The notes under the pieces are model-generated. The model ran no database searches. It was not told where the DNA came from and was given only the letters and a program-made list of their open reading frames with translations. Shown in pieces: positions 1 to 64,000 of a stretch of DNA of 64,000 bases. Source of the stretch: Allokutzneria sp. A3M-2-11 16 (GTDB taxonomy: Bacteria > Actinomycetota > Actinomycetes > Mycobacteriales > Pseudonocardiaceae); NCBI RefSeq assembly GCF_024213555.1, contig NZ_JANAVO010000001.1, forward strand, positions 2,604,001 to 2,668,000, written 5' to 3'. The position numbers were made by a program, and so were the translations under genes. How positions within the stretch are numbered: the first letter of the stretch is position 1; each line of letters starts with the position of its first letter.

Positions 1-58
1 CCACGCCGAGGAGCGCCTCGAAGCGTTGCGGCGCTACGACATCGTCAAAGCAACCTGA
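1..58 (+). CDS. 3' end of an unidentified gene
   Basis: Reading from base 2 gives an open frame ending in TGA at 56-58, with the C-terminal residues HAEERLEALRRYDIVKAT. The composition (charged, helical, no low-complexity) looks like a real protein end, and the gene is followed by a long hairpin that separates it from the leftward ABC transporter operon. Only 18 residues are visible, so no family can be named. Confidence 0.5.
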   Translation, partial: HAEERLEALRRYDIVKAT

Positions 59-71
59 TCATCCGCCCAGC

Positions 72-208
72 GGTTGGTGCGTCTTCAAGTCCACCCAACC
101 CAGCCCCGCGCCATCGCAAACCGCCCCCAACCCTCGGACTCGGCCGGGGTTGGGGGCGGTTTGCGGTTGCTGGGGCGGGGGTCCGTGGTACTTGAAGACG
201 CACCAACC
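72..208. repeat. Nested double-hairpin element between convergent genes (copy 1)
   Basis: A perfect 19-bp outer inverted repeat (72-90 and 190-208, core GTCTTCAAGT) encloses a perfect 18-bp GC-rich inner inverted repeat (116-133 and 147-164). It fills the junction between the gene ending at 58 and the leftward gene ending at 217. The same design and the same outer core recur at 10714-10845. It could be a bidirectional terminator, a mobile REP-like element, or both. Confidence 0.85.
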
Positions 209-216
209 GGGCTGGG

Positions 217-1419
217 TCAGGAGGCGCGGAGGGCGTCGCGGAGCTTGACGCGGCTGCCGGTGCGGAGCACGGCGTTGCCGAACACGCGCCCCGCCAGCCA
301 GATCAGCCCGACCAGGGCGGCCGCGGCGAGAACGGCCGAGACGATCACCTGCCACGCCGGGGCGACGCCGAGCGCGGCGCGGGCGGGCATCACGATCGGC
401 GAGAACGGCGGGATGAACGACAGCACCTCCAGCAGCTTGCTCTCCGGATCGCGCGGGATCGTGATGAACGTCAGCACGAACGGGATGATCGCGGAGAACA
501 TCAGCGGCTGGACAACGGAGTTGATGTCCTCCTGGCGCGACACCAGGGAACCCGCCATCGCGAACATCACCGCGTAGAGGAAGAAGCCGAGGAAGTACCA
601 GACCACCGCGGACAGCACGGTCACCAGCACCGCGCCCTGCGGCAGCGTGAGCACCCCGAGCTGGATCGCCGCGGTGAGCCCGACCCCGGCCACGATGCCC
701 ATCTGCAGCAGGCCGACCAGCCCGATGCCGAGCACCTTGCCCGCGAGCAGCTGCCACGGCCGCACCGAGGACAGCAGCAGCTCGATGACGCGGCTGGACT
801 TCTCCTCGACCACGCCCTGCGCGACCGCCATACCGAACATCAGCAGCGAGCCGTAGAGCAGGAAGGTCACGCCCATCGCCACGCCGAGCCGTTCCCCGCG
901 CTCGGGGTCGTCGGGCTCGATGGTGCGCACCTCGAACTTCGCGCCCGCCACGGTGGTCCGCACCGCGTGCGGGTCCAGCCCGGCCTCGGCCAGCTCGGCG
1001 TCCAGCGCCTGCTGCCGCACCAGTCCGTCCAGCGCCGCGCGGACCTGGTTGCCGAGGTCCTTCTTCACCAGCACCTGGAGCTTGTCGGTGGCGCCGCTGA
1101 CCAGGACGTCGAGCTCGCCCTCGGTGACCTGGCGCTCGCCGGTGGCGACGTCGGGCACGGTGGTGGTCGTGACGTCCTCGCCGAGCGCTTTCGCCGACGC
1201 CTTCAGCGGTTCGGCGAGCACGCTGGCCTGGCCGGTCATTCCGACCGTGGTCTGCGACATGCTCTTGCCGACGAAGAACATCACGCCGATGTAGGCGGCG
1301 ATCACCACGATGATCGCGGCCGTGCCGATCACGAACGCCTTGGACCGCACGCGGGTGTTCAGCTCTCGCTTGGCCACCAGCCAAACGCCGCGGGACACGG
1401 AAACGGAGGTCTTGCTCAT
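217..1419 (-). CDS. ABC-2 type exporter permease (NatB-like)
   Basis: The 400-residue protein is the membrane half of an ABC exporter. It has one N-terminal membrane segment (about residues 29-51), a roughly 130-residue extracytoplasmic domain, then five or six C-terminal membrane segments, the layout of the ABC-2/NatB permease family. A cytoplasmic loop motif EEKSSRVIELLLSSV between the first C-terminal segments is typical of that family. The ATG at 1419 overlaps the TGA of the upstream ATPase (ATGA), so the two are translationally coupled. The longer upstream reading frame is ruled out because it would run through the ATPase gene. Substrate unknown; members export sodium, drugs or peptides. 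Confidence 0.9.
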   Translation of the reverse strand: MSKTSVSVSRGVWLVAKRELNTRVRSKAFVIGTAAIIVVIAAYIGVMFFVGKSMSQTTVGMTGQASVLAEPLKASAKALGEDVTTTTVPDVATGERQVTEGELDVLVSGATDKLQVLVKKDLGNQVRAALDGLVRQQALDAELAEAGLDPHAVRTTVAGAKFEVRTIEPDDPERGERLGVAMGVTFLLYGSLLMFGMAVAQGVVEEKSSRVIELLLSSVRPWQLLAGKVLGIGLVGLLQMGIVAGVGLTAAIQLGVLTLPQGAVLVTVLSAVVWYFLGFFLYAVMFAMAGSLVSRQEDINSVVQPLMFSAIIPFVLTFITIPRDPESKLLEVLSFIPPFSPIVMPARAALGVAPAWQVIVSAVLAAAALVGLIWLAGRVFGNAVLRTGSRVKLRDALRAS

Positions 1420-2327
1420 GCCGCGCGCTCCTCGGTGACCACGTTGCGGAACAGTTCGGTGAGGGTGGGCCGGAGCCGGGTGAACTCGTGCACCGGGCCG
1501 GTGTCCAGCGCGGCGCGGAGGAGCACCTGGTCGTCGGCGCCGTCGGCCAGCTCCACGACGGTGCGGCCGTCCACGTGGCTGAGCATCGTCACCCCGGGCA
1601 ACTGGTCCGCCCAGCCGTAGGTGGCCAGCGGCGCGTGGACCTCGATCCGGTTGGCGCCGCTGGCGCGCAGCTCCTCGACCGTGCCATTGGCGACCATCTG
1701 TCCACTTCGGACAATTCCGACCCGGTCGCACAACCGCTCCACCAGGTCCAGCTGGTGGCTGGAGAACACCACGGGAACGCCCGAATCGCACTTGTCCCGC
1801 AGCACCTGGCTCATCACGTCCACCGCGACCGGGTCGAGGCCGGAGAAGGGCTCGTCCAGCACCAGCACCTCGGGGTCGTGCGCCAGCGCCGCGGCCAGCT
1901 GCACCCGCTGCTGGTTGCCGAGGGAGAGCTTCTGCACCTCCTCGTTGCGCCGCGCGGTCAGGCCGAGCCGTTCGGTCCACTCGTCGGCCGCCCTGCGAGC
2001 CGCCGCGGTGGTCATCCCGTGCAGCTCGGAGAGGTAGACCAGCTGTTCGGTGACCTTCATCTTCGGGTAGAGCCCGCGCTCCTCCGGCATGTAGCCGATG
2101 TGCCGCCGGGTCTCGAAGGTGATCGGCTCGCCGTTCCAGCGGATCTCGCCGGAGTCGGCCGAGAGCACGCCTAGCGCGATCCGCATCGTGGTGGTCTTGC
2201 CCGCGCCGTTGCTGCCGACGAAGCCGAACATCTCGCCTGCTCGCACGGAGAAGCTCATGTCCTGCAACGCCACGACGGAGCCGTAGCTCTTGGAGACCCG
2301 ATCGATCTCCAGCACCGCGTCGGACAC
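1416..2327 (-). CDS. ABC exporter ATP-binding protein (NatA-like)
   Basis: The 303-residue ATPase partners the permease downstream. Walker A (GSNGAGKTT) lies at about residues 38-46, a degenerate signature (LSLGNQQ) near 137, and Walker B followed by EPFSGLD just after. The last about 85 residues form the DUF4162-type regulatory tail common in NatA-like ATPases. The GTG at 2327 is chosen because GGAGGGAGAA stands just before it; the in-frame ATG at 2393 would add 22 unrelated residues. The stop overlaps the permease start by four bases. No regulator gene is adjacent. Confidence 0.92.
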   Translation of the reverse strand: MSDAVLEIDRVSKSYGSVVALQDMSFSVRAGEMFGFVGSNGAGKTTTMRIALGVLSADSGEIRWNGEPITFETRRHIGYMPEERGLYPKMKVTEQLVYLSELHGMTTAAARRAADEWTERLGLTARRNEEVQKLSLGNQQRVQLAAALAHDPEVLVLDEPFSGLDPVAVDVMSQVLRDKCDSGVPVVFSSHQLDLVERLCDRVGIVRSGQMVANGTVEELRASGANRIEVHAPLATYGWADQLPGVTMLSHVDGRTVVELADGADDQVLLRAALDTGPVHEFTRLRPTLTELFRNVVTEERAA

Positions 2328-2460
2328 GGTGTTCTCCCTCCGGTGGGCGGTGGTCGGTAGTGCGAAGTCTGTCAACTCATCGACCAGGAGCACAAAAGAA
2401 CACGGTCGAGTTCACAGATAACCGGTGGCCGTCGCCGTCGCACCGGCTTACCTTCACCGC

Positions 2461-2958
2461 ATGGACCCGCTCAGCCAGGACGACATCCGGTCGTCGTTCG
2501 TGAACTGCTCCAAGGGCGAGGCCAAGGGCGTGACGCTGCCTGCCAGGGTCGAGACGATCCAGTGGGCGGACCTGGACTTCCTCGGCTGGCGCGACCCCAA
2601 GGCCCCCGGCAGGGCCTATCTCGTGCTCTGGCACGACGGTACGCCGGTCGGCCTGTCGCTGCGCGCGACCACGCCGCCCAAGGGCAGGCTGCGCTCGTCC
2701 ATGTGCGGTTTCTGCATGACCGTGCACGGTGCGGCGGACATCGCGATGTTCTCCGCTCGCCGTGCGGGTGCCGCGGGCAAGGCGGGCAACACGCTCGGCA
2801 CGTACCTGTGCGGTGACCTCGCGTGCTGCCTCTACGTGCGGCGCAAGCTCCGGTCGGAGGTGCCGCAGCCGAACGAGACGCTGACCGTCGAGGACCGGAT
2901 CAGCCGCCTTGAGTCCAATGTGCGCCGTTTCGTCGCGGACGTGCTCGCCACGGTCTAG
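2461..2958 (+). CDS. FBP-domain protein (FusB-like EF-G-binding zinc finger)
   Basis: A 165-residue cytoplasmic protein. Its C-terminal half carries CGFC near residue 83 and CGDLACC about 35 residues later, the treble-clef zinc site of the FBP domain found in FusB/FusC, which bind elongation factor G. The N-terminal half has the mixed alpha/beta pattern usual for actinobacterial FBP proteins. The ATG at 2461 is the first codon of the conserved MDPLSQDDIR start. It converges on the phosphotransferase gene with a 4-bp overlap of the two stop codons. A role in ribosome rescue or fusidic-acid tolerance is a family inference only. Confidence 0.8.
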   Translation: MDPLSQDDIRSSFVNCSKGEAKGVTLPARVETIQWADLDFLGWRDPKAPGRAYLVLWHDGTPVGLSLRATTPPKGRLRSSMCGFCMTVHGAADIAMFSARRAGAAGKAGNTLGTYLCGDLACCLYVRRKLRSEVPQPNETLTVEDRISRLESNVRRFVADVLATV

Positions 2959-3887
2959 GTGCGGGCGAGGTGACGAATGTCCTCGGCGATGCCGGGAAGC
3001 GGGTCCGTGTGCTCGATGTCGGTGAACCAGTTCCACAGTTCGAGCGCGTGGAAGAGCGCGTAGGTCGCGAGGCGGTCCTGCCAGTCCTCCGGCAGCGGGC
3101 CGTAGCCTTCGAGTAGCCAGCCCAGTGTGGTGTCCCTGTTCTCCCCCGCGTAGTAGTGCGCCTTGGCCAGGTCGAGCAGCGGATCGGCGGAGATCACGTT
3201 CTCCACGTCGATGAGCCCTGTGACGCGCCAGCCGTCGATTCCTTTGCTCACCAACACATTGCCGTCGTGCAGGTCGTTGTGGCAGAGCACCGGGGCCTGG
3301 CAGCGGCCGAACCTTTCGGCGTGCTCGGCGACGTGCGCCCGGACCGCGTCGTGCGTCGCGGGGTCTCCGCCGAAGTCGAGGAACTCTTCGAGCTTGTCGG
3401 TGAACCGGCTGAGCATGTACTCGGAGTTGGTGGCGTACGGCTCCGCGATGTGCGTGGTGAGGTAGCCGTAAGCGTCCGTCCTGATCTCGTGCATGGCGGC
3501 GGTCAGCTCGCCGATCTGCCGATATACCCGCCGCGCCTGCGCTTCGTCGAGCGAAGCGCTTACTGACGACAACGGCTCACCGGGGAGCAGCGTGAGCACA
3601 GTGATGCCGCGCTCAGTGTGCAGGACCGACGGAGCGGCGATCCCGTGTTCGGCGAGGAGCCGGAGGACGTGCACTTCCTTGTCCTGCCTCGGTTGCAACC
3701 CCTCGGCATAGACCTTGGCGATCACCGAGTCCGCGGGTTCGGCGCAGCGCACCTCGTAGACCTTGTGCAACTGACCACCCGAACGCGGGAGGACTTCGGT
3801 GACCGTCGCCGCCGGTCGCGCGCGTCGCATGATCGCCTCGGCGATCGCCATGTCGAGCATCTTCCGCAGCGTAGGGATCGCGGTCAC
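2955..3887 (-). CDS. Aminoglycoside phosphotransferase-family kinase
   Basis: A 310-residue APH-fold kinase. The catalytic loop is HNDLHDGNVLV and the metal-binding motif appears as LIDVENVISADPLLDLAKA, replacing the usual DxD with DVE. The start is taken as GTG 3887 because it overlaps the TGA of the upstream Crp/Fnr remnant (GTGA), the usual coupling in this genome; ATG 3860 is an alternative. Such enzymes phosphorylate aminoglycosides, macrolides or metabolites, and the substrate cannot be read from sequence. Its upstream partner gene is broken, so its original expression control has probably been lost. Confidence 0.85.
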   Translation of the reverse strand: MTAIPTLRKMLDMAIAEAIMRRARPAATVTEVLPRSGGQLHKVYEVRCAEPADSVIAKVYAEGLQPRQDKEVHVLRLLAEHGIAAPSVLHTERGITVLTLLPGEPLSSVSASLDEAQARRVYRQIGELTAAMHEIRTDAYGYLTTHIAEPYATNSEYMLSRFTDKLEEFLDFGGDPATHDAVRAHVAEHAERFGRCQAPVLCHNDLHDGNVLVSKGIDGWRVTGLIDVENVISADPLLDLAKAHYYAGENRDTTLGWLLEGYGPLPEDWQDRLATYALFHALELWNWFTDIEHTDPLPGIAEDIRHLART

Positions 3888-4354
3888 GTGTCGCGATCGA
3901 ATTCCGCGGCACGGCGAGCGAGAAGCTCGGGGGCCAGGATGATCACGGCGCCCGTCTCGATGCGCAGAAGCCCTTCCGCGACAAGGGTTTGGAGCGCGGT
4001 TGACCGACACCCGAGTCGCGCCGACCGCCTCGGCCAGGCCCTGCTGCGCGCCGGGCAGGATGACCCTCGTGCCGTTGCGACCGGCCGCGCGCACCAACCA
4101 GGACGCGACGCGCGTGGTGGTATCGGCGAAGCTGGCGCGGACCAGATCGTCCTGTTGCTCCCGGAGTTCCCGGCGAGGTGGGCCAGGACGTGGCGGCGCG
4201 CGGCGGGGACGTCGTCGATGGCCGCGAACAGATCTCGCTCCCGTCTCCGCGACGATCAGATGGGTCGCCGGGCTGGCCTCGGACGACGATCACTTCATCG
4301 GCGTCGACGGTGCGCACGACGGAGCTGGCGGCGAGCCGTTCAAGCCGCTCCGGA
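3884..4354 (-). pseudogene. Crp/Fnr-family regulator, frameshifted and truncated
   Basis: Pieces of one protein lie in successive frames: PERLERLAAS, DADEVIVVRGQP, THLIVAET, DLFAAIDDVPAARRHVLAHL, LREQQDDLV, then the helix-turn-helix part LAEAVGATRVSVNRA and LQTLVAEGLLRIETGAVIIL. Joining them needs at least four frame changes. The cyclic-nucleotide-domain N-terminus is missing and the reading stops at about 4354, where YciI-like sequence on the other strand begins. The stop overlaps the start of the phosphotransferase gene, so the two were once an operon. Sequencing error cannot explain the missing 5' end. Confidence 0.75.
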
Positions 4355-4498
4355 CCGTGGCCGGACGATTCCGGGGCTCTCCTGGTGTTCCGCGCCGACC
4401 GGGCCGGAGTGGACGCGATCATGGCCGACGATCCGTACTACACGACGCCCGGGGTGACGGTCGTGGCCCTGCGCCGTTGGCAGCCAATGATCGCTTAG
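4352..4498 (+). pseudogene. YciI-family protein, C-terminal remnant
   Basis: The frame from 4352 encodes GPWPDDSGALLVFRAD followed by DAIMADDPYYTTPGVTVVAL and WQPMIA before a TAG at 4496. This matches the second half of YciI-like (YCII-related) proteins, including the conserved DDPYY region. The first half, which would hold the conserved histidine, is absent. The frame continues upstream only as the antisense of the Crp remnant, so this is a 5'-truncated gene. Its end overlaps the glpD stop by four bases. Confidence 0.65.
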
Positions 4499-6075
4499 AC
4501 GCCCTCCAAAGCGCGCTGTACCAAGGATTCCACTCGTGCGGCCGCCTTTTCGCGGTCGGCGGGAACCAGGCCGATGCGCGTGCGCCGGTCCAGCACGTCG
4601 TCGGCGTTGAGCGCGCCTTCGTGCCGCACCGCCCACACCACCTCGGCCGCCGTGATGCCCGCGGCTACCTCCTCGGCGAGCTCGCCGTCGAACTCGCTGA
4701 GCGCGCTGATCCGTGGCGCCTCCGCGCCGTAGCGGGCGACGAGCGGAGCCGGAGCGTCCACAATGGACAGATAGCTCGGTGGGGCGGACCCGACGAGCGG
4801 AACGCGGTCGGTCCTCGACTCTCCGCAACGGAGATCTCGTTGCCGCACAATGGCATCGACGGCATCGGCGGCCATTCGCCGATAGGTGGTGAGCTTGCCG
4901 CCGACGACCGTGATCACGCCGTCGCGCGAACGCAGCACCGCGTGCTTGCGGGAAAGATCGGCGGTCTTGCCGTCCGCGGAGTCGATCAGCGGCCGCAGCC
5001 CGGCGTACGAGCCGATCACGTGTTTCCGACCGATTCGCCGCTCCAGTACCGAGGATGCGACGTCGAGCAGGAAGTCCACATCGGACTCCGGAACCTCCGG
5101 CACGTCGGGAACGGGCAGCTCGACCGGCTCGTCGGTGAGCCCGAGGTAGACCCGCCCACCGGCCTGCGGCAGCACCAGCACGTAACGGTTGCGCTCGCCG
5201 GGCACCGGAACCGTCAGCGCGGTCTGCGTGATGCCCAGGTCCGCACCGGAAAGCACGAGGTGCGAGCCCCGCGACGGCCGCAGCCGCACACCGTCGACGA
5301 CCTGGCCCGCCCACACCCCGGCCGCGTTGATCACCGACTTGGCGCGGATGCCGAAGGAAGCCCCGGTCAGCTCGTCGCGGACCTCGGCACCATCGCCGCC
5401 GACCTTGAGCGCGCGGACGCGCGTCAGGATGCGCGCACCGAACCCGGCCGCCGTCCTGGCCAACGTGACGACCAGGCGCGCGTCGTCGATGAGCTGGCCG
5501 TCAAAGGACAACAACCCGCCGCGCAGTCCGGCCCGCCGCAGTCCGGGCGCGAGCGCGAGCGTTTCGGCGACCGGAACCCGACGCGGGCCGGGCAACACGG
5601 AGTTCGGCGTGCGAGCGGCTCTGCGGAGTGCGTCACCGGCGTGCAGACCGGCGAACAGCATCGCCTCGGAACTGCGAGAAATCCCGCCGCCCACACGGGT
5701 TTTCGCGTGCAGCGGGATGAGCTGGGGGAGTGCGCGGACGAGATGCGGGGCTGTGCGCGTCATCAGCAGTCCGCGCTCGACGGCGCTCTCGTGCGCCAGC
5801 GCCACATCCCCGCGTGCCAGATACCGCAGTCCGCCGTGCACGAGCTTGCTCGACCACCGCGATGTGCCGAACGCGAGGTCATGCGCCTCGACCAGAGCCA
5901 CGGAGAGCCCGCGCGACGCGGCGTCCAACGCGGCACCGGCCCCGGTGACGCCGCCGCCGATGACGAGCACGTCGACGACCTCGCCGCCTGCCAGCGCTTC
6001 GAGCTCGGTGGCGCGGCGGCCCGCGTTGAGGGAGGTCGCCCGCAGTGAACCGGCGGGAAGCGGGGTCGCGGTCAC
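4495..6075 (-). CDS. glpD: Aerobic glycerol-3-phosphate dehydrogenase
   Basis: A 526-residue FAD enzyme that oxidises sn-glycerol-3-phosphate to dihydroxyacetone phosphate and passes electrons to the quinone pool at the inner face of the membrane. The FAD-binding Rossmann motif (VIGGGVTGAGAALDAASRG) is at about residues 38-56, followed by the GlpD signature SRWSSKLVHGGLRYL. VINAAGVWAGQV and the C-terminal GGKLTTYRRMA match the family, as does the length. GTG 6075 is chosen because GGAGGTGAC stands seven bases upstream and it overlaps the TetR stop (GTGA). It is therefore probably repressed with the TetR gene in front. Confidence 0.93.
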   Translation of the reverse strand: MTATPLPAGSLRATSLNAGRRATELEALAGGEVVDVLVIGGGVTGAGAALDAASRGLSVALVEAHDLAFGTSRWSSKLVHGGLRYLARGDVALAHESAVERGLLMTRTAPHLVRALPQLIPLHAKTRVGGGISRSSEAMLFAGLHAGDALRRAARTPNSVLPGPRRVPVAETLALAPGLRRAGLRGGLLSFDGQLIDDARLVVTLARTAAGFGARILTRVRALKVGGDGAEVRDELTGASFGIRAKSVINAAGVWAGQVVDGVRLRPSRGSHLVLSGADLGITQTALTVPVPGERNRYVLVLPQAGGRVYLGLTDEPVELPVPDVPEVPESDVDFLLDVASSVLERRIGRKHVIGSYAGLRPLIDSADGKTADLSRKHAVLRSRDGVITVVGGKLTTYRRMAADAVDAIVRQRDLRCGESRTDRVPLVGSAPPSYLSIVDAPAPLVARYGAEAPRISALSEFDGELAEEVAAGITAAEVVWAVRHEGALNADDVLDRRTRIGLVPADREKAAARVESLVQRALEGV

Positions 6076-6728
6076 GATGTCACCTCCGGTGTCAGTGCGG
6101 CGTCGAGCAGGTGCGCCAGTTCGGCGAACAGGGCGTGCTCGTCGATGTCCGAGGTCGCCGGGCGGAGCGAGAGCACCACGGTCTGCGCGGTCAGCAGCAG
6201 CACCCGCACCTGAGCGCTCGTCTCGCCGCGGCGGATCGAACCGTCGGCGTGCCCGGCGAGCACCTGGTCGTGGAGGAACTGCTCGGCGATGCGCTGCGTG
6301 CTGCCCAGCCGTTCGAACACGTACGGGATGAGCAGCTGCGGGTCGACTTCGAGCACGCTGCGCAGGAGCGGACTCGCGCTGAGCAGCCGCACCCCCTCCA
6401 CCACGCACTCGACCAGCCGCCGCCGCGTGTGGCCGGAACCGTTGACGCCGTGGGCGACCTGGCCGAGGAGGGCGCCGAACTCCCTGGTCATGAGGGCCGC
6501 GAGCAGCGAGTTCACGTCGGGGAAGCGGCGGTAGAGCGTCATCCGGCTCACCCCCGCCCGCCGGGCCACCTCGCTCAGCGTCGTGCGCCGCACGCCCAGC
6601 GCCAGCACGCAGTCGCGCGCCGCGTCCAGCACGGTGTCGTCGTGCACCCGGTTCGCCGGGGGCCGCTGTTCCGCTGGCTGCTGTTCCGCTGGCCGCTGTT
6701 CCGCGGGGGTGTGACATTCGGCGGTCAT
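6072..6728 (-). CDS. TetR-family regulator of the glpD divergon
   Basis: A 218-residue TetR-type repressor. The first 25 residues are an unusual repeat-rich lead (AEQRPAEQQPAEQRP). The helix-turn-helix follows at about residues 45-66 (TTLSEVARRAGVSRMTLYRRF) and the rest is a helical ligand domain. It is the first gene of a leftward operon with glpD and diverges from the AgpS-like gene. Its start codon sits between the two arms of an 8-bp inverted repeat, so autorepression and control of both directions are likely. The inducer is unknown; glycerol-3-phosphate or an acyl compound is plausible. Confidence 0.88.
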   Translation of the reverse strand: MTAECHTPAEQRPAEQQPAEQRPPANRVHDDTVLDAARDCVLALGVRRTTLSEVARRAGVSRMTLYRRFPDVNSLLAALMTREFGALLGQVAHGVNGSGHTRRRLVECVVEGVRLLSASPLLRSVLEVDPQLLIPYVFERLGSTQRIAEQFLHDQVLAGHADGSIRRGETSAQVRVLLLTAQTVVLSLRPATSDIDEHALFAELAHLLDAALTPEVTS

Positions 6729-6737
6729 GTGTCACAC
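6709..6737. promoter_or_regulatory. Probable TetR operator in the glpD/agpS-like divergon
   Basis: GTGTGACA (6709-6716) and TGTCACAC (6730-6737) form a perfect inverted repeat with a 13-bp spacer. The repeat covers the start of the leftward TetR gene and lies just upstream of the rightward FAD-oxidase start, which is where a repressor could shut both. No other candidate palindrome lies between the two genes. Confidence 0.7.
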
Positions 6738-6744
6738 TCTAGCC

Positions 6745-8400
6745 GTGAACCAGCGCATCGACCACACCCTTCGCGGGAGCTGGACCTCGGCCCCCGCCGC
6801 CGAAGCGCACCTGCCGCCGCACGCGCTGCGCTGGTTGCGCTCCCGCACCGGCCTCGGCACCACGATCACCCCGGCGGCACCCGGTTCGATCCTCGCCGTC
6901 GCCGACTCGCGGCTCGGGTCGGCAGCGCGGACGGCGCTCGCGGAGGTGGTCGGCGAAGCGCACGTGCTGGTGGATCGCGATGCCCGGCTCGGCCGCGCGG
7001 GTGGACTGTCCTATGTGGACTTGATGCGGCGCCGCGGCGCGGGCGAACCCGACACGCCGGACGCCGTCGTGCTGCCCGCCGACCCCGAGCAGGTGCAGCG
7101 AGTGCTCGAAGTCTGCGTCGAGCACGACATCGCCGTGGTTCCCTTCGGCGGCGGCACGTCCGTGGTCGGCGGCGTGAACGCCTTGCGGGGCAACAAGAAC
7201 GCGGTGATCTCACTCGACCTCGTCCACCTCGACCAGCTGGTGTCGGTCGACCCGGTCTCGCGCACGGCGGTGTTCCGCGCCGGAGTTCGCGCGCCCGACG
7301 CGGAGCGGTTGCTGGCCGCGCACGGCTTCACCCTGGGGCACTTCCCGCAGTCCTTCGAGCGCGCGACGCTCGGCGGGTTCGCGGTGACTCGCTCGTCCGG
7401 CCAGGCATCGGCCGGGTACGGGCGCTTCGAAGAGATGGTCATCGGAGTGCGAATGGCCACGCCACAAGGGGAAATGCGGCTCGGCGGAGTGCCGGCGTCG
7501 GCGGCGGGGCCGGACCTGAAGCGCTTGGTCATCGGCAGCGAGGGCCTGTTCGGCGTGGTCACCGAGCTGACGCTGCGCGTTCGGCAGACCCCGAGCGTCA
7601 AGCACTATGAAGGCTTCATCCTCGACGGGTGGGACCGTGGGGCGGACGCGGTTCGCGAACTGGCCCAGGGCAGAGCGCTCGCGGACGTCACGCGTCTGTC
7701 CGATGTGGACGAAACCGAGGTGTCTTTCGAGCTGTCCGGAGGCTGGAAGGTCAAGGCGCTCAAGGCATATCTGCGTGCGCGTGGCGTCGTGGAGCCGTGC
7801 GTGCTGATCCTGGGCTGGGAAACCGGGTCGCCGAGAGAGCTGGCAACGCGTCGCGCGGCGGCGCTGCACAAGCTCAAGCGCTTCCGGCCGGTCGCGGTCG
7901 GCCGCGCGCTCGGTGAGACGTGGCGCAAGGGGCGGTTCAACGGGCCCCGGCAACGGGACGTGCTGCTCGACGCGGGCGTGTGCGTCGAGACGCTGGAGAC
8001 CGCCGCGACCTGGTCGAACCTGACCGCGCTGCGCACGGCCGTACGAGGAGCTCTGATCGATTCCCTTGGCACGCACGGCAGCAGCCCGGTCGTGATGTGC
8101 CACATCTCGCACGCGTACGAGACCGGCGCGTCGCTGTACTTCACGACGTTGACCCCGCGTTCCGCCGACGATCCCCTGGGGCAGTGGCAGCGCGCCAAGG
8201 TCGCCGCGTGCGAGGCGATCGTCCGGCACAGCGGCACGATCAGCCACCACCACGCGGTGGGTGTGGACCACGCGCCGTGGCTCGGGGCGGAGATCGGTGA
8301 CCTGGGGCTCGAAGTGCTGCGCGCGGTGAAGCAGCGACTCGACCCGACGGGCGTGCTCAACCCGGGAAAACTCGTCGGCGACGCAAAACCGCTCCAGTGA
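6745..8400 (+). CDS. FAD-binding oxidase, alkyldihydroxyacetonephosphate synthase-like
   Basis: A 551-residue flavoprotein of the VAO/PCMH family. The FAD-binding part holds PFGGGTSVVGGV and later SSGQASAGYGRFEEMV; the C-terminal part has the histidine-rich GTISHHHAVGVDHAPW and ends LDPTGVLNPGKL, all characteristic of AgpS, the ether-lipid enzyme that converts acyl-DHAP to alkyl-DHAP. GTG 6745 is chosen because the ATG at 6727 overlaps the divergent TetR start. No Shine-Dalgarno is visible, suggesting a leaderless message. Its neighbour GlpD produces DHAP, so the pair may link glycerol-3-phosphate to DHAP-based lipid synthesis. Actinobacteria use this family for several alkyl and alcohol substrates, so the reaction is not certain. 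Confidence 0.82.
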   Translation: MNQRIDHTLRGSWTSAPAAEAHLPPHALRWLRSRTGLGTTITPAAPGSILAVADSRLGSAARTALAEVVGEAHVLVDRDARLGRAGGLSYVDLMRRRGAGEPDTPDAVVLPADPEQVQRVLEVCVEHDIAVVPFGGGTSVVGGVNALRGNKNAVISLDLVHLDQLVSVDPVSRTAVFRAGVRAPDAERLLAAHGFTLGHFPQSFERATLGGFAVTRSSGQASAGYGRFEEMVIGVRMATPQGEMRLGGVPASAAGPDLKRLVIGSEGLFGVVTELTLRVRQTPSVKHYEGFILDGWDRGADAVRELAQGRALADVTRLSDVDETEVSFELSGGWKVKALKAYLRARGVVEPCVLILGWETGSPRELATRRAAALHKLKRFRPVAVGRALGETWRKGRFNGPRQRDVLLDAGVCVETLETAATWSNLTALRTAVRGALIDSLGTHGSSPVVMCHISHAYETGASLYFTTLTPRSADDPLGQWQRAKVAACEAIVRHSGTISHHHAVGVDHAPWLGAEIGDLGLEVLRAVKQRLDPTGVLNPGKLVGDAKPLQ

Positions 8401-8573
8401 TCACGGTGGCAGGCCGGGTCCGAACGTCAGCGCCAGTGTGGAGCTGAGCAGCGACAACCGTGCCGCAGACCAGGAGGCTGCGCACGGTCCACCACGTGAG
8501 CGGTACGTGGATCTGAAGACGTACACGGAAGTCGATGCTGCTTCGTCGGGTGTAGCGGGATAGTGTGGCCTGG

Positions 8574-9776
8574 GTGACCGGTGATCTCCTGATCCGTTCG
8601 GTGCGACCCTGGCCCCACACCGCCGGTGGGCCCGAGACGGATGTCCTCTGCAAGGGCGGCAGCATTGCCGCGATCAACTCCGACATCCCGGCCCCGGACG
8701 GCATCGCCGTGGTGGACGGGCGCGGCGGGGTGCTGCTGCCCGCGTTCGCCGACGCGCACGCGCACCTCGACTCGACCCGCCTCGGCCTGCCGTTCCGCGA
8801 GCACACCGCGAGTCCTGGCCTGGCCGGGCTGATCGACAACGACCGCGCGAACTGGCGCTCGGCGGAGAAGGGCGTCGCCGAGCGGGCCACCCACACCCTC
8901 GGCCGCACGATCGCGGCCGGTGCGACCCTGGTCCGCAGCCACGCGCAGGTCGACACCGACTCCGGGCTCGAACGTCTCGAAGGCGTGCTCGCGGCGAAGG
9001 AGGCCCACGCCGCGCGGGCGACGGTGCAGGTGGTCGCCTTCCCGCAGTGCGGAATCCTGCGCGACCCGGGCACGGAGGACCTGCTCGACCAGGCGCTGCG
9101 CGCGGGTGCGGACCTCGTCGGCGGCATCGACCCGGCGGGCTACGACCGCGATCCCGTGCGCCACCTCGACATCGTCTTCGGCCTCGCCGAACGGCACCAG
9201 CGCGGGGTGGACATCCACCTGCACGACCCCGGCGAGCTGGGCGCCTTCGAGATCGAGCTGATCTGCGAGCGCACCGCCGCGCTCGGGATGGCGGGCCAGG
9301 TCACGATCAGCCACGCGTTCGCACTGTCCACTGTGGACTCCGATCGACAGGTCTCGCTGATCGACCTGATCGCCGCCAACGACATCGCCATCACGACTGT
9401 CGTAAGTGGACGGAGGGAGCCGTTGCCGCTGCGCCGCCTGCGCCGGGCCGGGGTGCGCATCGGCCTCGGCCAGGACGGCATCCGCGACTACTGGTCCCCG
9501 TACGGCAACGGCGACATGCTCGACCGCGCGTGGCAGCTGGCCTACCGCAGCGGTTTCCGGGCCGACGACGAGATCGAGATGTGCGTGGACATCGCCACCA
9601 GGGGTGGAGCGCACGCGCTCGGCGTCGACCGGCACCGCATGATCGAAGGCGACTCCGCCGATCTCGTCGTGGTCCCCGGTGACTCCGTGGCCGCGGCGGT
9701 GATGGACCGCGAAGTGCGCACGCTCGTGGTCCGCGCGGGCAACCTGGTCGCCGCGAACGGGGAGCTCTACGCCTGA
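8574..9776 (+). CDS. Amidohydrolase, cytosine-deaminase-like
   Basis: A 400-residue metal-dependent hydrolase of the amidohydrolase superfamily. It shows the HxH metal pair (FADAHAHLD, about residue 60), VRSHAQVD, a third histidine in DIHLHD, a fourth in ISHAFAL, and the catalytic aspartate in GLGQDGIRDYWSPYG, the last being typical of cytosine deaminase and related N-ring deaminases. GTG 8574 is favoured over GTG 8565 because TAGTGT at 8561-8566 looks like a -10 box and would give a leaderless message. The 173-bp gap before it holds no convincing gene. The substrate is not established. Confidence 0.82.
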   Translation: MTGDLLIRSVRPWPHTAGGPETDVLCKGGSIAAINSDIPAPDGIAVVDGRGGVLLPAFADAHAHLDSTRLGLPFREHTASPGLAGLIDNDRANWRSAEKGVAERATHTLGRTIAAGATLVRSHAQVDTDSGLERLEGVLAAKEAHAARATVQVVAFPQCGILRDPGTEDLLDQALRAGADLVGGIDPAGYDRDPVRHLDIVFGLAERHQRGVDIHLHDPGELGAFEIELICERTAALGMAGQVTISHAFALSTVDSDRQVSLIDLIAANDIAITTVVSGRREPLPLRRLRRAGVRIGLGQDGIRDYWSPYGNGDMLDRAWQLAYRSGFRADDEIEMCVDIATRGGAHALGVDRHRMIEGDSADLVVVPGDSVAAAVMDREVRTLVVRAGNLVAANGELYA

Positions 9777-9817
9777 AATCGGGAGACACGTGAGCCGGAC
9801 GGCGGTATGAAGTCCCC

Positions 9818-10714
9818 ATGAGCGACGTCGTCCGGAAGCACTGCGCCCGACTCGCGGCGCTCGACCCGCTCTTTCCCGTGATCACGCCGCCGGATCACAC
9901 CCAGCGCATCGACGTGCCGGGCGCGGTCGGGTTCTTCACGGTCGAGCACAGCAGTCCCGATGTCGCGCTGTGGGCGGCGGCTCGCCGGCACGTCCTCCGG
10001 GTTCGCCTGAGCAACGGCACTCCCGACGAGCTCGGCCCGCTGCTCGACGAGTGGGACAAGCACCTCGCCGAGGCGTGCACGCCGGGCGACCGCGACGAGG
10101 CCGCGATCATCAACTGGCCGAGCCGCGACAGCCTCGCCGTGCGCGAGTTGGTGTTCCACGGCTTCTCGCCCGCGTCGGTCGTGGCCATCCGGCCGATCGG
10201 GCGCCCGATCCCGTCGCCTGTCAGCCCGCACGAGATCCGTGCGGCTGTGGAGGCGGACATCCCGGCGCTCACTGAGCTTTCCGTTGCGCTGCACAGTCAT
10301 GACGCGCGCTACGGCCTGGTCACCGAGCGGCAGAACGCGCGCGAGGTGCTCGCCAAGGAGATGCGGGAGTCAGTGGCGGAGGGCATCGTTCTCGTTGCCG
10401 CACGCGACGATGAGGTTCTCGGGTTCGTCGAGGCGGAGGCCGGGGAGCGCGCGAGCTGGGCGCAGGCGATGGTCCTCGCGGAGCCGACCGCCTACCTCAG
10501 CAAGCTCTTCGTCCGCCCCTCGGCGCGCTCCGGCGGTGTGGCGGGCGCCCTGGTCTCGGAGATGCACTCCCGGCTGGACGCGGTCGGCGCACCCGTCACG
10601 CTCATGGAGCACATCTTGACCAACGAGTTCTCCACGCCCTTCTGGTACCGCCAGGGCTACCGTCCACTGTGGACCGTGTGGCAACGCCGCCCCATCCTCC
10701 GCCAGCCAGGTTAG
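9818..10714 (+). CDS. GNAT-family N-acetyltransferase
   Basis: A 298-residue protein whose second half is a GNAT fold. AYLSKLFVRPSARSGGVAGAL near residue 230 is the beta4/helix3 acetyl-CoA site (R/QxxGxG/A type), and TPFWYRQGYRPL closes the fold. The N-terminal 140 residues look like a weak second GNAT-like half, so this may be a tandem acetyltransferase. It stands alone between the amidohydrolase and a long hairpin and converges on the coiled-coil gene at 10855. Acceptor substrate unknown. Confidence 0.8.
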   Translation: MSDVVRKHCARLAALDPLFPVITPPDHTQRIDVPGAVGFFTVEHSSPDVALWAAARRHVLRVRLSNGTPDELGPLLDEWDKHLAEACTPGDRDEAAIINWPSRDSLAVRELVFHGFSPASVVAIRPIGRPIPSPVSPHEIRAAVEADIPALTELSVALHSHDARYGLVTERQNAREVLAKEMRESVAEGIVLVAARDDEVLGFVEAEAGERASWAQAMVLAEPTAYLSKLFVRPSARSGGVAGALVSEMHSRLDAVGAPVTLMEHILTNEFSTPFWYRQGYRPLWTVWQRRPILRQPG

Positions 10715-10845
10715 GGCGTCTTCAAGTACCCCCGACCCCCCTCCCAGACGTCTCAAACGGCACCTAACCCCCCGCTCCGGGGAACCGGGGGTTTGCTGTG
10801 GTTTGAGACGTTTTTTGGTGGGGTTGGGGGTACTTGAAGACGCCC
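10714..10845. repeat. Nested double-hairpin element between convergent genes (copy 2)
   Basis: Perfect 20-bp outer arms (10714-10733 and 10826-10845, core GTCTTCAAGTACC) enclose a perfect 11-bp inner repeat (10748-10758 and 10801-10811, GTCTCAAAC core) and a GC-rich centre. It begins on the last base of the acetyltransferase stop and ends 9 bp before the leftward gene. The shared outer core with the element at 72-208 shows they are one family. Confidence 0.87.
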
Positions 10846-10854
10846 CGACCACGG

Positions 10855-11232
10855 TCAGTCGCGTTTGCGCGGGCGGAGGAGCGTTCGTTTGGCGAGTACC
10901 TCTTCGAGGGCCTGGCGGGTGCGCTCGACCTCGCCGTCGAAGTGGTTCTGGTCGGCGGCGGGGACGGACTCGGCGGGCTTGGGGAGCGGCTTGATGGTGA
11001 GCCACCGCTCGTCCCACAGGGCCTCTACCGCGGTCTCCCACTGGGTTTCCACGCTCATCCGCACCAGCCGTTCGCGGTCGGCGGCGCGCGCCAACCGCTC
11101 GCCGTTGCGCTCCACCTCAAGCTCCAGCTGACGCGCGCGTTCCTTGTCCCGGGCGCGCGTGCGCTGCACGGCCTCGTCCACCCGGCCGGTGATCTCGCGG
11201 TACCGCTGGCTCGCGGAGACGCCCTCGCTCAC
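10855..11232 (-). CDS. Coiled-coil protein of the FtsK/WXG-like operon
   Basis: A 125-residue, highly charged protein without membrane segments. Residues about 10-60 (ITGRVDEAVQRTRARDKERA, then a Glu/Arg-rich run) are a predicted coiled coil. GTG 11232 overlaps the TGA of the FtsK-like gene (GTGA). Upstream codons of the longer frame are antisense of that gene and are excluded. I do not recognise a family. Its fixed position as the last gene of the WXG-FtsK operon suggests a structural or adaptor part for the ATPase. Confidence 0.7.
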   Translation of the reverse strand: MSEGVSASQRYREITGRVDEAVQRTRARDKERARQLELEVERNGERLARAADRERLVRMSVETQWETAVEALWDERWLTIKPLPKPAESVPAADQNHFDGEVERTRQALEEVLAKRTLLRPRKRD

Positions 11233-14003
11233 AGCTGACCTCCGGTGATGTCGAAGGGGATCACGACCTCGGGTCTGGCGTGCTCGAACCGGTCGAAGAA
11301 CAGGCCGCGGCGCGGTCGCGGCGCCCAGCTGATGATCTGCCCGGCGGCCAGGCTCGACAGCTCCTGCCCGTGCACGTCCAGCGCCACCCAGCTGCCGATG
11401 TCGTCCAGCGCGCCGCCGATCAGCGAGCTCTTGAGCCGCTGGGCGCTGCGCCACCAGCCGATGACGTGCGTGCCGAACTCCGGGCCGTGCTTGAGCACGA
11501 ACTTCATCGTGTCCAAACCGGACTGACGCGTGGTCGGATTTTTCTGCTCCAGCAACGGATATGCCGCGTCGATCGCGTAGAGCAGCACGTAGTGCGGGCG
11601 CGGGGTCTCGGTTCCGGTGCCGGACAACCGCGCGGTCAGCCCCTCGGCGAGCCCGTCCAGCTTGGCCCGGATGCCGTCGAGGTCGATCACGTCGACACCG
11701 TGCCCCGCGGTCTTCAGCTCGTCGGCCAGCGCCTTGGCGCTCTCCGTCGCGTCCTCTGTCAGGTAGGCGACGGTGAACTCCGCGTCGCCCGGATCATGTT
11801 GCCGGGAAAGCGAAAGCGCCGCCGCGCCGAGCACTCCGGTGGCGTCCCGCGCCACCGAGCCGATCGCCGCGATGTTGCGCCCGGGGGAGCGGACCAGGCG
11901 GACCTTCGCCGCACTGCCGCTGACGTCGATGACCTGGCCGAGCAACGCGGTCGGCACGACGGCTCCCGGGCTGAGCGCCACGAAGTCGTCCACAGTGGAC
12001 AGTCGGGGCACCTTCTCGCCGTCGAAGAGCAACGGCTCTGCCAGGTTCTCCGTGCGCCGCTGCCACAGTTCGAGCTGGAGCGCGTCGAAGGTGCCCTTGC
12101 TCGTCGCGTCCGGCACGCGCGCGACCTCGTTGCCGTGCCGCACACCGGAGTCGTGGTTGATCACCGCGTGCCTGCGCGGGACCTCCATGGCGGCCATGTT
12201 GGTCTCGGCGAGCACCCGCCGCGCCTTGGGCAGCGCCACCCGCAGCACGAACTGCTCGAAGATCGCCGGCTTGCCCCAGAACGCCTCGATGCCGGAGACG
12301 TCCTGGCTGGAGAGCACCAGGTGGATGCCCTGCGACCGGCCGCGCCGCGCCACGTCCTCCAGCAGCCCGACCGCGCGGCTGGTCACCGCGTCCCGCTCGG
12401 CGAAGAGGTACTGGAACTCGTCGATCACCGCCACGATCCTGGGCCAGCGGCCGGACGGGTCCTCGGCGCGCAGCTCCTCCAGCTTGGTGACCTCGTGGTG
12501 CTTGGCCGCGTCCGCCCGCCGCCGCATCTCCTCGGCGAGGAACCTCAGCAGCGCCAGGCCGAACTCCCGGTCCGCGTTGACGTTCACGCCGACCAGCCGC
12601 GCGTGCGGCAGCCAGCTCGGGTCCTTGCGGCCGGGGGTGAACTGCGCGAAGGACACGCCCTCCTTGAAGTCGAGCAGGTACAGCTCCAGCTCGTCGGGGG
12701 AGTAGCGGGAGACCAGCGCGCCGAGCATCGCGTACAGGAAGTTCGTCTTGCCGGAACCGCTCGGCCCGCCGACGAGCACGTGCGGTGAGGCGTCGCCGAT
12801 GACCATCGAGACCGGTTCGCCGTCGTGGTAGCCGATCGGCGCCTCCAGCCCGGAGGCCGAAGCGGAGTGCCACCGCGACTCGGGCAGCAGGTCGTCGAAG
12901 GTGCAGACCCGGCTCCTGCGCTCCAGCAGCGCCTCGGAGATCGCCCCGCAGGCCCTGGTGACCTGCTCGCGGGGCAGCTGCGGGTCGAGCGCGACCGACG
13001 CGTGCGGGCCGGTCATCGAGCAGCGGACGATGCCGTCCTTGCCCACCCGGATCGTCTCCAGCGGCGAGTTCACGGTGATCGGCAGGTCGACCAGGATCAG
13101 TTGGATGCCGCAGGCGAGGCCGTTGCGGGCGATGCGTTGCAGCTTCTGCTGGAGCTGTTCCTCCAGCGCCGTGCGGTTGCCGAAGAGCACGGCCACCCGC
13201 CACGGCTCACCGCGCTTGCCGGTCGCGTCGGCCACCGCGCGCAGCGACGGCCTGCCGTCGACGAGCACGCTGGTGTGGATGCGCCGGATGTGCTCGGCGA
13301 ACTCGTCCAGCAGCTCGTGCAGCCGCGCCGGGTCGTGCACGGTCAGCAGCCCGGCCCTGGCCAGCGGGTAGAGCCCGGGCAGCGCACCGGTGAGCTGGGC
13401 GACGTCCCAGACGTGCAGCTGCACCGTTCCCGGCTGGAAGTAGCTGATCAGCCGCAGCAGCAAGGCCTCGACGGTGCCCTCGATGTGCCCGCGCGTCTCC
13501 GGGGTGGAGCTGAACGACAGGTGCGACTCGTCCAGCAACGGGACGGCGGCGGGGAACTCCTCGCGCTCCGGCGCGCGGTCGATCACCGCCGACCCGACCC
13601 GCCACAGACCGGGCAGGTCGGCGCTGCCGTCGCGCTGGCCCGCGTGCCCGAGCCAGGTCTGCCACGGTTCCCCGGCCGGTCCCGGCGCGGCCTCGGTGAC
13701 CAGTCGGTGCAGCTCCAGCGGCCCCTGGCCGGTCCAGCCGGTGAAGATGCCCTGGTACTCGTCGAGCGCCTGCTGGATCACCGGCTTGAGCAGCGGGTTG
13801 TCCAGGCAGCGGCGGAAGGTGGGGTCGTCGACCGCCGTGGTGACCCCGGTCTGCCGGATCCACAGCTCGAACATGCTGCGGGCATGGGCCACCGCCGCCC
13901 GCGAGTGGTCCCGGGCGGCCGCGCCGAGGGCAAGGCCCACGGTCTCGCGGAACTCCTCGAACGCGTGCTCGATCTTCCTGCGGCGTTCGGTCCGCTTGTT
14001 CAA
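11229..14003 (-). CDS. FtsK/SpoIIIE-type ATPase without membrane anchor
   Basis: A 924-residue ATPase. An N-terminal helical region of about 400 residues is followed by an active FtsK domain with Walker A GGPSGSGKTN near residue 420 and Walker B VAVIDEFQYL near 525. A second, degenerate ATPase-like domain follows (AAIGSVARDATGVL in the Walker A place, YVLLYAIDAAY in the Walker B place). There are no membrane segments, unlike EccC or FtsK. The start is TTG 14003, directly after an in-frame TGA and with GGGGTGA upstream; no earlier codon is possible. Two WXG-like genes precede it, recalling an EccC-like motor, but no EccB, EccD, EccE or mycosin gene is nearby. Confidence 0.85.
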   Translation of the reverse strand: MNKRTERRRKIEHAFEEFRETVGLALGAAARDHSRAAVAHARSMFELWIRQTGVTTAVDDPTFRRCLDNPLLKPVIQQALDEYQGIFTGWTGQGPLELHRLVTEAAPGPAGEPWQTWLGHAGQRDGSADLPGLWRVGSAVIDRAPEREEFPAAVPLLDESHLSFSSTPETRGHIEGTVEALLLRLISYFQPGTVQLHVWDVAQLTGALPGLYPLARAGLLTVHDPARLHELLDEFAEHIRRIHTSVLVDGRPSLRAVADATGKRGEPWRVAVLFGNRTALEEQLQQKLQRIARNGLACGIQLILVDLPITVNSPLETIRVGKDGIVRCSMTGPHASVALDPQLPREQVTRACGAISEALLERRSRVCTFDDLLPESRWHSASASGLEAPIGYHDGEPVSMVIGDASPHVLVGGPSGSGKTNFLYAMLGALVSRYSPDELELYLLDFKEGVSFAQFTPGRKDPSWLPHARLVGVNVNADREFGLALLRFLAEEMRRRADAAKHHEVTKLEELRAEDPSGRWPRIVAVIDEFQYLFAERDAVTSRAVGLLEDVARRGRSQGIHLVLSSQDVSGIEAFWGKPAIFEQFVLRVALPKARRVLAETNMAAMEVPRRHAVINHDSGVRHGNEVARVPDATSKGTFDALQLELWQRRTENLAEPLLFDGEKVPRLSTVDDFVALSPGAVVPTALLGQVIDVSGSAAKVRLVRSPGRNIAAIGSVARDATGVLGAAALSLSRQHDPGDAEFTVAYLTEDATESAKALADELKTAGHGVDVIDLDGIRAKLDGLAEGLTARLSGTGTETPRPHYVLLYAIDAAYPLLEQKNPTTRQSGLDTMKFVLKHGPEFGTHVIGWWRSAQRLKSSLIGGALDDIGSWVALDVHGQELSSLAAGQIISWAPRPRRGLFFDRFEHARPEVVIPFDITGGQL

Positions 14004-14067
14004 CGCTCACCCCAACGGCGTTGTCGGTGTCCCCATGATCAAGTTATCAACGGTACGGCACGGCAAC

Positions 14068-14316
14068 TCACAGTGCCGACGCGAAACCGTCGACCGCCTC
14101 CGCGCCCTCGGCCAGCGCGCCGAGCAGCCGCTCCAGCAGCTCCTCCGCCCTGGCCAGCTCCGGCGGCAGCAGCGAGCGCTGGTGACCGGAGGACACGTCG
14201 GTGAACTCCTCGGTGGCCTCCGCCAGCTTCTCCGCCGCGACGCGCGCGTGGTGCCCGGCCGCGCCGAGGTGCTGACGTACCACCTCGAACGCGGCCCGCA
14301 GTTCGGCGACCGACAC
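14068..14316 (-). CDS. Small helical protein, second WXG100-like gene
   Basis: An 82-residue helical protein lying 3 bp after the preceding small gene and 64 bp before the FtsK-like gene. It has the two-helix composition and size of WXG100 proteins, but no WxG turn is present; GHHAR and SSGHQ occupy the middle. The start is GTG 14316. The pair with the gene at 14320 resembles EsxA/EsxB order, and the two probably dimerise. Function is inferred from context only. Confidence 0.72.
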   Translation of the reverse strand: MSVAELRAAFEVVRQHLGAAGHHARVAAEKLAEATEEFTDVSSGHQRSLLPPELARAEELLERLLGALAEGAEAVDGFASAL

Positions 14317-14319
14317 GGC

Positions 14320-14580
14320 CTACAGCCGGTTCGCGTAGTCCTCGGCGGTCGAGATCGCCTGGGTGACGCCGTTCTGCACGTTGTTGAGGTCCTCAAGCAT
14401 CTGGGTGAACATGCCCTGGATCTTCTCGGCGTCGTCCTGGGCGCTGCCCTCGGACGCCTGCACGAACGCGTTCTGCGCTTCTTCGATGGCCGAGGCGGCC
14501 TGCTGGAGGGCGGCGATGCTCTCGTTCGCCTTTTCGGTGGCCAGGCTGATTCCCGCTCGAACCTGCTCGACGCTTGCCAT
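14320..14580 (-). CDS. WXG100-like helical protein, first gene of the FtsK operon
   Basis: An 86-residue protein with ATG 14580 and an AAGGG-containing leader about ten bases upstream. It is wholly helical (ISLATEKANESIAALQQAAS, then QGMFTQMLEDLNNV) and is close to the WXG100 size, but the turn motif is replaced by SEGSAQDD and the C-terminus YANRL lacks the YxxxD/E export signal. It leads a leftward four-gene operon ending with the coiled-coil gene. It is either a divergent secreted substrate or a structural partner of the ATPase. Confidence 0.75.
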   Translation of the reverse strand: MASVEQVRAGISLATEKANESIAALQQAASAIEEAQNAFVQASEGSAQDDAEKIQGMFTQMLEDLNNVQNGVTQAISTAEDYANRL

Positions 14581-14951
14581 GTCGCTTCAGCCCTTTCAAC
14601 ACCTCGTGCACTGCGGCCGACTCCTGTGGGCCCCACCGGCCGCACTTCGAAAGTAATACCGGTCCGGTCCAACCGCGCAAGCACGAGGGAACAAGATCGG
14701 CCGATAGGGCGTCTGGCACCATCGCCCACGCCCCCACCTGTGTGTCTTCCGATCGGGTGCGCTCCGATGAGCGCAAGCCGGTAACCGAATGACGTGTCTA
14801 GGCAAACCGAGGAAAATTCCTAACTCACCCACTGGTGCCGCCGCCCAGGCGGCATTTCCGTGTGGAGACGGTGGGCCGTCTGGCGGATTGTCGGCGGTCG
14901 GCGCCGAACAACAGGATTTCTCCCGTCACCCATGACGAAGGGAACTCCTCC
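14581..14951. promoter_or_regulatory. Divergent promoter region, WXG-FtsK operon and carboxypeptidase
   Basis: This 371-bp gap separates two divergent transcription units and has no gene I can support. It is more AT-rich around 14795-14825 (AATTCCTAAC) than its surroundings. GGTGCCGCCGCCCAGGCGGC at 14833-14852 can fold into a short hairpin in the carboxypeptidase leader. Specific promoter boxes are not clear. Confidence 0.4.
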
Positions 14952-16685
14952 ATGCCAAGACGCTCAGGTCGTCTCCGCAGCGCTCTCGCCGCCACCGCGG
15001 TCGCGCTGGCGGTGGCCGCCCTCGCGCCGGCCGCCACCGCGGCCCCCGGTGCCGAGCAGCCCCAGGTCTTCGACGTCACCGCGCCCGGCCAGGACGTGGC
15101 CGCGCTGGCCCGGCGGCTCGCCGAGAAGGGCTTCGACGTGGTCTCCCGGAAGGGCGGCGAGGTCCAGGTCCTCGGCACGAAGCGGACCCGGGGTGAGCTG
15201 GCCGCCGAAGGCGCCTCGGTCGTGCGCAGCACACCGGGCCCCGCGCCGGTGGTGGCCGCGGCGGCTTACCCGAAGCCGAAGCTCTTGGCGGACAAGGACT
15301 ATCCGACCCATTACGGCGGATACCGCACCGTGGAAGGCTTTCACGCCTTCACCCGAGACGTCGCCGCTGCCTACCCGTCACTGGTGCGGCGCGTCGAGTA
15401 CGGGAACTCGTGGAAGAAGACGCAGGACCCGGGCGCGGGCAACACCTTGGAAGCGTTGTGCATCACCGCGAACGCGGCGAGCGGGTGCAAGACCGACCCG
15501 AACTCGACGAAGCCCCGGTTCCTGCTGATGGCGCAGATCCACGCGCGCGAGCTGACCACGAGCGAGCTGGCGTGGCGCTACATCACGAAGCTGGTGGACG
15601 GCTACTCCGATGACGCGGACGTGACCGCGGTGCTCGACGGCACGGAGATCTGGGTTGTGCCGCAAGTGAATCCCGATGGCATCAAGTGGGTCGAGTCCGG
15701 CTTGAAGGGCGAGACGGGGCCCGCCAGCAACTCCTGGCAGCGCAAGAACATCAACAACACCAACGGTGCCGAGCCCTGCCGCGGCAACTCCGGCTCGCAG
15801 TTCGGCATCGACCTCAACCGCAACTGGGACTCCAACTGGGGCAAGGCGGGTACGTCCACCGGCACCTGCAACCAGGTCTACAAAGGACCGAAGGCGGCTT
15901 CGGAGCCCGAGGTCTCGCAGCTCTCGACGCTGTTCTCGAAGCTCTTCGCGGACCAGCGCGGCCCGGCCCCGACCGACCCGGCGCCCGCCACCACCCGCGG
16001 CGCGATGATCACGCTGCACACGTACTCGAACCTGGTGCTGTTCCCGTGGGGTTACGACGGGAACGTCAAGGCGCCCAACGACTCCGGCCTCCGCTCGATG
16101 GCGTTCCGGATGAACCACTACAACGGCTACGACGCCGGTCAGCCGGGCGAGGTCCTCTACGACGCGTCGGGCACCACGGACGACTGGGCCTACGACAAGC
16201 TCGGCATCGCGTCCTTCACCTACGAGGTCGGTCCGCCGTCTGGCGAGTGCTCCGGCTTCCACCCGGCCTACACGTGCCAGGACCGCTTCTGGCGGGAGAA
16301 CGAGAACGCCTTGCTGTACGCGGCAAAGGTGGCTGCGCAGCCGTACGTCGCGGCCCAGGGCCCCACGGTCTCCGGCATCACCGTCGCGCGCGCCCGTGGC
16401 CAGTTCGCTTCCTTCACCGCGAAGGCCGATGACGACGCCTACGGCAGGGCGGGCATCGGTCGTCCGGCTGCGCAGAACATCGCGGCGGCGGAGATCTACC
16501 TCGACAAGGCCCCGTGGGCCGGTGGCACCCCGCAACCCCTCGACGTCCGCGGAACGGGTCCCACCGTGGAGATCGGCGGCGTCGTCCCCACGGCGGACAC
16601 CGCCAAGCGCCTCGCGTACGTCCGCGCGAAGGACGCCGCGGGCAACTGGGGCCCCTTCACCGCCACCTGGCTCCCCGCCCACTGA
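14952..16685 (+). CDS. Secreted M14 zinc carboxypeptidase
   Basis: A 577-residue exported peptidase. The signal peptide has a basic start (MPRRSGRLRS) and a hydrophobic alanine-rich core ending near ATAAPG at about residue 32. A propeptide of about 80 residues follows. The M14 catalytic domain shows the zinc motif HARE (QIHARELTTSE), the third zinc histidine in MITLHTYSN, the substrate-binding arginine/asparagine in DLNRNWD, and the catalytic glutamate in SFTYEVG. ATG 14952 follows GAAGGGA; upstream in-frame codons would precede a clear signal peptide. The last 90 residues form a beta-rich extension. It acts outside the cell on peptides and is followed by a long hairpin. Confidence 0.93.
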   Translation: MPRRSGRLRSALAATAVALAVAALAPAATAAPGAEQPQVFDVTAPGQDVAALARRLAEKGFDVVSRKGGEVQVLGTKRTRGELAAEGASVVRSTPGPAPVVAAAAYPKPKLLADKDYPTHYGGYRTVEGFHAFTRDVAAAYPSLVRRVEYGNSWKKTQDPGAGNTLEALCITANAASGCKTDPNSTKPRFLLMAQIHARELTTSELAWRYITKLVDGYSDDADVTAVLDGTEIWVVPQVNPDGIKWVESGLKGETGPASNSWQRKNINNTNGAEPCRGNSGSQFGIDLNRNWDSNWGKAGTSTGTCNQVYKGPKAASEPEVSQLSTLFSKLFADQRGPAPTDPAPATTRGAMITLHTYSNLVLFPWGYDGNVKAPNDSGLRSMAFRMNHYNGYDAGQPGEVLYDASGTTDDWAYDKLGIASFTYEVGPPSGECSGFHPAYTCQDRFWRENENALLYAAKVAAQPYVAAQGPTVSGITVARARGQFASFTAKADDDAYGRAGIGRPAAQNIAAAEIYLDKAPWAGGTPQPLDVRGTGPTVEIGGVVPTADTAKRLAYVRAKDAAGNWGPFTATWLPAH

Positions 16686-16701
16686 CCCAGCGCGGCTGTT
16701 T

Positions 16702-16766
16702 TCCCGTTTCGTACTCTTGCCGGGATTTGGGAGCGCTCTCTCGCCCGGTAAGAGTACGAAACGGGA
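16702..16766. terminator. Long inverted repeat between convergent genes
   Basis: Arms at 16702-16724 and 16744-16766 match at 22 of 23 positions (core CGTTTCGTACTCTTGCC). It lies 17 bp after the carboxypeptidase stop and 6 bp before the leftward gene end, so it can terminate both. The core sequence differs from the other junction hairpins in the window. Confidence 0.82.
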
Positions 16767-16771
16767 TTGGT

Positions 16772-17611
16772 TTAGACCACTTGGGGTGGCGTGGCGGGGG
16801 CTCGGCGGAGTGGTTCGACGGCGAGTTGAAGCGCGGCGATGCCGTTGGCGGGAGCGGATTCGGCGATCCAGGTGATCGCGCCCGCCTCACCTTCCCAGAG
16901 CATGTCCCAGCCCTCGCGGCCGAGCGGGCGCACGACGTCCTGGAGCACCTCGGGCTTCTCGCAGACCACCGGGCCCAGGTTGATGTCCACCCGGCGCAAC
17001 CCGGGCTCGCTCTCCGCGCACTCCACGACCTGGGCGGAGCGGGCGAGGCGGCTGGCCACGGCGCGGGCCTGCCACTGCGCGTTGGCGGGGCTGTCCGTGG
17101 CCACGTCCACCGACAGCCACAGCACGTGCGTGACGTCGGGGGCCTCGAAGTCCCACGGGGCCTCGCGCTCGGCGGCGGGCTGGACCTCGTCCGGGTCCTC
17201 GGCGGTGGCGGCGAACTCGTGGGTGAGTGGATTTCCACCCACCCACGCCTCCACCAGCACGCGCTCGCAGTTGGGCACCAGTCGGCCGATGGTGTTGGGG
17301 TCGTCGAGCACGGTCCACGCGGTCGGCAGCTCGCAGGCCACCTGCGGGGTGCCGAACTCCGGCCCCAGTTCGCGGACGAACCTGCGGACCGCCCTGGCCA
17401 GGGTGGCCGTCACGTGCTCGGAGACGCGCTCCGAGCTCGGCTTGCTGATCGTCACCGACCAGCAGCCCGGTTCCTCGTCGGAGCAGTCGCCGGCCTCCAC
17501 GATCCGTCCCCCGACGCGGTTGACCAGCTCACGGCAGGCCGCGCGGGCCTGTCGTTCGTGTTCGGCGCCGACCACCACGGTGATCAGCAGCTCCAGCTCG
17601 TCGTCCACCAT
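16772..17611 (-). CDS. Conserved-looking hypothetical protein
   Basis: A 279-residue soluble acidic protein with no signal peptide, membrane segment or recognisable motif. It has two halves of similar beta/alpha character; both contain a stretch of the type LLITVVVGAEHERQARAA and HVLWLSVDVATDSPANAQWQ followed by an alpha helix, suggesting an internal duplication (a ferredoxin-like ACT-type fold would fit). The start is ATG 17611. It ends at the hairpin at 16702-16766 and the next leftward operon begins 45 bp upstream. I do not recognise a family. Confidence 0.72.
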   Translation of the reverse strand: MVDDELELLITVVVGAEHERQARAACRELVNRVGGRIVEAGDCSDEEPGCWSVTISKPSSERVSEHVTATLARAVRRFVRELGPEFGTPQVACELPTAWTVLDDPNTIGRLVPNCERVLVEAWVGGNPLTHEFAATAEDPDEVQPAAEREAPWDFEAPDVTHVLWLSVDVATDSPANAQWQARAVASRLARSAQVVECAESEPGLRRVDINLGPVVCEKPEVLQDVVRPLGREGWDMLWEGEAGAITWIAESAPANGIAALQLAVEPLRRAPATPPQVV

Positions 17612-17656
17612 CGTGGAGCCATTGTGGCGCAGTCCGGTCGGGGACCGCGCGACGGC

Positions 17657-18157
17657 TCAAACCTCGGCGTCCAGCGCGACCGCCGCGGCGTGCACGATCG
17701 CGGCGATCCGCAGCGCGTCGTTCGCCGCCTCCGCGGAAACGTCCAGCGCCGCGTGGTGCGCCCGCACGCAGACCTCGCAGCCGTTGATCGCCGACACCGC
17801 CAGGCACCACAGCTCAAAGTCGATCTTGTCAACGCCCAGCCGCGCCACCACCCGCATGCGCAGCCGCGCGGGGAGGTCCGCGCCGATCACGTGCTTGGCG
17901 CGGAAGTAGACGTTGTTCATCGCCATGATCGACGCGGCCGCCTTCGCCGCGGTGACGACCTCGGCGGGCACGTGCGCCGCGGCTTCCTCGACGAGCTCGC
18001 GCAGCACCACGGCGTTGCGGGCGGCGGCTGCCACCGCGACCACGGTGCCCCACAGCTGCCGTTCGGACAGCGCCGAACCGTCGATCATCAAGCCCAGGTT
18101 CTGCTCGATGTCCTCCGCGTAGCCCGGCAGCGCCGCCCTGAGCGCCTCCAGCGACAT
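17657..18157 (-). CDS. AhpD-family alkylhydroperoxidase
   Basis: A 166-residue protein of the carboxymuconolactone-decarboxylase/AhpD fold. The redox motif CEVC with following HH (GCEVCVRAHHAAL, about residue 130) is the AhpD active site, and KHVIGADLPARLRM and the helical lead match mycobacterial AhpD. In that family it reduces AhpC or lipoyl partners to detoxify peroxides. No ahpC or OxyR gene is next to it, which is unusual. Its ATG overlaps the stop of the upstream membrane gene (TGATG), so it is coupled to that gene. Confidence 0.88.
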   Translation of the reverse strand: MSLEALRAALPGYAEDIEQNLGLMIDGSALSERQLWGTVVAVAAAARNAVVLRELVEEAAAHVPAEVVTAAKAAASIMAMNNVYFRAKHVIGADLPARLRMRVVARLGVDKIDFELWCLAVSAINGCEVCVRAHHAALDVSAEAANDALRIAAIVHAAAVALDAEV

Positions 18158-18609
18158 CAGTTGACCAGGCGGACCAGTTGGACGGGGCGGTCGGCGGCCC
18201 AGTGCAGCTCGCGGCCCCCGCTGACCACGACACGGACCTGGCCGCCCGGGTGCAGGGACACGTCGACGAGGCGGGTCACCGGGCCGATGTCCCCGTGCAA
18301 CCGCACGTCCTGCCCCGGCGCGAGGCGGTAGGCCGGGCAGGGGCCGAGGTTGCGCGCCCGCGAGGCGGGGCAGACCAGCGTCGTGTACAGCTTCCACATC
18401 CCGTAGCCCGCCGCGGCGGTGAACAGCGGGAGGAAGCCGACATCGCCCCAGGCCATCGTCGCGAAGGGGATGAAGGCGAACGCGATCGCCGCCAGCACGC
18501 CCGAGCTGACCGGCCTGCCCGCGATCATCAACCAGCCGGTGGTGCGCACGGTGCCGTCCAGCAGGAGGCCGCGCGGGGGAGTGGACCCCAGCCGTGTCTT
18601 GGTGCTCAC
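18157..18609 (-). CDS. Small membrane protein with C-terminal beta domain
   Basis: A 150-residue protein with two hydrophobic segments (IAGRPVSSGVLAAIAFAF and FLPLFTAAAGYGMWKLY) followed by a soluble 75-residue tail rich in short beta strands. GTG 18609 overlaps the TGA of the preceding gene (GTGA), and its own stop overlaps the AhpD start. No family recognised. The operon order, proline-rich membrane protein, this gene, then AhpD, suggests a shared envelope or redox task. Confidence 0.7.
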   Translation of the reverse strand: MSTKTRLGSTPPRGLLLDGTVRTTGWLMIAGRPVSSGVLAAIAFAFIPFATMAWGDVGFLPLFTAAAGYGMWKLYTTLVCPASRARNLGPCPAYRLAPGQDVRLHGDIGPVTRLVDVSLHPGGQVRVVVSGGRELHWAADRPVQLVRLVN

Positions 18610-19073
18610 AGCTGCCTCCACCGCAGTCGCTGGTCCCCGGGGCCCTTCAAGCACAGCAGACCCTTCCCCTGGTCGCTGATCGCGAAGTCGCCTTCCTTGG
18701 GGCAGGGGGAGCCCGCCTTCGGGAACGCCGGGTTCGTCGACGCGGTCGGCTTCGGCGGCGGGGCCTGCGTGCGCGGCGGCTGGGTCGACTTCTTCGGCGG
18801 AGGCACCTGACTGGTGGTCGGCGGCGGCGGTGGGGCCTCGGTGGTGGTCTCCGCCGTGGTCGTCACCGGGGTGGTGGTCTCGGCCGAGCTGGTCGTCGGC
18901 TGGGTCGACTGGACGACGGTGAGCGCCGCCGGGACCGCTGTCGGGCTGGGGCGCAACAGCGCGCCCGTGCCCCCGAGCGCGCCGAGCCCGAGCGCTGTGC
19001 CCGCGACCGCCGCGCCGAGCCGCTGCCAGCCCGGTGCCGTCCACCACCACTGGCGGACCGTCCCTCCGACCAT
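18606..19073 (-). CDS. Single-pass membrane protein with Pro/Thr-rich linker
   Basis: A 155-residue protein taken from ATG 19073. After a Trp-rich lead (VRQWWWTAPGWQRL) comes one membrane helix (LGAAVAGTALGLGALGGTG), then about 65 residues of Thr/Pro-rich linker with repeated TTT and PPP runs, then a short domain with two cysteines (GSPCPKEG and GLLCLKG). The layout is that of an extracytoplasmic domain held away from the membrane. Upstream in-frame codons reach toward the sigma-factor gene and are less likely. First gene of the AhpD operon. Confidence 0.68.
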   Translation of the reverse strand: MVGGTVRQWWWTAPGWQRLGAAVAGTALGLGALGGTGALLRPSPTAVPAALTVVQSTQPTTSSAETTTPVTTTAETTTEAPPPPPTTSQVPPPKKSTQPPRTQAPPPKPTASTNPAFPKAGSPCPKEGDFAISDQGKGLLCLKGPGDQRLRWRQL

Positions 19074-19252
19074 GCTCCACGCTCCCAACCGAGCTACGCG
19101 TTTGTACCCCAAGAGGGTGACAGCACGCGCAAGAGCTGCGAACGGCCGGTCTGCTGTGGCCGTGGTCACACTCGTAGAACGCCCCGGTGGGCTCCGGGCA
19201 GGAACCTGATGTGCGAACAGTGGCGCCACCGGCGCAGACGAGGGGATCCGCG

Positions 19253-19837
19253 GTGAGCCGTCCGGACCCGAAATCGGCGTTGGCCGAGCTCTACGACAGC
19301 GCGGCCAGGCAGCTGCACCGCTACCTGGCCCGGCGGGTCGGCACCGAGGTCGCCGACGACCTGGTCGCGGAGACCTTCCTGGTGCTGTGGCAGCAGCGGG
19401 ACTCCGTCGAGTTCGGCGGCGACTCGGCGCGGGCCTGGATGTACGGGATCGCGACGAACCTGGTGCGGCGGCACGCCCGGTCGGAGGAGCGGCGGTTGCG
19501 GGCGTGGACCCGGGACGGCGCGCGGCGCGAGGAGGTCGCGGACGTCGGAGACCGGGCCGTGGACCTCGTCGACGCGGGCGCGGTCTCCGGACACCTCGCG
19601 CCGATGCTCGCCGAGCTGCCGGAGCGCGACCGCGACGTGCTGCTGATGTCGGCGTGGACGGATCTGTCGCCGACGGAGATCGCGGAGTCGCTGGACATGC
19701 ACCCGGTCACGGTTCGCACGTGCCTGCACCGCGTCCGGGGGCGGTTGCGCAAGCAGCTGGCCACCCGGATGGACGCGAAGAGCCTTCGTCATGCGGTGCG
19801 GGTCAACCAGAGAGAGCGGGGAAACGGGCATGCGTGA
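19253..19837 (+). CDS. ECF-type RNA polymerase sigma factor
   Basis: A 194-residue sigma-70 ECF factor. Region 2 (ELYDSAARQLHRYLARRVG through TFLVLWQQRD and RAWMYGIATNLVRRH) and region 4 (LPERDRDVLLMSAWTDLSPTEIAESLDMHPVTVRTCLHRVRGRLR) are intact. GTG 19253 follows GAGGGG; the earlier frame is not needed for the fold. The gene overlaps the next by 8 bp (stop TGA within ATGCGTGA), so it is translated with its membrane partner. It should direct polymerase to a regulon sensed by that partner. Confidence 0.92.
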   Translation: MSRPDPKSALAELYDSAARQLHRYLARRVGTEVADDLVAETFLVLWQQRDSVEFGGDSARAWMYGIATNLVRRHARSEERRLRAWTRDGARREEVADVGDRAVDLVDAGAVSGHLAPMLAELPERDRDVLLMSAWTDLSPTEIAESLDMHPVTVRTCLHRVRGRLRKQLATRMDAKSLRHAVRVNQRERGNGHA

Positions 19838-20912
19838 CGCAGAGCTGAACCGAGCGCTGGACGCGGGTCTGGACGACCTCGCCGATGTGCCCGAGATGAC
19901 CGAAACCGCGTTCCAGTCGGGCCGTGACCGGCTGTTCGCGGCCATGCAAGCAACGGAGGACGAGTTGACGATCACCCAGGAAGCCCCCGCGCCGAGCGCT
20001 CCGCGGCCGCAGTCGCAGCACCGCCCCGGACGGTGGCTGGTCGCCGCCGCCGCGGTCGGCGTCCTCACGGTCGGCGCCCTGGTCTCCCAGACGGTGACCT
20101 TCGACGGCAGCAGCGGCGAGGCGCACGCACGAGCGGTCGAGACCTTGAACAAGGCCGCCGAGCTGGCCACGGCCAACACCGACCCGAAGATCGCGCCCGG
20201 CCAGTTCCGCTACCGGGCCACGCGCACCGAGGGCATCACGACCTACCAGAGCGGAGGCGCGTCGACCGGCGGAGTCCTCCAGGAGACGTGGATCCCGGCC
20301 GACGAGCGGCAGGTGTGGATGGACCGCCGCGCGAACCTCGGCAAGGAGAAGTGGGTCCCCGGCCTGGAGGGCAAGGGCGAGCCCGCCTCCAGCACCCCGC
20401 GCCAGCTGCTCGGTGAGTGGCGGGCGCCGTGCGGCGACTTCGACTACTTCGCCGTGGGAAGCCGCAAGTCCTGTGACAAGGGGGACTGGTACAACCCCAC
20501 CCCGGAGTTCCTCGCCGCGCTGCCGAAGGACCCGAAGCAGCTGTACGAGAAGTTCGTCGCCTCGTTCCCCGGGGGTGACGCGGCCGTGGTGACCTCGGTC
20601 GGTTCGCTGCTGAACTCCGGCCGGGTTCCCGCGGACATCAGGGCGACCATCTACCGTGCGCTGGCGCTCGTGCCGAGCCTGGCGGTCACCGCCGACGTCG
20701 CCAACCTCGACAACCGCAAGGGGACCGCGCTCGGTGTCCGCCAGGGCGCCGAGTTCCGCGAGATCATCATTGACCCGGCCAACGGCCAGTACATCGGCGA
20801 GCGCTCGGTGATGGCCGAGACCGAGTACGGCCTCAAGCCCGGCACGGTGCGCAGCTACAGCGCCGTGAAGACCGCCGTGGTGAACGGGATCGGGGCCGTT
20901 CCCACCAGCTGA
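19830..20912 (+). CDS. CU044_5270-type membrane protein, partner of the ECF sigma factor
   Basis: A 360-residue protein with a cytosolic N-terminal 65 residues (MRDAELNRALDAGLDDLADV), one membrane helix (WLVAAAAVGVLTVGALVSQTV) and a 275-residue outer domain. The outer part has TWIPADERQVWMDRR and ALALVPSLAVTADVANLDNRKGTALGV, features of the CU044_5270 family that follows ECF sigma factors in Streptomyces and relatives. It probably acts as an anti-sigma or sensor. It overlaps the sigma gene and is closed by a hairpin. Confidence 0.8.
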   Translation: MRDAELNRALDAGLDDLADVPEMTETAFQSGRDRLFAAMQATEDELTITQEAPAPSAPRPQSQHRPGRWLVAAAAVGVLTVGALVSQTVTFDGSSGEAHARAVETLNKAAELATANTDPKIAPGQFRYRATRTEGITTYQSGGASTGGVLQETWIPADERQVWMDRRANLGKEKWVPGLEGKGEPASSTPRQLLGEWRAPCGDFDYFAVGSRKSCDKGDWYNPTPEFLAALPKDPKQLYEKFVASFPGGDAAVVTSVGSLLNSGRVPADIRATIYRALALVPSLAVTADVANLDNRKGTALGVRQGAEFREIIIDPANGQYIGERSVMAETEYGLKPGTVRSYSAVKTAVVNGIGAVPTS

Positions 20913-20926
20913 TCGGCGGAAGCAGG

Positions 20927-20960
20927 ACGGACCGGGGCGCTCGGGGGCGCTCCGGTCCGT
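20927..20960. terminator. Hairpin between convergent genes
   Basis: ACGGACCGGGGCGC and GCGCTCCGGTCCGT pair with one mismatch around a short loop. It lies between the CU044_5270-type gene (stop at 20912) and the leftward solute-binding-like gene (end at 20967), and can end transcription in both directions. Confidence 0.75.
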
Positions 20961-20966
20961 TCTCGT

Positions 20967-21758
20967 TCAGCCGAGCCAGGGCTTGCTGATCCGCTCGTAG
21001 GTGCCGTCGTGCAGCGCGAGGTTGAGCCACTGGTCGACCCAGTGCTTGAAGACCACGTCGCCGAGCGGGACGAGATATGCCTTCTCCGAGAAGGTGAACG
21101 GCTTCTCCGGGTGCACCGCGCAGAGTTCCGGCCGCAGCTTCGCCTGCCAGCGCGTCTCGACCGCGTCGGTGATCATCAGGTCCACCCGGCCCGCGACGAT
21201 CTCCTCGAAGATCGTGTTGTTGTCCGGGTGCGCGACGATGGTGGCCTGCTTGAGGTTGGCGCGGGCGAACTGCTCGTTGGTGCCGCCCGGGTTGACGATC
21301 GCGCGCACACCCGGCTTGTCGATCTGCTCCAGCGTCTGGAAGCGCGCCGCGTTCTCGCAGCGGGTGATCGGCGTCTTACCGTCCACCACGTACGCCTTGC
21401 TGTAGAACGCGTGCCGCGCGCGCTCCAACGTGATCGAGACCCCGCCCACCGCGACGTCGCAGCGTCTGCGGAAGTCGTCGACCAGCGTCTTCCACGTGGT
21501 CGGCACGATCGTCATCTTCACGCCGAGCCGCTTCGCGAGATCGCCCGCCATGTCCAGGTCGATCCCGCTCCACACCCCGGTCTTGGGGTCGAGGTAGGTG
21601 AACGGGCGGTAGTCGCCCGTGCTGCACACCCGGAGTTCGCCGCGCCTGCTCACCTGATCGAGCCGACTGCCGCCGCCGCGCTCCTCCGGGCTCGCACTGG
21701 AGATCGAGCCGATGGCGAGCAGGGACACCACCGTGATGAGAACCGCCTTGGCACGCAT
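20967..21758 (-). CDS. Periplasmic-type cyclohexadienyl dehydratase (PheC-like)
   Basis: A 263-residue exported protein with a signal peptide (MRAKAVLITVVSLLAIGSIS). The rest is a type-2 solute-binding fold most like PheC, the secreted prephenate/arogenate dehydratase: RVCSTGDYRPFTYLD, DGKTPITRCENAARFQTLEQ, AIVNPGGTNEQFARANL, DLMITDAVETRWQ (containing the catalytic glutamate of PheC) and ELCAVHPEKPFTFSEKAYLV. A plain amino-acid-binding protein is the alternative, but no transporter genes adjoin. It starts 7 bp after the lipoprotein gene, so the two are co-transcribed. Confidence 0.8.
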   Translation of the reverse strand: MRAKAVLITVVSLLAIGSISSASPEERGGGSRLDQVSRRGELRVCSTGDYRPFTYLDPKTGVWSGIDLDMAGDLAKRLGVKMTIVPTTWKTLVDDFRRRCDVAVGGVSITLERARHAFYSKAYVVDGKTPITRCENAARFQTLEQIDKPGVRAIVNPGGTNEQFARANLKQATIVAHPDNNTIFEEIVAGRVDLMITDAVETRWQAKLRPELCAVHPEKPFTFSEKAYLVPLGDVVFKHWVDQWLNLALHDGTYERISKPWLG

Positions 21759-21765
21759 GCGTGCA

Positions 21766-22371
21766 CTAAATGCGGAAGTACGCCGTCCCGTCAATCTTCC
21801 CGCCGTTGCAGACGTAGCCGCTCGTCCACGGAACCGTGAACTGCTTGGTGTCGTCCGGCGGCGTCACGGCGAGCACGTCGGCGGTCGGCGCGCAGGGCCC
21901 GTCGGTCGGTTCCTCACCGGCCGGGACGGGGCTCCAGTGCAGCTTCTTGCCCGCCTTCTGGCCCGGCGGGAGCATGACCGTCTTCGGCCCGGGATCGGCC
22001 TGGCGCTCGGCCTTCGTCGGCACGCGCTCGCCGTCCTTGCGCCGCAGCTCCATTCCGCCGTAGCCGAAGAGCGTGCACGACTTGCCGCTCTTGTTCGTCA
22101 CGACGAGCGTCGCGTAGCGCTGGCCCGCTCCCGCGTCGGAGTCCTGCAGCTCGCCGCTGAGATCGGCGGCGGTGCACCGGGTGTCAGCGGGCTTGGCCCC
22201 GGCCGGGTGCGGCTCGGCCGGCGGTTTGGCCGCCTCGTTCACCTCCGGTGCCGCCGGGGGCGGTGGGGCCACGAGCGGGTTCGCCGGCTGGGCGGGCGGG
22301 GGTGTGCCACACGCGGTGATCGCCATCAGGGCGACCGCGCTGCCAGTGACTGCCTGTCCGATTCGACGCAT
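21766..22371 (-). CDS. DUF4232-type lipoprotein
   Basis: A 201-residue lipoprotein. The signal peptide ends in a lipobox (ITAC, cysteine near residue 21), followed by about 40 residues of Pro/Ala-rich linker and a beta-sandwich-like domain with RYATLVVTNKSGKSCTLFGYGG, the hallmark of DUF4232 proteins, and four cysteines likely forming disulfides. ATG 22371. It is anchored on the outer face of the membrane and lies just upstream of the PheC-like gene. Function unknown; these domains are common in actinobacterial surface lipoproteins. Confidence 0.85.
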   Translation of the reverse strand: MRRIGQAVTGSAVALMAITACGTPPPAQPANPLVAPPPPAAPEVNEAAKPPAEPHPAGAKPADTRCTAADLSGELQDSDAGAGQRYATLVVTNKSGKSCTLFGYGGMELRRKDGERVPTKAERQADPGPKTVMLPPGQKAGKKLHWSPVPAGEEPTDGPCAPTADVLAVTPPDDTKQFTVPWTSGYVCNGGKIDGTAYFRI

Positions 22372-22440
22372 GTCTAGGACCTCCCTGCCAGGAGTACCCG
22401 GGCCCTGTTGTTGTACACCGGAACGGCCCAGTCGGCATGT

Positions 22441-23484
22441 CTAGACCATCCAGCCGGAGGCCAGCTCCGTCATTCCCGAGACCGCCGCGGTCCAGACGTA
22501 GGTCCACGCCACCAGGCCGTCCGCGAGGGTGACCCGGACGCGGCGGTAGTCATCGCCCTCGTACTCGTCGAGCACCCGGAGCGCGGCGGCGGGATCGCGC
22601 AGGCCGATCACGCTGCCGGGGACTCCGGGCCCGTCGCCGAGTCGCAGCGCGGGATAACCGAGGCCGGTGTCGAAGAGGCGTCCCGGCAGGCGGTGCGTCG
22701 TTCCCGGTCCAACCGCCAGCGGTGCGAGCAGCCGCCACGCCGAGGCTCCCGGCTGCAACGTGCCGTAGACGAACAGCCGGTCCGGCCACTCGTCCGGATC
22801 GGGCTCACCGTCCAAAAAGGACACTGAGAGGCCGTGGTGGCCGATGGTTCCTTGCAGGGCGAGGGCCGCGGCCTGGTCGACGTCCGCGCAGCGGACCATC
22901 TCGCCGTTCTGCAGCAGCGGCATGCGGATCTCGGTCAAGCCGACGTAGCTGAGCGCACCGTCCACAATGGAGCCATCATCCAGCGTGATCGTCCCACTGC
23001 CGACTTTCGCCAACCCGTAGCGCGTTCCGCGTCCCTCGCAGACATCCAGCACGCGGACCTGCTCCCGCGTGGCCAGCCACACCGCGTGCGTCTCCGTGAC
23101 GCCCGGGGCGGACGCCAGCGTCGCCGGACGTGCGCCGTCACGCATGCGCAGTCCGCTCGCCCAGACCGCGGCCAGGTCGGCGCACCGGGCTCGCAGCACG
23201 ACGGCGGGCCCCGGCAGGCGCAGCGTCCCGCGCAACCAAGTGATCTTGGACGGACACTGGTTCGAGCCGTAGACCAGGAGCGGGACCCGTTCTGCCAGCG
23301 GCGCGGCTCCCCGCTCGGCCAGCCAGTCGTCCAGGTCGGTGTCCCCGGCCAGCCACGATCCGCCGCGCGGGCGCAGCAGGACACCCCGGCCGTCGTGGTG
23401 CGCGTAGGAACCGTCAGGCCGCGCGCCCGGGTAGGGCTCGGCCGGGAAATCAGAGTCGCTGAATGAGCTGAACGAGGACGGCAT
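22441..23484 (-). CDS. Two-domain gamma-glutamylcyclotransferase-like protein
   Basis: A 347-residue protein with two GGCT/AIG2-like folds. The first carries LLVYGSNQCPSKI and the second LFVYGTLQPGASAWR, the nucleotide-like YGS/YGT loops of this fold; DEYEGDDYRRVRV near the end supplies the conserved glutamate-bearing strand. ATG 23484 is used because the longer frame overlaps the divergent mtnA gene. Members release pyroglutamate from gamma-glutamyl compounds or modify small amines. Only 22 bp separate it from mtnA, so their promoters overlap. Confidence 0.8.
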   Translation of the reverse strand: MPSSFSSFSDSDFPAEPYPGARPDGSYAHHDGRGVLLRPRGGSWLAGDTDLDDWLAERGAAPLAERVPLLVYGSNQCPSKITWLRGTLRLPGPAVVLRARCADLAAVWASGLRMRDGARPATLASAPGVTETHAVWLATREQVRVLDVCEGRGTRYGLAKVGSGTITLDDGSIVDGALSYVGLTEIRMPLLQNGEMVRCADVDQAAALALQGTIGHHGLSVSFLDGEPDPDEWPDRLFVYGTLQPGASAWRLLAPLAVGPGTTHRLPGRLFDTGLGYPALRLGDGPGVPGSVIGLRDPAAALRVLDEYEGDDYRRVRVTLADGLVAWTYVWTAAVSGMTELASGWMV

Positions 23485-23506
23485 CACCGCGTACCGTACG
23501 GAACCC

Positions 23507-24514
23507 GTGGAGCGGACCACCATCACTTGGGTCGACGGACACGTCGAGACGATCGACCAGACCGTGCTGCCGGAACTCCGGCTGCTTCGATTGTCCACAG
23601 TGGACGAATTTGTGGACGCGATCAAACGCCTGGTCATCCGGGGAGCCCCGTTGCTCGGCGCGGCCGGAGCCCTGGGCGTCGCGCTGGCCGCGGCGGTCTC
23701 CGCCCGGGAGGGTTACGACCCGGATCGCGTGCGGCGCGACGCCGAACTCATCGCCTCGGCCCGGCCGACCGCGGTCAACCTGCGCTGGGGCGTCGAGCAG
23801 GTGCTCCCGTTCGTCGACAAGGGCGCGGACGCGGTGCTCGTCGCTGCGCTCGACCTGGCCGCGGCCGATGTCACCGCGAACAAGCAGCTGGGCAGGCGCG
23901 GCGCGGACTTCCTGCGTGAGCAGCTCGGCGACCGGCCGCTGGCGCTGCACACCCACTGCAACGCCGGGGCGCTCGCGTGCGTCGGCTGGGGCACCGCGCT
24001 CGGCGTCGTGCGTTCGCTCCAGGAGGACGGCCTGGTCCGGATGGTCTTCGCGGACGAGACCCGGCCGCTGTTCCAGGGCTCGCGGATCACCGCGACCGAG
24101 CTGGCCGAACTGGGGCTGCCGCACCGCGTGGTGGCAGACGGGGCCGCGGCCGGGCTGATCGCGCGGGGCATGGTGGACGCGGTGATCGTCGGCGCGGACC
24201 GGATCGCGGCCAACGGCGACGTGGCCAACAAGGTCGGCACCTACCCGCTGGCGCTGGCCGCCGCGCGGGCCGGCGTCCCGTTCGTCGTCGCCGCCCCGGA
24301 GTCCACGCTGGACGCGGCGACCCCCGAGGGCGCCGCGATCGAGATCGAGGAGCGCGACCCCGACGAGGTGCTGGTCGTGGGTGGCCGCCGGATGGCCCCG
24401 GCGGGCACCGGCGCGGTCAACCCGGCCTTCGACGTGACGCCCGCGGACCTGGTGACCGCCATCGTCACCGAGCGCCGGGTGATCCGCCCGGCCCTGGGTG
24501 AGCGGGCTTTCTGA
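23507..24514 (+). CDS. mtnA: S-methyl-5-thioribose-1-phosphate isomerase
   Basis: A 335-residue isomerase that converts 5-methylthioribose-1-phosphate to 5-methylthioribulose-1-phosphate in the methionine salvage pathway. The family motifs are RGAPLLGAAGALGVALAA, HTHCNAGALACVGWGTALG with the catalytic cysteine, DETRPLFQGSRITA, and VGADRIAANGDVANKVGTY with the catalytic aspartate. Length is normal. GTG 23507 has no Shine-Dalgarno and lies 22 bp from the divergent gene, so it is probably leaderless. No other salvage genes are in the window. Confidence 0.95.
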   Translation: MERTTITWVDGHVETIDQTVLPELRLLRLSTVDEFVDAIKRLVIRGAPLLGAAGALGVALAAAVSAREGYDPDRVRRDAELIASARPTAVNLRWGVEQVLPFVDKGADAVLVAALDLAAADVTANKQLGRRGADFLREQLGDRPLALHTHCNAGALACVGWGTALGVVRSLQEDGLVRMVFADETRPLFQGSRITATELAELGLPHRVVADGAAAGLIARGMVDAVIVGADRIAANGDVANKVGTYPLALAAARAGVPFVVAAPESTLDAATPEGAAIEIEERDPDEVLVVGGRRMAPAGTGAVNPAFDVTPADLVTAIVTERRVIRPALGERAF

Positions 24515-24596
24515 AATTTGTCCGCTTGTGACGCTTGACTCCGGCGGATCGCCGGGTCACTCTATGAGAGCGCTCACACAAGGGCGCGACACGGAT

Positions 24597-24639
24597 TCGA
24601 GGGGATTGGCCCCAAGGCGGCGGAGGCCAATCCCCTCGA
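24597..24639. terminator. Perfect 15-bp hairpin between mtnA and a P450 gene
   Basis: TCGAGGGGATTGGCC (24597-24611) pairs perfectly with GGCCAATCCCCTCGA (24625-24639) across a 13-base loop. It lies between the rightward mtnA and the leftward P450, 8 bp from the end of the latter. Confidence 0.85.
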
Positions 24640-24646
24640 TTCCATC

Positions 24647-25852
24647 TCACCAGGTCACAGGCAGTTCCCGGACCCCGTAGAACGGCGCGTCCATGAGGAA
24701 CTCCAGCTCCTCCAGCGCGGTGTCCACCCGCAGCCCCGGAGCCCGGCGCAGCAGCGTCCGCAGCACCACTTCCAGCTCCAACCGCGCCAGGTGCTGGCCG
24801 ATGCACTTGTGCATCCCCCAGCCGAAGGTCATGTGGTCGCCCGCCGGGCGGCAGACGTCGAGCCGGTCCGCGTCCGCGTAGTGCCCGGCGTCGCGGTTCG
24901 CCGAGGACAGCGCGACGATCACGCCCTCCCCGGCCTTGATCAGCCGCCCGCCGACCTCGACGTCCGCGACCGCGGCCCGCACCACGCCGTGCTGGGCCAG
25001 TCCCAGGTAGCGCAGCAGCTCGTCGGCGGCACCCGCCGCGCGGTCCGGATCGGCCACCAGGTCCGCCCACTGACCGGGTTGCTCGTGCAGCGCCAGCACC
25101 GACAGCGCGATCGCGTTGGCCGTCGTCTCGAAGCCTCCGACGAGCAGCAGCACCGACATGCCGACGAACTCCTCGCGCGTCAACTCACCGGTGCGCAGGT
25201 GCCGCACAGCCAGGCGGCTGAGCAGATCCGTTCCCGGCTCGGCGGTGCGCTTGGCGATCAGCCGGTCCAGGTAGTCCTCCAGCTCCGCGAGCGCGGTGCC
25301 GACCTGGTCCGCCGGTAGCGAGCGGTCGAGGTGGCGGCGGCTGCGGTCGATGAAGAACGCCTGGTCGGACTCTGGCACGCCGAGCAGCAGGCTGATCACC
25401 TTGGCGGGCACCGGGACCGAGACGTGCCGCACCACGTCCGAGGGCGCGCCATCGGCGAACAGCGCGTCGACGCAGTCGTCCACGATCGCGGAGACCGCGG
25501 GCCGCAGCGCCTCCATGCGGGCCGCGCTGAACTCGGCGGCCAGAATCCTGCGGTACTTCGTGTGCAGCGGCGGATCGGTGACCAGGAAGCTGCCCGGCTT
25601 GGCCGCCTTGTCCACCACCGGGCGCAGCTGCGGGTAACCCGGCTTCGCGGGATCGGAGCTGAAGCGCGCGGGGTCGCTGAGCACGCGGCGCACGTCCGCG
25701 TAGCGGGTGACCAGCCACGCGGTCTGCCCGTGCCGCAACCGCACCGGGGCCACCGGCAGCTCCGCGCGCAACCGTTCGTACTCGGCGGGCGGGTCGAAAC
25801 CCGGGCAGCGCGTCATCGGGAATCGCGGGATCTCGGTGTTCTCGCTCGTCAC
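24647..25852 (-). CDS. Cytochrome P450 (1)
   Basis: A 401-residue bacterial P450. The heme thiolate motif is FGWGMHKCIGQHLA near residue 350, the ExxR pair sits in ADELLRYL, and the oxygen-activating I-helix reads GGFETTANAI, with Gly-Gly in place of the usual Ala-Gly. GTG 25852 follows a perfect AAGGAGG. It diverges from a second P450 that shares its N-terminal pattern, so the pair looks like an old duplication. No ferredoxin, reductase or biosynthetic enzyme is adjacent. Substrate unknown. Confidence 0.93.
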   Translation of the reverse strand: MTSENTEIPRFPMTRCPGFDPPAEYERLRAELPVAPVRLRHGQTAWLVTRYADVRRVLSDPARFSSDPAKPGYPQLRPVVDKAAKPGSFLVTDPPLHTKYRRILAAEFSAARMEALRPAVSAIVDDCVDALFADGAPSDVVRHVSVPVPAKVISLLLGVPESDQAFFIDRSRRHLDRSLPADQVGTALAELEDYLDRLIAKRTAEPGTDLLSRLAVRHLRTGELTREEFVGMSVLLLVGGFETTANAIALSVLALHEQPGQWADLVADPDRAAGAADELLRYLGLAQHGVVRAAVADVEVGGRLIKAGEGVIVALSSANRDAGHYADADRLDVCRPAGDHMTFGWGMHKCIGQHLARLELEVVLRTLLRRAPGLRVDTALEELEFLMDAPFYGVRELPVTW

Positions 25853-25924
25853 GTCGCCTCCTTGCCGTGATCCTCACACCCGGTACCGACAACGCGGCCA
25901 TGGGAAATCTCGCATGATGGCCAG

Positions 25925-27103
25925 GTGGACTACCCGATGCGCCGCGATGATCCTTTCCACCCTCCGCCGGACTACACCCGTTTGCGCGCCGAGCTGCCGG
26001 TCTCCCGGGTTCGACTGCGCAACGGACAGCAGGTGTGGTTCGTGACGCGGCAGGCGGACGCCAAGGTGGTGCTCGGCGATCCCGCGTTCAGCTCGGTGCC
26101 CAGCGCGCCCGGCTACCCGGCGATCCGGCCGCTGCCGGAGGGACCGCCGCCGCCCGGGGTCTTCCTGGCGATGGACGCGCCGGAGCACACGCGCTTGCGT
26201 CGCATGCTGACCGGCGAGTTCACCGTCAAGCGGATGGCGGCGCTGAGCCCGGTGATCGACAAGGTGATCGCGGACTGCCTCGCCGAGCTGACCGCGGTCG
26301 ATGGCCCGGTTGACCTGGTCGAGGTCTTCGCCCGCCCGGCGCCGTCGCTGGTGATCTGCGAGCTGCTCGGCGTTCCGCACTCCGACCGCTTGTTTTTCAA
26401 CGAGCGGAGCCAGGTCCAGCTCGACCGCGCCGCGCCTGCTTCGGCTGTCGCACAGGCGGTGGAGGACCTGCGCGCCTACCTGGACGGTTTGGTGCGCTTG
26501 AAGACCGCCCGACCCGGCGACGACCTGCTCAGCCGCCTTGTGGTGCAACGGGTTCGCACGGGGGAGCTGGCGCACGAGGAGCTGGTCGGCATCGCCCGCC
26601 TGCTCCTGGTGGCGGGGCACGAGACCACGGCGAACATGATCGCCCTCAGCGTGCTGACCTTGCTGACACAGCGTTCGCATTGGCGGGAGCTGTGCGCCGA
26701 TCCCGCTCTGGTGCCCGGCGCGGTCGAGGAGCTGCTCCGGTTCTCCAGCATCGTGCAGCAGGGCGTCGCCCGCGCCGTCGTCGCCGATGTTTCCGTTGGG
26801 GGACAAGCAATGCGGCCCGGTGACGGAGTGCTCGTGGCACTGGCGTCGGCCGACCGCGACGAGAACGTGTTCCCCGACCCCGACACCCTCGACCTGCACC
26901 GCCCTGCGGGCCGCCACATCGCGTTCGGCTTCGGCGTGCACCAGTGCCTCGGCCAGATGCTCGCGCGCGCCGAACTCGTCGCCGCCCTGACCGCGCTGAC
27001 CCGCGCGGTACCCGATCTCCGCCTCGCGATCGACGTGGCCGACGTGGAGTTCCGCCCCGACATGGCCGTCTACGGCATCTCCACCCTCCCCGTCACCACC
27101 TAG
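25925..27103 (+). CDS. Cytochrome P450 (2)
   Basis: A 392-residue P450 with heme motif FGFGVHQCLGQMLA, ExxR in VEELLRFS and a standard I-helix AGHETTANMI. GTG 25925 lies seven bases after CATGAT at 25913-25918, which resembles a -10 box, so the message may be leaderless. The protein is the divergent partner of the P450 at 24647-25852 and similar along its whole length (YTRLRAELPVSRVRLRNGQ against YERLRAELPVAPVRLRHGQ). It ends before a repeated palindromic block. Confidence 0.93.
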   Translation: MDYPMRRDDPFHPPPDYTRLRAELPVSRVRLRNGQQVWFVTRQADAKVVLGDPAFSSVPSAPGYPAIRPLPEGPPPPGVFLAMDAPEHTRLRRMLTGEFTVKRMAALSPVIDKVIADCLAELTAVDGPVDLVEVFARPAPSLVICELLGVPHSDRLFFNERSQVQLDRAAPASAVAQAVEDLRAYLDGLVRLKTARPGDDLLSRLVVQRVRTGELAHEELVGIARLLLVAGHETTANMIALSVLTLLTQRSHWRELCADPALVPGAVEELLRFSSIVQQGVARAVVADVSVGGQAMRPGDGVLVALASADRDENVFPDPDTLDLHRPAGRHIAFGFGVHQCLGQMLARAELVAALTALTRAVPDLRLAIDVADVEFRPDMAVYGISTLPVTT

Positions 27104-27148
27104 CCCCACGCCCGCACCATGCCAATGCCGCGTTTGGTGCGTTAGAAG

Positions 27149-27241
27149 GCCCTGAATGAGTCATTGAGGTACTCCAACTCCCCCAATGACTCATTCAGGG
27201 CACTCCACGGCCCTGAATGAGTCATTCGGGGAGTTGGGGAG
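27149..27241. repeat. Three copies of a 17-bp motif able to form competing hairpins
   Basis: CCCTGAATGAGTCATTG is present at 27150-27166, in reverse at 27184-27200, and again (ending TTC) at 27211-27227. The second copy can pair with the first (18-bp stem) or, with flanking CCAACTCCCC sequence, with the third (about 30-bp stem with small mismatches). The block ends the P450 gene on one side and encodes the last residues and stop of the LacI gene on the other. Confidence 0.85.
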
Positions 27242-28343
27242 GAGGGTCAGGGGGAGGCGGGGGTGGGGCGGTGGAGGCGCGCACGACCAGGCTCGGCGGC
27301 GGGTCGGTGATCATGACGCGGCTGGGCTTCTCGCCCGACAGCGAGTTGAGCAGCATCTGCGCGGCGCGGCGGCCGAGTTCGCGTTGCGGCGTCTGCACCG
27401 TGGTCAGCGGCGGGTTGGTGTGCGCGGCGACGATGTGCTCGTCTATCGCGATCACCGAGAGGTCGCCGGGCACGGTGAGGCCCAGTTCGTGGACGGCGCT
27501 GAGCGTGCCGAGCGCGCTGATCAGGTTGGCCACCACGAGCGCGGTCGGGCGGTCCGCCGCGGGCACGTCCAGGATCTCGCGGGCCGCGGCCTGGCCACCG
27601 GTCCAGTGGAAGCCGCCGTCGGCGATCCACTCGGGGCGCACCGTGAGGCCGTGCTCGCGCATGGCCGCGGCGAAGCCCTCCTGGCGGCGCAGCCCGGTGT
27701 CGGTGCGCAGCGGCCCGCTGACGTGACCGATCCGGCGGTGACCCAGCTCGACGAGGTGCTGCACCATCACCGCGACGTTGCGCTGCTCGTCCATCACGAC
27801 GGAGGCCGGGTAGCTCGGCGTGCCGCGCTGCACCAGCACCATCGGCAGGCGCTCGCGCTCGGCCCACTCCTGCACGTGCGGGTCGTCCATGCTGGCGAAG
27901 GCGACCAGGATGCCGTCGACCCGGCCTTCGAGGCCGAGGCGCTCGTAGCTGATGCCGCCGCCTTCACCCGCGCCCGCGCCCGCCTCGACCAGCATCAGCG
28001 TGTACTCCTGCTCGGCGGCCACCTCCTGCACGCCGCGCAGGATCTGGGTGAAGCCGAAGTTGTCCAGGTCGGGCACGAGCAACCCGATCGCCTGCTGGCG
28101 TTGCAGCCGGAGCGCACGGGCCTGCTGGTTGGGGCGGTAGCCCAGCTTCTCCGCGGCGTCGAGCACGCGTTGCCGGGTCTCCGCCCGGTACGGCATGTCC
28201 TGGCCGCGTAACAGCCGGGACGCCGTCGAGACGTCGACTCCCGCGGCCGCCGCGACCTCGCGCAGCGTCGGCCGTCCCCGCCGCACCGCCGGAGTCGCGA
28301 CACGATCGCCATCCGGTCGGTCGGCCGCTGACTTCGTGCCCAC
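27222..28343 (-). CDS. LacI-family transcriptional regulator
   Basis: A 373-residue regulator. The helix-turn-helix is at about residues 25-48 (TLREVAAAAGVDVSTASRLL), followed by the hinge helix RPNQQARALRL and a periplasmic-binding-type effector domain (AIGLLVPDLDNFGF, HRRIGHVSGPL, SVIAIDEHIVAA, PLTTVQTP). GTG 28343. The C-terminal tail is proline-rich (PPPPPDPPPQLPE) and its last codons lie inside the repeat block at 27211-27227. No sugar transporter or hydrolase adjoins, so its target is not visible. An inverted repeat just upstream may be its own operator. Confidence 0.9.
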   Translation of the reverse strand: MGTKSAADRPDGDRVATPAVRRGRPTLREVAAAAGVDVSTASRLLRGQDMPYRAETRQRVLDAAEKLGYRPNQQARALRLQRQQAIGLLVPDLDNFGFTQILRGVQEVAAEQEYTLMLVEAGAGAGEGGGISYERLGLEGRVDGILVAFASMDDPHVQEWAERERLPMVLVQRGTPSYPASVVMDEQRNVAVMVQHLVELGHRRIGHVSGPLRTDTGLRRQEGFAAAMREHGLTVRPEWIADGGFHWTGGQAAAREILDVPAADRPTALVVANLISALGTLSAVHELGLTVPGDLSVIAIDEHIVAAHTNPPLTTVQTPQRELGRRAAQMLLNSLSGEKPSRVMITDPPPSLVVRASTAPPPPPPDPPPQLPE

Positions 28344-28697
28344 TTCTCAACCCCCTAGACGGCGCCGAACCGGTGCCACTCTAGGGGGTAGTTCAAGTCG
28401 CTCACCGAATCGAAAACGCGATCACTCGGATGGCTGCCAGACAATCGGTTGGTCGATTCCGATGACCTGCACAAGATGGTCACAACCTGGTCAAACGCGT
28501 GCACGAACAGACGCGGCAACGGTCACGGACTTTCGGATTTCCCCCGAATCCGACTCATGTCCGTGCCGTGCCGCGTCTCCCCCTTGTACTGCGTCCCCCG
28601 GCCCTAGTCAGGACGGAGGTGCGACCCCTCGGCGTACCTCCGCCCCGCTGAGGAAAATCCTGCCGAAGCCGCTTCCGCCCAACATCGGGAGAAACCC
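28344..28697. promoter_or_regulatory. Upstream region of the LacI gene
   Basis: No gene is supported in these 354 bp. CCCCCTAGA (28351-28359) and TCTAGGGGG (28380-28388) form a perfect inverted repeat 8 bp before the LacI start, a candidate autoregulatory operator. A second repeat, CGGAGGT and ACCTCCG, flanks about 28613-28640. The region is less GC-rich around 28490-28560, fitting a promoter. Confidence 0.5.
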
Positions 28698-29354
28698 CTA
28701 AACCTGCCGGGCGCGCACCACGGCGGCCCTTCCCACCAGGTACAACACACACGCGTTCAGCGTGTGCCAGAGGAAGTGCGTTCCCGGCGTGAAGGTGGGG
28801 CACACGCTCAGGTCGACCGAACGCAGCAGCAGGGACAGGGCGAAGGTCGCGGTGGCCGTGCCGAACCAGATCCGGTAGCGCGCCAGTTCCCGGTCTCGGC
28901 TCGCCGAGAGCGCGACGGTGAAGGCGGCCAGGCCGATGAGCGCCGGGAGGTAGGAAGCCGAGCCCTCGCCGCCGGTGACCATCCCCATCACCGCGTTGAA
29001 CGCCGCGAAGACCGGGGCGCCGATCCAGGCCAGGGACCAACGCACGCCGTAGAACCAGTGCAGGAAGCACACGACGTAGACGTGGATGAACACCGCGATG
29101 AAGAAGACGTCGAGGAACTGCGCCCAGCCGGTCGCGATCGTGTGGAACGCGCCGCTGCCGAGGCCGATCAGCGCCAGCAGCACGGCGAGCACGTACAGGC
29201 TGCCCGGCCGGGCGGGCGCCGTCTTGCGCACCGCCAGCCACAGCGCGACCGCGGCGACGAGGAACGCGACGTTGCTGAGCGCGTTGAGCGGTTCGGCCAG
29301 CAGGCCCGGCTCCGTGCGCTCGCAGTAGTCGTCGATGTAGTCGGTCCAGGCCAT
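28698..29354 (-). CDS. Ceramidase-family (CREST) membrane hydrolase
   Basis: A 218-residue protein with about seven membrane segments. It begins with the conserved TDYIDDYCERTEPGLLAEPLNALSN-type lead of the alkaline ceramidase family (YCE and the NxxSN). It keeps the metal-site residues of the CREST superfamily: SxxxH in GSGAFHT, D in QFLDVF and HxxxH in HFLWHTLNA. ATG 29354, 16 bp after the preceding gene. Eukaryotic members cleave ceramides; the bacterial substrate is unknown but should be a membrane lipid amide. Last gene of a three-gene operon. Confidence 0.85.
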   Translation of the reverse strand: MAWTDYIDDYCERTEPGLLAEPLNALSNVAFLVAAVALWLAVRKTAPARPGSLYVLAVLLALIGLGSGAFHTIATGWAQFLDVFFIAVFIHVYVVCFLHWFYGVRWSLAWIGAPVFAAFNAVMGMVTGGEGSASYLPALIGLAAFTVALSASRDRELARYRIWFGTATATFALSLLLRSVDLSVCPTFTPGTHFLWHTLNACVLYLVGRAAVVRARQV

Positions 29355-29370
29355 CGAACCCCCAGGTGTG

Positions 29371-29910
29371 TCAGCCCTGCCCAACCGCGGTCCGCTGGAC
29401 GCCGACCGCGACGCGGATGGAGCGTAGATCCATACCGCGGTGCGTGGCGTGCAGCAGGGCTTGCGGGGAGAAGACCGACGCGTAGCAGTCGGCGACGCGG
29501 TCGGCCAGCTCGTGCCGCGGCACGTAGAGGTAGCCGTTGCTGATGCCCTCGAAGGAATCGCCGTGCCCGGCGAACACGCAGGCGCGCACCGCGGCCACCC
29601 CGCCGACGCCGACGAGCCGGTCGAACTCGGTGCGCAGGTCGAACGCCAGCTCGTCGTCCACCCCGGTCGCCCGGAGCTCCTTGCCCGCCGACTCCGACCA
29701 CGTCAGCAGGTCCGGATAACCGTGCGGCGGCGGCACTCCAAGCCGGTCGAGCACCGAGGTGAGCACGTGCTCCAGCGCGCTCGCCGGGACGCAGAAGAAG
29801 GCCGGGACACCGAATCCCTGCCTGCGCAGCGCCGCTTGCCGGGCGAACCGGTGGCCCACCACGGAGGGATCGAGCAGCGCGGGCAGGTCCGCGGTGACCA
29901 GACGGGGCAT
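29371..29910 (-). CDS. Truncated PEP/pyruvate-binding domain protein
   Basis: A 179-residue protein that matches only the first part of the PPDK_N (PEP synthase/PPDK ATP-binding) domain: GHRFARQAALRRQGFGVPAF in place of the usual lead, then AVRACVFAGHGDSFEGISNG, LADRVADCYASVFSPQALL and IRVAVGVQ. Full enzymes continue for several hundred residues with the ATP-grasp glutamates and phosphohistidine domain; here the gene ends soon after the VAVGVQ strand. ATG 29910 overlaps the stop of the hotdog-like gene (TGATG). Normal codon use and tight operon packing argue against simple decay. A binding or regulatory role is more likely than catalysis. Confidence 0.7.
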   Translation of the reverse strand: MPRLVTADLPALLDPSVVGHRFARQAALRRQGFGVPAFFCVPASALEHVLTSVLDRLGVPPPHGYPDLLTWSESAGKELRATGVDDELAFDLRTEFDRLVGVGGVAAVRACVFAGHGDSFEGISNGYLYVPRHELADRVADCYASVFSPQALLHATHRGMDLRSIRVAVGVQRTAVGQG

Positions 29911-30557
29911 CAGGCGACCCGGGTGGCGTTCCGCCGGTGGCACCTGCTCGCCGCGAACCAGTCGAAGCGCACGCGGCCGACGTCGGCGCCGAACTGGTCG
30001 GCGATGCCGACCTCACGCCCGACCCGGCCGGACTCCGGCACGCAGGTCAGGGTGAGCGGGCGCCTCCCCGGCAGTCCGCGGTGCAGCTCGGCGCGCATCC
30101 CGAGCAGCGGCGGACCCTCCGGCGGGCACTGGAGATCGCCCAGGGTCACCGCGAAGCGCAGTGCCGCGTCCAGTACTTCGTCGATGCCGAGGACCCGGTT
30201 TTCCCTTGGGGCGCAAGAGATCTCGACCTCGACAAGGCCGGTGCAGACCACCTCGCCGTCCCGTACCGCACGCACCTCCCACACCGGCCCGTCGACCTGG
30301 CGGGCGCGCAGCTCCACGGGGGAGCCGGTGCACAACGGCCGCCGCATCCGCAGGTCGATCACCAGGCGCCGCGGGCTCAACCCGTCGAAGTCGGCGCCGC
30401 ACACGCCGCGCACCAGGTCCAGCAGGCCGCGGCCGATGGAGGCGAGCCCGCCGTCCGGCAGCGCCGCGACCCAGTCGGCTCCGTCCAGTTCTGGTAGTAC
30501 GCCCAGTGTTGTCACGTGTTCCGGTTCTTCACGAAACCTTTCCAGTACAGACGTCAT
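29910..30557 (-). CDS. Hotdog-like protein, first gene of a lipid-related operon
   Basis: A 215-residue soluble protein. Residues about 35-125 have the helix followed by long strands of a hotdog fold: LASIGRGLLDLVRGVCGADF, MRRPLCTGSPVELRARQV, VRDGEVVCTGLVEVEI. A second possible half ends the protein (GIADQFGADVGRVRFDWF), as in double-hotdog thioesterases and dehydratases. No catalytic residue can be assigned. ATG 30557 follows GGGGGCAGGG. It heads the operon with the PEP-domain fragment and the ceramidase-like gene. An acyl-thioester role is inference from fold and neighbours. Confidence 0.6.
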   Translation of the reverse strand: MTSVLERFREEPEHVTTLGVLPELDGADWVAALPDGGLASIGRGLLDLVRGVCGADFDGLSPRRLVIDLRMRRPLCTGSPVELRARQVDGPVWEVRAVRDGEVVCTGLVEVEISCAPRENRVLGIDEVLDAALRFAVTLGDLQCPPEGPPLLGMRAELHRGLPGRRPLTLTCVPESGRVGREVGIADQFGADVGRVRFDWFAASRCHRRNATRVA

Positions 30558-31063
30558 CCCTGCCCCCAGGTCATGAACGAATTTGTAGGGTATGACCTGG
30601 GATGAACGAGTCAACAGCGCGCTCACCTGGCTCGTTTGACGGTCTTTATGCTGATTCTGTCCATCTATAGCTGGACGAAGTTGACGAATTGCTGAAACGG
30701 GCTGGCAAAGGCGGCCTTTCGGGCGGTCCCGATGTCCGTGCCCGGCGCCCGTTGCCACGAAGGCGATGTCCGGTTTAGGGGGTGTCGAATCGTTATTTTC
30801 CCAGGCTGGGTCGGGCGAAGCCGGAAACTTCCCACCCGTTGAATTCTTGCGTCGACATCCTTTTAGCCCGCCTGCCGGTCCGATCTCGTCGAGCGCGTGC
30901 AACTCCGGCCCGCCAGACCTTTGAAGTGGTTGGGAGCAAGCCGTGCGACCGAACGCCCTAGTGGCCGACCGGGCTCTTCAGGCATCGGCCAGGCTGTGGC
31001 TTCGGCGGTCGGTGAATGCCGGAAGGAATACGTGGCGGCGTCCTTCGAAATCGGCCTGAGCGA
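30558..31063. other. Gene-poor gap before the interrupted oxidoreductase
   Basis: No open frame here has convincing codon use. The first 150 bp are AT-richer (ATCTATAGCTGGACGAAG near 30663) and probably hold the promoter of the hotdog operon. The rest, up to the oxidoreductase stop, shows nothing I can name. Confidence 0.45.
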
Positions 31064-31320
31064 TCAGGGCATCAGGTTGGCCGCGACCGTCGCGCCGAGT
31101 TCCCAGCACGCTCGCAGGTCGTCCTTGCCCGGTTCGCCCGCGACGAGGACGTGGTCGGCGGCCTTCTCCCAGCCCATGCCCTTGGTGATGCCCTCGACCG
31201 AGCGCACTGCGCCGGTGGTGTCGTTGTTGCCGTGCACGTAGAGGCCGTACGGACGGCCCTTCGTGGCGTCGAGGCACGGGTAGAAAACGGAATCGAAGAA
31301 CGTTTTCAGCGCGCCCGATA
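31064..31320 (-). pseudogene. 3' part of an NAD(P)H-dependent oxidoreductase, split by the prophage
   Basis: The leftward frame ends at 31064 and reads SGALKTFFDSVFYPCLDA, GLYVHGNNDTTGAVRS and EKAADHVLVAGEPGKDD, the C-terminal half of flavodoxin-fold (FMN-binding) oxidoreductases. The N-terminal half, with the FMN phosphate loop, is missing; upstream of SGALKTFF the frame runs into phage sequence (MVKAYFIQV) and the integrase start. The N-terminal half should lie beyond the other prophage end, outside this window. Confidence 0.8.
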
Positions 31321-31345
31321 CTTGTATGAAATAGGCTTTGACCAT
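31290..31345. other. Left prophage attachment site (region)
   Basis: Host coding sequence of the oxidoreductase is recognisable up to about 31315, and the integrase ATG is at 31344. Serine integrases recombine within a few tens of bases of their gene, so the crossover core must lie here. The exact core of a few bases cannot be fixed without the other end. Confidence 0.7.
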
Positions 31346-32936
31346 GATGAGCGATGGTGAGGGGGGCGCGCGGATCTACACGCGCGTGTCGAAGTTCGAG
31401 CTGCACCAGATGTCGCCTCAAGATCAAGAAGCTGAGTGCCGGACGCTAGCGGCAGCCCACGGCCGTGCGGTCCGGAAGGTCTATCGGGAAGAGCCGGGAA
31501 CGAGTGCCTACCAGGAGTGGGTGAAGCGACCCGAGTTTGATCAACTTCTGTCGGACGTCCTCCCCGGAGAGATGGTCATCTCCTACGCCGTCGATCGGGT
31601 GACGCGGCGCGGAATGGAGCAAGCCGGAGCCGTGCTGCGGGTGCTTGACGATGCGGACGCGTGTCTCGTCACGGTGGCCGACGGGATCGACTCTCGCCGG
31701 GACGACGCCGAGTTGAACATTGGGCTCCGCGCGATCATGGCCCGAGGGGAGAGCAAGAACACCTCCACAAGATCGCGTCGAGGCATCGCGAGACGTCGCG
31801 CAGAGGGCAAGTGGCTGTGGCATCGGGCGGTCTATGGGCTTCGAGTGGTTGATCAACATCTCCGCCACGACCCCGAGACCTACCCGTACGCGCGGCGCAT
31901 GGCTGACTTGATGCTGAGCGAACACAGCGGATACGACGTGATGAAGCTCTTTAACGGCGAAGGAATCGCGAGCGCAAGGGGCGGGTTGTGGACCACGGCC
32001 AGCGTTCTCAGGATCGTGACCAATCCCGCGTGGGCGGGGGTCGCAATCGTTCGCAAAAGGCTAAAGGGTGGGAAGTACTTCTATCGCCCGATGATCCTCG
32101 GTGAGGAGATGGACGACGAGAACGATTTTAAGTCTCCTACGTTCGTAGGGGACGGTGTAGTTACTCTAGAAGAGCATCGTCGCATTGTCGCGTTGGTTGA
32201 AGCTAGAAGTCAAGAGCGCGGAATGAAGCGCATGGATGCTCGTTTTGCGAGATCGGGACGCAGGGTCTCGAAGCTGCTGCTCGGAAATGGCCTTGGTTGC
32301 TGTGACTCTCTCGCAGATCAGGGGGAAGTGTGCGGATCAAACGTAATGGGCACCGGTAAAGACAAGCAAGACGGTGGCTCTGCTTCGTACACGTGTGAGA
32401 GGCGCGCGCGAACTGCTGGTGTGGGTGGCAATTCCTGTGCGGGAATGTACATGAAGCGGGCAATCGCAGACGCCGAAGTCGGTGAGCGGTTCATCAACCA
32501 CCTAGCAGCGTGTGAACCTGGGGACCCGCTTCTAGATGTCATCGCGGAGCGCTGGACTGCTCATGAGAAGCCTGCGGAGCTTGCGCAGCGGGCAGCCGCT
32601 GAGAAGACAATCGGAGAAGTCCGAAAGTCGATCGAACGAGCCGAAGACGCCTTCGCTGATGGGCTGATCGATAAGAGTGGCTTTGCGCGGCAAAAATCTC
32701 GCCTTGAAGAACGTCTGTCGGCTGCCATTGAGATCTTCAAGAAAACTCCGGTACCCACTGTTGATATCTCGCCTTTGCTGGACCCGAACCTATCGAGACC
32801 AGCATGGGAGGCAGCTTCGGTTCCGGAGAAAAGGGCGCTTCTGCGTCTGGCGGTGAAGAAGGTGCGCTTGAAGCCAGTAGAGAAAAGGAATCAAGGGTGG
32901 GACCCTGCGCGTATCGAAATCGACTGGCTCGCTTAA
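31344..32936 (+). CDS. Large serine recombinase (phage integrase)
   Basis: A 530-residue large serine integrase. The catalytic domain starts with ARIYTRVSK, whose serine (about residue 16) is the nucleophile, and includes the long helix region AIMARGESKNTSTRSRRGIARRR. The recombinase domain follows (KLFNGEGIASARGGLWTTASVLRI), then a zinc-ribbon-like region with cysteines in GLGCCDSLADQGEVCGSN and YTCERRART, and a coiled-coil part (AAEKTIGEVRKSIERAEDAF). ATG 31344 is used; TTG 31338 and ATG 31347 are possible. Its GC content is lower than that of nearby host genes. It probably acts with the directionality factor at 54230-54901. Confidence 0.95.
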   Translation: MMSDGEGGARIYTRVSKFELHQMSPQDQEAECRTLAAAHGRAVRKVYREEPGTSAYQEWVKRPEFDQLLSDVLPGEMVISYAVDRVTRRGMEQAGAVLRVLDDADACLVTVADGIDSRRDDAELNIGLRAIMARGESKNTSTRSRRGIARRRAEGKWLWHRAVYGLRVVDQHLRHDPETYPYARRMADLMLSEHSGYDVMKLFNGEGIASARGGLWTTASVLRIVTNPAWAGVAIVRKRLKGGKYFYRPMILGEEMDDENDFKSPTFVGDGVVTLEEHRRIVALVEARSQERGMKRMDARFARSGRRVSKLLLGNGLGCCDSLADQGEVCGSNVMGTGKDKQDGGSASYTCERRARTAGVGGNSCAGMYMKRAIADAEVGERFINHLAACEPGDPLLDVIAERWTAHEKPAELAQRAAAEKTIGEVRKSIERAEDAFADGLIDKSGFARQKSRLEERLSAAIEIFKKTPVPTVDISPLLDPNLSRPAWEAASVPEKRALLRLAVKKVRLKPVEKRNQGWDPARIEIDWLA

Positions 32937-32959
32937 TGGTGCTCGCGGCCCGGCGGACG

Positions 32960-32997
32960 CGGCCCCCAGGTGTGCAGAGATGCAGACTTGGGGGCCG
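32960..32997 (+). terminator. Terminator after the integrase
   Basis: CGGCCCCCA (32960-32968) pairs with TGGGGGCCG (32989-32997), followed by TTTCC. It lies 23 bp after the integrase stop. Confidence 0.8.
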
Positions 32998-33180
32998 TTT
33001 CCGTATCTCTCTATATCCCTCCTCCTCTTCTTCCTTAAGAAGAACCCGGGAGAGGGGTGAACTCGTCATCTCTGCACTACCCGCCCGTTCGCTGGTCACA
33101 GCTAAGTAACGAGATCCGGAGTCGCCGCAAAACGCCTGGTCGCTGGTTGTAGCGCGGGGGGTGTACTAGGTGAAGGGGGT

Positions 33181-33534
33181 GTGCCCGTGGTGGCTACTGC
33201 TTGCCGCATGTGCCCCGGCGCTGCGGCCCCCGGTGCGTCCCTGTGCGAGCGCTGCGGCGGTCAACGCCGGACACCCGGAACGGAGAGCACTCGCCGTGCG
33301 GCCCGTCGTGCGGTGAACCGCGTTGGCCGCGCCCGGTGCGCGAGCTGTGGCCTTATATATGGGGCCGACCGCATCCGTGTTGACCACGTCGTGGCCCTGG
33401 TCGACGGTGGCCGTGACGAGCCCGCGAACGTGCAGGCGCTGTGCGTCGCGTGCCACCTGGACAAGACGAACGCGGAGAACGGGGAGCGAGCGCTCCGGCA
33501 GGCGGGGGCGGGGCGAAAGTTCGGGCGGCCCTGA
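33181..33534 (+). CDS. HNH endonuclease
   Basis: A 117-residue HNH nuclease. Two zinc-binding cysteine pairs (CRMCP and CERCG) lead, then CASC, then the HNH core VDHVVALVDGGRDEPANVQALCVACHLDKT with the active-site histidine and the closing CxxC. GTG 33181 follows AAGGGGG; GTG 33187 is an alternative. Phages of this type often carry an HNH protein near the terminase, where it assists DNA packaging. Confidence 0.88.
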   Translation: MPVVATACRMCPGAAAPGASLCERCGGQRRTPGTESTRRAARRAVNRVGRARCASCGLIYGADRIRVDHVVALVDGGRDEPANVQALCVACHLDKTNAENGERALRQAGAGRKFGRP

Positions 33535-33549
33535 CCGCAGGAACAGCCC

Positions 33550-33860
33550 GGCCCTCTTCTCACACGCCCTGAGTGCGACGGCGTTTTCCTGACAGCGCAA
33601 CGGATTCTTTACCTGCGCAGATGCTGCAAACTGGGCCAAAACGAGCCGTAGAACGACCTGCTGAAGTGGGGGTAAACGCCCCTGAACTACCCCGTAACCG
33701 CCCTTAACGGCGCTTGACGGTGCTTTCCTGGCCCGGTCGGGTACGAGTTCCGCCGCTTGCGCTCGTCTTCGAGCTGCGCGGTGACGTGCTCCCCGACCGG
33801 GTCGTTGGAGCCCTTCGAGTAGTGACACCGGGACGGACGATGATGCCGGTCCGTGGAGCG
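33550..33860. repeat. 310-bp diverged direct repeat, copy A
   Basis: This stretch matches 34615-34925 in the same orientation at a constant offset of 1065 bp, starting with GGCCCTCTTCTC and ending with GCCGGTCCG. Identity is roughly 70-80 percent by eye, highest in CGCCGCTTGCGCTCGTCTTC and CGGGACGGACG. No intact gene is shared by both copies; on the minus strand a short frame with GEHVTAQLEDERKRR is common to them. Each copy lies downstream of a leftward cargo gene. Confidence 0.8.
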
Positions 33861-34050
33861 GTCGCTCGGTCTTGTCCTTGGCCCGTGCTTCGGCGTGCTT
33901 GCGGATCTGCTCGCCGCGATCTTCCTGCTGCGCCGGTGAAGAATCGGCGGGCCGAGCGCGGAGCAAGACCGCCTGGCCCCCGTCGCCCGCGCCGCGCCGT
34001 CAGCAGAGTGGCCGAGGGACTGATGCCTCGGCCACTCACGGTGCAACGAG

Positions 34051-34440
34051 TCAGAGGGTCCGTTGTGGTCCTTCGGCGTAGATGCTAGTGACGTGGCCCT
34101 CAATGTAACCCGAGAAGGAGTTGAAGTGCAGCTTCTTTCCCGCCTGCACGTTCCCGACGTACACAGTATATGACTTGCCCTTGCCGAAGGGGTTCTCAAT
34201 AATTTCGTACTTGGGTGTCGACTTCTTCATGAAGGCGTGATTGACGCTGTCGTAGTTCTTGATTTCGCAGTTGTAGCTGTGCTCTTTGTTCACCGACCCG
34301 TTTCGCGTGCAGGTGACCTTGGCTAGCAGGCCCCTCGAGTCACTGGCTTCCGATGTCGCCGACGAGGCGGCGGAGGCGGCGGGAGTCATCAGAGCGAAAG
34401 TTCCCATAACTACCGTCAACACAGTCAACGTGCGTTTCAT
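34051..34440 (-). CDS. Small secreted protein, phage cargo
   Basis: A 129-residue protein with a clear signal peptide (MKRTLTVLTVVMGTFALMTP, cleavage near ASAA). The mature part of about 100 residues has two cysteines (KVTCTRNG and SYNCEIKN) that can form a disulfide and aromatic strands (KSYTVYVG, LHFNSFSGYIEGHV), suggesting a small beta domain. ATG 34440. It has lower GC and different codon use from its neighbours and is read against the direction of the phage genes, typical of a lysogenic-conversion gene. No family recognised. Confidence 0.82.
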   Translation of the reverse strand: MKRTLTVLTVVMGTFALMTPAASAASSATSEASDSRGLLAKVTCTRNGSVNKEHSYNCEIKNYDSVNHAFMKKSTPKYEIIENPFGKGKSYTVYVGNVQAGKKLHFNSFSGYIEGHVTSIYAEGPQRTL

Positions 34441-34614
34441 TGATTCTCCAGAGATTGCCGGGCGCCATCCACCTATCCTGATAGGCAGTTGGCGGAGTGT
34501 AGCAGCATTTCCCTCGTTCAGCTTCCGTTGTTGTCGGGGCCGGGAAACGTTTCGGGTACCGCCGAACTTGCCGATTCGGTATGAAGGTGATTCAGGAGGC
34601 CGCGATCAATTCCA

Positions 34615-34925
34615 GGCCCTCTTCTCGCACGCCCTGAGTGCGAAGCCGTCTTTCCTGATCCCGCGTCGGTCGTACTCCCTGCGCGGACGTCGCGGATGGC
34701 CCGGAAGCGGACCGTAGAACAGCCTGCTGGCGCGCGGGTGAAAGCCCCTGAAGCCCCGTAGCCGCCCCCTAACGGCGCGCTACTGGGCCTTACCTGGTCC
34801 GGGCTGGGTAGGCGTCGCCGCTTGCGCTCGTCTTCGAGTTGCGCGGCGACGTGCTCCCCGGCCAGACCGGTTGGACCTCTCCGAGTGGTGGCCCCGGGAC
34901 GGACGTGAAGCCGGTCCGCGTAGTG
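34615..34925. repeat. 310-bp diverged direct repeat, copy B
   Basis: Second copy of the repeat at 33550-33860, offset exactly 1065 bp with no net insertion or deletion. It starts after the leftward 62-residue gene and its minus strand holds GEHVAAQLEDERKRR, matching copy A. The two copies bracket the secreted-protein gene. Confidence 0.8.
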
Positions 34926-34926
34926 G

Positions 34927-35115
34927 TCACTGCTCGGAGCTGTTCGCCTCGATCCACTCGGCGAAGGAGTGCGCAACGTTCTGGATGGTGTCGCCCGCGT
35001 CTCGGATCGCGGGTGCGTCACCGGCCCGGACGGCATTGCCCATGTCCAAGATCGCGTCGTGCATCACGCTCTTATGCGCGTCGACGGTGCGCTTGATCTG
35101 ATCGTTTGCGGCCAC
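34927..35115 (-). CDS. 62-residue helical protein, phage cargo
   Basis: A short soluble protein (KRTVDAHKSVMHDAILDMGN, then NVAHSFAEWIEANSSEQ) predicted to be two helices. Codon use and length fit a real gene, but GTG 35115 has no Shine-Dalgarno. It follows the membrane protein gene by 9 bp, so it is probably translated from that message. Function unknown. Confidence 0.6.
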   Translation of the reverse strand: MAANDQIKRTVDAHKSVMHDAILDMGNAVRAGDAPAIRDAGDTIQNVAHSFAEWIEANSSEQ

Positions 35116-35124
35116 GCTTGGAGG

Positions 35125-35394
35125 CTAGCGACTCTGCGGCGGCTCGTCCTTCGTCGTGTCCGACAGCGGCTCGCCGCGTACCCGGCGTGCTCCCACTTCG
35201 ACGTGGACCTTAGGGACCGGGAGCCACTGGACGGTGACCGTCACGGGCCGGTCGCCAGGGTCCATCTTGGCGAGGATTGAGGCAACAACGGCGTTCATGG
35301 AGCGGCCGTGAAGCACGAGCAGCACGAGAGCGCCGCCCGTGATCCAGGGGCTAGCAGACAACAGCGAAGCGAGATCGGACCAGCCCACGAGCAC
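35125..35394 (-). CDS. Single-pass membrane protein, phage cargo
   Basis: An 89-residue protein with one N-terminal membrane helix (SPWITGGALVLLVLHG) and a basic cytoplasmic tail containing VTVQWLPVPKVHVEVG. GTG 35394. It heads the leftward cargo block with the 62-residue gene, possibly sharing the 35395-35678 control region with the rightward late genes. A superinfection-exclusion role is possible but not shown. Confidence 0.6.
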   Translation of the reverse strand: MLVGWSDLASLLSASPWITGGALVLLVLHGRSMNAVVASILAKMDPGDRPVTVTVQWLPVPKVHVEVGARRVRGEPLSDTTKDEPPQSR

Positions 35395-35678
35395 ACCCGT
35401 CTACAGCTCCCCGGATAGGAGCTGCGCGTGTCGGTGCACCGTCGGTCGTGAGGATGAGTTCAGATGCCTGCTGGACGAATCCGGAAAACACCCCTGCCAA
35501 GCCCAAAAGGGAGTGCTCTCGCTCAGCAGTGGTGTTGGTTGTCCGTGTGTGCTCACCGTACATGTGGCGGTGCGGGTGGCGTGCACACCACAACGAATGC
35601 GGTCCCTGGACCCTAGGGCCGTGCTCCCCTGTGCTCGTTCGGCAATGCGTAGATCCACAGCTTGAAGGGAGGATCGCC
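35395..35678. promoter_or_regulatory. Divergent control region before the terminase genes
   Basis: These 284 bp separate leftward cargo from rightward late genes. GTGCACACCACAAC at 35581-35594 is one of five copies of a prophage-wide palindromic motif. No gene is supported. The region is the natural place for the late promoter. Confidence 0.6.
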
Positions 35679-36125
35679 ATGTCCCGCTCGAAGGCCAACC
35701 CTTCTGGCAACCCGCGTTCTGCGGATGTGACCGCGCCGCCCGTGCATGGTGGTCGCGCTCCCCGTGTCCCTGCGTCGCTTGGCTCTGTGGGCCGTGATGT
35801 GTGGCGGGCGGTGTGGGCGGCTGGTGCCGGTGTGTACAACCCGGCATCGGACAGGTTCGTGATCACGCGGTACGCGGAGTTGCACGACCGCCGGGCGGAG
35901 TTGCTGGCGGAGATCGACGCGGACGGGCTGACGACGGTGGGCTCCATGGGTCAGCCGGTGATGCACCCGGCGTTGCGCTTCGTGGAGTCGACGGAGAAGG
36001 AACTCCGCGCCATTGAGACGACCCTCGGTCTGAACTTGGAGTCGCGGCTCCGTCTGGGGCTTGCCGCGTCCGGCATCACGGAGCGCTCGCTCGCGGATCT
36101 GTTGGGAGACCTGGACGACGACTGA
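35679..36125 (+). CDS. Terminase small subunit (P27 family)
   Basis: A 148-residue DNA-packaging protein. ATG 35679 follows GAAGGGAGG. The core is PASLGSVGRDVWRAVWAAGAGVYNPASDRFVITRYAELHDRRAELL, the shape of P27-type small terminases, with VMHPALRFVESTEKELRAIETTLGLNLESRLRLGL as the oligomerisation end. It recognises phage DNA ends and loads the large subunit encoded next. Confidence 0.88.
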   Translation: MSRSKANPSGNPRSADVTAPPVHGGRAPRVPASLGSVGRDVWRAVWAAGAGVYNPASDRFVITRYAELHDRRAELLAEIDADGLTTVGSMGQPVMHPALRFVESTEKELRAIETTLGLNLESRLRLGLAASGITERSLADLLGDLDDD

Positions 36126-36146
36126 CGAAAGCGGGGGTGGTGTGAA

Positions 36147-37610
36147 CTGCGCACCGAGGGCCGCCGTGTCCGGAAGTTCGTCCAGCACCTCACCCTAGGT
36201 GGCAGCTATCTCGGTCAGCGGTTCCTTTTGCTTGCGTGGCAACGGGAAGTCATTGACGCGATTTACGCGCTGACGTCTGATGGGGAGCGTCGGCACCGTA
36301 CGGCGGTCCTGGGGATCGCGCGGAAGAACGGAAAAACTCAGTTGGCTGCGGCGCTTGCGCTGTATCACCTGTGCGCCGATCCGCGCGACTCCGCGCCCGA
36401 AGTCGTGTGTGCCGCGAACACGCGCGAACAGGCGCGGATCTTGTTCCGGGAAGCCGCGCGCATGGTGCGGATGTCGCCGCTGCTGGCGAAAATCTGCACG
36501 GTCCATCGGGACCGGATCACCTGTCACGCCACGGGTGGCGTCTTCGTGACCGTCTCGGCGGACGCGGGTCTACAGCAAGGTCTTAACCCGTCGTTCGTCG
36601 TGATGGACGAGTACGCCCAAGCGAAGAACTCCGACCTGTTCGACGCGCTGACGCTAGGTTCCGCGCAGCGCAGATCACCGCTGTTCCTTGTGATCAGCAC
36701 CGCCGGTCCCTACCCGGATGGTCCGTTCGCGGAGCTGATCGACCACGGGAACCTGTGTGCCACAGGCGAAGTAGATGACACTTCGTTCTGGTCGCGATGG
36801 TATGGGGTTCGTCCGGGTATGACGGTGGATCACACTGACCCGGCGGTGTGGGAGCGCTGCAATCCGTCGTGGTCGATCATGAACAGGAAGGACTTCGAGT
36901 CCTCCGTAAAGCGCACGCCAGAGCCAAATTTCAGGATGTACAGGCTCAATGAGTTCATCCGGGGCGGCTCCGCGTGGCTGCCACACGGCGCGTGGAGCAA
37001 GCTCGCGCGCCCCGGAGAACTGTTCGCCCCGGGTGACGTGATCGTGGTCGGCGTGGATGCCGCGTGGCGCAACGATTCCACGGCCATCGTCGGCGTCCGC
37101 TTGAGGGATCTACACGTGCAGGTGTTGGGGCACTGGGAGGCTCCGCGCGGTGATCCGCATTGGCGGACGCCGATTCATGACGTGATGGAGCGCGTCCGTG
37201 ACGTGTGCCGGACGTACTCCGTTCGGGAAGTCGCGGCGGACCCGGCGTGGTTCTCCGTGCAAGCGCAGATGCTCAGCGATGAGGGCTTGCCGATCGTGGA
37301 GTTCCCGAACTCGGTGGTGCGCATGGTGCCCGCGACGCACGCTGCTTACACGTCCATTGTGGATGGTCTGGTGACGCACTCCGGCCAGCCGGAGCTAGCG
37401 CGCCACATCGGCAACGCGGTGCTGAAAACCGACTCGCGTGGTGAGCGGATCACCAAGGAATCCGCGACCAGCCGCCGACACATTGACTTGGCGGTCGCGT
37501 TCGTAATGGCGCTCTATCGCGCGTACCTACACCGCGAAGAGCGACCCGTAGACGGGTTCCTGCTCAATGGCGACCCGTGGAACGACATCGAAAACGACGA
37601 CACGTGGTGA
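36147..37610 (+). CDS. Terminase large subunit, probable CTG start
   Basis: A packaging ATPase-nuclease of about 487 residues. The ATPase part has the modified Walker A GIARKNGKTQLAAAL and Walker B FVVMDEYAQ; the RNase H-like nuclease has aspartates in VGVDAAWRND, VAADPAWF and HIDLAVAFVMAL. The family N-terminus (GRRVRKFV then LTLGGSYLGQRF) lies upstream of the first standard start codon, TTG 36228. In that upstream stretch, bounded by the small-subunit stop, the only possible start is CTG 36147, preceded by GGGGGTGG. If TTG 36228 were used the protein would lose 27 conserved residues. Confidence 0.9.
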   Translation: MRTEGRRVRKFVQHLTLGGSYLGQRFLLLAWQREVIDAIYALTSDGERRHRTAVLGIARKNGKTQLAAALALYHLCADPRDSAPEVVCAANTREQARILFREAARMVRMSPLLAKICTVHRDRITCHATGGVFVTVSADAGLQQGLNPSFVVMDEYAQAKNSDLFDALTLGSAQRRSPLFLVISTAGPYPDGPFAELIDHGNLCATGEVDDTSFWSRWYGVRPGMTVDHTDPAVWERCNPSWSIMNRKDFESSVKRTPEPNFRMYRLNEFIRGGSAWLPHGAWSKLARPGELFAPGDVIVVGVDAAWRNDSTAIVGVRLRDLHVQVLGHWEAPRGDPHWRTPIHDVMERVRDVCRTYSVREVAADPAWFSVQAQMLSDEGLPIVEFPNSVVRMVPATHAAYTSIVDGLVTHSGQPELARHIGNAVLKTDSRGERITKESATSRRHIDLAVAFVMALYRAYLHREERPVDGFLLNGDPWNDIENDDTW

Positions 37611-37617
37611 ACAGGGG

Positions 37618-37869
37618 GTGTGGTTGGAGGAGCGCACGCCCGGGAAACTTCGGGCTTTCGCTGACAGGGCAACGAAGACGGCCGCCACGGCGGCACTCGC
37701 GGTCTGGGCCTCGATCACAGCGAGCCGCACGGAGCTGATCGCGCTCGCGGGCGGCTGGCAGGTCTCGGAGGGGGCCGCGACCGTGCATCCGGCGGGCGGC
37801 CCGCTCGTGCGCGGGGTGCTGCTGATCGTGCTCGCGGTGTGCATCGCACGATCACGGGCGGTGGGCTGA
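37618..37869 (+). CDS. Small membrane-associated phage protein
   Basis: An 83-residue protein between terminase and portal. A basic lead (RTPGKLRAFADRATKTAATA) is followed by two hydrophobic stretches (LAVWASITASRTELIALAGG and VRGVLLIVLAVCIARS). The start is GTG 37618 or TTG 37624, both next to AGGGGG. The stop overlaps the portal ATG (TGATG). No family recognised. Confidence 0.65.
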   Translation: MWLEERTPGKLRAFADRATKTAATAALAVWASITASRTELIALAGGWQVSEGAATVHPAGGPLVRGVLLIVLAVCIARSRAVG

Positions 37870-39191
37870 TGGGGTTCCTGGACTTCCTCGCTGCCCCGGT
37901 CGAAACCCGGTCGGCAACCGCGATTGATCCGGCGGAGGCAACGACCAACGCCGAGCTTGGCGGAGCTGAGCCCGCACTTGCGGCGAAGGCGCTCACACCG
38001 CGCGATGCCCTTGCGGTGTCGGCGGTCTACGCGTGCGTGCGGCTGCTGTCGGACACGATCGCTACCACGCCCGTGGGGTTGTTCAAGCGCACGACAACGG
38101 GGACACGGGAGCCGTTGGATCGCCCATCGTGGCTGACGAAGCCGAATCCGGACACACGGTGGATTGAGTTCGTGGCCACCGTGATGACCAGCCTTTTGTT
38201 GGAGGGCAACGCCTACATTCTGGTGACCCGCGCGGGCGCGGAGATCCTGGCCCTGGACGTCATCCCCGTCTCAGCCGTGACGCCGAAGTACCTCAAACGC
38301 GGCAAAGGCCGACGTGAGCTGATCTATGAGCTGTCGCTGACCGGTGAGGACGGGGCACAGGAAGTCGTCGGCGCTCTCTCCCGTGAAGATGTGTTGCACA
38401 TCAAGGGAATGCCACTCACGGGGAGCCTGACGGGCGTGAGCCCGCTGGATGCCGCACGGCGCACCATCGGCCTTTCCCTTGCCGCACAGGAGTTCGGAGC
38501 AGAGTTCTTCGAGAACGGCGCGACACCGGGAGCTGTGATCTCCGTTCCCGGCACGATGACCCCGGCCGGTCTGCGGGCGGCACGGCAGACGTGGCGCGCG
38601 ATCCACGGCGGAGCCGGGAACCGGCATGGGCTCGCGATCCTCACCGAAGATGCGAAGTTTCAGAAGGTCACGATCTCCCCGGATGAGGCGCAGTTCCTGG
38701 AGACCAGGGCGTTTCAGATTCCGGACATCGCGCGCCTGTACGGGGTGCCGCCGCACCTGATCGCGGACGCCTCCGGCTCCACGTCGTGGGGTTCCGGCTT
38801 GTCCGAGCAAAACACGGCGTTCGTCCAGTTCGCCGTTCGCGCATGGGCGGAGCGTTTGGAGGAAGGGCTCACCGCGCTTCTCGGCGATGACGCCGTGAGC
38901 GCGGGCGAGTTCGTCCGGTTCAACCTGGACGCGCTTGCGCGTGGGGCGCTTGCGGAGCGCTTGGAGTCCTACCGGACCGGCATCCAAAACGGGATCTACG
39001 CCCGCGACGAAGTGCGCGCGCTGGAGGATCTTCCGCCGGACCCTTCCGGGCTGGGCGGGTTCCTGATGGTGCCGACGAACCTCGCGATCCTCACACCCGA
39101 TGGACCGATGGCGCTCACCGCGTCCAGCGACCCGTCTGGGGATACCGACGACACCACCCCGGACGGCGGGGACGAGACGGAGGCTGTTTGA
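37869..39191 (+). CDS. Portal protein (HK97 family)
   Basis: A 440-residue phage portal. Motifs include ALAVSAVYACVRLLSDTIATTPVGLF at the start of the clip/stem region, LLLEGNAYI, DVLHIKGMPLTGSLTGVSPL, and RLYGVPPHLIADASGSTSWGSGLSEQN, which are characteristic of HK97-type portals. ATG 37869 overlaps the previous stop. The last 30 residues are acidic and flexible. It forms the dodecameric DNA gate at one capsid vertex. Confidence 0.94.
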   Translation: MGFLDFLAAPVETRSATAIDPAEATTNAELGGAEPALAAKALTPRDALAVSAVYACVRLLSDTIATTPVGLFKRTTTGTREPLDRPSWLTKPNPDTRWIEFVATVMTSLLLEGNAYILVTRAGAEILALDVIPVSAVTPKYLKRGKGRRELIYELSLTGEDGAQEVVGALSREDVLHIKGMPLTGSLTGVSPLDAARRTIGLSLAAQEFGAEFFENGATPGAVISVPGTMTPAGLRAARQTWRAIHGGAGNRHGLAILTEDAKFQKVTISPDEAQFLETRAFQIPDIARLYGVPPHLIADASGSTSWGSGLSEQNTAFVQFAVRAWAERLEEGLTALLGDDAVSAGEFVRFNLDALARGALAERLESYRTGIQNGIYARDEVRALEDLPPDPSGLGGFLMVPTNLAILTPDGPMALTASSDPSGDTDDTTPDGGDETEAV

Positions 39192-40915
39192 GCGCCGAAC
39201 GGCGCGATCTCCACGGCGCGGTCGAACTCCGCGCCCTAGAAGGAAAAACCATCATCCGGGGCTATGCCTACGTGTTCAACCGGCTCTCACAAGATCTCGG
39301 CGGGTTCCGGGAACGGATCGACCCCGGAGCGGGCCGCGCGGACATGGAGCACGGCGACCTGGTGGCGACGTTCAACCACGACTTCGGCAAACCGCTCGGG
39401 CGCACCGGGTACGGGCTGCGGACCGGCCTAGATGACGTCGGCGGCTGGTATGAGATCGACCTCCCGGATACTACGGCGGGCCGTGACGTCGCGGACCTGA
39501 TCGAGCGCCGCATCATCTCCGGCTCGTCCTTCAGGTTCCGCCTGGGCGACTCGGACGCGGACCAGGAATGGACCCGCGACGACGCGACCGGCGAACTCAT
39601 CCGCACCCTGCGGGACTTCCGCGTTACTGAGCTGGGACCGGTGACCACACCGGCCTATCCGGACACCACGGCGGCCCTGCGGTCAATTCCCGTTGCACTG
39701 CAACAGAATTCCACGGCGTCAGGCCGTGCTGACGGAGAAGGAGACACACTGACGGTCACCACGGCACCCACCACGGCGACGGAGGAGCGCGCCCACGCGG
39801 AGCATGCTCTCCAGGCGGTGGCGGACGACCAGCGCGCGGAGATGGAGACGCGCATCCTTGCGCGCCTGGACGAGCTGGACGCCCGCATCGCGGGTCAGGA
39901 GGCGGAGGAGCGCGCCAGGGAGACTCGGGATGCGGTGCTCGCGCTGTTGGACGAGCACAACGTGATTCCGATGCAGCGCCCCGGCTCCGATGACAACCGC
40001 GCTCTTCGATCGCTGCGTGAAGGTGGGGCGACGGAGTTCCGCGCGATGATGGGCGTCACCGTGGACGCGGCGAACAAGCAGGCAGGCAAGGCTACGCCGC
40101 TGCGGTCGCTGTACTCCACGTTGCTTCAGCTCATCGGGGAGCGCTCGTATGTGATTGCGGCCGGTGCCCGGGTGCTTCAGACGACCAGCGGGGAGGCTAT
40201 CGACTTCCCCCGGGTGCGTCCGGTTCGGCCGACCGTGAAGACGAACGAGGGTGCGCCGCTGCCGGAGAACTACCCGGCAACCGACACGGTCCCGCTGGGT
40301 GTGGAGAAGTACGGCTACGTCTCCCACGTCTCGGTGGAACTGGTCCAGGACGACGCCGTGGACCTGGTGGACTTCCTCGCGGCCGACGCCGCGCCGAACC
40401 TCGCGGACCAGATGGGCCACGACTTCACCGCCGCGCTGCTGAACCCGACCACGGGCATCCTGCCGGAGCTGCGGACCACGATCACGGGCACCAACATCAA
40501 GGACGCCCAGATCACCGACGCCGTCATTGACACGTATTACTCGTTGCCGACGTTCGCGGCCCGGCGGGCGACGTGGATCACCGGCCGGAAGTCGATCGCG
40601 CGGTTGCGCAAGCTCAAGGACAACGACGGCACGTACCTGTTGAAGTCCATTTCGGACGGCGGTGTGCTCGTGCTGATGGGTCAGCCGCTGGAGCTTGACC
40701 CGGCGTTCTCCGGTGCGAACGAGCACCACCTTGCGCTCTCCGACCTGAGCGGCTTCACGGTCAGGTACGCGGGACCGCTCCGCGTCGCGCGGTCCACCGA
40801 AGTGAAGTTCATCGAGGACTTGGTGTCGTTCAAGTTCGTTCAGCGGGCGGGCGGCGCGCTGATCGACACCACGGGATCGGCGCTGCTGACGCTGCCGTCT
40901 CCTCCGGCCCCGTGA
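39188..40915 (+). CDS. Fused prohead protease and HK97-fold major capsid protein
   Basis: A 575-residue fusion. Residues about 1-170 are the prohead protease: FNHDFGKPLGR with the catalytic histidine and ISGSSFRFRL with the serine. A helical scaffold-like stretch (about 200-275) has AEHALQAVADDQRAEMETRI. The HK97 capsid domain follows (PLRSLYSTLLQLIGERSYVI, EAIDFPRVRPV, LVQDDAVDLVDFLAADAAP, LVLMGQPLELDPAF). TTG 39188 overlaps the portal stop (TTGA). In many phages these are two genes; here one polypeptide must cut itself. A hairpin follows the gene. Confidence 0.94.
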   Translation: MSAERRDLHGAVELRALEGKTIIRGYAYVFNRLSQDLGGFRERIDPGAGRADMEHGDLVATFNHDFGKPLGRTGYGLRTGLDDVGGWYEIDLPDTTAGRDVADLIERRIISGSSFRFRLGDSDADQEWTRDDATGELIRTLRDFRVTELGPVTTPAYPDTTAALRSIPVALQQNSTASGRADGEGDTLTVTTAPTTATEERAHAEHALQAVADDQRAEMETRILARLDELDARIAGQEAEERARETRDAVLALLDEHNVIPMQRPGSDDNRALRSLREGGATEFRAMMGVTVDAANKQAGKATPLRSLYSTLLQLIGERSYVIAAGARVLQTTSGEAIDFPRVRPVRPTVKTNEGAPLPENYPATDTVPLGVEKYGYVSHVSVELVQDDAVDLVDFLAADAAPNLADQMGHDFTAALLNPTTGILPELRTTITGTNIKDAQITDAVIDTYYSLPTFAARRATWITGRKSIARLRKLKDNDGTYLLKSISDGGVLVLMGQPLELDPAFSGANEHHLALSDLSGFTVRYAGPLRVARSTEVKFIEDLVSFKFVQRAGGALIDTTGSALLTLPSPPAP

Positions 40916-40920
40916 TCCGC

Positions 40921-40957
40921 GCACGGCCACCCTGACGACCGGTTGGGGTGGCCGTGC
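40921..40957 (+). terminator. Hairpin after the capsid gene
   Basis: GCACGGCCACC (40921-40931) pairs with GGTGGCCGTGC (40947-40957). It lies 6 bp after the capsid stop and lacks a long T run, so it may attenuate or stabilise the capsid message rather than stop it. Confidence 0.7.
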
Positions 40958-40975
40958 CCCTTGCAGTGAAAGGGG

Positions 40976-41344
40976 ATGCACCTGGACTTGTACGCGACGC
41001 TGCCGGAGCTGCGCCGCCTGGACGGACTCGGCGACGCCACGTTGTTCCCCGACTCCGACCTGATCGACGGCCGCGCCTTCGCCGTGGAGAAGGTGCAGGA
41101 CTACACGGGGATGCGTTGGGGTGCGACGAATCCGCCGCCTGTCTCGATCAGGTGGGCGGTGCGCACGCTAGCCCGGCAGTACCTGACCGATCTCCACGCG
41201 CGGCTCCCGGACCGTGCTACCTCCCTGGTGAGCGAGTTCGGACAGACCAACTTGGCCCAAGCGGGCGGCGTGTGGCGGCCGACCAGTCTCCCGGAGGTCA
41301 ACGCGGTCTTGAACGCCTACCGCGAACGCGCACCATTCGGCTGA
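40976..41344 (+). CDS. Head-tail connector (gp6-like)
   Basis: A 122-residue protein with ATG 40976 after AAAGGGG. The lead MHLDLYATLPELRR, the DSDLIDGRAFAVEKVQDYTGMRW helix and the two-helix core WAVRTLARQYLTDLHARL are typical of gp6/gp15-like head completion proteins. Position directly after the capsid fits. It should ring the portal. Confidence 0.75.
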   Translation: MHLDLYATLPELRRLDGLGDATLFPDSDLIDGRAFAVEKVQDYTGMRWGATNPPPVSIRWAVRTLARQYLTDLHARLPDRATSLVSEFGQTNLAQAGGVWRPTSLPEVNAVLNAYRERAPFG

Positions 41345-41355
41345 CAGGAGGCGGA

Positions 41356-41796
41356 GTGCACATCGTTTTCCTGACCAAGCAAGCCATTCACGCCGCGCTT
41401 CGCGCGAGGCTGTCCGGTTCCGGTGTGTTGGTCGCGTGGGCTGACCCGGCGGACAAGGCGCGGCGGCGGTCGGTGTGGTTCACCGAGACCGTGGAGCCGG
41501 ACGTGGAGCCGACAGGCATGGTGCCCGGTCGCCGCAAACCCTCCGTTCTCACGGCGGATGTCACCATCCGCGCCATCTGCGTGGCCCCCGGTGACCCGGT
41601 CCACGCCGAACGCGGCGTGTGGGAGCTGCGCGACCAGGTCGACGCGGCAGTGATGGAGGAGTTCGACCCGGGCACCGTCCCCGGGCTCATCGACGTGCGC
41701 CCCGTGCGCGCCGTGGTCACAGGCGGGGAGTCCTTCCTTGGGACCACGGCGCAGTGTGACTACACGGTGCGGGTCCGCGCACGCCTACTGACCTAG
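41356..41796 (+). CDS. Tail terminator/head-tail joining protein
   Basis: A 146-residue protein with GTG 41356 after AGGAGGCGGA. The alpha/beta pattern (TKQAIHAALRARLSGSGVLVAW, VTIRAICVAPGDPVHAERG, a long helix, then TTAQCDYTVRVRARL) matches tail terminator proteins that cap the tail tube. It stands just before the major tail gene, the usual place for that function. Confidence 0.72.
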   Translation: MHIVFLTKQAIHAALRARLSGSGVLVAWADPADKARRRSVWFTETVEPDVEPTGMVPGRRKPSVLTADVTIRAICVAPGDPVHAERGVWELRDQVDAAVMEEFDPGTVPGLIDVRPVRAVVTGGESFLGTTAQCDYTVRVRARLLT

Positions 41797-41808
41797 GAAG
41801 GGGATCGT

Positions 41809-42855
41809 TTGGCGTTGGACGCCGCTATCTCGATCAACTCGGAGACCGCCTACGGGGTCGCCGCGACCGGGAGCACCGAGGGCTACGAAGGCCAGGGCGA
41901 CAGTTGGAAGGCCAGCCGCGAGTTCGTGGAATCCCTCGGTTTCCGTGCGGGCATGGAGACCGTGCGTGCGGACCGCCGCCGCATCGTCGACATGGGTGGG
42001 GAAGGTGAGATCGAGTGCTCCGTACTCGACTCCGGAGCTGGGTCGCTTCTGCGTGCCGTGTTCGATTCGCTCACGGTCGCGACGGGGGCGGCCGGTGCGC
42101 CCTCCACGTTGTCCTATCGCACGGCGACGACCGCCGGGTCACCGTCGTACACGGTGCAGATGATCCGGCCTCTCTCCGATGGCGGCCGTGTCGCTTACCG
42201 TCACGTCGGCGCGGTGGTCACCGAATGGGAGTTTGAACAGGAAGTCGAGAAAGCCTTGACGCTCAAGGCTTCCTTTGACTTTCAGACCGTGAACCACACG
42301 GGCGTGGAGGCGGAGTTCCTGCCGATCACGTACCCGGCGGAGTCCATTGCCTATGACTGGACTAGGGGAGCGGTCTACCTCACTCGGAGTGGCGCTGAAA
42401 CCCTTGTGCCCGTGGGCAAGTGGTCATTGAAGGGCGCCCGTGGTTTGAAGACCGATCGCCGTGCTGTGCGCGCGAACCCGTTGAAGCGTCAGCCGAAACG
42501 GGCAGAGTTGCCGGAGTATGAAGGGGAGATCGAAGCGGAGTTCGAGTCCGCCACGCTCCCGCTGTACGAGGACTTCGTAGGCGGTGCGATCGTGGGACTG
42601 CGCATCTCCTACACGGGGGTGACGAAGTCCGGCAACGGGACTACGGCGAAGCTGGACATCGTCGTTCCCGCGATCCAGTTCACCGGCGAGTCGCCGGAAG
42701 CCTCGCTCGATGACCTCACGTCGATGACGCTGCCGTTCCGCGCGCTCGATCCGGGCCGACCGGGCACGGTGTCGCTGACCTACGTGGAGCCGTCCGGAGT
42801 GGACCCGACGAAGCCCCCGACACCACCCGGCGACGCCGTCAAGGCGAAGAAGTAG
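41809..42855 (+). CDS. Major tail protein
   Basis: A 348-residue beta-rich protein with TTG 41809 after AGGAAGGGG. It starts AISINSETAYGVAATGSTEG and contains ESLGFRAGMETVRADRR, VTEWEFEQEVEKALTLKASFDF and PEYEGEIEAEFESATLPLYEDF, the pattern of tail-tube monomers of siphoviruses. The C-terminal 20 residues are proline-rich. It polymerises into the tail tube around the tape measure. Confidence 0.85.
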   Translation: MALDAAISINSETAYGVAATGSTEGYEGQGDSWKASREFVESLGFRAGMETVRADRRRIVDMGGEGEIECSVLDSGAGSLLRAVFDSLTVATGAAGAPSTLSYRTATTAGSPSYTVQMIRPLSDGGRVAYRHVGAVVTEWEFEQEVEKALTLKASFDFQTVNHTGVEAEFLPITYPAESIAYDWTRGAVYLTRSGAETLVPVGKWSLKGARGLKTDRRAVRANPLKRQPKRAELPEYEGEIEAEFESATLPLYEDFVGGAIVGLRISYTGVTKSGNGTTAKLDIVVPAIQFTGESPEASLDDLTSMTLPFRALDPGRPGTVSLTYVEPSGVDPTKPPTPPGDAVKAKK

Positions 42856-42870
42856 CCGTGTCGGCTGACG

Positions 42871-42889
42871 TTGGTGTGCACACCACAAC
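42871..42889. promoter_or_regulatory. Copy of the TTGGTGTGCACACCACAA palindrome
   Basis: GGTGTGCACACC is a perfect 12-bp palindrome, flanked by TT and ACAAC. It sits in the 46-bp gap after the major tail gene. It belongs to the five-site family described under 51595-51622. Confidence 0.65.
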
Positions 42890-42901
42890 CCGGGACGCCG
42901 C

Positions 42902-43294
42902 ATGGGGTTGAGGTTCCAAGTCCGCATCGACGGACACAAGGATCTTCGGACCGCGATCCGCAAGACGCAGAGCAAGGACATCGCGAAGGGGCTGAGGGAG
43001 GCGCACAAGGCCACGGCCGCCGTGGTGGTGCCTCCGGCCCGCCGGGATGCTCCGCGTCGCTCTGGCGCGCTGTCGGCGTCGGTGAAGCCGTCTTCAAGCG
43101 TGAAGGGCGCGATCGTGCGCGCGGGCTCCGCCCGGGTTCGGTATGCCGGGCCGATTCACTTCGGCTGGCCCGCGCGGGGCATCGAGCCGCGCTTCTTCCT
43201 CTTCGATGCGGCCGGAGAAACCAAGGACGCGTACTCAGCGGTCTTCCGTGAACGCATGAACGCCTTGGTCCACAAGAACATCAACAGCAACTAG
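42902..43294 (+). CDS. HK97 gp10-like tail-joining protein
   Basis: A 130-residue protein. RFQVRIDGHKDLRTAIRKTQ and the long helix with VVVPPARRDAPRRSGALSASV, followed by VRYAGPIHFGWPARGIEPRFFLF, are the pattern of HK97 gp10-family proteins. ATG 42902 has no strong Shine-Dalgarno. The place after the major tail gene rather than before it is a small departure from the usual order. Confidence 0.82.
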   Translation: MGLRFQVRIDGHKDLRTAIRKTQSKDIAKGLREAHKATAAVVVPPARRDAPRRSGALSASVKPSSSVKGAIVRAGSARVRYAGPIHFGWPARGIEPRFFLFDAAGETKDAYSAVFRERMNALVHKNINSN

Positions 43295-43301
43295 GAGACG
43301 C

Positions 43302-43598
43302 TTGAGCGAGGCTGTGACCATCTCCATGGACGACTTGTCCGTGGGCGAGATCGAGCGCATCGAAGACCTGATCGATGCCTCGATCGACTCCATCGGCGCT
43401 CCGGGAGCCCGCAAGGGGAAGTTCCTGCGCGCCGTGGCCTACGTGATCGCGCTGCGCGACAACCCGGAGTTCCGCTACGAGGACTCCTACGCGCTGCGCA
43501 TCTCGTTGGGGGACAAGGAAAACCCTCCCGTGGCGGCCGACGCCGTGGCCGCGCCCAATCGGGCCGCGCGTCGCGCGCGGTCGCCAAAGCCCGCCTAA
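43302..43598 (+). CDS. Tail assembly chaperone, short form (gpG-like)
   Basis: A 98-residue protein with TTG 43302 after TAGGAGACGC. It has an acidic helical body (SMDDLSVGEIERIEDLIDAS and FLRAVAYVIALRDNPEF) and ends shortly before the tape measure gene, as gpG-type chaperones do. Its last part overlaps a second frame that continues to 43753. The two forms together keep the tape measure soluble during tail assembly. Confidence 0.85.
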   Translation: MSEAVTISMDDLSVGEIERIEDLIDASIDSIGAPGARKGKFLRAVAYVIALRDNPEFRYEDSYALRISLGDKENPPVAADAVAAPNRAARRARSPKPA

Positions 43599-43753
43599 TC
43601 GCGCACTTCCCCGGGCTCACCTGGGCTGACGTTCAGGCGCTGCGGCTGGACGAGTACCGGGCGCTGATCAAAGCCATGAACGCCGACAACCGCGCCCGTC
43701 AGCGGGGCGGGTCGTCGGCGGGCGGTGTGCGGCGTGAGCCGGTCATGACCTAG
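43580..43753 (+). CDS. Frameshift extension of the tail chaperone (gpT-like)
   Basis: In the -1 frame the sequence VAKARLIAHFPGLTWADVQA, LRLDEYRALIKAMN runs to TAG 43753 and has no start of its own. It matches the T domain of lambda-like gpGT chaperones. The -1 frame is open back to about 43505, so slippage could occur at GGGGGAC near 43509, at AAGGAAAAC, or at GCCAAAG near 43584; none is a perfect X-XXY-YYZ heptamer. The product would be a fusion of both frames. Confidence 0.78.
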   Translation, partial: VAKARLIAHFPGLTWADVQALRLDEYRALIKAMNADNRARQRGGSSAGGVRREPVMT

Positions 43754-43766
43754 GAGAGGGGGACGC

Positions 43767-46121
43767 CTGGCGAAGCCGATCAAGGTCACGATCCTGGGTG
43801 ATGTCAAGGATCTGACCGAGAAGCTTGGCGCGGGAGAGAAGGGCGTCGCGGGGTTCGCGTCCCGGGTGGGTCAGTCCGCCCGGGACGTGGCGTCCAGCGC
43901 CGCGCAGTTCGCCGCCGTGGGAGTCGCGGCCGGAGGTATTGGCGGTCTGCTGACGGAGTCCTTGGACCGTGCGCAGATCTCGGCGAAGCTCGGGGCTCAG
44001 CTTGGCGCTACGGCCGATGAGGCACGCCGCTATGGCGAAGCCGCCGGGCGCCTCTACGCCGATGGCTACGGCGAGTCCTTCGCGCAGGTATCTTCCGCGA
44101 TCGCGGCCGTGACGTCCACGCTGGGCAAGCTCGGGTCACAAGCTGAGCTGGAAGCGGTGTCCCGCAAGGCTTTGGATCTCGCGTCCGTGTTCGACGTGGA
44201 CGTGAACCGGGCCGTGGCGTCATCGGGAGTGCTGCTCAAGTACGGGCTCGCCAGGGACGCCACAGAGGCGTTCGACCTGTTGACGCGCGGACTCCAGGGC
44301 GTCCCGGCGGCCGTCCGCGACGACTTGCTAGAGGCCGTGGATGAGTACTCCGTGTTCTTCCACGAGATCGGTTTCAGCGGAGCGGAAGCCTTCGGCGTGC
44401 TCAAGCAGGCTGCGTCCGGCGGCAAGATCCAGCTGGACAAGGCAGCGGATGCGGTCAAGGAGTTCCACATTCGCTCCACGGACATGACCAAGGGGCCAGT
44501 GGAGGCGTACCAAGCGTTGGGCCTCAACGCTGAGGACATGGCACGCAAGGTCCATGCGGGCGGGACGACCGCGCGGGACGCGTTCCAAACGGTGGTCAAC
44601 GGCGTGCTCGCGATGAAAGACCCTGTCGCACAAAGCAATACCGCTGTCGCGTTGTTCGGAACCCAGTTCGAAGACCTCGGGAACTTGGACGCGCTCGCGG
44701 CGCTGCGACCGGCGGTCAACGGCTTGACCGAGGTAGCGGGAGCGGCGGACCGGCTTGGAACGTCGTTGCACGACAACGCTTCCGCGCGCCTGACACAGTT
44801 CGGCCGTGCTCTGCAAGACGGGTTCGTCACTGTAGTTGGCGGCTACGTGCTGCCGGTCGCGGAGCGCGTGGCCGCGTGGTTGTCGACCACGTTCGGCCCG
44901 GCTCTGTCCGTGGTCGGCTCGATCCTGACCACGGTGGTGATTTCGGCGCTGTCCGCATTCGCCGGGTGGATCTCGGAAAACAGCTCGTGGCTGTCCATTG
45001 TGGCCGGTGTGATCCTGACGGTATTCCTCCCATCGCTGGTATCCATGGGAATCGCGTCGCTGACCGCTCGCGCTCAGGTCGTCGGGACCTTCCTCGCGAT
45101 GCGTTTGGAAGCCATCAAGGCGGCCCTGGCGCAGTCCTACGCGCTCGCGCAGACCGTCACCGGCTGGGTGTCCCTGGGCGTCGCCGCCGTACTGCACGGG
45201 GCTCGTGTGGCGGGCGCCTGGTTGATGGTCCAGGGCCAAGCGCTGACCTCCGGTGCCTCGATGGCCGCGAGCATGGCGGCAACCGTGGCGTCCACTGTGG
45301 CCGGATGGGTCACGATAGCGGCGCAATCCCTGTTGCACGCCGCGCGCATGGCTACCGCCTGGGTGATCGCGCTCGGGCCGGTTGGCTGGGTCACGGCGGC
45401 CGTCGTCGGCCTGGTCGCGCTGATCGTGTCCAACTGGGAAACGGTGTCGCAGTGGACGTCCGATATCTGGAACTCCGTCGTGAGCTTCCTCTCCGGAGCG
45501 TGGGACGGCATCGTTGACTCAGTTCGGACCGGTGTCCGCACGGCCCTGGGGCTGCTCGGTGATCTCCTGTCATGGCTCGCTGGGCTCCCGGGCCGCCTGC
45601 TCGGGGCACTTGGTGATGCGGGCCGGTGGTTGCTCAACGTTGGCCGCGACATCCTTCGTGGTCTCTGGGATGGGCTCGTGGACATGGGCACGTGGCTGAA
45701 GAACAAGATTGTCGGCTTCTTCTCCTCCCTCGTGCCGGATTGGGTGAAGAGCGCTCTCGGTATCCGCTCGCCATCGCGGGTGATGGCTGACATTGGGCGG
45801 TGGCTCCCGCCGGGTCTGGCGGTCGGCATCGAACGTACGGCCGGTGTCGCGGTCGGGGCGGCGCGCTCGCTCGCGGCGGATGTCGTGGGAGCGGTACGCG
45901 GTACGGACACGCTGACGCCCGCGCTCGCTTTCGCGAGCCAACCGCCACGCGTCCCGCCGTACCTGCCGGTCCGTGCCGGCCGTTTCCCGGAAGTTCGAAA
46001 CCCGTTGCAAGACAACGGGTTTCCCGTCAAGCAGGATGTGACGGTGAACGTGACGACGCCCGCCGACCCGCACGAAATCGGCCGCGAAGTGGCGTGGGCG
46101 TTGCGCAACCACGGGAGGTGA
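43767..46121 (+). CDS. Tape measure protein, CTG start
   Basis: A 784-residue protein that sets tail length. N-terminal helices (DVKDLTEKLGAGEKGVAGFA, SRVGQSARDVASSAA) lead to long helical and hydrophobic stretches, with many Trp/Gly segments near residues 400-620 (WVIALGPVGWVTAAVVGLVA) and the typical SALGIRSPSRVMADIGRWLP near the end. The natural start is CTG 43767, after GGAGAGGGGG; the frame upstream reaches a TGA at 43746 without any ATG, GTG or TTG, and the first standard start is GTG 43866, 33 residues inside the conserved lead. Confidence 0.92.
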   Translation: MAKPIKVTILGDVKDLTEKLGAGEKGVAGFASRVGQSARDVASSAAQFAAVGVAAGGIGGLLTESLDRAQISAKLGAQLGATADEARRYGEAAGRLYADGYGESFAQVSSAIAAVTSTLGKLGSQAELEAVSRKALDLASVFDVDVNRAVASSGVLLKYGLARDATEAFDLLTRGLQGVPAAVRDDLLEAVDEYSVFFHEIGFSGAEAFGVLKQAASGGKIQLDKAADAVKEFHIRSTDMTKGPVEAYQALGLNAEDMARKVHAGGTTARDAFQTVVNGVLAMKDPVAQSNTAVALFGTQFEDLGNLDALAALRPAVNGLTEVAGAADRLGTSLHDNASARLTQFGRALQDGFVTVVGGYVLPVAERVAAWLSTTFGPALSVVGSILTTVVISALSAFAGWISENSSWLSIVAGVILTVFLPSLVSMGIASLTARAQVVGTFLAMRLEAIKAALAQSYALAQTVTGWVSLGVAAVLHGARVAGAWLMVQGQALTSGASMAASMAATVASTVAGWVTIAAQSLLHAARMATAWVIALGPVGWVTAAVVGLVALIVSNWETVSQWTSDIWNSVVSFLSGAWDGIVDSVRTGVRTALGLLGDLLSWLAGLPGRLLGALGDAGRWLLNVGRDILRGLWDGLVDMGTWLKNKIVGFFSSLVPDWVKSALGIRSPSRVMADIGRWLPPGLAVGIERTAGVAVGAARSLAADVVGAVRGTDTLTPALAFASQPPRVPPYLPVRAGRFPEVRNPLQDNGFPVKQDVTVNVTTPADPHEIGREVAWALRNHGR

Positions 46122-46125
46122 GTAG

Positions 46126-47028
46126 CTGGAAACCGTTGCGCTGCAACCACTCGCGCACGAGTGGACGGCTCGCTTCCGGGGACTGGACATCGGTTCCCCG
46201 GACGGGCCGACCGCGTTCACCGAAGTTGCTGGGCTGTTGGACGCCCCGGATGTCCGCACGGCCGACCGCCGCCGCTACGGACGCCACGGCGACACCAGCG
46301 GCACGGACTACCTCGGACCGCGCACCATCACCGTGTCCGTGGAAGTCAGCGCCCGCGATGACCGCGAGTTCTCCGCGACGATGGACACGGTCGCTCGGGC
46401 ATTCGCGCCCGGAACGGACACAGCGCCGTTGGTGTTCAGGTTCCCCGGCGTAGCCGGAAGCGGAACCCGTTACGTGGTCGGGAAAACCCGGAAACGTGCG
46501 GCTCCGATCACGTGGAGCCTGGTCCACCACCACGCCGTGGTGACAGCGGAGATCTACTGCCCATCACCGTGGATTCACGACGTGCTCACGCAGACCGGGC
46601 AAGCTCGACTGCCCACGGCGGGGCGGCCCGGCGGAGGCGGAATCCGCTTCCCCACCCGGTTCCCGGTGCGAACCGGCGCGGCCCCGGCGGCGGAAGTCAT
46701 CCGCGCCACCAACCACGGCACGACGCCCGCACCGATGCGACTCCGCTTCCGAGGGCCGATCACCGACCCGCGCGTTACCAACCTGCGGACGGGGGAGTTC
46801 CTGGAGCTGCGGTACACGCTGCTCGCCGGACAGTGGTTGGACGTCGACACTGACACTCGCGAAGTCCTGTTGAACGGAAGCGCTCCGCGTTGGCTGACCC
46901 CGGGGACCCGGAACACCTGGCTTCACCTCGCGCCCGGCACAGCCGAGTTCGGCTTGTCCGGCTACCGCATCCCCGGTGAACCCGGGGAGCCGGACCTCAC
47001 CGCCTGGTGGTCGTCCACCTGGATCTGA
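46126..47028 (+). CDS. Distal tail (Dit-like) protein, CTG start
   Basis: A 300-residue minor tail protein. Its start is CTG 46126, directly after an in-frame TAG and with GGAGGTGAG upstream. The N-terminal part LEWT-like HEWTARFRGLDIGSPDGPTA and the beta-rich middle (GPRTITVSVEVSARDD, RFPGVAGSGTRYVVGKTRKR) are typical of Dit-family hubs. ITWSLVHHHAVVTAEIYCPSP and the C-terminal beta domain with WLDVDTDTREVLLNG fit as well. It joins the tail tube to the baseplate. Confidence 0.82.
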   Translation: METVALQPLAHEWTARFRGLDIGSPDGPTAFTEVAGLLDAPDVRTADRRRYGRHGDTSGTDYLGPRTITVSVEVSARDDREFSATMDTVARAFAPGTDTAPLVFRFPGVAGSGTRYVVGKTRKRAAPITWSLVHHHAVVTAEIYCPSPWIHDVLTQTGQARLPTAGRPGGGGIRFPTRFPVRTGAAPAAEVIRATNHGTTPAPMRLRFRGPITDPRVTNLRTGEFLELRYTLLAGQWLDVDTDTREVLLNGSAPRWLTPGTRNTWLHLAPGTAEFGLSGYRIPGEPGEPDLTAWWSSTWI

Positions 47029-47047
47029 TCGAGATGGAGGTAGACCT

Positions 47048-48124
47048 CTGGCACCTGTGGAGATGCCGCTCCCGCCCATGCTCGTGGACGGCACCGAGTA
47101 CCACGCCGACCCGCTCCGCCGCGTCCTGTCCGGGCTGCTTGCCGACACCCCCGGCGTGCTCGGGATCGGCGACTTTGCCGTCACGGTCGGCTCGGACTAC
47201 GCCGCGACGGTCAGCGGGGGACGGGCCGCGCTTCCCCCTCCGGCCGCGCAGCACACGGGCGTGTACCTGACGGAGGCGACCACGTCGACCACGCTGCCGA
47301 TCACCCCACCGCACGCCACCCGAGACCGCATTGACCTGCTCGTGGCCTACGCGGTCCCGCCCGCGACGGCCACCGACACCGGGCGCTGGTTCCTGGAGAT
47401 CAAGACCGGGACCCCGGAGCCCGAACCGAAACGCCCCGTCGTCTCCGGCGCGTTGCTGTTGCGCGAGTTCCGGGTGTTCGCCGAGTCCGCCGCACGGCCG
47501 GTCCAGTCGACCGATCTTCGGTTGAGCGAGGGACAACAGCTCATCTCCGGCGCCGTGCTCTATGGGCGCAGCCTGCCGACCCCGGTCCCGGGGCGGGTGT
47601 GGACCGACGCCGGGAACGGCGTCACCTACGCGCACTCCGGGAACGCGTGGGAACGGCTGACCGAACGCCGAACCTACGCCGTCGCGTTGGCGCGGCCCGG
47701 CGGATACACCGTTACCCACCAACAAGAAGCCACCTGGACACAGGCGCTGCGCGACCCGGACGGGATGTGGGGCGGCACCACCAACCCCACACGGGTGCGC
47801 GTTCCGGAGACCGGGATCTACGGGTACTCCGCGTCGTTCGCGGCGGAGCGCATCGGTACCGGCCAAGCGCAGATGTTCCGGACGGCCGCGCTGCTGTGCA
47901 AGTACAGCGCGGAAGTGGGTGGGAGCCGGGAAGCGATCGCAGGACAGGAAGGTGCGGGGTGGGCCGCGAACCCGGCGGGGCAATGGCAGTTCTGGGGCGT
48001 GTCCGGCGCGATCGAGGCGACGCGCGGTCAGTCACTCGGGATCATCACCGATACCGCGACGCCCGAGGGCGTGAAGATCGCGACCAACTTCCTGACCCGC
48101 TTCCTCGTGTGGAAAATCGCCTAG
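47048..48124 (+). CDS. Baseplate/tail fibre protein, probable CTG start
   Basis: A 358-residue protein. GGAGG at 47036-47040 stands seven bases before CTG 47048; GTG 47057 and ATG 47063 are alternatives. The N-terminal half has the pattern of actinophage receptor-binding proteins (YHADPLRRVLSGLLADTPG, TTLPITPPHATRDRIDLLVA). The C-terminal part (TTNPTRVRVPETGIYGYSAS onward) is a beta-sandwich that could bind a cell-surface sugar. It follows the Dit-like gene. Confidence 0.7.
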   Translation: MAPVEMPLPPMLVDGTEYHADPLRRVLSGLLADTPGVLGIGDFAVTVGSDYAATVSGGRAALPPPAAQHTGVYLTEATTSTTLPITPPHATRDRIDLLVAYAVPPATATDTGRWFLEIKTGTPEPEPKRPVVSGALLLREFRVFAESAARPVQSTDLRLSEGQQLISGAVLYGRSLPTPVPGRVWTDAGNGVTYAHSGNAWERLTERRTYAVALARPGGYTVTHQQEATWTQALRDPDGMWGGTTNPTRVRVPETGIYGYSASFAAERIGTGQAQMFRTAALLCKYSAEVGGSREAIAGQEGAGWAANPAGQWQFWGVSGAIEATRGQSLGIITDTATPEGVKIATNFLTRFLVWKIA

Positions 48125-48149
48125 CAGGAAGGGGAATCCGGCGTACCGC

Positions 48150-49211
48150 GTGCTGTTTCAGGACGTGCTTTCGGGCTACGTCCACGGCGAACTCCCGTTC
48201 TCCGACCTGAGCTACACCACCGTGTTGAACGCCCCGGGTTCCGCGAAGCTCACCACCGACTTGGACCCCGGCGTCTCGCACGTCACCGCACAGAGCCTCG
48301 TTCCCGGAGCGGCGACCGCGCTCTACATCGAACGCCACGGCCGGATCGTGTGGTCCGGGCTGCTCTGGGACGCCGCACCGGACTACACCACGAGCACGCT
48401 CACCCTGGAGTGCGAAGGCTGGCTGAGCTACTTCCGGCGACGACACATCCACACCAGCCGCCAATACATCCACTGGGATCAAGCCGACATCGCCCGAGAC
48501 CTGTTGCAGCACGCGGGAACCTACGGACCGAGCTCGCGGCTGGGCATGATCGAGTACGGGCGCGAGATGACCGGCGTCGCCCGCGACCGCACCTACAAGG
48601 AGTCCGAGCGGAAGTCCATCGGCGAAGCCGTGGAGCAGCTCGCTGACGTCATCGACGGCTTCGACTTCGCCTTCCGCGCCGAGTGGTCCGGGCCAGACGC
48701 GGACGAACTCGCAGTGCGCTTCGTCATCGACTACCCGCGCACCGGACGCGACCGCGATATGTCGCTTGTGGACGGACAGAACTGCTCGATCCTCTCCGCG
48801 ACGGTAGGTGGAAAGAGTCTTTCCACGTTCGCACTCGCCTCCGGTGCGGGAGACGGAGACGAACAGCTCTGGACGACCAGTGACCGGCCGTCGCTTGTGC
48901 ACCCGCGCTTGGAGGAAGTCGCTTCGTACTCCGATGTGAAGGAACTTCCGACGCTGCAAGGCAAAGCCGACCGGATCGTTCGGCAAGGCTCCCATCCTGT
49001 GGTGCTGCCCAAGATCGAGCTGTACCCCGACGCCCTTCCCGGCCTGGACTCGATCGCGGTCGGGGACCAGGTCGCGGTAACCGGCGGGTACGGGCTCGTC
49101 CTCATCGCCGGGACGTGGCGGGTGACCGAGATCGCGGTGTCCGTAGACGACGCCGGAGCCGATGACGCCACGCTCACCGTCGCTCCGATGGAGGTCTTCG
49201 CCGATGTCTAA
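48150..49211 (+). CDS. Tail-associated (Tal-like) protein
   Basis: A 353-residue minor tail protein starting near MLFQDVLSGYVHGELPFSD. It contains RHGRIVWSGLLWDAAPDYTT, LECEGWLSYFRRRHIH and FDFAFRAEWSGPDADE, the pattern seen in siphovirus baseplate hub proteins of actinophages. GTG 48150 is the only standard start, but the strong GGAAGGGG at 48127-48134 lies 15 bases upstream, too far; no ATG, GTG, TTG or CTG is better placed. The start is therefore uncertain. Confidence 0.75.
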   Translation: MLFQDVLSGYVHGELPFSDLSYTTVLNAPGSAKLTTDLDPGVSHVTAQSLVPGAATALYIERHGRIVWSGLLWDAAPDYTTSTLTLECEGWLSYFRRRHIHTSRQYIHWDQADIARDLLQHAGTYGPSSRLGMIEYGREMTGVARDRTYKESERKSIGEAVEQLADVIDGFDFAFRAEWSGPDADELAVRFVIDYPRTGRDRDMSLVDGQNCSILSATVGGKSLSTFALASGAGDGDEQLWTTSDRPSLVHPRLEEVASYSDVKELPTLQGKADRIVRQGSHPVVLPKIELYPDALPGLDSIAVGDQVAVTGGYGLVLIAGTWRVTEIAVSVDDAGADDATLTVAPMEVFADV

Positions 49212-50013
49212 CCCCTCGCTACCGCCGTCGCTGGGAGCGAACTTCCGGGAACTCGACGAGCGGATCTCCGCCCTGGAACGCGGAGACCGTTCCTTGTCCT
49301 ACCGGCAAGCACTGTCCACCAACGACAGTGAGGAAACCCGCACCTTCTACATGGACCGCGATGGCGGGACCTCCCGCCCGACCACACACGTCGGTTACGC
49401 CGCATCATTGGTGAACCCTCGGTACCCGGTGTTGGTCGCGCGGTTCGTGGTGACGCTGTTCAACGGAGCGGGGGCGATGGTCCACCTTCGCTCCGACATG
49501 GCCGGAGCATCCCGGGAAACCCGCCGCTGGAACCTGACCGGCGGCCCCGGGGACTACCGACACCACGTATTCGAAATCGCGTGGCTACACGGAATGCCGG
49601 TCGACCAGTGGTCCGACACCTCCGCACAGCAGGTGATCCGGCGCGGACAGATCCTGTTCAACACGACCGTGACAGCCGAGAAGATCATCAACGCTCGTGA
49701 TGACGACTTCTCCGCCGATGCTCAACGCAAGGGTTTCACCGGGCAGCAAACAGAGTTCATGGTCGCCTGGCTGCGCACGACCGACAACCGGTACCCGGTC
49801 TACTTCAAAGAGCCGGAGTACGTGTTCCTGGCTCCCCGCAACGCTTTCCCGACCGCGTCGATAGAGGGCACGTTGATTCCCGGCTCTGATGTCGGCGGAT
49901 ACCCGGCGACCGAGGCGCCCAGCGCCCGCAGTTCTGACACCGCGCATCCTCCCGTGTGGACGGACAGTCCGGGTGAATGGCCTACGCCGACGCGGGATTT
50001 CGGCTACCAGTAA
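49204..50013 (+). CDS. Minor tail protein of unknown role
   Basis: A 269-residue protein with ATG 49204 overlapping the end of the previous gene by 8 bp. After a short coiled coil (LGANFRELDERISALERGDR) it is beta-rich (VARFVVTLFNGAGAMVHLRS, YRHHVFEIAWLHGMPVDQWS). The tail end is proline- and serine-rich. Its position before the lysis genes suits a tail spike or baseplate part. No family recognised. Confidence 0.7.
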   Translation: MSNPSLPPSLGANFRELDERISALERGDRSLSYRQALSTNDSEETRTFYMDRDGGTSRPTTHVGYAASLVNPRYPVLVARFVVTLFNGAGAMVHLRSDMAGASRETRRWNLTGGPGDYRHHVFEIAWLHGMPVDQWSDTSAQQVIRRGQILFNTTVTAEKIINARDDDFSADAQRKGFTGQQTEFMVAWLRTTDNRYPVYFKEPEYVFLAPRNAFPTASIEGTLIPGSDVGGYPATEAPSARSSDTAHPPVWTDSPGEWPTPTRDFGYQ

Positions 50014-50025
50014 GGAGATCCATAT

Positions 50026-50328
50026 CTGAGTGACGCACTCTGGATTGCGTTGATCGCGCTCGCGGGAACCGTGGTGACCTCCGGCCCGCTCTACCTGTCC
50101 CTGCGCAAGTCACGCAAAGCCGTTGCCGCACAGAGCGATGCGATCCCCGGCGCGGTGTCGGGCGCGATCGACACCGCCCTGGCGCCGATGACCGCGCGCT
50201 TGGACGAGATCAGCCGCGATATAGCGCACATCCGGGAACGCGTCGCGGTGCACGACGACCGTTGGACTTGGTCGCCACCTCCACGACTTGCCGAAAGGCG
50301 AGATAGCGAAAGGAGTTCCGATAGCTGA
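50026..50328 (+). CDS. Membrane protein of the lysis region, CTG start
   Basis: A 100-residue protein starting at CTG 50026, eight bases after AAGGAG (50012-50017). One membrane helix (LWIALIALAGTVVTSGPLYL) is followed by a charged helix (TARLDEISRDIAHIRERVAV). TTG 50050 would cut away half the helix. The size and single helix suit a holin-like or lysis-control protein. It overlaps the amidase gene at its 3' end. Confidence 0.68.
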   Translation: MSDALWIALIALAGTVVTSGPLYLSLRKSRKAVAAQSDAIPGAVSGAIDTALAPMTARLDEISRDIAHIRERVAVHDDRWTWSPPPRLAERRDSERSSDS

Positions 50329-51271
50329 CGGATACCTGACATGGCTTCCCGATGTCCTTCGAGACGCGGGCTTGGACGTGGTTGAGATCGACGGGTGGCG
50401 CACTCGTGGACACGGCCGCTTCAAGAACGTGTGGGGCGTGATGGGCCACCACACCGCCGGACCCGCGAGCGGCGACTACCCCTCTCTCGGGACCGTGGTC
50501 CATGGGCGGAAGAACCTTGCCGGTCCGCTCGCGCAGCTCGGACTAGGCCGGTCCGGGAAGGTCTTCGTGATCGCGGCCGGTGTCGCCTGGCACGCGGGCA
50601 AAGGCGTCTACCCGGGCATACCCCGTGACAACGGGAACTTCCATCTGGTCGGCATCGAGGCGGAGTCGACCGGCTACGGCGACTGGACGTCGGCCCAGCA
50701 CGACGCCTACCCGCGCATGGTCGCCGCGATTCTGCGACATCTCGGCTTGAACGCCTCCCGGTTCATCGGGCACGGCGAATACAGCTCGATTGGGAAGTGG
50801 GACCCGGGCAACTGGCCCGGGGGAATGAACGGATTCCGTTCCCGCACACAGGAAATCCTTGAAGGAGACGATATGCCCTCTGTCGAAGAAGTCGCCGAAG
50901 CCGTCTGGGCTCGCGTGCTCATCCACCCGCACGACCCGTCCATTGCTCACCCCGCGTGGGTCTGGCACTGCCTGACCAACACCGCCGCCTGGCAGGCCGC
51001 CCAGTACCCCGAGGGAATGGAGCCCTCCGCCGTGGACGGCACCACCCCCGTGCGACGCATGGACTTCGCCCGCTTCGCCGAAGCCCACGGCTACGTGCTC
51101 AAGCAGGAAGTCGCCGGACTCCGCACCGCCGTGGACAAGCTCGCCGAAGCGGTCGGCACCAGCTCCGGGATCGACCCGGAAGAGCTGAAAGCCGCTGTGC
51201 GACAGGCAATGCAGGACTCACTCGTCCGCGTCATCGTCACCGGCAAGGAACCGTCCACCGAAACCCCTTGA
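50288..51271 (+). CDS. Endolysin, N-acetylmuramoyl-L-alanine amidase
   Basis: A phage lysin of up to 327 residues. The amidase_2/PGRP domain (about residues 15-195) has zinc ligands in VMGHHTAGPAS, FIGHGEYSS and GKWDPG, and the conserved HLVGIEAEST. It cuts the bond between N-acetylmuramic acid and L-alanine in the wall. The C-terminal 120 residues are helical and may bind the wall or the envelope. TTG 50288 gives the longest frame; AAAGGAG at 50309-50315 instead points to a start near 50321, where only ATA is available. The start is unresolved. Confidence 0.88.
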   Translation: MPKGEIAKGVPIADGYLTWLPDVLRDAGLDVVEIDGWRTRGHGRFKNVWGVMGHHTAGPASGDYPSLGTVVHGRKNLAGPLAQLGLGRSGKVFVIAAGVAWHAGKGVYPGIPRDNGNFHLVGIEAESTGYGDWTSAQHDAYPRMVAAILRHLGLNASRFIGHGEYSSIGKWDPGNWPGGMNGFRSRTQEILEGDDMPSVEEVAEAVWARVLIHPHDPSIAHPAWVWHCLTNTAAWQAAQYPEGMEPSAVDGTTPVRRMDFARFAEAHGYVLKQEVAGLRTAVDKLAEAVGTSSGIDPEELKAAVRQAMQDSLVRVIVTGKEPSTETP

Positions 51272-51351
51272 TACACAACGCTTTCCAGAATGCCGACCTC
51301 TAGTCGGCTGTTTCCATCCCCGTGAAATCACAACTCGAAGGAGTTCTTCCT

Positions 51352-51588
51352 ATGTGGACTGCACTGTTCTGGCTCGCCGCGTTCGAGCGCGCCGTGAAGA
51401 CCTTCGCCCAGACCGCCGCCGCGACCCTGGGCGCGTCGACCGTGGGCATCCTGGACGCCCCGTGGACCGCCGCCCTGTCGGTCGCGGGCATGGCCGCCGT
51501 GCTCTCCGTGCTGACCTCCGTCGCCTCGATCAAGACCGGCGACACCGGAACCCCGAGTGCGGTGAAGGCATCGGCCGACCCGCGTTGA
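51352..51588 (+). CDS. r1t-type holin
   Basis: A 78-residue protein with ATG 51352 after GAAGGAG. It has two membrane helices (WTALFWLAAFERAVKTFAQ and AALSVAGMAAVLSVLTSVAS) and the ERAVKTFAQTAAA motif shared with r1t-like holins of actinophages. It forms pores that release the amidase. The gene is followed by the control region at 51589-51693. Confidence 0.88.
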   Translation: MWTALFWLAAFERAVKTFAQTAAATLGASTVGILDAPWTAALSVAGMAAVLSVLTSVASIKTGDTGTPSAVKASADPR

Positions 51589-51594
51589 CTTCCT

Positions 51595-51622
51595 GTCCGT
51601 TGTGGTGTGCACCACAACGGAC
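51595..51622. promoter_or_regulatory. Perfect 28-bp palindrome, best copy of the CACCACAA family
   Basis: GTCCGTTGTGGTG (51595-51607) and CACCACAACGGAC (51610-51622) are perfect 13-bp arms around TG. Related sites are at 35581, 42871, 59570 and 62782, all inside the prophage. It lies between the holin and the early-region genes, where a phage repressor would act. Confidence 0.8.
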
Positions 51623-51624
51623 GT

Positions 51625-51673
51625 AGTCATACAAGGCGCCTTGGTATACCTTGAGTGTGCCAAGGCGCCTTGG
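51625..51673. promoter_or_regulatory. Paired CAAGGCGCCTTG sites
   Basis: The 12-bp palindrome CAAGGCGCCTTG occurs at 51632-51643 and, as CCAAGGCGCCTTGG, at 51660-51673. AGTCATACAAGG at 51625-51636 is repeated exactly at 53367-53378. TATACC between the sites could be a -10 box. They stand 21 bp before the SprT-like gene start. Confidence 0.72.
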
Positions 51674-51693
51674 CTGTGACGGAGGGGGTAGGC

Positions 51694-52413
51694 ATGAGTA
51701 ACGCGGGGTCCCGGATCGTGACCGCCATCGAGGCGGCGTGGGAGGAGATCCGCGTCCACCACCCGGAGGTTCCCGAAGTGGTGGTCGTGACCGGAGCTGG
51801 GTTCGCGGCGAAGAAAGCCAAGTGGGGGCACTTCTGGGCTGAGCGCTGGAAGGACGGAGACGAGACCGCGCGCAAGCCAGAGCTGTTCGTCGCTGGTGAG
51901 CTTCTGGGGATGCCGGGCCGCCGGATCATGCAGACGCTCCTGCATGAGGCCGCGCACGGCCTGAACTACGCGCGCGGCGAGAAGGGCACCAACATCAACG
52001 GGCGTCACAACAAGACCTTCCTCCGTGCGGCGGAGGAGCTGGGCGACGCCTGGCCCGAGGGCAAGGCGCCGCATCCGACAATCGGCTTCTCCGCAGTGGA
52101 GATCACCGACGACGCCGCGCAGCGCTACGCCGACACGATCGCGTGTCTGGAAACCGCACGGCTTGCGCACTTGGAGGCGCTGCTCGTCTCCGTGGGCGGG
52201 GCGGGTGGAACGGGAACGACCGGCACGACGCCCACGGGTGGACGCGGAAGCCGGGGCGGCACCAAGGGCGGCAAGCGCCCCAACGCCGTGTGCGGATGCT
52301 CGGAGCCGGACCCGTTCCCGATCTCGCCGGGAAGGCTCGCGCGGCGGCCGATCCTGTGCGGAGAATGCCGTGAGCCGTTCCGGCACGAGGACAGCGAGGA
52401 CGCCGCCGCGTGA
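51694..52413 (+). CDS. SprT-like zinc metalloprotease-like protein
   Basis: A 239-residue protein with ATG 51694 after GGAGGGGG. It has the zinc protease motif HEAAH (QTLLHEAAHGLNYARG) near residue 90 and a C-terminal zinc-finger-like part (CGCSEPDPFPISP and CGECREPF), the SprT domain layout. It has a Gly/Thr-rich linker before the finger. Phages of this group carry such genes near replication functions. The start codon lies downstream of the paired CAAGG palindromes, so it is probably regulated by whatever binds there. Confidence 0.8.
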   Translation: MSNAGSRIVTAIEAAWEEIRVHHPEVPEVVVVTGAGFAAKKAKWGHFWAERWKDGDETARKPELFVAGELLGMPGRRIMQTLLHEAAHGLNYARGEKGTNINGRHNKTFLRAAEELGDAWPEGKAPHPTIGFSAVEITDDAAQRYADTIACLETARLAHLEALLVSVGGAGGTGTTGTTPTGGRGSRGGTKGGKRPNAVCGCSEPDPFPISPGRLARRPILCGECREPFRHEDSEDAAA

Positions 52414-53222
52414 GCGAGAATGCCAAGGTGCCGGGTGGTAGCGTCGCCACCCGGCACCTTCGCCTAGCCAGGGAGCACCTCGTGTCGCTCGATGAACTCG
52501 GCCTGACCGGGCAGCAACGCTCCCGCGCGGACGAGCTGCTGAAGGCCGCGAAGAAGGTCCGGCGCGACCCAACGACCGCCGCGAACAAGCAGTACGCGGA
52601 ACGCGCGATTGACCTCCGCGAGCTGTTCGAGTTCGACGGGCGCACCGACTACACCGGCCGCAGTCACCTCTACAAGAAGACCGTCGGCGCGATCAACGAC
52701 CTTGCGTGGGGAACGGAAGACCGGGCCGCGCTGCTGCGCGCGCTGGGCTACCACACGCAAAAGGAAGTACGGAGGCGCCTGCTCGACTCCGTCGACGGCG
52801 ACTTGGGCGCCTACAAGAACCTCTGCATCACCTACGGGATCAAGCAGGGCAGCCAAGACGACCGCCGCAAGGAACAGCGCACCGGGGAACGCGAAGCCTT
52901 GCGCAGCGTGGCCGAGTTCGGTCGGCAGTTCAGTTCCCCGGTCGTGGACGACGCGCACGCGCTCCGCGCCAAGATCGCACACTTCCGGTCCTGGGTCGAA
53001 CTGCACCGTCGCGTCGAAGACGTCATCGCCTACCGAGACCTGACGCCCGAGGTGGCCGGAGAGATCCGCGCGGACCTCAACGCGACGGTGGACTTCATCG
53101 GCATCATGTCCGATTCGCTCTACCTCATCGAGTGCAAGGTGTACGGGCCTGACGGCGAGACCACGGCAGGCGAACAGAAGACCCCTGCGGTGAGCAAGAG
53201 GAAGGCGCGCAAGCGCAGCTAG
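52410..53222 (+). CDS. Unidentified phage protein between paired operator sites
   Basis: A 270-residue helical, highly charged protein. GTG 52410 overlaps the previous stop (GTGA). No motif is recognised. The N-terminal part (LDELGLTGQQRSRADELLKA) could hold a helix-turn-helix, and the rest resembles a helical bundle with a basic tail (SKRKARKRS). It lies between two sets of CAAGGNNCCTTG sites, so a DNA-binding role is a reasonable guess. A terminator follows. Confidence 0.6.
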   Translation: MSENAKVPGGSVATRHLRLAREHLVSLDELGLTGQQRSRADELLKAAKKVRRDPTTAANKQYAERAIDLRELFEFDGRTDYTGRSHLYKKTVGAINDLAWGTEDRAALLRALGYHTQKEVRRRLLDSVDGDLGAYKNLCITYGIKQGSQDDRRKEQRTGEREALRSVAEFGRQFSSPVVDDAHALRAKIAHFRSWVELHRRVEDVIAYRDLTPEVAGEIRADLNATVDFIGIMSDSLYLIECKVYGPDGETTAGEQKTPAVSKRKARKRS

Positions 53223-53239
53223 ATCGCGTGGCGTGATCC

Positions 53240-53273
53240 AGCCCCGAGCGTCCGGACCCCCGGCTTCGGGGCT
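53240..53273 (+). terminator. Terminator after the 270-residue gene
   Basis: AGCCCCGA (53240-53247) pairs with TCGGGGCT (53266-53273), followed by GTTTCCTGTT. It separates the SprT-like pair from the next operon. Confidence 0.75.
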
Positions 53274-53293
53274 GTTTCCTGTTCTGGGAACAC

Positions 53294-53386
53294 CAAGGTT
53301 CCTTGTGTGACTCGGGTCACTCTTGGTTGTGAATCACCCGTCTGCGGGCGGTGTGTTCAGTGACGAAGTCATACAAGGAACCTTGG
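53294..53386. promoter_or_regulatory. Second pair of CAAGGNNCCTTG sites
   Basis: CAAGGTTCCTTG at 53294-53305 and its reverse complement CAAGGAACCTTG at 53374-53385 stand 80 bp apart. The second site is preceded by the same AGTCATACAAGG as at 51625. The pair lies directly before the nuclease gene at 53404, matching the arrangement at 51625-51673. Confidence 0.72.
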
Positions 53387-53403
53387 GGGAATGTCTGGCT
53401 GGA

Positions 53404-54192
53404 TTGAGCACGATCAAGCGCTCTGGATCACGGTTCTACGTGCATCCGGAGACCCGCGAGAAGGTCCCCGGCGTCACGTCGGTGATCGACATGCTTCCGA
53501 AGCCCTTCCTGACGTTCTGGGCCTCGAAGGTGACGGCCGAGACGGCGGCCGACAACATCGGCGCCGTGGTCCAACTGCTCGTGAACGGTGATCGCGGCGG
53601 TGCGATCGACTACCTGAAGCGGGCGCCGCAACGGTTCACCTCCGACGCGGCCGACATCGGCACGGAGTTCCACAACCTGTTCGAGAAGCGCGCGCGAGGC
53701 GACCGCATCGGCCGTCAGCACCCGGACATGGAGCCCTACCTCCGGTGCATCGACGAGTTCCTTGACCGCTTTCAGCCGCGCTTCCTGCACATCGAGGACA
53801 CGGTGTGGTCGGACACCCACCACTACGCCGGGAGCTTCGACGCTATCGCCGAGATCGAAGGCGAAACGGTGATGTTGGACGCGAAGTCCACGCGCTCTGG
53901 GGTCCACGATTCCGTTGCGCTGCAACTGGCCGCGTATGGGCGGGCCGACCACATCGTCACGCAGACCGGCGACACCGTCCCGATCCCAGACATCACCGCG
54001 AACGCGGTGTTCCACGTCCGGCCAGAGGGCTGGAAGCTCGTCCCAGTCCGCGCGGACGACGACGTGTTCGCGCGGTTCCTGGATCTCCGCCGGATCTTCG
54101 AGTGGGTGCACACCGAGTCCAAGTCCGTGGTCGGGACGCCGTTGTTCGACTCCCAGTCCACGACCGGCTCACAGCGCCGCGCCTCACACTGA
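53404..54192 (+). CDS. RecB/Cas4-like PD-(D/E)XK nuclease
   Basis: A 262-residue nuclease. The catalytic core reads YAGSFDAIAEIEGETVMLDAK with the aspartates and lysine of the PD-(D/E)XK site, then QLAAYGRADHI, the RecB-family QxxxY motif. It begins with FYVHPETREKVPGVTSVIDM. TTG 53404 is preferred since the palindrome at 53374-53385 and GGGGGA lie just upstream; the longer frame runs through those sites. In phages of this kind it processes or recombines phage DNA ends. Confidence 0.82.
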   Translation: MSTIKRSGSRFYVHPETREKVPGVTSVIDMLPKPFLTFWASKVTAETAADNIGAVVQLLVNGDRGGAIDYLKRAPQRFTSDAADIGTEFHNLFEKRARGDRIGRQHPDMEPYLRCIDEFLDRFQPRFLHIEDTVWSDTHHYAGSFDAIAEIEGETVMLDAKSTRSGVHDSVALQLAAYGRADHIVTQTGDTVPIPDITANAVFHVRPEGWKLVPVRADDDVFARFLDLRRIFEWVHTESKSVVGTPLFDSQSTTGSQRRASH

Positions 54193-54229
54193 CTCGCTCT
54201 TCCTTACATACCAACAGAAAGGTGCTCGT

Positions 54230-54901
54230 TTGAGCCTGCGCATTTTCGAGACCGACCCCGACGCCAAACGCAAGAGCCGCAACACCTTCGCTGACGACAT
54301 CGTCGGCCGGTTCCGGGGCGGCATGCTGGCAGGGCGGCGGCCGGTCGCACTCTCGGAGTGGCGCGTCACCACCGATGACCCCGACGTCGCCGACCGCGTG
54401 GCCGCGCTATTCGGCGGAGAGCCGGAGGAGTGGGACACCGACCGCGCGGACGTCCACCAGGTCCTGACGACCACGGCCGTCGTCCCGATCGTGATCGAGT
54501 CGGCCGACTGCCTCCGCGCCAGGATGACCCTGTTCGGCCTCCAAGGGCCGATCCACGTCTGTGACGGCATGTACTCGCTCGCCGATGACGACCGGGGCGA
54601 GCCCTGCGGATGCCCGCGATCCCTTCAGGATCGCAAGGACCTGGCCAAGTCCGGCAAGGGACCGAAACCGGACATCAGCCTCAAGTTCCGGCTTGCCGAC
54701 GACCCCGACCTTGGACTGTTTCTCTTCGGGTCCGGATCGTGGTCGCTGGTCAACGACCTCCCCGACCTGGAGAGCAGGCTTGCCGACGCGGACGGCCCGG
54801 TTCGCGCGGAGCTGCGCCTCGTCCACGTGCAGTACACGACGAAGAAGGGCCGCGACGTGGAGTACCACCGCCCGGAGATCGCGATCACCGGCCCGGCCTG
54901 A
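54230..54901 (+). CDS. Recombination directionality factor for the serine integrase (gp3-like)
   Basis: A 223-residue protein. SLRIFETDPDAKRKSRNTFADD, GRRPVALSEWRVTTDDPDVAD and EPEEWDTDRADV are the pattern of the recombination directionality factors of phiC31-like serine-integrase phages, which make the integrase excise rather than insert. A central pair of cysteines is in GEPCGCPRSLQDRK. TTG 54230 follows AAAGGTG. It is encoded 22 kb from the integrase, in the early region, as in those phages. A strong terminator follows. Confidence 0.85.
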   Translation: MSLRIFETDPDAKRKSRNTFADDIVGRFRGGMLAGRRPVALSEWRVTTDDPDVADRVAALFGGEPEEWDTDRADVHQVLTTTAVVPIVIESADCLRARMTLFGLQGPIHVCDGMYSLADDDRGEPCGCPRSLQDRKDLAKSGKGPKPDISLKFRLADDPDLGLFLFGSGSWSLVNDLPDLESRLADADGPVRAELRLVHVQYTTKKGRDVEYHRPEIAITGPA

Positions 54902-54904
54902 CCG

Positions 54905-54943
54905 AACGCCCCGGAGCGCCCCACGCGGATGCTCCGGGGCGTT
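54905..54943 (+). terminator. Strong terminator after the directionality factor
   Basis: AACGCCCCGGAGC (54905-54917) pairs perfectly with GCTCCGGGGCGTT (54931-54943), followed by TTCCC. It splits the early genes into two transcription units. Confidence 0.87.
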
Positions 54944-54973
54944 TTCCCTTTGCTGCCAACAGGAAGGAGCCGA

Positions 54974-57373
54974 GTGCACATTGACCGGCTACTCGGTCGG
55001 CTAGGACGCGGCACCGTGGCCGACGAGCCCGGCGGGGTGCTCGTGCACTGCCCCGCACACGAGGACGGGCGCCCGTCGCTGTACGTCTCGCTCACCCCGG
55101 ACCGCCGCGCGCTGCTGTACTGCCGCGCGGGCTGCGCCACCGCCGACGTGCTCCGCGCGGTCGACCTGGACGCGAGCGCGCTCTTCGACGTGGACGGCGT
55201 CGCGACCGTCACCGGCACGGAGCCGACCGACGTCGACCCGGCGGCCGTGGCCGCGCTCGCGGTATACGTCACCGCCGCGACGAACACCTACGCGAACTCC
55301 GACGCACAGACCTACGTACAGCGACGATTTGGCGTCACAGCCGACATAGCGCGGCAACTCCGGCTTGGTTTCGACGACGGCACCGTGTCAGTGGGACGCG
55401 CCCGTGACTACCGCACGACCGGCTACGCCGCTCACCCCCGGCTCGTGGTCCCGTTCGCGGACTGGGACGGCGTAACACGGGGACTTCAGGGACGGGACCT
55501 GTCCGGGGCGTGCCCTGCCCGATGGCTCAACCTCGCTTCTCCCAAGGGAATGCGCTGGAGCGGCGTCGGGGTTTTCCGGGTCGCGGACAGCTTCCCCACG
55601 GTGCTCGTCACCGAGGGACCAGGCGACGCGCTCACGGCCGTTGCCGCCGGATACACCGCCGTGGCGGTCCGGGGCTCCGGTGTCGCACGCGCACAGCGGA
55701 CAGCACAGGAGATCGCGGCACGCGCGGACGCCGGGGAAGTCGTGCTCGTGGGCGACAACGACCAGGCGGGAACCGCGTTCGTGGACGCGCTCGCGGCGAA
55801 TCTCGCCAGCCTGGGGATCACGGCGCGGGTGCTCGCGGTTCCGCCGGAGCACGAAGACCTGACCGCGTGGCGCGAGACGGCTCCGCAAGGCTTCCCCCGC
55901 GCACTGCACGAGGCCGTGGCCGACGCCGCGCCGTGGACGCCAACGACCACCAAGAGCACGCCGACAACGACACGTGGGGAGGGGAAATCCATGCAGGGAA
56001 CCGACATCGCGAACGCACGCCTGGCGCTACGCATCGTCGGGGAGGACACCGCGCACGTGGACGGCGTCGGCTTCCTGACCTGGGACGGCCGCGTGTGGCG
56101 GGTCATGAGCACCACCCGCGAACGCGCGATCGGGCACCGGGTCGCCGACACCATGCGCACGGAGCTGGCCGCGATGCCCAGAGGCGACCGCAAAGGCTCT
56201 CGTGACGAGCAGGAGCAGGCGCGCGAGTACGCCGACGCGGTCAAGCGGACACGGCGAATGCACATGGACGCCGGGATACGCGCGGCCCTGGAACACCTGC
56301 GCACCATCACCGCCGCCGACGTCGCCGAGTTCGACGCGACCCGGCACTTGCTGACCGTCGCCAACGGCACGATCGACTTGCGCGCGGGGGAGCTGCGCGA
56401 GCACCGCCGGGAAGACCGGCTCACGCGCCTGGTCGAACTCGACTTCGACCCGGACGCGCACTGTCCACGGTGGACGGCATTCCTTGAGGAGGTGTTCCCG
56501 GACGAGCCGGAGATGCCCGCCTTCATGCGGCGGCTGATCGGCTACGGCATCACCGGCGAGACCCGAGAACACGCCTTTGCGTTGCTCTACGGGCACGGCT
56601 CCAACGGCAAGAGCGTGTTCGTCAACACGGTGGCGGAGGTCTTCGCCGGGATCACCGGGCACCTGTCGCAAGCCGCCATCGCCTACACGCGCAGCTTCGA
56701 TCCCGGAGCACCGAATCCGGCGCTCGCGGCGCTACGCGGTGTGCGCCTGGCGGTGCTCTCCGAACTCAGTGATGGGCTGCGCCTGAACGAAGCATTGCTG
56801 AAACAGATCACCGCCGGTGACCCGGTCGTTGCCCGGGAGCTGTACCGGGGGCAGTTCGTCTTTACCCCGCAAGCACTTCTCGTACTCGCGACGAACTACA
56901 AGCCGGACGTGCGCGGGCAAGATGACGGATTCTGGCGGCGGACCCGTCTGATTCCGTTCAGTCGGGAGTTCACTGCGGCACAACGGGATTCCGGTCTCGC
57001 GGGAAGGCTGCTCGCTGAAGCGCCCGGCATCCTGGCGTGGGCGGTGCGGGGTGCCGTGGAGTGGTACACGGACGGACTCGCCGAACCGGCCAGTGTCCGG
57101 GCCGCCGTGGCGGAGTACCGCCGCGCATCGGACTCCCTGGACGGCTTCCTCCCCGGGGTGCTCGTCCGTGACCCAGACGCGGAGATCCCGCTTGATCAGG
57201 CGTTCACGGCCTACCTGGACTGGATCGACGTCGAACAGGGCGGGCAGACACGGCCGTGGGGAAAGATCACGTTCCGCCGGAACCTGGAGTCACGCAAGGT
57301 CGGCGTGACGCGGCGGGCGCGAGGTGTCGTGCTGCGTGGCGTGCGCAAGGCGCGACCGAACGAACTCACCTAG
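54974..57373 (+). CDS. Primase-helicase (zinc finger, Toprim, D5-like)
   Basis: A 799-residue replication enzyme with GTG 54974 after AAGGAGCC. The order is a zinc finger (CPAHEDGRPS and CRAGC, about residues 25-60), a Toprim-like part (VLVTEGPGDALTAV and VLVGDNDQAGT), a linker rich in threonine, then a D5-like helicase with Walker A LLYGHGSNGKSVFVN near 535 and RLAVLSELSDGL near 590. It can prime and unwind phage DNA. The DNA polymerase follows, so the pair forms the replication core. Confidence 0.9.
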   Translation: MHIDRLLGRLGRGTVADEPGGVLVHCPAHEDGRPSLYVSLTPDRRALLYCRAGCATADVLRAVDLDASALFDVDGVATVTGTEPTDVDPAAVAALAVYVTAATNTYANSDAQTYVQRRFGVTADIARQLRLGFDDGTVSVGRARDYRTTGYAAHPRLVVPFADWDGVTRGLQGRDLSGACPARWLNLASPKGMRWSGVGVFRVADSFPTVLVTEGPGDALTAVAAGYTAVAVRGSGVARAQRTAQEIAARADAGEVVLVGDNDQAGTAFVDALAANLASLGITARVLAVPPEHEDLTAWRETAPQGFPRALHEAVADAAPWTPTTTKSTPTTTRGEGKSMQGTDIANARLALRIVGEDTAHVDGVGFLTWDGRVWRVMSTTRERAIGHRVADTMRTELAAMPRGDRKGSRDEQEQAREYADAVKRTRRMHMDAGIRAALEHLRTITAADVAEFDATRHLLTVANGTIDLRAGELREHRREDRLTRLVELDFDPDAHCPRWTAFLEEVFPDEPEMPAFMRRLIGYGITGETREHAFALLYGHGSNGKSVFVNTVAEVFAGITGHLSQAAIAYTRSFDPGAPNPALAALRGVRLAVLSELSDGLRLNEALLKQITAGDPVVARELYRGQFVFTPQALLVLATNYKPDVRGQDDGFWRRTRLIPFSREFTAAQRDSGLAGRLLAEAPGILAWAVRGAVEWYTDGLAEPASVRAAVAEYRRASDSLDGFLPGVLVRDPDAEIPLDQAFTAYLDWIDVEQGGQTRPWGKITFRRNLESRKVGVTRRARGVVLRGVRKARPNELT

Positions 57374-57389
57374 CACCAACGGATTCAGT

Positions 57390-57422
57390 GGGCCGCACCG
57401 GACATCGCGTCGGGTGCGGCCC
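57390..57422 (+). terminator. Hairpin between primase-helicase and polymerase
   Basis: GGGCCGCACC (57390-57399) pairs with GGTGCGGCCC (57413-57422), followed by CTGTTTGCG. It lies in the 86-bp gap between the two genes. Confidence 0.75.
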
Positions 57423-57459
57423 CTGTTTGCGTTGTCCACCAACAGCATTCGGGAGGCAT

Positions 57460-59328
57460 GTGCGGGTACGGACACACCGCGTGGCCGGTGAAGCAACCAC
57501 GATCCGGGTAGTCGAGACGCGGGAAGACGTGGAGGCGTTCACCGCGTGGACGGAGACGGTCCGGTCCCGTGTAGTGGCCTTCGATACCGAGACGACATCC
57601 ACCGACATCTACGCCCCGGGCTTCCGGCTTCGGCTCGCCCAGTTCGGCACCGAGACCGACGCGTGGGTGATCCCCGTCGATGCCCACCAAGTCCCGGAGC
57701 CCCGGCGTTCGCTGGCCGCGCGCGCCGTGGTCGACATGCTCAACGACCACCCTCGGTTGACCGTCCACAACGCCACCTTCGACGCGCTGATTGCCGCCCG
57801 GCACCTGGGCGTGGATCTGGACTCGCTGTGGTCCCGCGTCACCGACACGACCATTCTCGCGCACCTGTGCGACCCGCGCGGCCCCGAAGACGGCGGCACC
57901 GGGATGAGCCTCAAAGCCCTTGCCGCACAACGCGTTGACTCCGACGCGCCGGACACCGCCACGGGCTTGTATGCGGCGTTCCGGGAGATCGGACACACCA
58001 AGGACACCGGGTGGGCCGCAATCGACCTTCACCACCCGCTCTACACCCTGTACGCGGGCCTCGACGTCATCTTGGGCGCGCGGCTGTACCACTCGCTCTC
58101 GGCCGAAGCCGCCGTGCGCGGATTCGGTCGTCTCGCCGAGTTCGAACACGCGGTTGCCTTGGTGTGCGCCAAGATCGAGGCACGCGGGTTCCGCGTCGAC
58201 CCCGGGTACCTCTCGGAGCTGAGTATCCGCCTGGCGGGCGAAGCCACGCAGTGGGGCGGAGTCGCGGCCGAGTTCGGAGTTACCTCCGTCAACGCACCCG
58301 CACAGGTGTCGGCCGCGCTGGTCGGCATGGGCGAGACGCTGACCGAGACCACCGACACGGGCGCACTCAAAGTCGACAAGGAGGTGTTGAAGCCGCTCGC
58401 GGACCTGGATCGGGACTGGGAGCGTGTCGGAGCGCGAGAGCCGAACCTCTTGGCGGAGGCGGTGCTCCGGGCGAAGCGTGCCGCGAAGTGGCGCGTGTCC
58501 TACGCCGACGCGATGCTGTCCCGCCGGGATGCCGACGACCGGATTCACCCGAGCATCACGGCGTTGAAGGCACGCACAGCGCGAATGTCGATCTCACGGC
58601 CACCGCTGCAACAGCTTCCCTCCGGGGACTGGGTCATCCGCCGCGCCCTGGTCGCCGACTTCCCCGGATGGGTCGTCGGAGGCGTGGACTACGCGGCCGT
58701 GGAGATGCGCATCCTCGCGGCACTCTCCGGTGATCCCGTGATGTGCCAAGCGATCCACGACGGCCACGACCTCCACGATTACACCGCCGAACTCATCTTC
58801 GGCCCCGCTTTCACCAAGGGGCATAGGAAGATCGCGAAAGGAGTCGGCTTCGGGAAGGTCTACGGCGGTGGGCCGGACACCCTCGCGCGGCAGACCGGTG
58901 CGCCACTGGAGCAGGTGCGGGCGACGCTGCGTGAGTACGACCGCGTCTACCGGGGGATCAAGCGGTACTCGCGGCGGCTCGTGCAACGCGCCGAGTACGG
59001 ATGCCGGGAAGTCATCACCCCGGCGGGCCGCGTGCTCCCGCTGGACCGACGACGCCTGTACGCGGCCGTGAACTACATGGTCCAGTCGACCGCGCGGGAC
59101 GTGCTCGCGGAGGCGCTTCTCCGCCTGGACGAGCGCGGTCTCACTCCGTACCTGCGGTTGCCCGTGCATGACGAAGTCGTGTGGACCGCGCCCGCCGATA
59201 TCGCGGCCGACGTCGGGCGGGAGATCGCCGACGCCATGACGGTCCCGGACTTCTTCGGGGTACCGCTGTTCACGGACCTGGAGATCGGCGGCTACTCCTG
59301 GGGCTCGCTCTACGGAGCCCCGCTCTGA
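57460..59328 (+). CDS. Family A DNA polymerase with 3'-5' exonuclease
   Basis: A 622-residue polymerase I-like enzyme. The exonuclease domain has VAFDTETTSTD near residue 37 (DxE), TVHNATFDAL, and DVILGARLY. The polymerase has motif A GGVDYAAVEMRILAAL, motif B HRKIAKGVGFGKVYGG, and motif C LPVHDEVVW. GTG 57460 follows GGGAGGCAT; the upstream part of the frame overlaps the primase gene and is excluded. There is no 5' nuclease domain, as usual in phages. Confidence 0.93.
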   Translation: MRVRTHRVAGEATTIRVVETREDVEAFTAWTETVRSRVVAFDTETTSTDIYAPGFRLRLAQFGTETDAWVIPVDAHQVPEPRRSLAARAVVDMLNDHPRLTVHNATFDALIAARHLGVDLDSLWSRVTDTTILAHLCDPRGPEDGGTGMSLKALAAQRVDSDAPDTATGLYAAFREIGHTKDTGWAAIDLHHPLYTLYAGLDVILGARLYHSLSAEAAVRGFGRLAEFEHAVALVCAKIEARGFRVDPGYLSELSIRLAGEATQWGGVAAEFGVTSVNAPAQVSAALVGMGETLTETTDTGALKVDKEVLKPLADLDRDWERVGAREPNLLAEAVLRAKRAAKWRVSYADAMLSRRDADDRIHPSITALKARTARMSISRPPLQQLPSGDWVIRRALVADFPGWVVGGVDYAAVEMRILAALSGDPVMCQAIHDGHDLHDYTAELIFGPAFTKGHRKIAKGVGFGKVYGGGPDTLARQTGAPLEQVRATLREYDRVYRGIKRYSRRLVQRAEYGCREVITPAGRVLPLDRRRLYAAVNYMVQSTARDVLAEALLRLDERGLTPYLRLPVHDEVVWTAPADIAADVGREIADAMTVPDFFGVPLFTDLEIGGYSWGSLYGAPL

Positions 59329-59353
59329 CACCAACCACCACAAGGGGGTCTGT

Positions 59354-60007
59354 TTGCGCTGTTCCCGTTGCGGCACAACGAAGAAAGTGAAGGCCGTCCC
59401 GGCATGGCCGCGTCAGCTCTTGCTGTGCCGCGACCACACCACCGCCCACTACAAGACGAAACGCCGGGAGGAGACCGGAGCGACGCTCTACGCCTACGGC
59501 GACATCACGCGCCGGATCGAACAGGCACGGGCGCACTTCGTGACGTTGCGGGCGGAATGCCTGACACCGTTGGCGTGCACACCACAACACGCCACGGCGG
59601 AGCTCCTGCTTTCCGCGCTCGCGGCCCGCTCGGAGCACTACCTCCGCGAGTTCGCCGACCAGGCGTGGCGGGTCTTCCCGAACTACCGCGACCGACAACG
59701 CACCAGAGGGAACGAAACCCGTGCCGCACAACGGGAAGCGCACTCCGTCCCGGTCGACCTTCCGTGGCTGCGCCGTGTCTACCGGGATCGGTGCGTCTAC
59801 TGCGGCACCGCGTCGGAGCACATCGACCACCTGTGGCCGCTGGTGGCCGGAGGCGATGACGCGCCGTGGAATCTCGTCCCCGCGTGCGCGGACTGCAACC
59901 TCCGCAAGGGCGGCAAGCCGCTCGCGGACTGGCTCGCGGCGGAGCTGAAGCCGTTGGAGGACAACGACCCGGAGGTGATCGCGCAGTGGCGGACCTGGAC
60001 GAGCTGA
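59354..60007 (+). CDS. HNH endonuclease
   Basis: A 217-residue HNH protein with TTG 59354 after AAGGGGG. An N-terminal zinc knuckle (CSRCGTTKKV and CRDH) is followed by a helical part and an HNH core (DRCVYCGTASEHIDHLWPLV and LVPACADCNLRKGGK). It overlaps the next nuclease gene by 22 bp. GTTGGCGTGCACACCACAAC inside the gene (59570-59589) is a copy of the prophage palindrome. Confidence 0.86.
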   Translation: MRCSRCGTTKKVKAVPAWPRQLLLCRDHTTAHYKTKRREETGATLYAYGDITRRIEQARAHFVTLRAECLTPLACTPQHATAELLLSALAARSEHYLREFADQAWRVFPNYRDRQRTRGNETRAAQREAHSVPVDLPWLRRVYRDRCVYCGTASEHIDHLWPLVAGGDDAPWNLVPACADCNLRKGGKPLADWLAAELKPLEDNDPEVIAQWRTWTS

Positions 60008-60486
60008 AGAACTGCCGCAAGTGCGGCACCACGCGGCCGGTGACCGCCTTCCCGCGCGACCGGACTCGCCCGGACGGCCGACACCCGTACTGCTCGCCGT
60101 GCCGGGCGGGATACCACCAGGCCAACCGCGCGGCGGCACTCGCGCGGATGGCTGCTCGCACGCAGCGCGAGCGCGACGCCGACCGAGACCGCCGCTACCG
60201 CACCCGGTACGGCATCAACATCGCCGTGGTGGACGACCTGCGGGCGGCCCAGCACTACCGGTGCGCCATCTGCGGACGCCACGAGGACGCGCTCCCGCGT
60301 GGCCTGTGCGTCGACCACGACCACATCACCGGCACCGTCCGCGCGCTGCTGTGCCAGTCGTGCAATTCCGCGCTAGGGCTATTCAACGACTGTCCGGATT
60401 CATTGAGTGCGGCTGTTCACTATCTCGCCATGACAGAAGAGCTTGCGGCTATCGCCCACGCAGAGAACGCTGTAGAGGAGAAATAA
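59986..60486 (+). CDS. Recombination endonuclease VII
   Basis: A 166-residue endonuclease VII family protein. CRKCGTTRPVTAFPRDR and CSPCRAGYHQANRAAA form the zinc site, and YRCAICGRHEDALPRGLCVD, HDHITGTVRALLCQSCNSAL is the His-Me/HNH core. GTG 59986 follows GGAGGTGATC. It resolves branched DNA. The pair of nuclease genes is tightly joined. Confidence 0.9.
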   Translation: MADLDELKNCRKCGTTRPVTAFPRDRTRPDGRHPYCSPCRAGYHQANRAAALARMAARTQRERDADRDRRYRTRYGINIAVVDDLRAAQHYRCAICGRHEDALPRGLCVDHDHITGTVRALLCQSCNSALGLFNDCPDSLSAAVHYLAMTEELAAIAHAENAVEEK

Positions 60487-60488
60487 CC

Positions 60489-60809
60489 TTGTCCTTGCGA
60501 ACTGATTCCTTTCACGACATTGCTTCGCGGCTGGCTCGCGGAACCGCCGCGTTCCTGCGCGCTGCTCCGGTTGCTGACGCCGTAGCGACCGAGCGGCCCG
60601 ACGTTGTTCCTCCCGTCATCGTCGACGGAGTCAGCCGTCCCGTGGAAGCGCTCGTGCTCGCCCGACTTGCCTCCGGCGTGGCTCCGGAGCTGTGCGCAGC
60701 ACGAACCTCCGTGGCACAGGCAGTCCTGCACGTCGAACGCGCCCTTGCTGCCGTTACCGCAGCCCAGCACCGGTACGCCACCGTGCCAGTACGGGAATGC
60801 GCAGGGTGA
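60489..60809 (+). CDS. Unidentified small phage protein
   Basis: A 106-residue protein with TTG 60489 following GGAG. It is mostly helical (FHDIASRLARGTAAFLRAAP and LCAARTSVAQAVLHVERALA). No family recognised; it has the usual codon use of the phage and follows the endonuclease VII gene by 2 bp. Confidence 0.65.
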   Translation: MSLRTDSFHDIASRLARGTAAFLRAAPVADAVATERPDVVPPVIVDGVSRPVEALVLARLASGVAPELCAARTSVAQAVLHVERALAAVTAAQHRYATVPVRECAG

Positions 60810-61133
60810 CCACATCTTCACATACCAGTCGGTATGTGACATACAGCACGAGCAGCGACGCTCCGGCGAGCGCTGCTTGTTCGGCGCAAAGACTCGCGCA
60901 TTACCCGATCGGCGTAGCTTCGGAGCCTGTTCCCTTTTTAGGGAGCAATGCTCTGACGTGCCGATAGCGGACTTATGGGTACGGAGAGTTACCGTTACAC
61001 GTGCCATTGGTGATCATCCTCCGTGCTGACCCCGAACGACCACGGATCGATTGAGAGTGTCGGGGTCTCTATGTAGCGTCGCGATTCGCGGGAGAGGAGC
61101 CGGGGGGCTCCCATAAGCAGAAGGACAACATCG
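60810..61133. promoter_or_regulatory. Structured leader before the sigma-like gene
   Basis: No gene is supported in these 324 bp. TCACATACC (60818-60826) and GGTATGTGA (60831-60839) form a perfect palindrome around AGTC, an operator-like site. GCAGCG and CGCTGC near 60855-60879 form a hairpin. The region is AT-richer (CTTATGGGTACGGAGAG) and probably contains a promoter and leader for the next gene. Confidence 0.55.
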
Positions 61134-62027
61134 ATGGTGGGGACTGCGCACGGCGCAGATAGGACGACGGCATTCCTGCATGACATTCGTCATGGATTGT
61201 CGGACAGCGGGACCGCGCTGCCACGCCTGCTCGCGCGGCTGGCGCGCTCCACGGCCGCCGCAGAGCGCTACGCCGACGCGCGGACGAACAGGGAGCTGCT
61301 GGACGCGGTCGTGGACGGCGACCGGGCGGCGGAGACGGCGCTTTACGTCCGGATGGCGGGGAAGTTGGACTCGGTCGCGACGAAGGCCGCTGGTGGGTCC
61401 GCAATGGACAGAGAGGACCTTCACCAAGAGGGCGCCGAAAGGCTGATCACCGATGCGCGGAACGGGAAAATCCGCGACGCATTCGGCGGTGAGATCGGTC
61501 CCTATCTCGGACGCGCGGTACTGGGGCACTTGCGCAATGTCGCGAGCACGCAAAGCCCTGGCAAGCCCAGCGATCCGGGACGGTTCGCGCAGAAGCTGCG
61601 CCAGGCGCTGACCAAGACCGCCGACGAGCACGGCGAGTACGACATCACCGCCGCCGCCATCTTCGCTCGGGAACACTTCGGCTGGACCCTGGCGACGTTC
61701 TGGGAGATCCACGACCGGATGCGATCCGCGCCCGTGGAGCACCGCATCCCGACGCAGTCCGGCTACACCGTCGCCGAGTCCATGCCCGACCGTTCGGCAG
61801 AAGACGCGCTCGCCCGCGTGGAAGCGATCGAGACGGCCCGCGTGCTGCGGTCGGCCGGACACCTGTCGGCACGCGAGCGCGAGGTGATCGACTTGCTGTG
61901 TGGCTTCGGCGGTCCCGTTCTGTCCGAAAAGGACACCGCGCGGGTACTGGGCATGACCCAACAAGCGGTGAACAAGATCAAGCGCAAAGCCTTCGCGACG
62001 CTGCGCGCCATCTCCGACGCGGCCTAG
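61134..62027 (+). CDS. Phage-encoded sigma-70-like factor
   Basis: A 297-residue protein with ATG 61134 after AGAAGGA. A region-2-like stretch (LYVRMAGKLDSVATKAAGGS, DREDLHQEGAERLITDAR) precedes a region-4 helix-turn-helix (LSAREREVIDLLCGFGGPVL, SEKDTARVLGMTQQAVNKIK). Region 2 includes the DxxQEG element typical of sigma factors. It may redirect host polymerase to phage late promoters. Alternatively it is only a DNA-binding regulator. Confidence 0.78.
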   Translation: MVGTAHGADRTTAFLHDIRHGLSDSGTALPRLLARLARSTAAAERYADARTNRELLDAVVDGDRAAETALYVRMAGKLDSVATKAAGGSAMDREDLHQEGAERLITDARNGKIRDAFGGEIGPYLGRAVLGHLRNVASTQSPGKPSDPGRFAQKLRQALTKTADEHGEYDITAAAIFAREHFGWTLATFWEIHDRMRSAPVEHRIPTQSGYTVAESMPDRSAEDALARVEAIETARVLRSAGHLSAREREVIDLLCGFGGPVLSEKDTARVLGMTQQAVNKIKRKAFATLRAISDAA

Positions 62028-62040
62028 GAAGGGGTGGTAC

Positions 62041-62565
62041 GTGCACGTCTACACCTGCTCCGTCCAGCCGGAGGATCACATCGGGATCGCACAGCACGGC
62101 GCGAACATCCTCGTGGTGGTCCGCGAAGCCGCGCACGACGACGTGGCGGAGCTGAGCCTCACCCGCACCGACGCGCGCACGGCGGCGGAGGTGATTCGTC
62201 AGCTGATTTCCGGGCAGCACAAGGGAAACGGGACCACCATCGCCGGGCGCCTGCACATCTACCACGGAGAGGAAGAGGGGACGCTTCTGATCGCGGTCGA
62301 CATCGACAACGACACCGCCCGCTCGGTGCTGCTCACCCACGAGCACGCCACCGACGCGGCCGACGCTCTCCGCACCTGTGCACGCCACGCGGCCGTCTAC
62401 ACCAACCGACAGGAAACCGGAGCCGAACAGCCCTCTGCCCAATCCGCCATCGCCCGCATGACCCCGCGCGCGGTCGCCCTCGCACTCGCCTTCAAAGCGT
62501 TGGGCGAGCCGATGACGGACATCCTGGACGCCGCGACGTGGGTCATGGGAGAGGGGACCGCCTGA
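62041..62565 (+). CDS. Unidentified phage protein
   Basis: A 174-residue protein with GTG 62041 after GGAAGGGG. It mixes short strands (HVYTCSVQPEDHIGIAQHG) with helices (TDARTAAEVIRQLISGQHKG and TPRAVALALAFKALGEPMTD). It is the second gene of the sigma-like operon. No family recognised. Confidence 0.65.
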   Translation: MHVYTCSVQPEDHIGIAQHGANILVVVREAAHDDVAELSLTRTDARTAAEVIRQLISGQHKGNGTTIAGRLHIYHGEEEGTLLIAVDIDNDTARSVLLTHEHATDAADALRTCARHAAVYTNRQETGAEQPSAQSAIARMTPRAVALALAFKALGEPMTDILDAATWVMGEGTA

Positions 62566-62670
62566 GCAGAGTTCTTCACGTCGCAGTACCTGAACGAAGC
62601 CGGTAGTCCCCGGAAGCGCCGTGTGACACCACGCCGGTACCTCTGGACCGTGACCCAGTTGAACCATCCA

Positions 62671-62702
62671 AGCCCCGTCACCCATCTCAGGGTGGCGGGG
62701 CT
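62671..62702 (+). terminator. Intrinsic terminator ending the early operon
   Basis: AGCCCCGTCACCC (62671-62683) pairs with GGGTGGCGGGGCT (62690-62702), followed by TTTTTTG. It is the strongest terminator in the window. Confidence 0.92.
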
Positions 62703-62781
62703 TTTTTGTTTCACACCAAGCGTTTGTCGTGTGCACGCTAAGTCCCGCCTTCGGTCGTTACCTGTTTGCGTTTGCCTGAAC

Positions 62782-62801
62782 TTTGGTGTGTGCACCACAA
62801 G
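62782..62801. promoter_or_regulatory. Copy of the CACCACAA palindrome before the cargo operon
   Basis: CTTTGGTG, TGTG, CACCACAAG has arms that match except for one missing base. It lies 62 bp before the lipoprotein start, between the terminator and the cargo genes, so it probably controls them. Confidence 0.65.
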
Positions 62802-62862
62802 TAACCAGAGCGCAAGGCGCGACGATGAACCACGCGAAACGACTTCACCACGGGGGAACCGC

Positions 62863-63246
62863 ATGTACCGAATGCTCGCCGCGCTCGCGGCCGTGCTCAT
62901 CCTGTCCGCATGTGGCGCAGTCCAACCTGCGCCCACCCCGACCGTCACCGCCGTGACAACCACCGCCGACACCGCGAAGGCGTTCACCGACCGGTTCACC
63001 GCCGACTCGACGTCCGCGTTATGGAAGACGAGCGTGACCTCCGCGCGCCTGGACGGCCGCGCGGTTCTCGTGGTCACCAGTTTGACGAAGACCGACAAGG
63101 CCACGGCGGTGAAGGTCTGCGACGCCGCGTTCGTGACGGCGAAGTCGACCGTGCCGGACCTGGTATCGGTCACGGTGCGCACCGCAACGGACAACTCCAT
63201 TGCGTGGGCGAACACGATGCGCGGCGACACCGCGTGCAAGAGCTGA
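62863..63246 (+). CDS. Lipoprotein of the cargo operon
   Basis: A 127-residue lipoprotein with ATG 62863 after GGGGGAA. The signal peptide ends in LSAC (cysteine near residue 17). The mature domain is small and alpha/beta (TAKAFTDRFTADSTSALWKT, AVKVCDAAFVTAKSTVPDLV). It is the first gene of the three-gene block with the toxin and the probable immunity gene. It could help export or exclude superinfecting phage. Confidence 0.82.
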   Translation: MYRMLAALAAVLILSACGAVQPAPTPTVTAVTTTADTAKAFTDRFTADSTSALWKTSVTSARLDGRAVLVVTSLTKTDKATAVKVCDAAFVTAKSTVPDLVSVTVRTATDNSIAWANTMRGDTACKS

Positions 63247-63254
63247 GCTGACGC

Positions 63255-63938
63255 ATGTCTCAAGGGGAAGTCGGGGATCGCGTCCGCGCGACGGCCGACA
63301 CGGTGCAGGCGGCACGCGCGCAGGTGCTCGCGGCACACGAGCTGGCTGCCGACGCGCGGGACGGTCTGGCGGTCGCGATGGACGGGAGCAGGCCGGAGCA
63401 CCACGCGGGCGTGGTCGGCGCACTGTCCGACACCGTGTCCGCGATCGGCGACGCAGCTGAGTACGCGGAGGCGCTCAGCGCGGCCCTGAACGGCTTCGCT
63501 GATCGCTTGGGCACTCGTGGAGCCGGGACAGTGCCTGCCACTCCTGCGGCGGTCTCGGAGCCTGCGCGGTCGGTTGCGGCGACAGCTCCGGCGCCGGGGA
63601 AGTGGAAGGGAAAGACCGCGAAGGAGCATGTGCTCAACGGTGGGGAGGTCATCGGCCGGAAACCGCGCGGGAGTAAGTCGATGCCGATCCGACTCGTGGA
63701 CTCTGTGGCGGAGCTGAACGAGATATTCGCGGCGCTGCATGTGGGCGCGGAGCGGGAGCACATCCCCAGTTACAAGGGCCAGATGTGGAAGTTTCCGGAC
63801 GGCACGAGGATCGCGTACCGCACGAGTAGCCGTAGCGGCGGTGATAATGATCCGACGATGGATCTTGCGGTCCCTGGCAAGAAGAAGACCACTCTGAAGG
63901 TGCATGTGAGCCACGAGGAACAGGACGGGACCCCGTGA
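63255..63938 (+). CDS. Polymorphic-toxin-like protein with WXG-like N-terminus
   Basis: A 227-residue protein with ATG 63255. The first 90 residues are a helical bundle (RVRATADTVQAARAQVLAAH, DTVSAIGDAAEYAEALSAAL), the size and pattern of type VII secretion leader domains. An alanine/proline linker leads to a C-terminal domain of about 110 residues with LNGGEVIGRKPRGSKSMPIR, KFPDGTRIAYRTSSRSGG and TLKVHVSHEE, a pattern (DGTxxxYRxxSxSGG ... KxHV) I associate with the C-terminal domains of polymorphic toxins. Its stop overlaps the next gene's start. The enzymatic activity is unknown. Confidence 0.7.
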   Translation: MSQGEVGDRVRATADTVQAARAQVLAAHELAADARDGLAVAMDGSRPEHHAGVVGALSDTVSAIGDAAEYAEALSAALNGFADRLGTRGAGTVPATPAAVSEPARSVAATAPAPGKWKGKTAKEHVLNGGEVIGRKPRGSKSMPIRLVDSVAELNEIFAALHVGAEREHIPSYKGQMWKFPDGTRIAYRTSSRSGGDNDPTMDLAVPGKKKTTLKVHVSHEEQDGTP

Positions 63939-64000
63939 ACTACGAGGAGTTGAAGGCGTACGTCGCCGCGTCCTTCGAGTACGACTGGATGACGCTGCTC
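63935..64000 (+). CDS. Start of a probable immunity gene, cut by the window edge
   Basis: GTG 63935 overlaps the toxin stop (GTGA). The 22 visible residues begin MNYEELKAYVAASFEYDWMT, a small acidic, aromatic lead as seen in immunity proteins. Only the start is in the window, so the family cannot be read; the role rests on coupling to the toxin-like gene. Confidence 0.55.
   Translation, partial: MNYEELKAYVAASFEYDWMTLL

Follow-up and report, generated by a model that had tools for sequence, protein, structure and literature searches.

How a block of phage genes comes to begin with CTG and ATA, codons that are almost never used as starts by bacteria, is the question raised by a prophage of a soil actinobacterium. 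By a figure quoted in PMC11497404, some 0.024% of starts in bacteria are CTG, and switches to CUG account for 4 of 68,906 reconstructed ancestral starts (counts summed from PMC5622118). The prophage lies in the window, the whole 64,000-nucleotide stretch of Allokutzneria sp. A3M-2-11 16 DNA that was analysed, and a sequence-only reading had proposed that five of its late genes start with CTG behind a strong Shine-Dalgarno (SD) sequence. Judged from reading frames and homologues, at least four and probably at least six of its assembly and lysis genes start with CTG or ATA. In the list below, a start is called forced when no ATG, GTG or TTG occurs between the upstream stop and a point two codons beyond the first conserved residue.

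36147..37610, + strand: terminase large subunit (TerL); CTG start; SD-like GGGGGTGG at 36133-36140; in-frame TGA at 36123; forced
39749..40915, + strand: major capsid protein; probable internal CTG start; SD GGAGAAGGAG at 39734-39743; not forced
43767..46121, + strand: tail tape measure protein; CTG start; SD AGGAGAGGGGG at 43752-43762; in-frame TGA at 43746; forced
46126..47028, + strand: distal tail protein (Dit); CTG start; SD GGGAGGTGA at 46113-46121; forced
47048..48124, + strand: tail/baseplate protein at the gp45 position, named from its position; probable CTG start; SD GGAGGT at 47036-47041
48141..49211, + strand: minor tail protein (phrog_1885, E 1e-54); SD AGGAAGGGG at 48126-48134 points to GCG 48141
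50026..50328, + strand: small protein at the gp48 position, putative membrane protein; CTG start; SD AAGGAG at 50012-50017; in-frame TAA at 50011; forced
50321..51271, + strand: endolysin (phrog_880); probable ATA start; SD AAAGGAG at 50309-50315; overlaps the preceding stop; not forced

The coordinates of the five proposed CTGs (36147, 43767, 46126, 47048 and 50026) were verified, each with an SD-like stretch upstream. The proposed lack of a usable standard start held at 36147, 43767, 46126 and 50026, where no ATG, GTG or TTG lies between the in-frame upstream stop and the conserved protein. In the tape measure gene, the TGA at 43746 excludes any upstream start, as had been claimed, and in the Dit gene a TAG (46123-46125) stands in frame directly 5′ of the CTG, from which the N-terminus would read (M)ETVALQPLAHEWTAR. 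The proposal did not hold at 47048, where two standard codons with weak SD pairing, GTG 47057 and ATG 47063, stand downstream in the same frame; there, the CTG is backed by its SD spacing and aligns exactly with the start codon of a relative, the GTG of L198. The SD of TerL is G-rich and departs from the classical GGAGG, yet by computation it pairs strongly. Comparison with PHROG identified TerL (phrog_9, E 4e-107) and Dit (phrog_33/phrog_5577), and gave no match for the 47048 and 50026 proteins.

It is very improbable that the internal standard codons are the real starts and that the apparent N-termini are untranslated, even if gene finders depend on ATG, GTG and TTG (PMC5472188) and a GTG follows three codons after 47048. 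Use of the next in-frame standard codons (TTG 36228, GTG 43866, TTG 46237 and TTG 50050) would remove 27 residues from TerL, 33 from the tape measure, 37 from Dit and 8 from the 50026 protein, and SD pairing at these codons is weak (-2.2 to -6.4 kcal/mol vs -8.2 to -16.2 at the four forced CTGs). The stretches that would be excluded align as protein with relatives that have an upstream standard start; the residues are present in the homologues, which favours the CTGs for the tape measure, TerL, Dit and 50026. The sequence that precedes the next standard codon is under protein-level selection: differences accumulate there at third positions (53/65/149 by codon position in TerL, 83/80/167 in the tape measure and 91/91/142 in Dit) and pN/pS is 0.32, 0.44 and 0.64, respectively.

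Three more starts of the module depart from the standard set or were suspected of doing so. A sixth combination of SD and CTG was found at 39749, inside the fused protease-capsid frame that runs from 39188, and the codon aligned to it is GTG in L198, TTG in L040 and CTG in L037. Two further genes, placed at 48150 and 50288, had been proposed to lack a standard start where their SD points. At the first of them no standard start indeed stands at SD distance, GTG 48150 being 15 nt from the SD, but the SD points to GCG 48141 and no near-cognate codon is found there either; its homologues start with GTG, TTG, ATG, CTG (L198, L042) and ATA (L037). At the second, TTG 50288 has an SD match of just 2 nt, as suspected, and the SD points instead to ATA 50321, the probable endolysin start; in a projected alignment, the ATG of homologous lysins mostly falls one or two residues further along, and for the N-termini MAYSLTW and MAHALTW the distance is one residue.

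The late module is that of phiC31-like prophages of Pseudonocardiaceae. Like phiC31 and its Streptomyces relatives (BT1, TG1, Vash, Heather, Shawty), the prophage has a collinear late module, in which 13 of the 19 window late genes have phiC31 matches in unchanged order, a large serine recombinase integrase (31338-32936, Pfam Resolvase/Recombinase) and a Gp3-like directionality factor (53915-54901), and its TerL is 50-53% identical to the best 16 Streptomyces phage records listed. In contrast, protease and capsid share an uninterrupted frame in the window and seven relatives and are annotated as separate genes in the phiC31 group, where the annotated late starts (six genomes, 20 each) are ATG in 60 cases, GTG in 57, TTG in 3 and near-cognate in none. 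Scanning of viral contigs with a tape-measure profile recovered relatives, whereas Dit and the 48141 protein as queries found none in these contigs; the scan of genome contigs gave only two Amycolatopsis loci, matching prophages already in the sample.

In 13 relatives, the same late genes appear to start mostly with ATG, GTG or TTG, and other genes carry the odd codon. At the exact residue aligned to the tape-measure start, 12 relatives have ATG (5), GTG (5), ATA (1) and ATC (1). The CTG of TerL is shared by L009 and L040, both forced, and by L036 as judged by SD; the Dit gene of L036 also has a CTG, behind an 8-nt SD match, and the codon aligned to 50026 is ATG in L198 and L203 and GTG in L032. 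These aligned starts give good support to the CTGs as real starts. Prophages judged identical by matching sequence (L005=L031=L036, L007=L033=L038=L046, L010=L035=L040 and similar) were counted once. By rule, 14 of 167 late starts in the relatives were called as CTG, ATA or ATC, a set that takes in weak cases (TerL of L043 with ATC, g40976 of L039 and g41356 of L203 with CTG); in the window the count is 7 of 18, its entries being chosen by hand and not by rule. An apparent CTG at the 49204 gene of L038 was dropped because of an in-frame GTG just upstream. With the window included, near-cognate starts were called by rule in 3/13 tape measure, 5/14 TerL (one weak) and 2/12 Dit genes, and the odd codon is not kept at the same gene among relatives. 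Forced instances numbered 13 among 187 genes, and 12 of them have CTG, ATA or ATC at the start site, the sole exception being the window gene at 48141. In an earlier count, 16 of 162 were forced, of which TerS of L032 (contig edge), g37624 of L038 and Dit of L037 (GTG one codon on) were set aside; g37624 was too variable and was excluded from the SD-strength and 187-instance comparisons, and the 48141 homologue of L037 (ATA) falls outside the 13 because of the two-codon tolerance.

The phenomenon is more than chance. A blind search for starts based on coding signal left 4 of 148 late genes from ten phages of the clade without a standard start, as against 0 of 757 host genes within 800 kb of one chromosome (p 0.0007), and the same test gave 0/74 in six Streptomyces phiC31-type phages. 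Among tape-measure loci L088-L133, three of the 45 examined were without one, all three in the close clade (L117 was left out of the 46 for its cut flank, and two further matches without a locus were not included). Nine of 374 genes were flagged in 20 other prophage regions; none of the nine had CTG, ATA, ATC or ATT among up to four best-SD codons, and by translation they were judged to be seven second halves of tail-chaperone frameshifts, one transposase and one transporter fragment. Of 80 genes in five stretches of G000 and G001 near further loci with lysins or prophages, 2 were flagged, one in L173 and one in L175. A strict restriction of near-cognate starts to the clade is weakened by the portal gene (phrog_104) of L173, in a second prophage of the window's genome, which by its SD starts with ATC. 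In a same-genus genome, the SD of a gene without PHROG match (L175) points to GTC, and one lysin has GTT where its sisters have GTG or ATG.

CTG behind an SD of at least 6 was found 8 times in the host vs 24 in a shifted control and 3 times in the relatives vs 7, without enrichment, and 2 times in the window vs 1, a little excess; in mycobacteria, CTG as a start has likewise been described as not enriched behind SDs (PMC4633059). The all-codon count by itself does not support the finding, and tests of homology and coding boundaries were used instead. Compensation of weak codons by stronger SDs was looked for within the clade and not found: near-cognate starts do not pair more strongly than standard ones (p 0.12); the same holds within the window (p 0.12). 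Window near-cognate SDs are stronger than those of host genes (p 0.0025), a comparison that is partly circular because some of these starts were picked by SD.

The prophage sits in a chromosome, where loss of function of prophages is common, and a decaying element with dead start codons could be imagined. This is highly unlikely given that all 19 late frames read without internal stops, that pairwise dN/dS is 0.09-0.46 (seven genes, two relatives, dS near saturation) and that these classes of codon turn up again in other phages. Assuming ATG ancestry, nonsense mutations are about 10 times likelier than start losses, and five losses with no nonsense would have p ~7e-6, indels not being counted. 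Sequencing or assembly errors are more improbable still: the window was seen in a single assembly, but at least five separate errors would be needed, each producing a near-cognate codon at a start site, and such codons recur in other genomes.

If the codons are real, their function has to be considered. The sequence-only reading had suggested deliberate weak initiation to set protein ratios, that is, weak starts selected gene by gene so that tail, packaging and lysis proteins needed in few copies are made sparingly from a common late mRNA. Low copy numbers are expected for TerL, the tape measure, Dit, the tail tip and the lysin, and the odd codons of the window fall mostly on them, while the major tail protein never has a near-cognate start (0/12 among 14 phages). 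Nevertheless, the suggestion fared badly and is rather unlikely, as most relatives carry ATG, GTG or TTG at the same genes, and the capsid, a high-copy protein, has CTG in two phages; gene-by-gene tuning is unsupported because the odd-codon gene varies between relatives and the SDs are not stronger, with no trend in their strength. The other suggestion was a host or phage factor that favours CTG. In a related form, a late-stage drop in start fidelity, caused by a phage product or by a falling ratio of IF3 to ribosomes, would co-activate the near-cognate late genes. Every resolved odd codon belongs to the near-cognate class, the host infC seems to have ATC as its start, preceded by AGGAGG, and the early region, as a list of 12 called genes with starts not aligned to homologues, holds no clear case. 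Such a drop is unlikely, though: the IF3 search in G000 and in the viral records of five relatives, possibly fragments, found the host infC alone, and no tRNA was found in the window. In 21 loci of relatives there are only a tRNA-Trp (L006) and one ARAGORN match without assigned type (L043), with no phage-encoded initiator tRNA in window or loci. Moreover, L032 and L034, with solely standard starts by rule, seem to manage without it, and at least 10 window late genes keep ATG, GTG or TTG.

Taken with the start positions, the aligned start sites and the absence of such starts from the sampled host genes, the explanation that seems probable is that these are real near-cognate starts of the IF3-repressed class, tolerated in the clade and turning over between genes. 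CTG and ATA would be true starts, decoded as formyl-methionine, presumably by the ordinary initiator tRNA, at well-spaced SD sites of a tightly packed late operon in which translation is probably coupled. With one mismatch to AUG, they would be sensitive to IF3, which in Streptomyces represses non-standard starts, including those of infC and sigR (PMC5472188); as members of this class, each should initiate less well than ATG, respond to the IF3:ribosome ratio and give a low yield. In E. coli, CTG yields 0.86% of AUG (PMC11497404), a value hard to square with abundant virion proteins. Start codons may be weakly constrained in the clade, where TTG is common and CTG, ATA and ATC would arise repeatedly in different genes and phages by near-neutral turnover. 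It is doubtful whether late synthesis is also gated by how much IF3 there is per free ribosome, or by a factor of the phage that loosens late start selection; if it were, a translational late switch would be layered on the transcriptional one, and part of the virion and lysis programme would come from IF3-blocked starts.

The window starts resemble those described for infC and sigR (PMC5472188) as actinobacterial starts outside ATG, GTG and TTG, with a non-standard codon placed, as far as sequence can tell, at the N-terminus behind a normally spaced SD. However, infC and sigR are single regulatory host genes, whereas here a block of phage structural genes is involved, mainly with CTG, and the codon varies among relatives. 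CTG has also been proposed as the start of ORF10 of the Bacteroides phage phiB124-14 (PMC3338817), there as one predicted ORF and not in a conserved module with aligned homologues. Because the odd starts occur in the prophage and are absent from the sampled host genes, standard annotation would shorten these proteins; gene finders limited to ATG, GTG and TTG will leave virion proteins of such phages truncated or overlooked. The clade provides a natural series, with ATG, GTG, CTG, ATA and ATC at one tape-measure start, that can be used to ask how the start codon affects assembly of the virion and to what extent actinobacteria can relax the fidelity of initiation.

The 8.8-Mb assembly that contains the window (G000:C11:2604001-2668000) belongs to a host of the family Pseudonocardiaceae. 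The late module of its prophage resembles that of phiC31, since 13 of the 19 late genes match in the same order, from the small terminase to the gene at 48141. The prophage also encodes a Gp3-like directionality factor, a D5/primase-like protein and DNA polymerase A, together with the following features:

31338-32936, large serine recombinase
35679-51585, late module
39188-40915, head protease and major capsid protein in a single uninterrupted frame, with an internal Shine-Dalgarno (SD) and start at the capsid

The lysin and holin were identified through PHROG matches, and the large terminase (TerL) shares 50-53% identity with Streptomyces phage records (best 16) and 70-79% with six viral contigs. 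In phiC31 the protease and capsid are apart, as in the related prophages L042 and L043, whereas the window and seven close relatives carry the single frame with its internal SD and capsid start. Possibly both a protease-capsid fusion and free capsid are made; the capsid CTG at 39749 sits within the continuous frame. The tail-chaperone gene (43302-43595) seems to run on to 43753 in another frame, resembling the annotated frameshift gene of phiC31.

The sequence-only reading had proposed CTG starts for TerL (36147), the tape measure (43767), Dit (46126), a baseplate protein (47048) and a small protein (50026), and all five codons were found at these positions. Its claim that a standard start (ATG, GTG or TTG) is lacking was borne out at 36147, 43767, 46126 and 50026, where no standard codon separates the CTG from an in-frame stop eight codons or fewer before it; for Dit, a TAG directly precedes the CTG. 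The next standard codons pair weakly with an SD and would cut 27, 33, 37 and 8 residues, respectively. The CTG at 47048 is not forced, because a GTG stands three codons downstream. Two further genes had been put at 50288 and 48150. For the former, the SD does point elsewhere than to a standard start, its target being ATA 50321, and in a projected alignment most homologues of this lysin carry ATG one or two residues further downstream. For the latter, the SD target is 48141, but the codon there is GCG; relatives retain at least one residue ahead of the conserved YRV, and no usable start codon was seen where the SD indicates.

Differences from relatives between the CTG and the next standard codon fall at codon positions 1/2/3 as 53/65/149 in TerL (11 relatives; pN/pS 0.32), 83/80/167 in the tape measure (10 relatives; 0.44) and 91/91/142 in Dit (9 relatives; 0.64). 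Judged by this pattern, the three stretches evolve as protein. Prophage decay, which would explain the odd codons as lost starts, is unlikely: single changes to nonsense are about ten times as many as start losses, yet none of the 19 late frames read has an internal stop.

The late genes were compared with those of 13 relatives, phiC31-like prophages of Pseudonocardiaceae. At the codon aligned with the tape-measure CTG, 12 relatives have ATG (5), GTG (5), ATA (1) or ATC (1). Three relatives start the 50026 gene with ATG, ATG and GTG, and the single exactly aligned relative of 47048 has GTG. TerL starts with CTG in L009 and L040 and with TTG in L034, L038 and L039, in the same sequence context. 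The Dit gene of L036 starts with CTG behind an 8-nt SD match. For the lysin, the SD marks an ATA start in L042; L043, whose lysin matches the same PHROG families, uses GTG. Across the window, whose 18 entries were chosen by the analyst, and the relatives, whose 167 were called by rule, the 185 starts comprise GTG 78, ATG 50, TTG 35, CTG 16, ATA 3, ATC 2 and GCG 1; the rule-called relatives alone give 14/167 near-cognate starts. Forced starts, with no standard codon from the upstream in-frame stop to conserved protein sequence, number 13 in 187 gene instances.

A blind test flagged any gene in which a start at the first standard codon would cost 10 nats or more of coding signal. Of 757 host genes in 800 kb of host sequence none was flagged, against 4/148 in the late modules of the window plus nine relatives (Fisher p 0.0007):

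Tape measure of the window (CTG) and of L037 (ATA)
Dit of L036 (CTG)
Lysin of L042 (ATA)

The L043 tape measure (ATC) fell narrowly below the threshold (9.7 nats), and the window TerL reached 5.3 nats. Six Streptomyces phiC31-type phages differ, with 0/74 genes flagged and 120 annotated starts of ATG (60), GTG (57) or TTG (3). Among 45 tape-measure loci, three lack a standard start, all within the nine of the close clade. Other prophages of the family gave 9/374 flagged genes, with no near-cognate among the best SD-placed codons listed. Start-less genes at loci L178, L182, L184, L185, L186, L189 and L191 resemble, by reading, second halves of tail-chaperone genes and are likely programmed frameshifts. 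A cruder count of codons behind SDs gave no CTG excess in the phages of this comparison.

With the GCG at 48141 set aside, each odd codon is one base away from AUG, which would fit decoding by the ordinary initiator tRNA. Streptomyces IF3 is described as repressing non-standard starts, with infC starting at ATC and sigR at GTC (extracts of PMC5472188). The host infC (L140, G000:C2:143323-143577) likewise seems to have an ATC start, preceded by AGGAGG; initiation at such a codon is therefore probably within reach of the host ribosomes, and host IF3 presumably discriminates against it. The cost of CTG starts is puzzling, given that CUG yields 0.86% of AUG in E. coli (extracts of PMC11497404) and that CTG behind an SD is not enriched in mycobacteria in the extracts of PMC4633059. 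Strong SDs do not account for the odd starts within the clade; high late transcription might offset weak starts, and coupling to the preceding gene might help. Start fidelity might also be loosened late in infection. Deliberate weak initiation that sets protein ratios, one of the two earlier proposals, is disfavoured, and weak constraint with turnover is preferred to gene-specific tuning, because the gene with the odd codon differs from phage to phage. The class of mechanism is already known. In the open-access literature (titles and abstract beginnings, with most subscription papers and bioRxiv outside), no report of a set of CTG, ATA or ATC starts in phage structural genes was recognised; a Bacteroides phage does have a single ORF with a predicted CTG start. 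As far as this literature goes, concentrated use of odd starts in a phage morphogenesis module is new.

Five further stretches of the host genome and of G001, from the same genus, gave 2/80 flagged genes, which count against strict restriction to the clade:

L173:2729-4153, minus strand, portal gene in a second prophage carried by the host genome (G000:C11; phrog_104, E 5e-134, match from residue 5)
L175:7464-8378, plus strand, gene without PHROG match in G001, GTC behind an SD

In the portal gene, ATC comes after AAGGAGGT, and a stretch of 39 codons contains no standard one; in the other, the SD (AGAGGTGA) points to the GTC, with no standard codon for more than 50 codons. In an Amycolatopsis lysin (L157), the start codon that is GTG or ATG in sister Amycolatopsis lysins is GTT.
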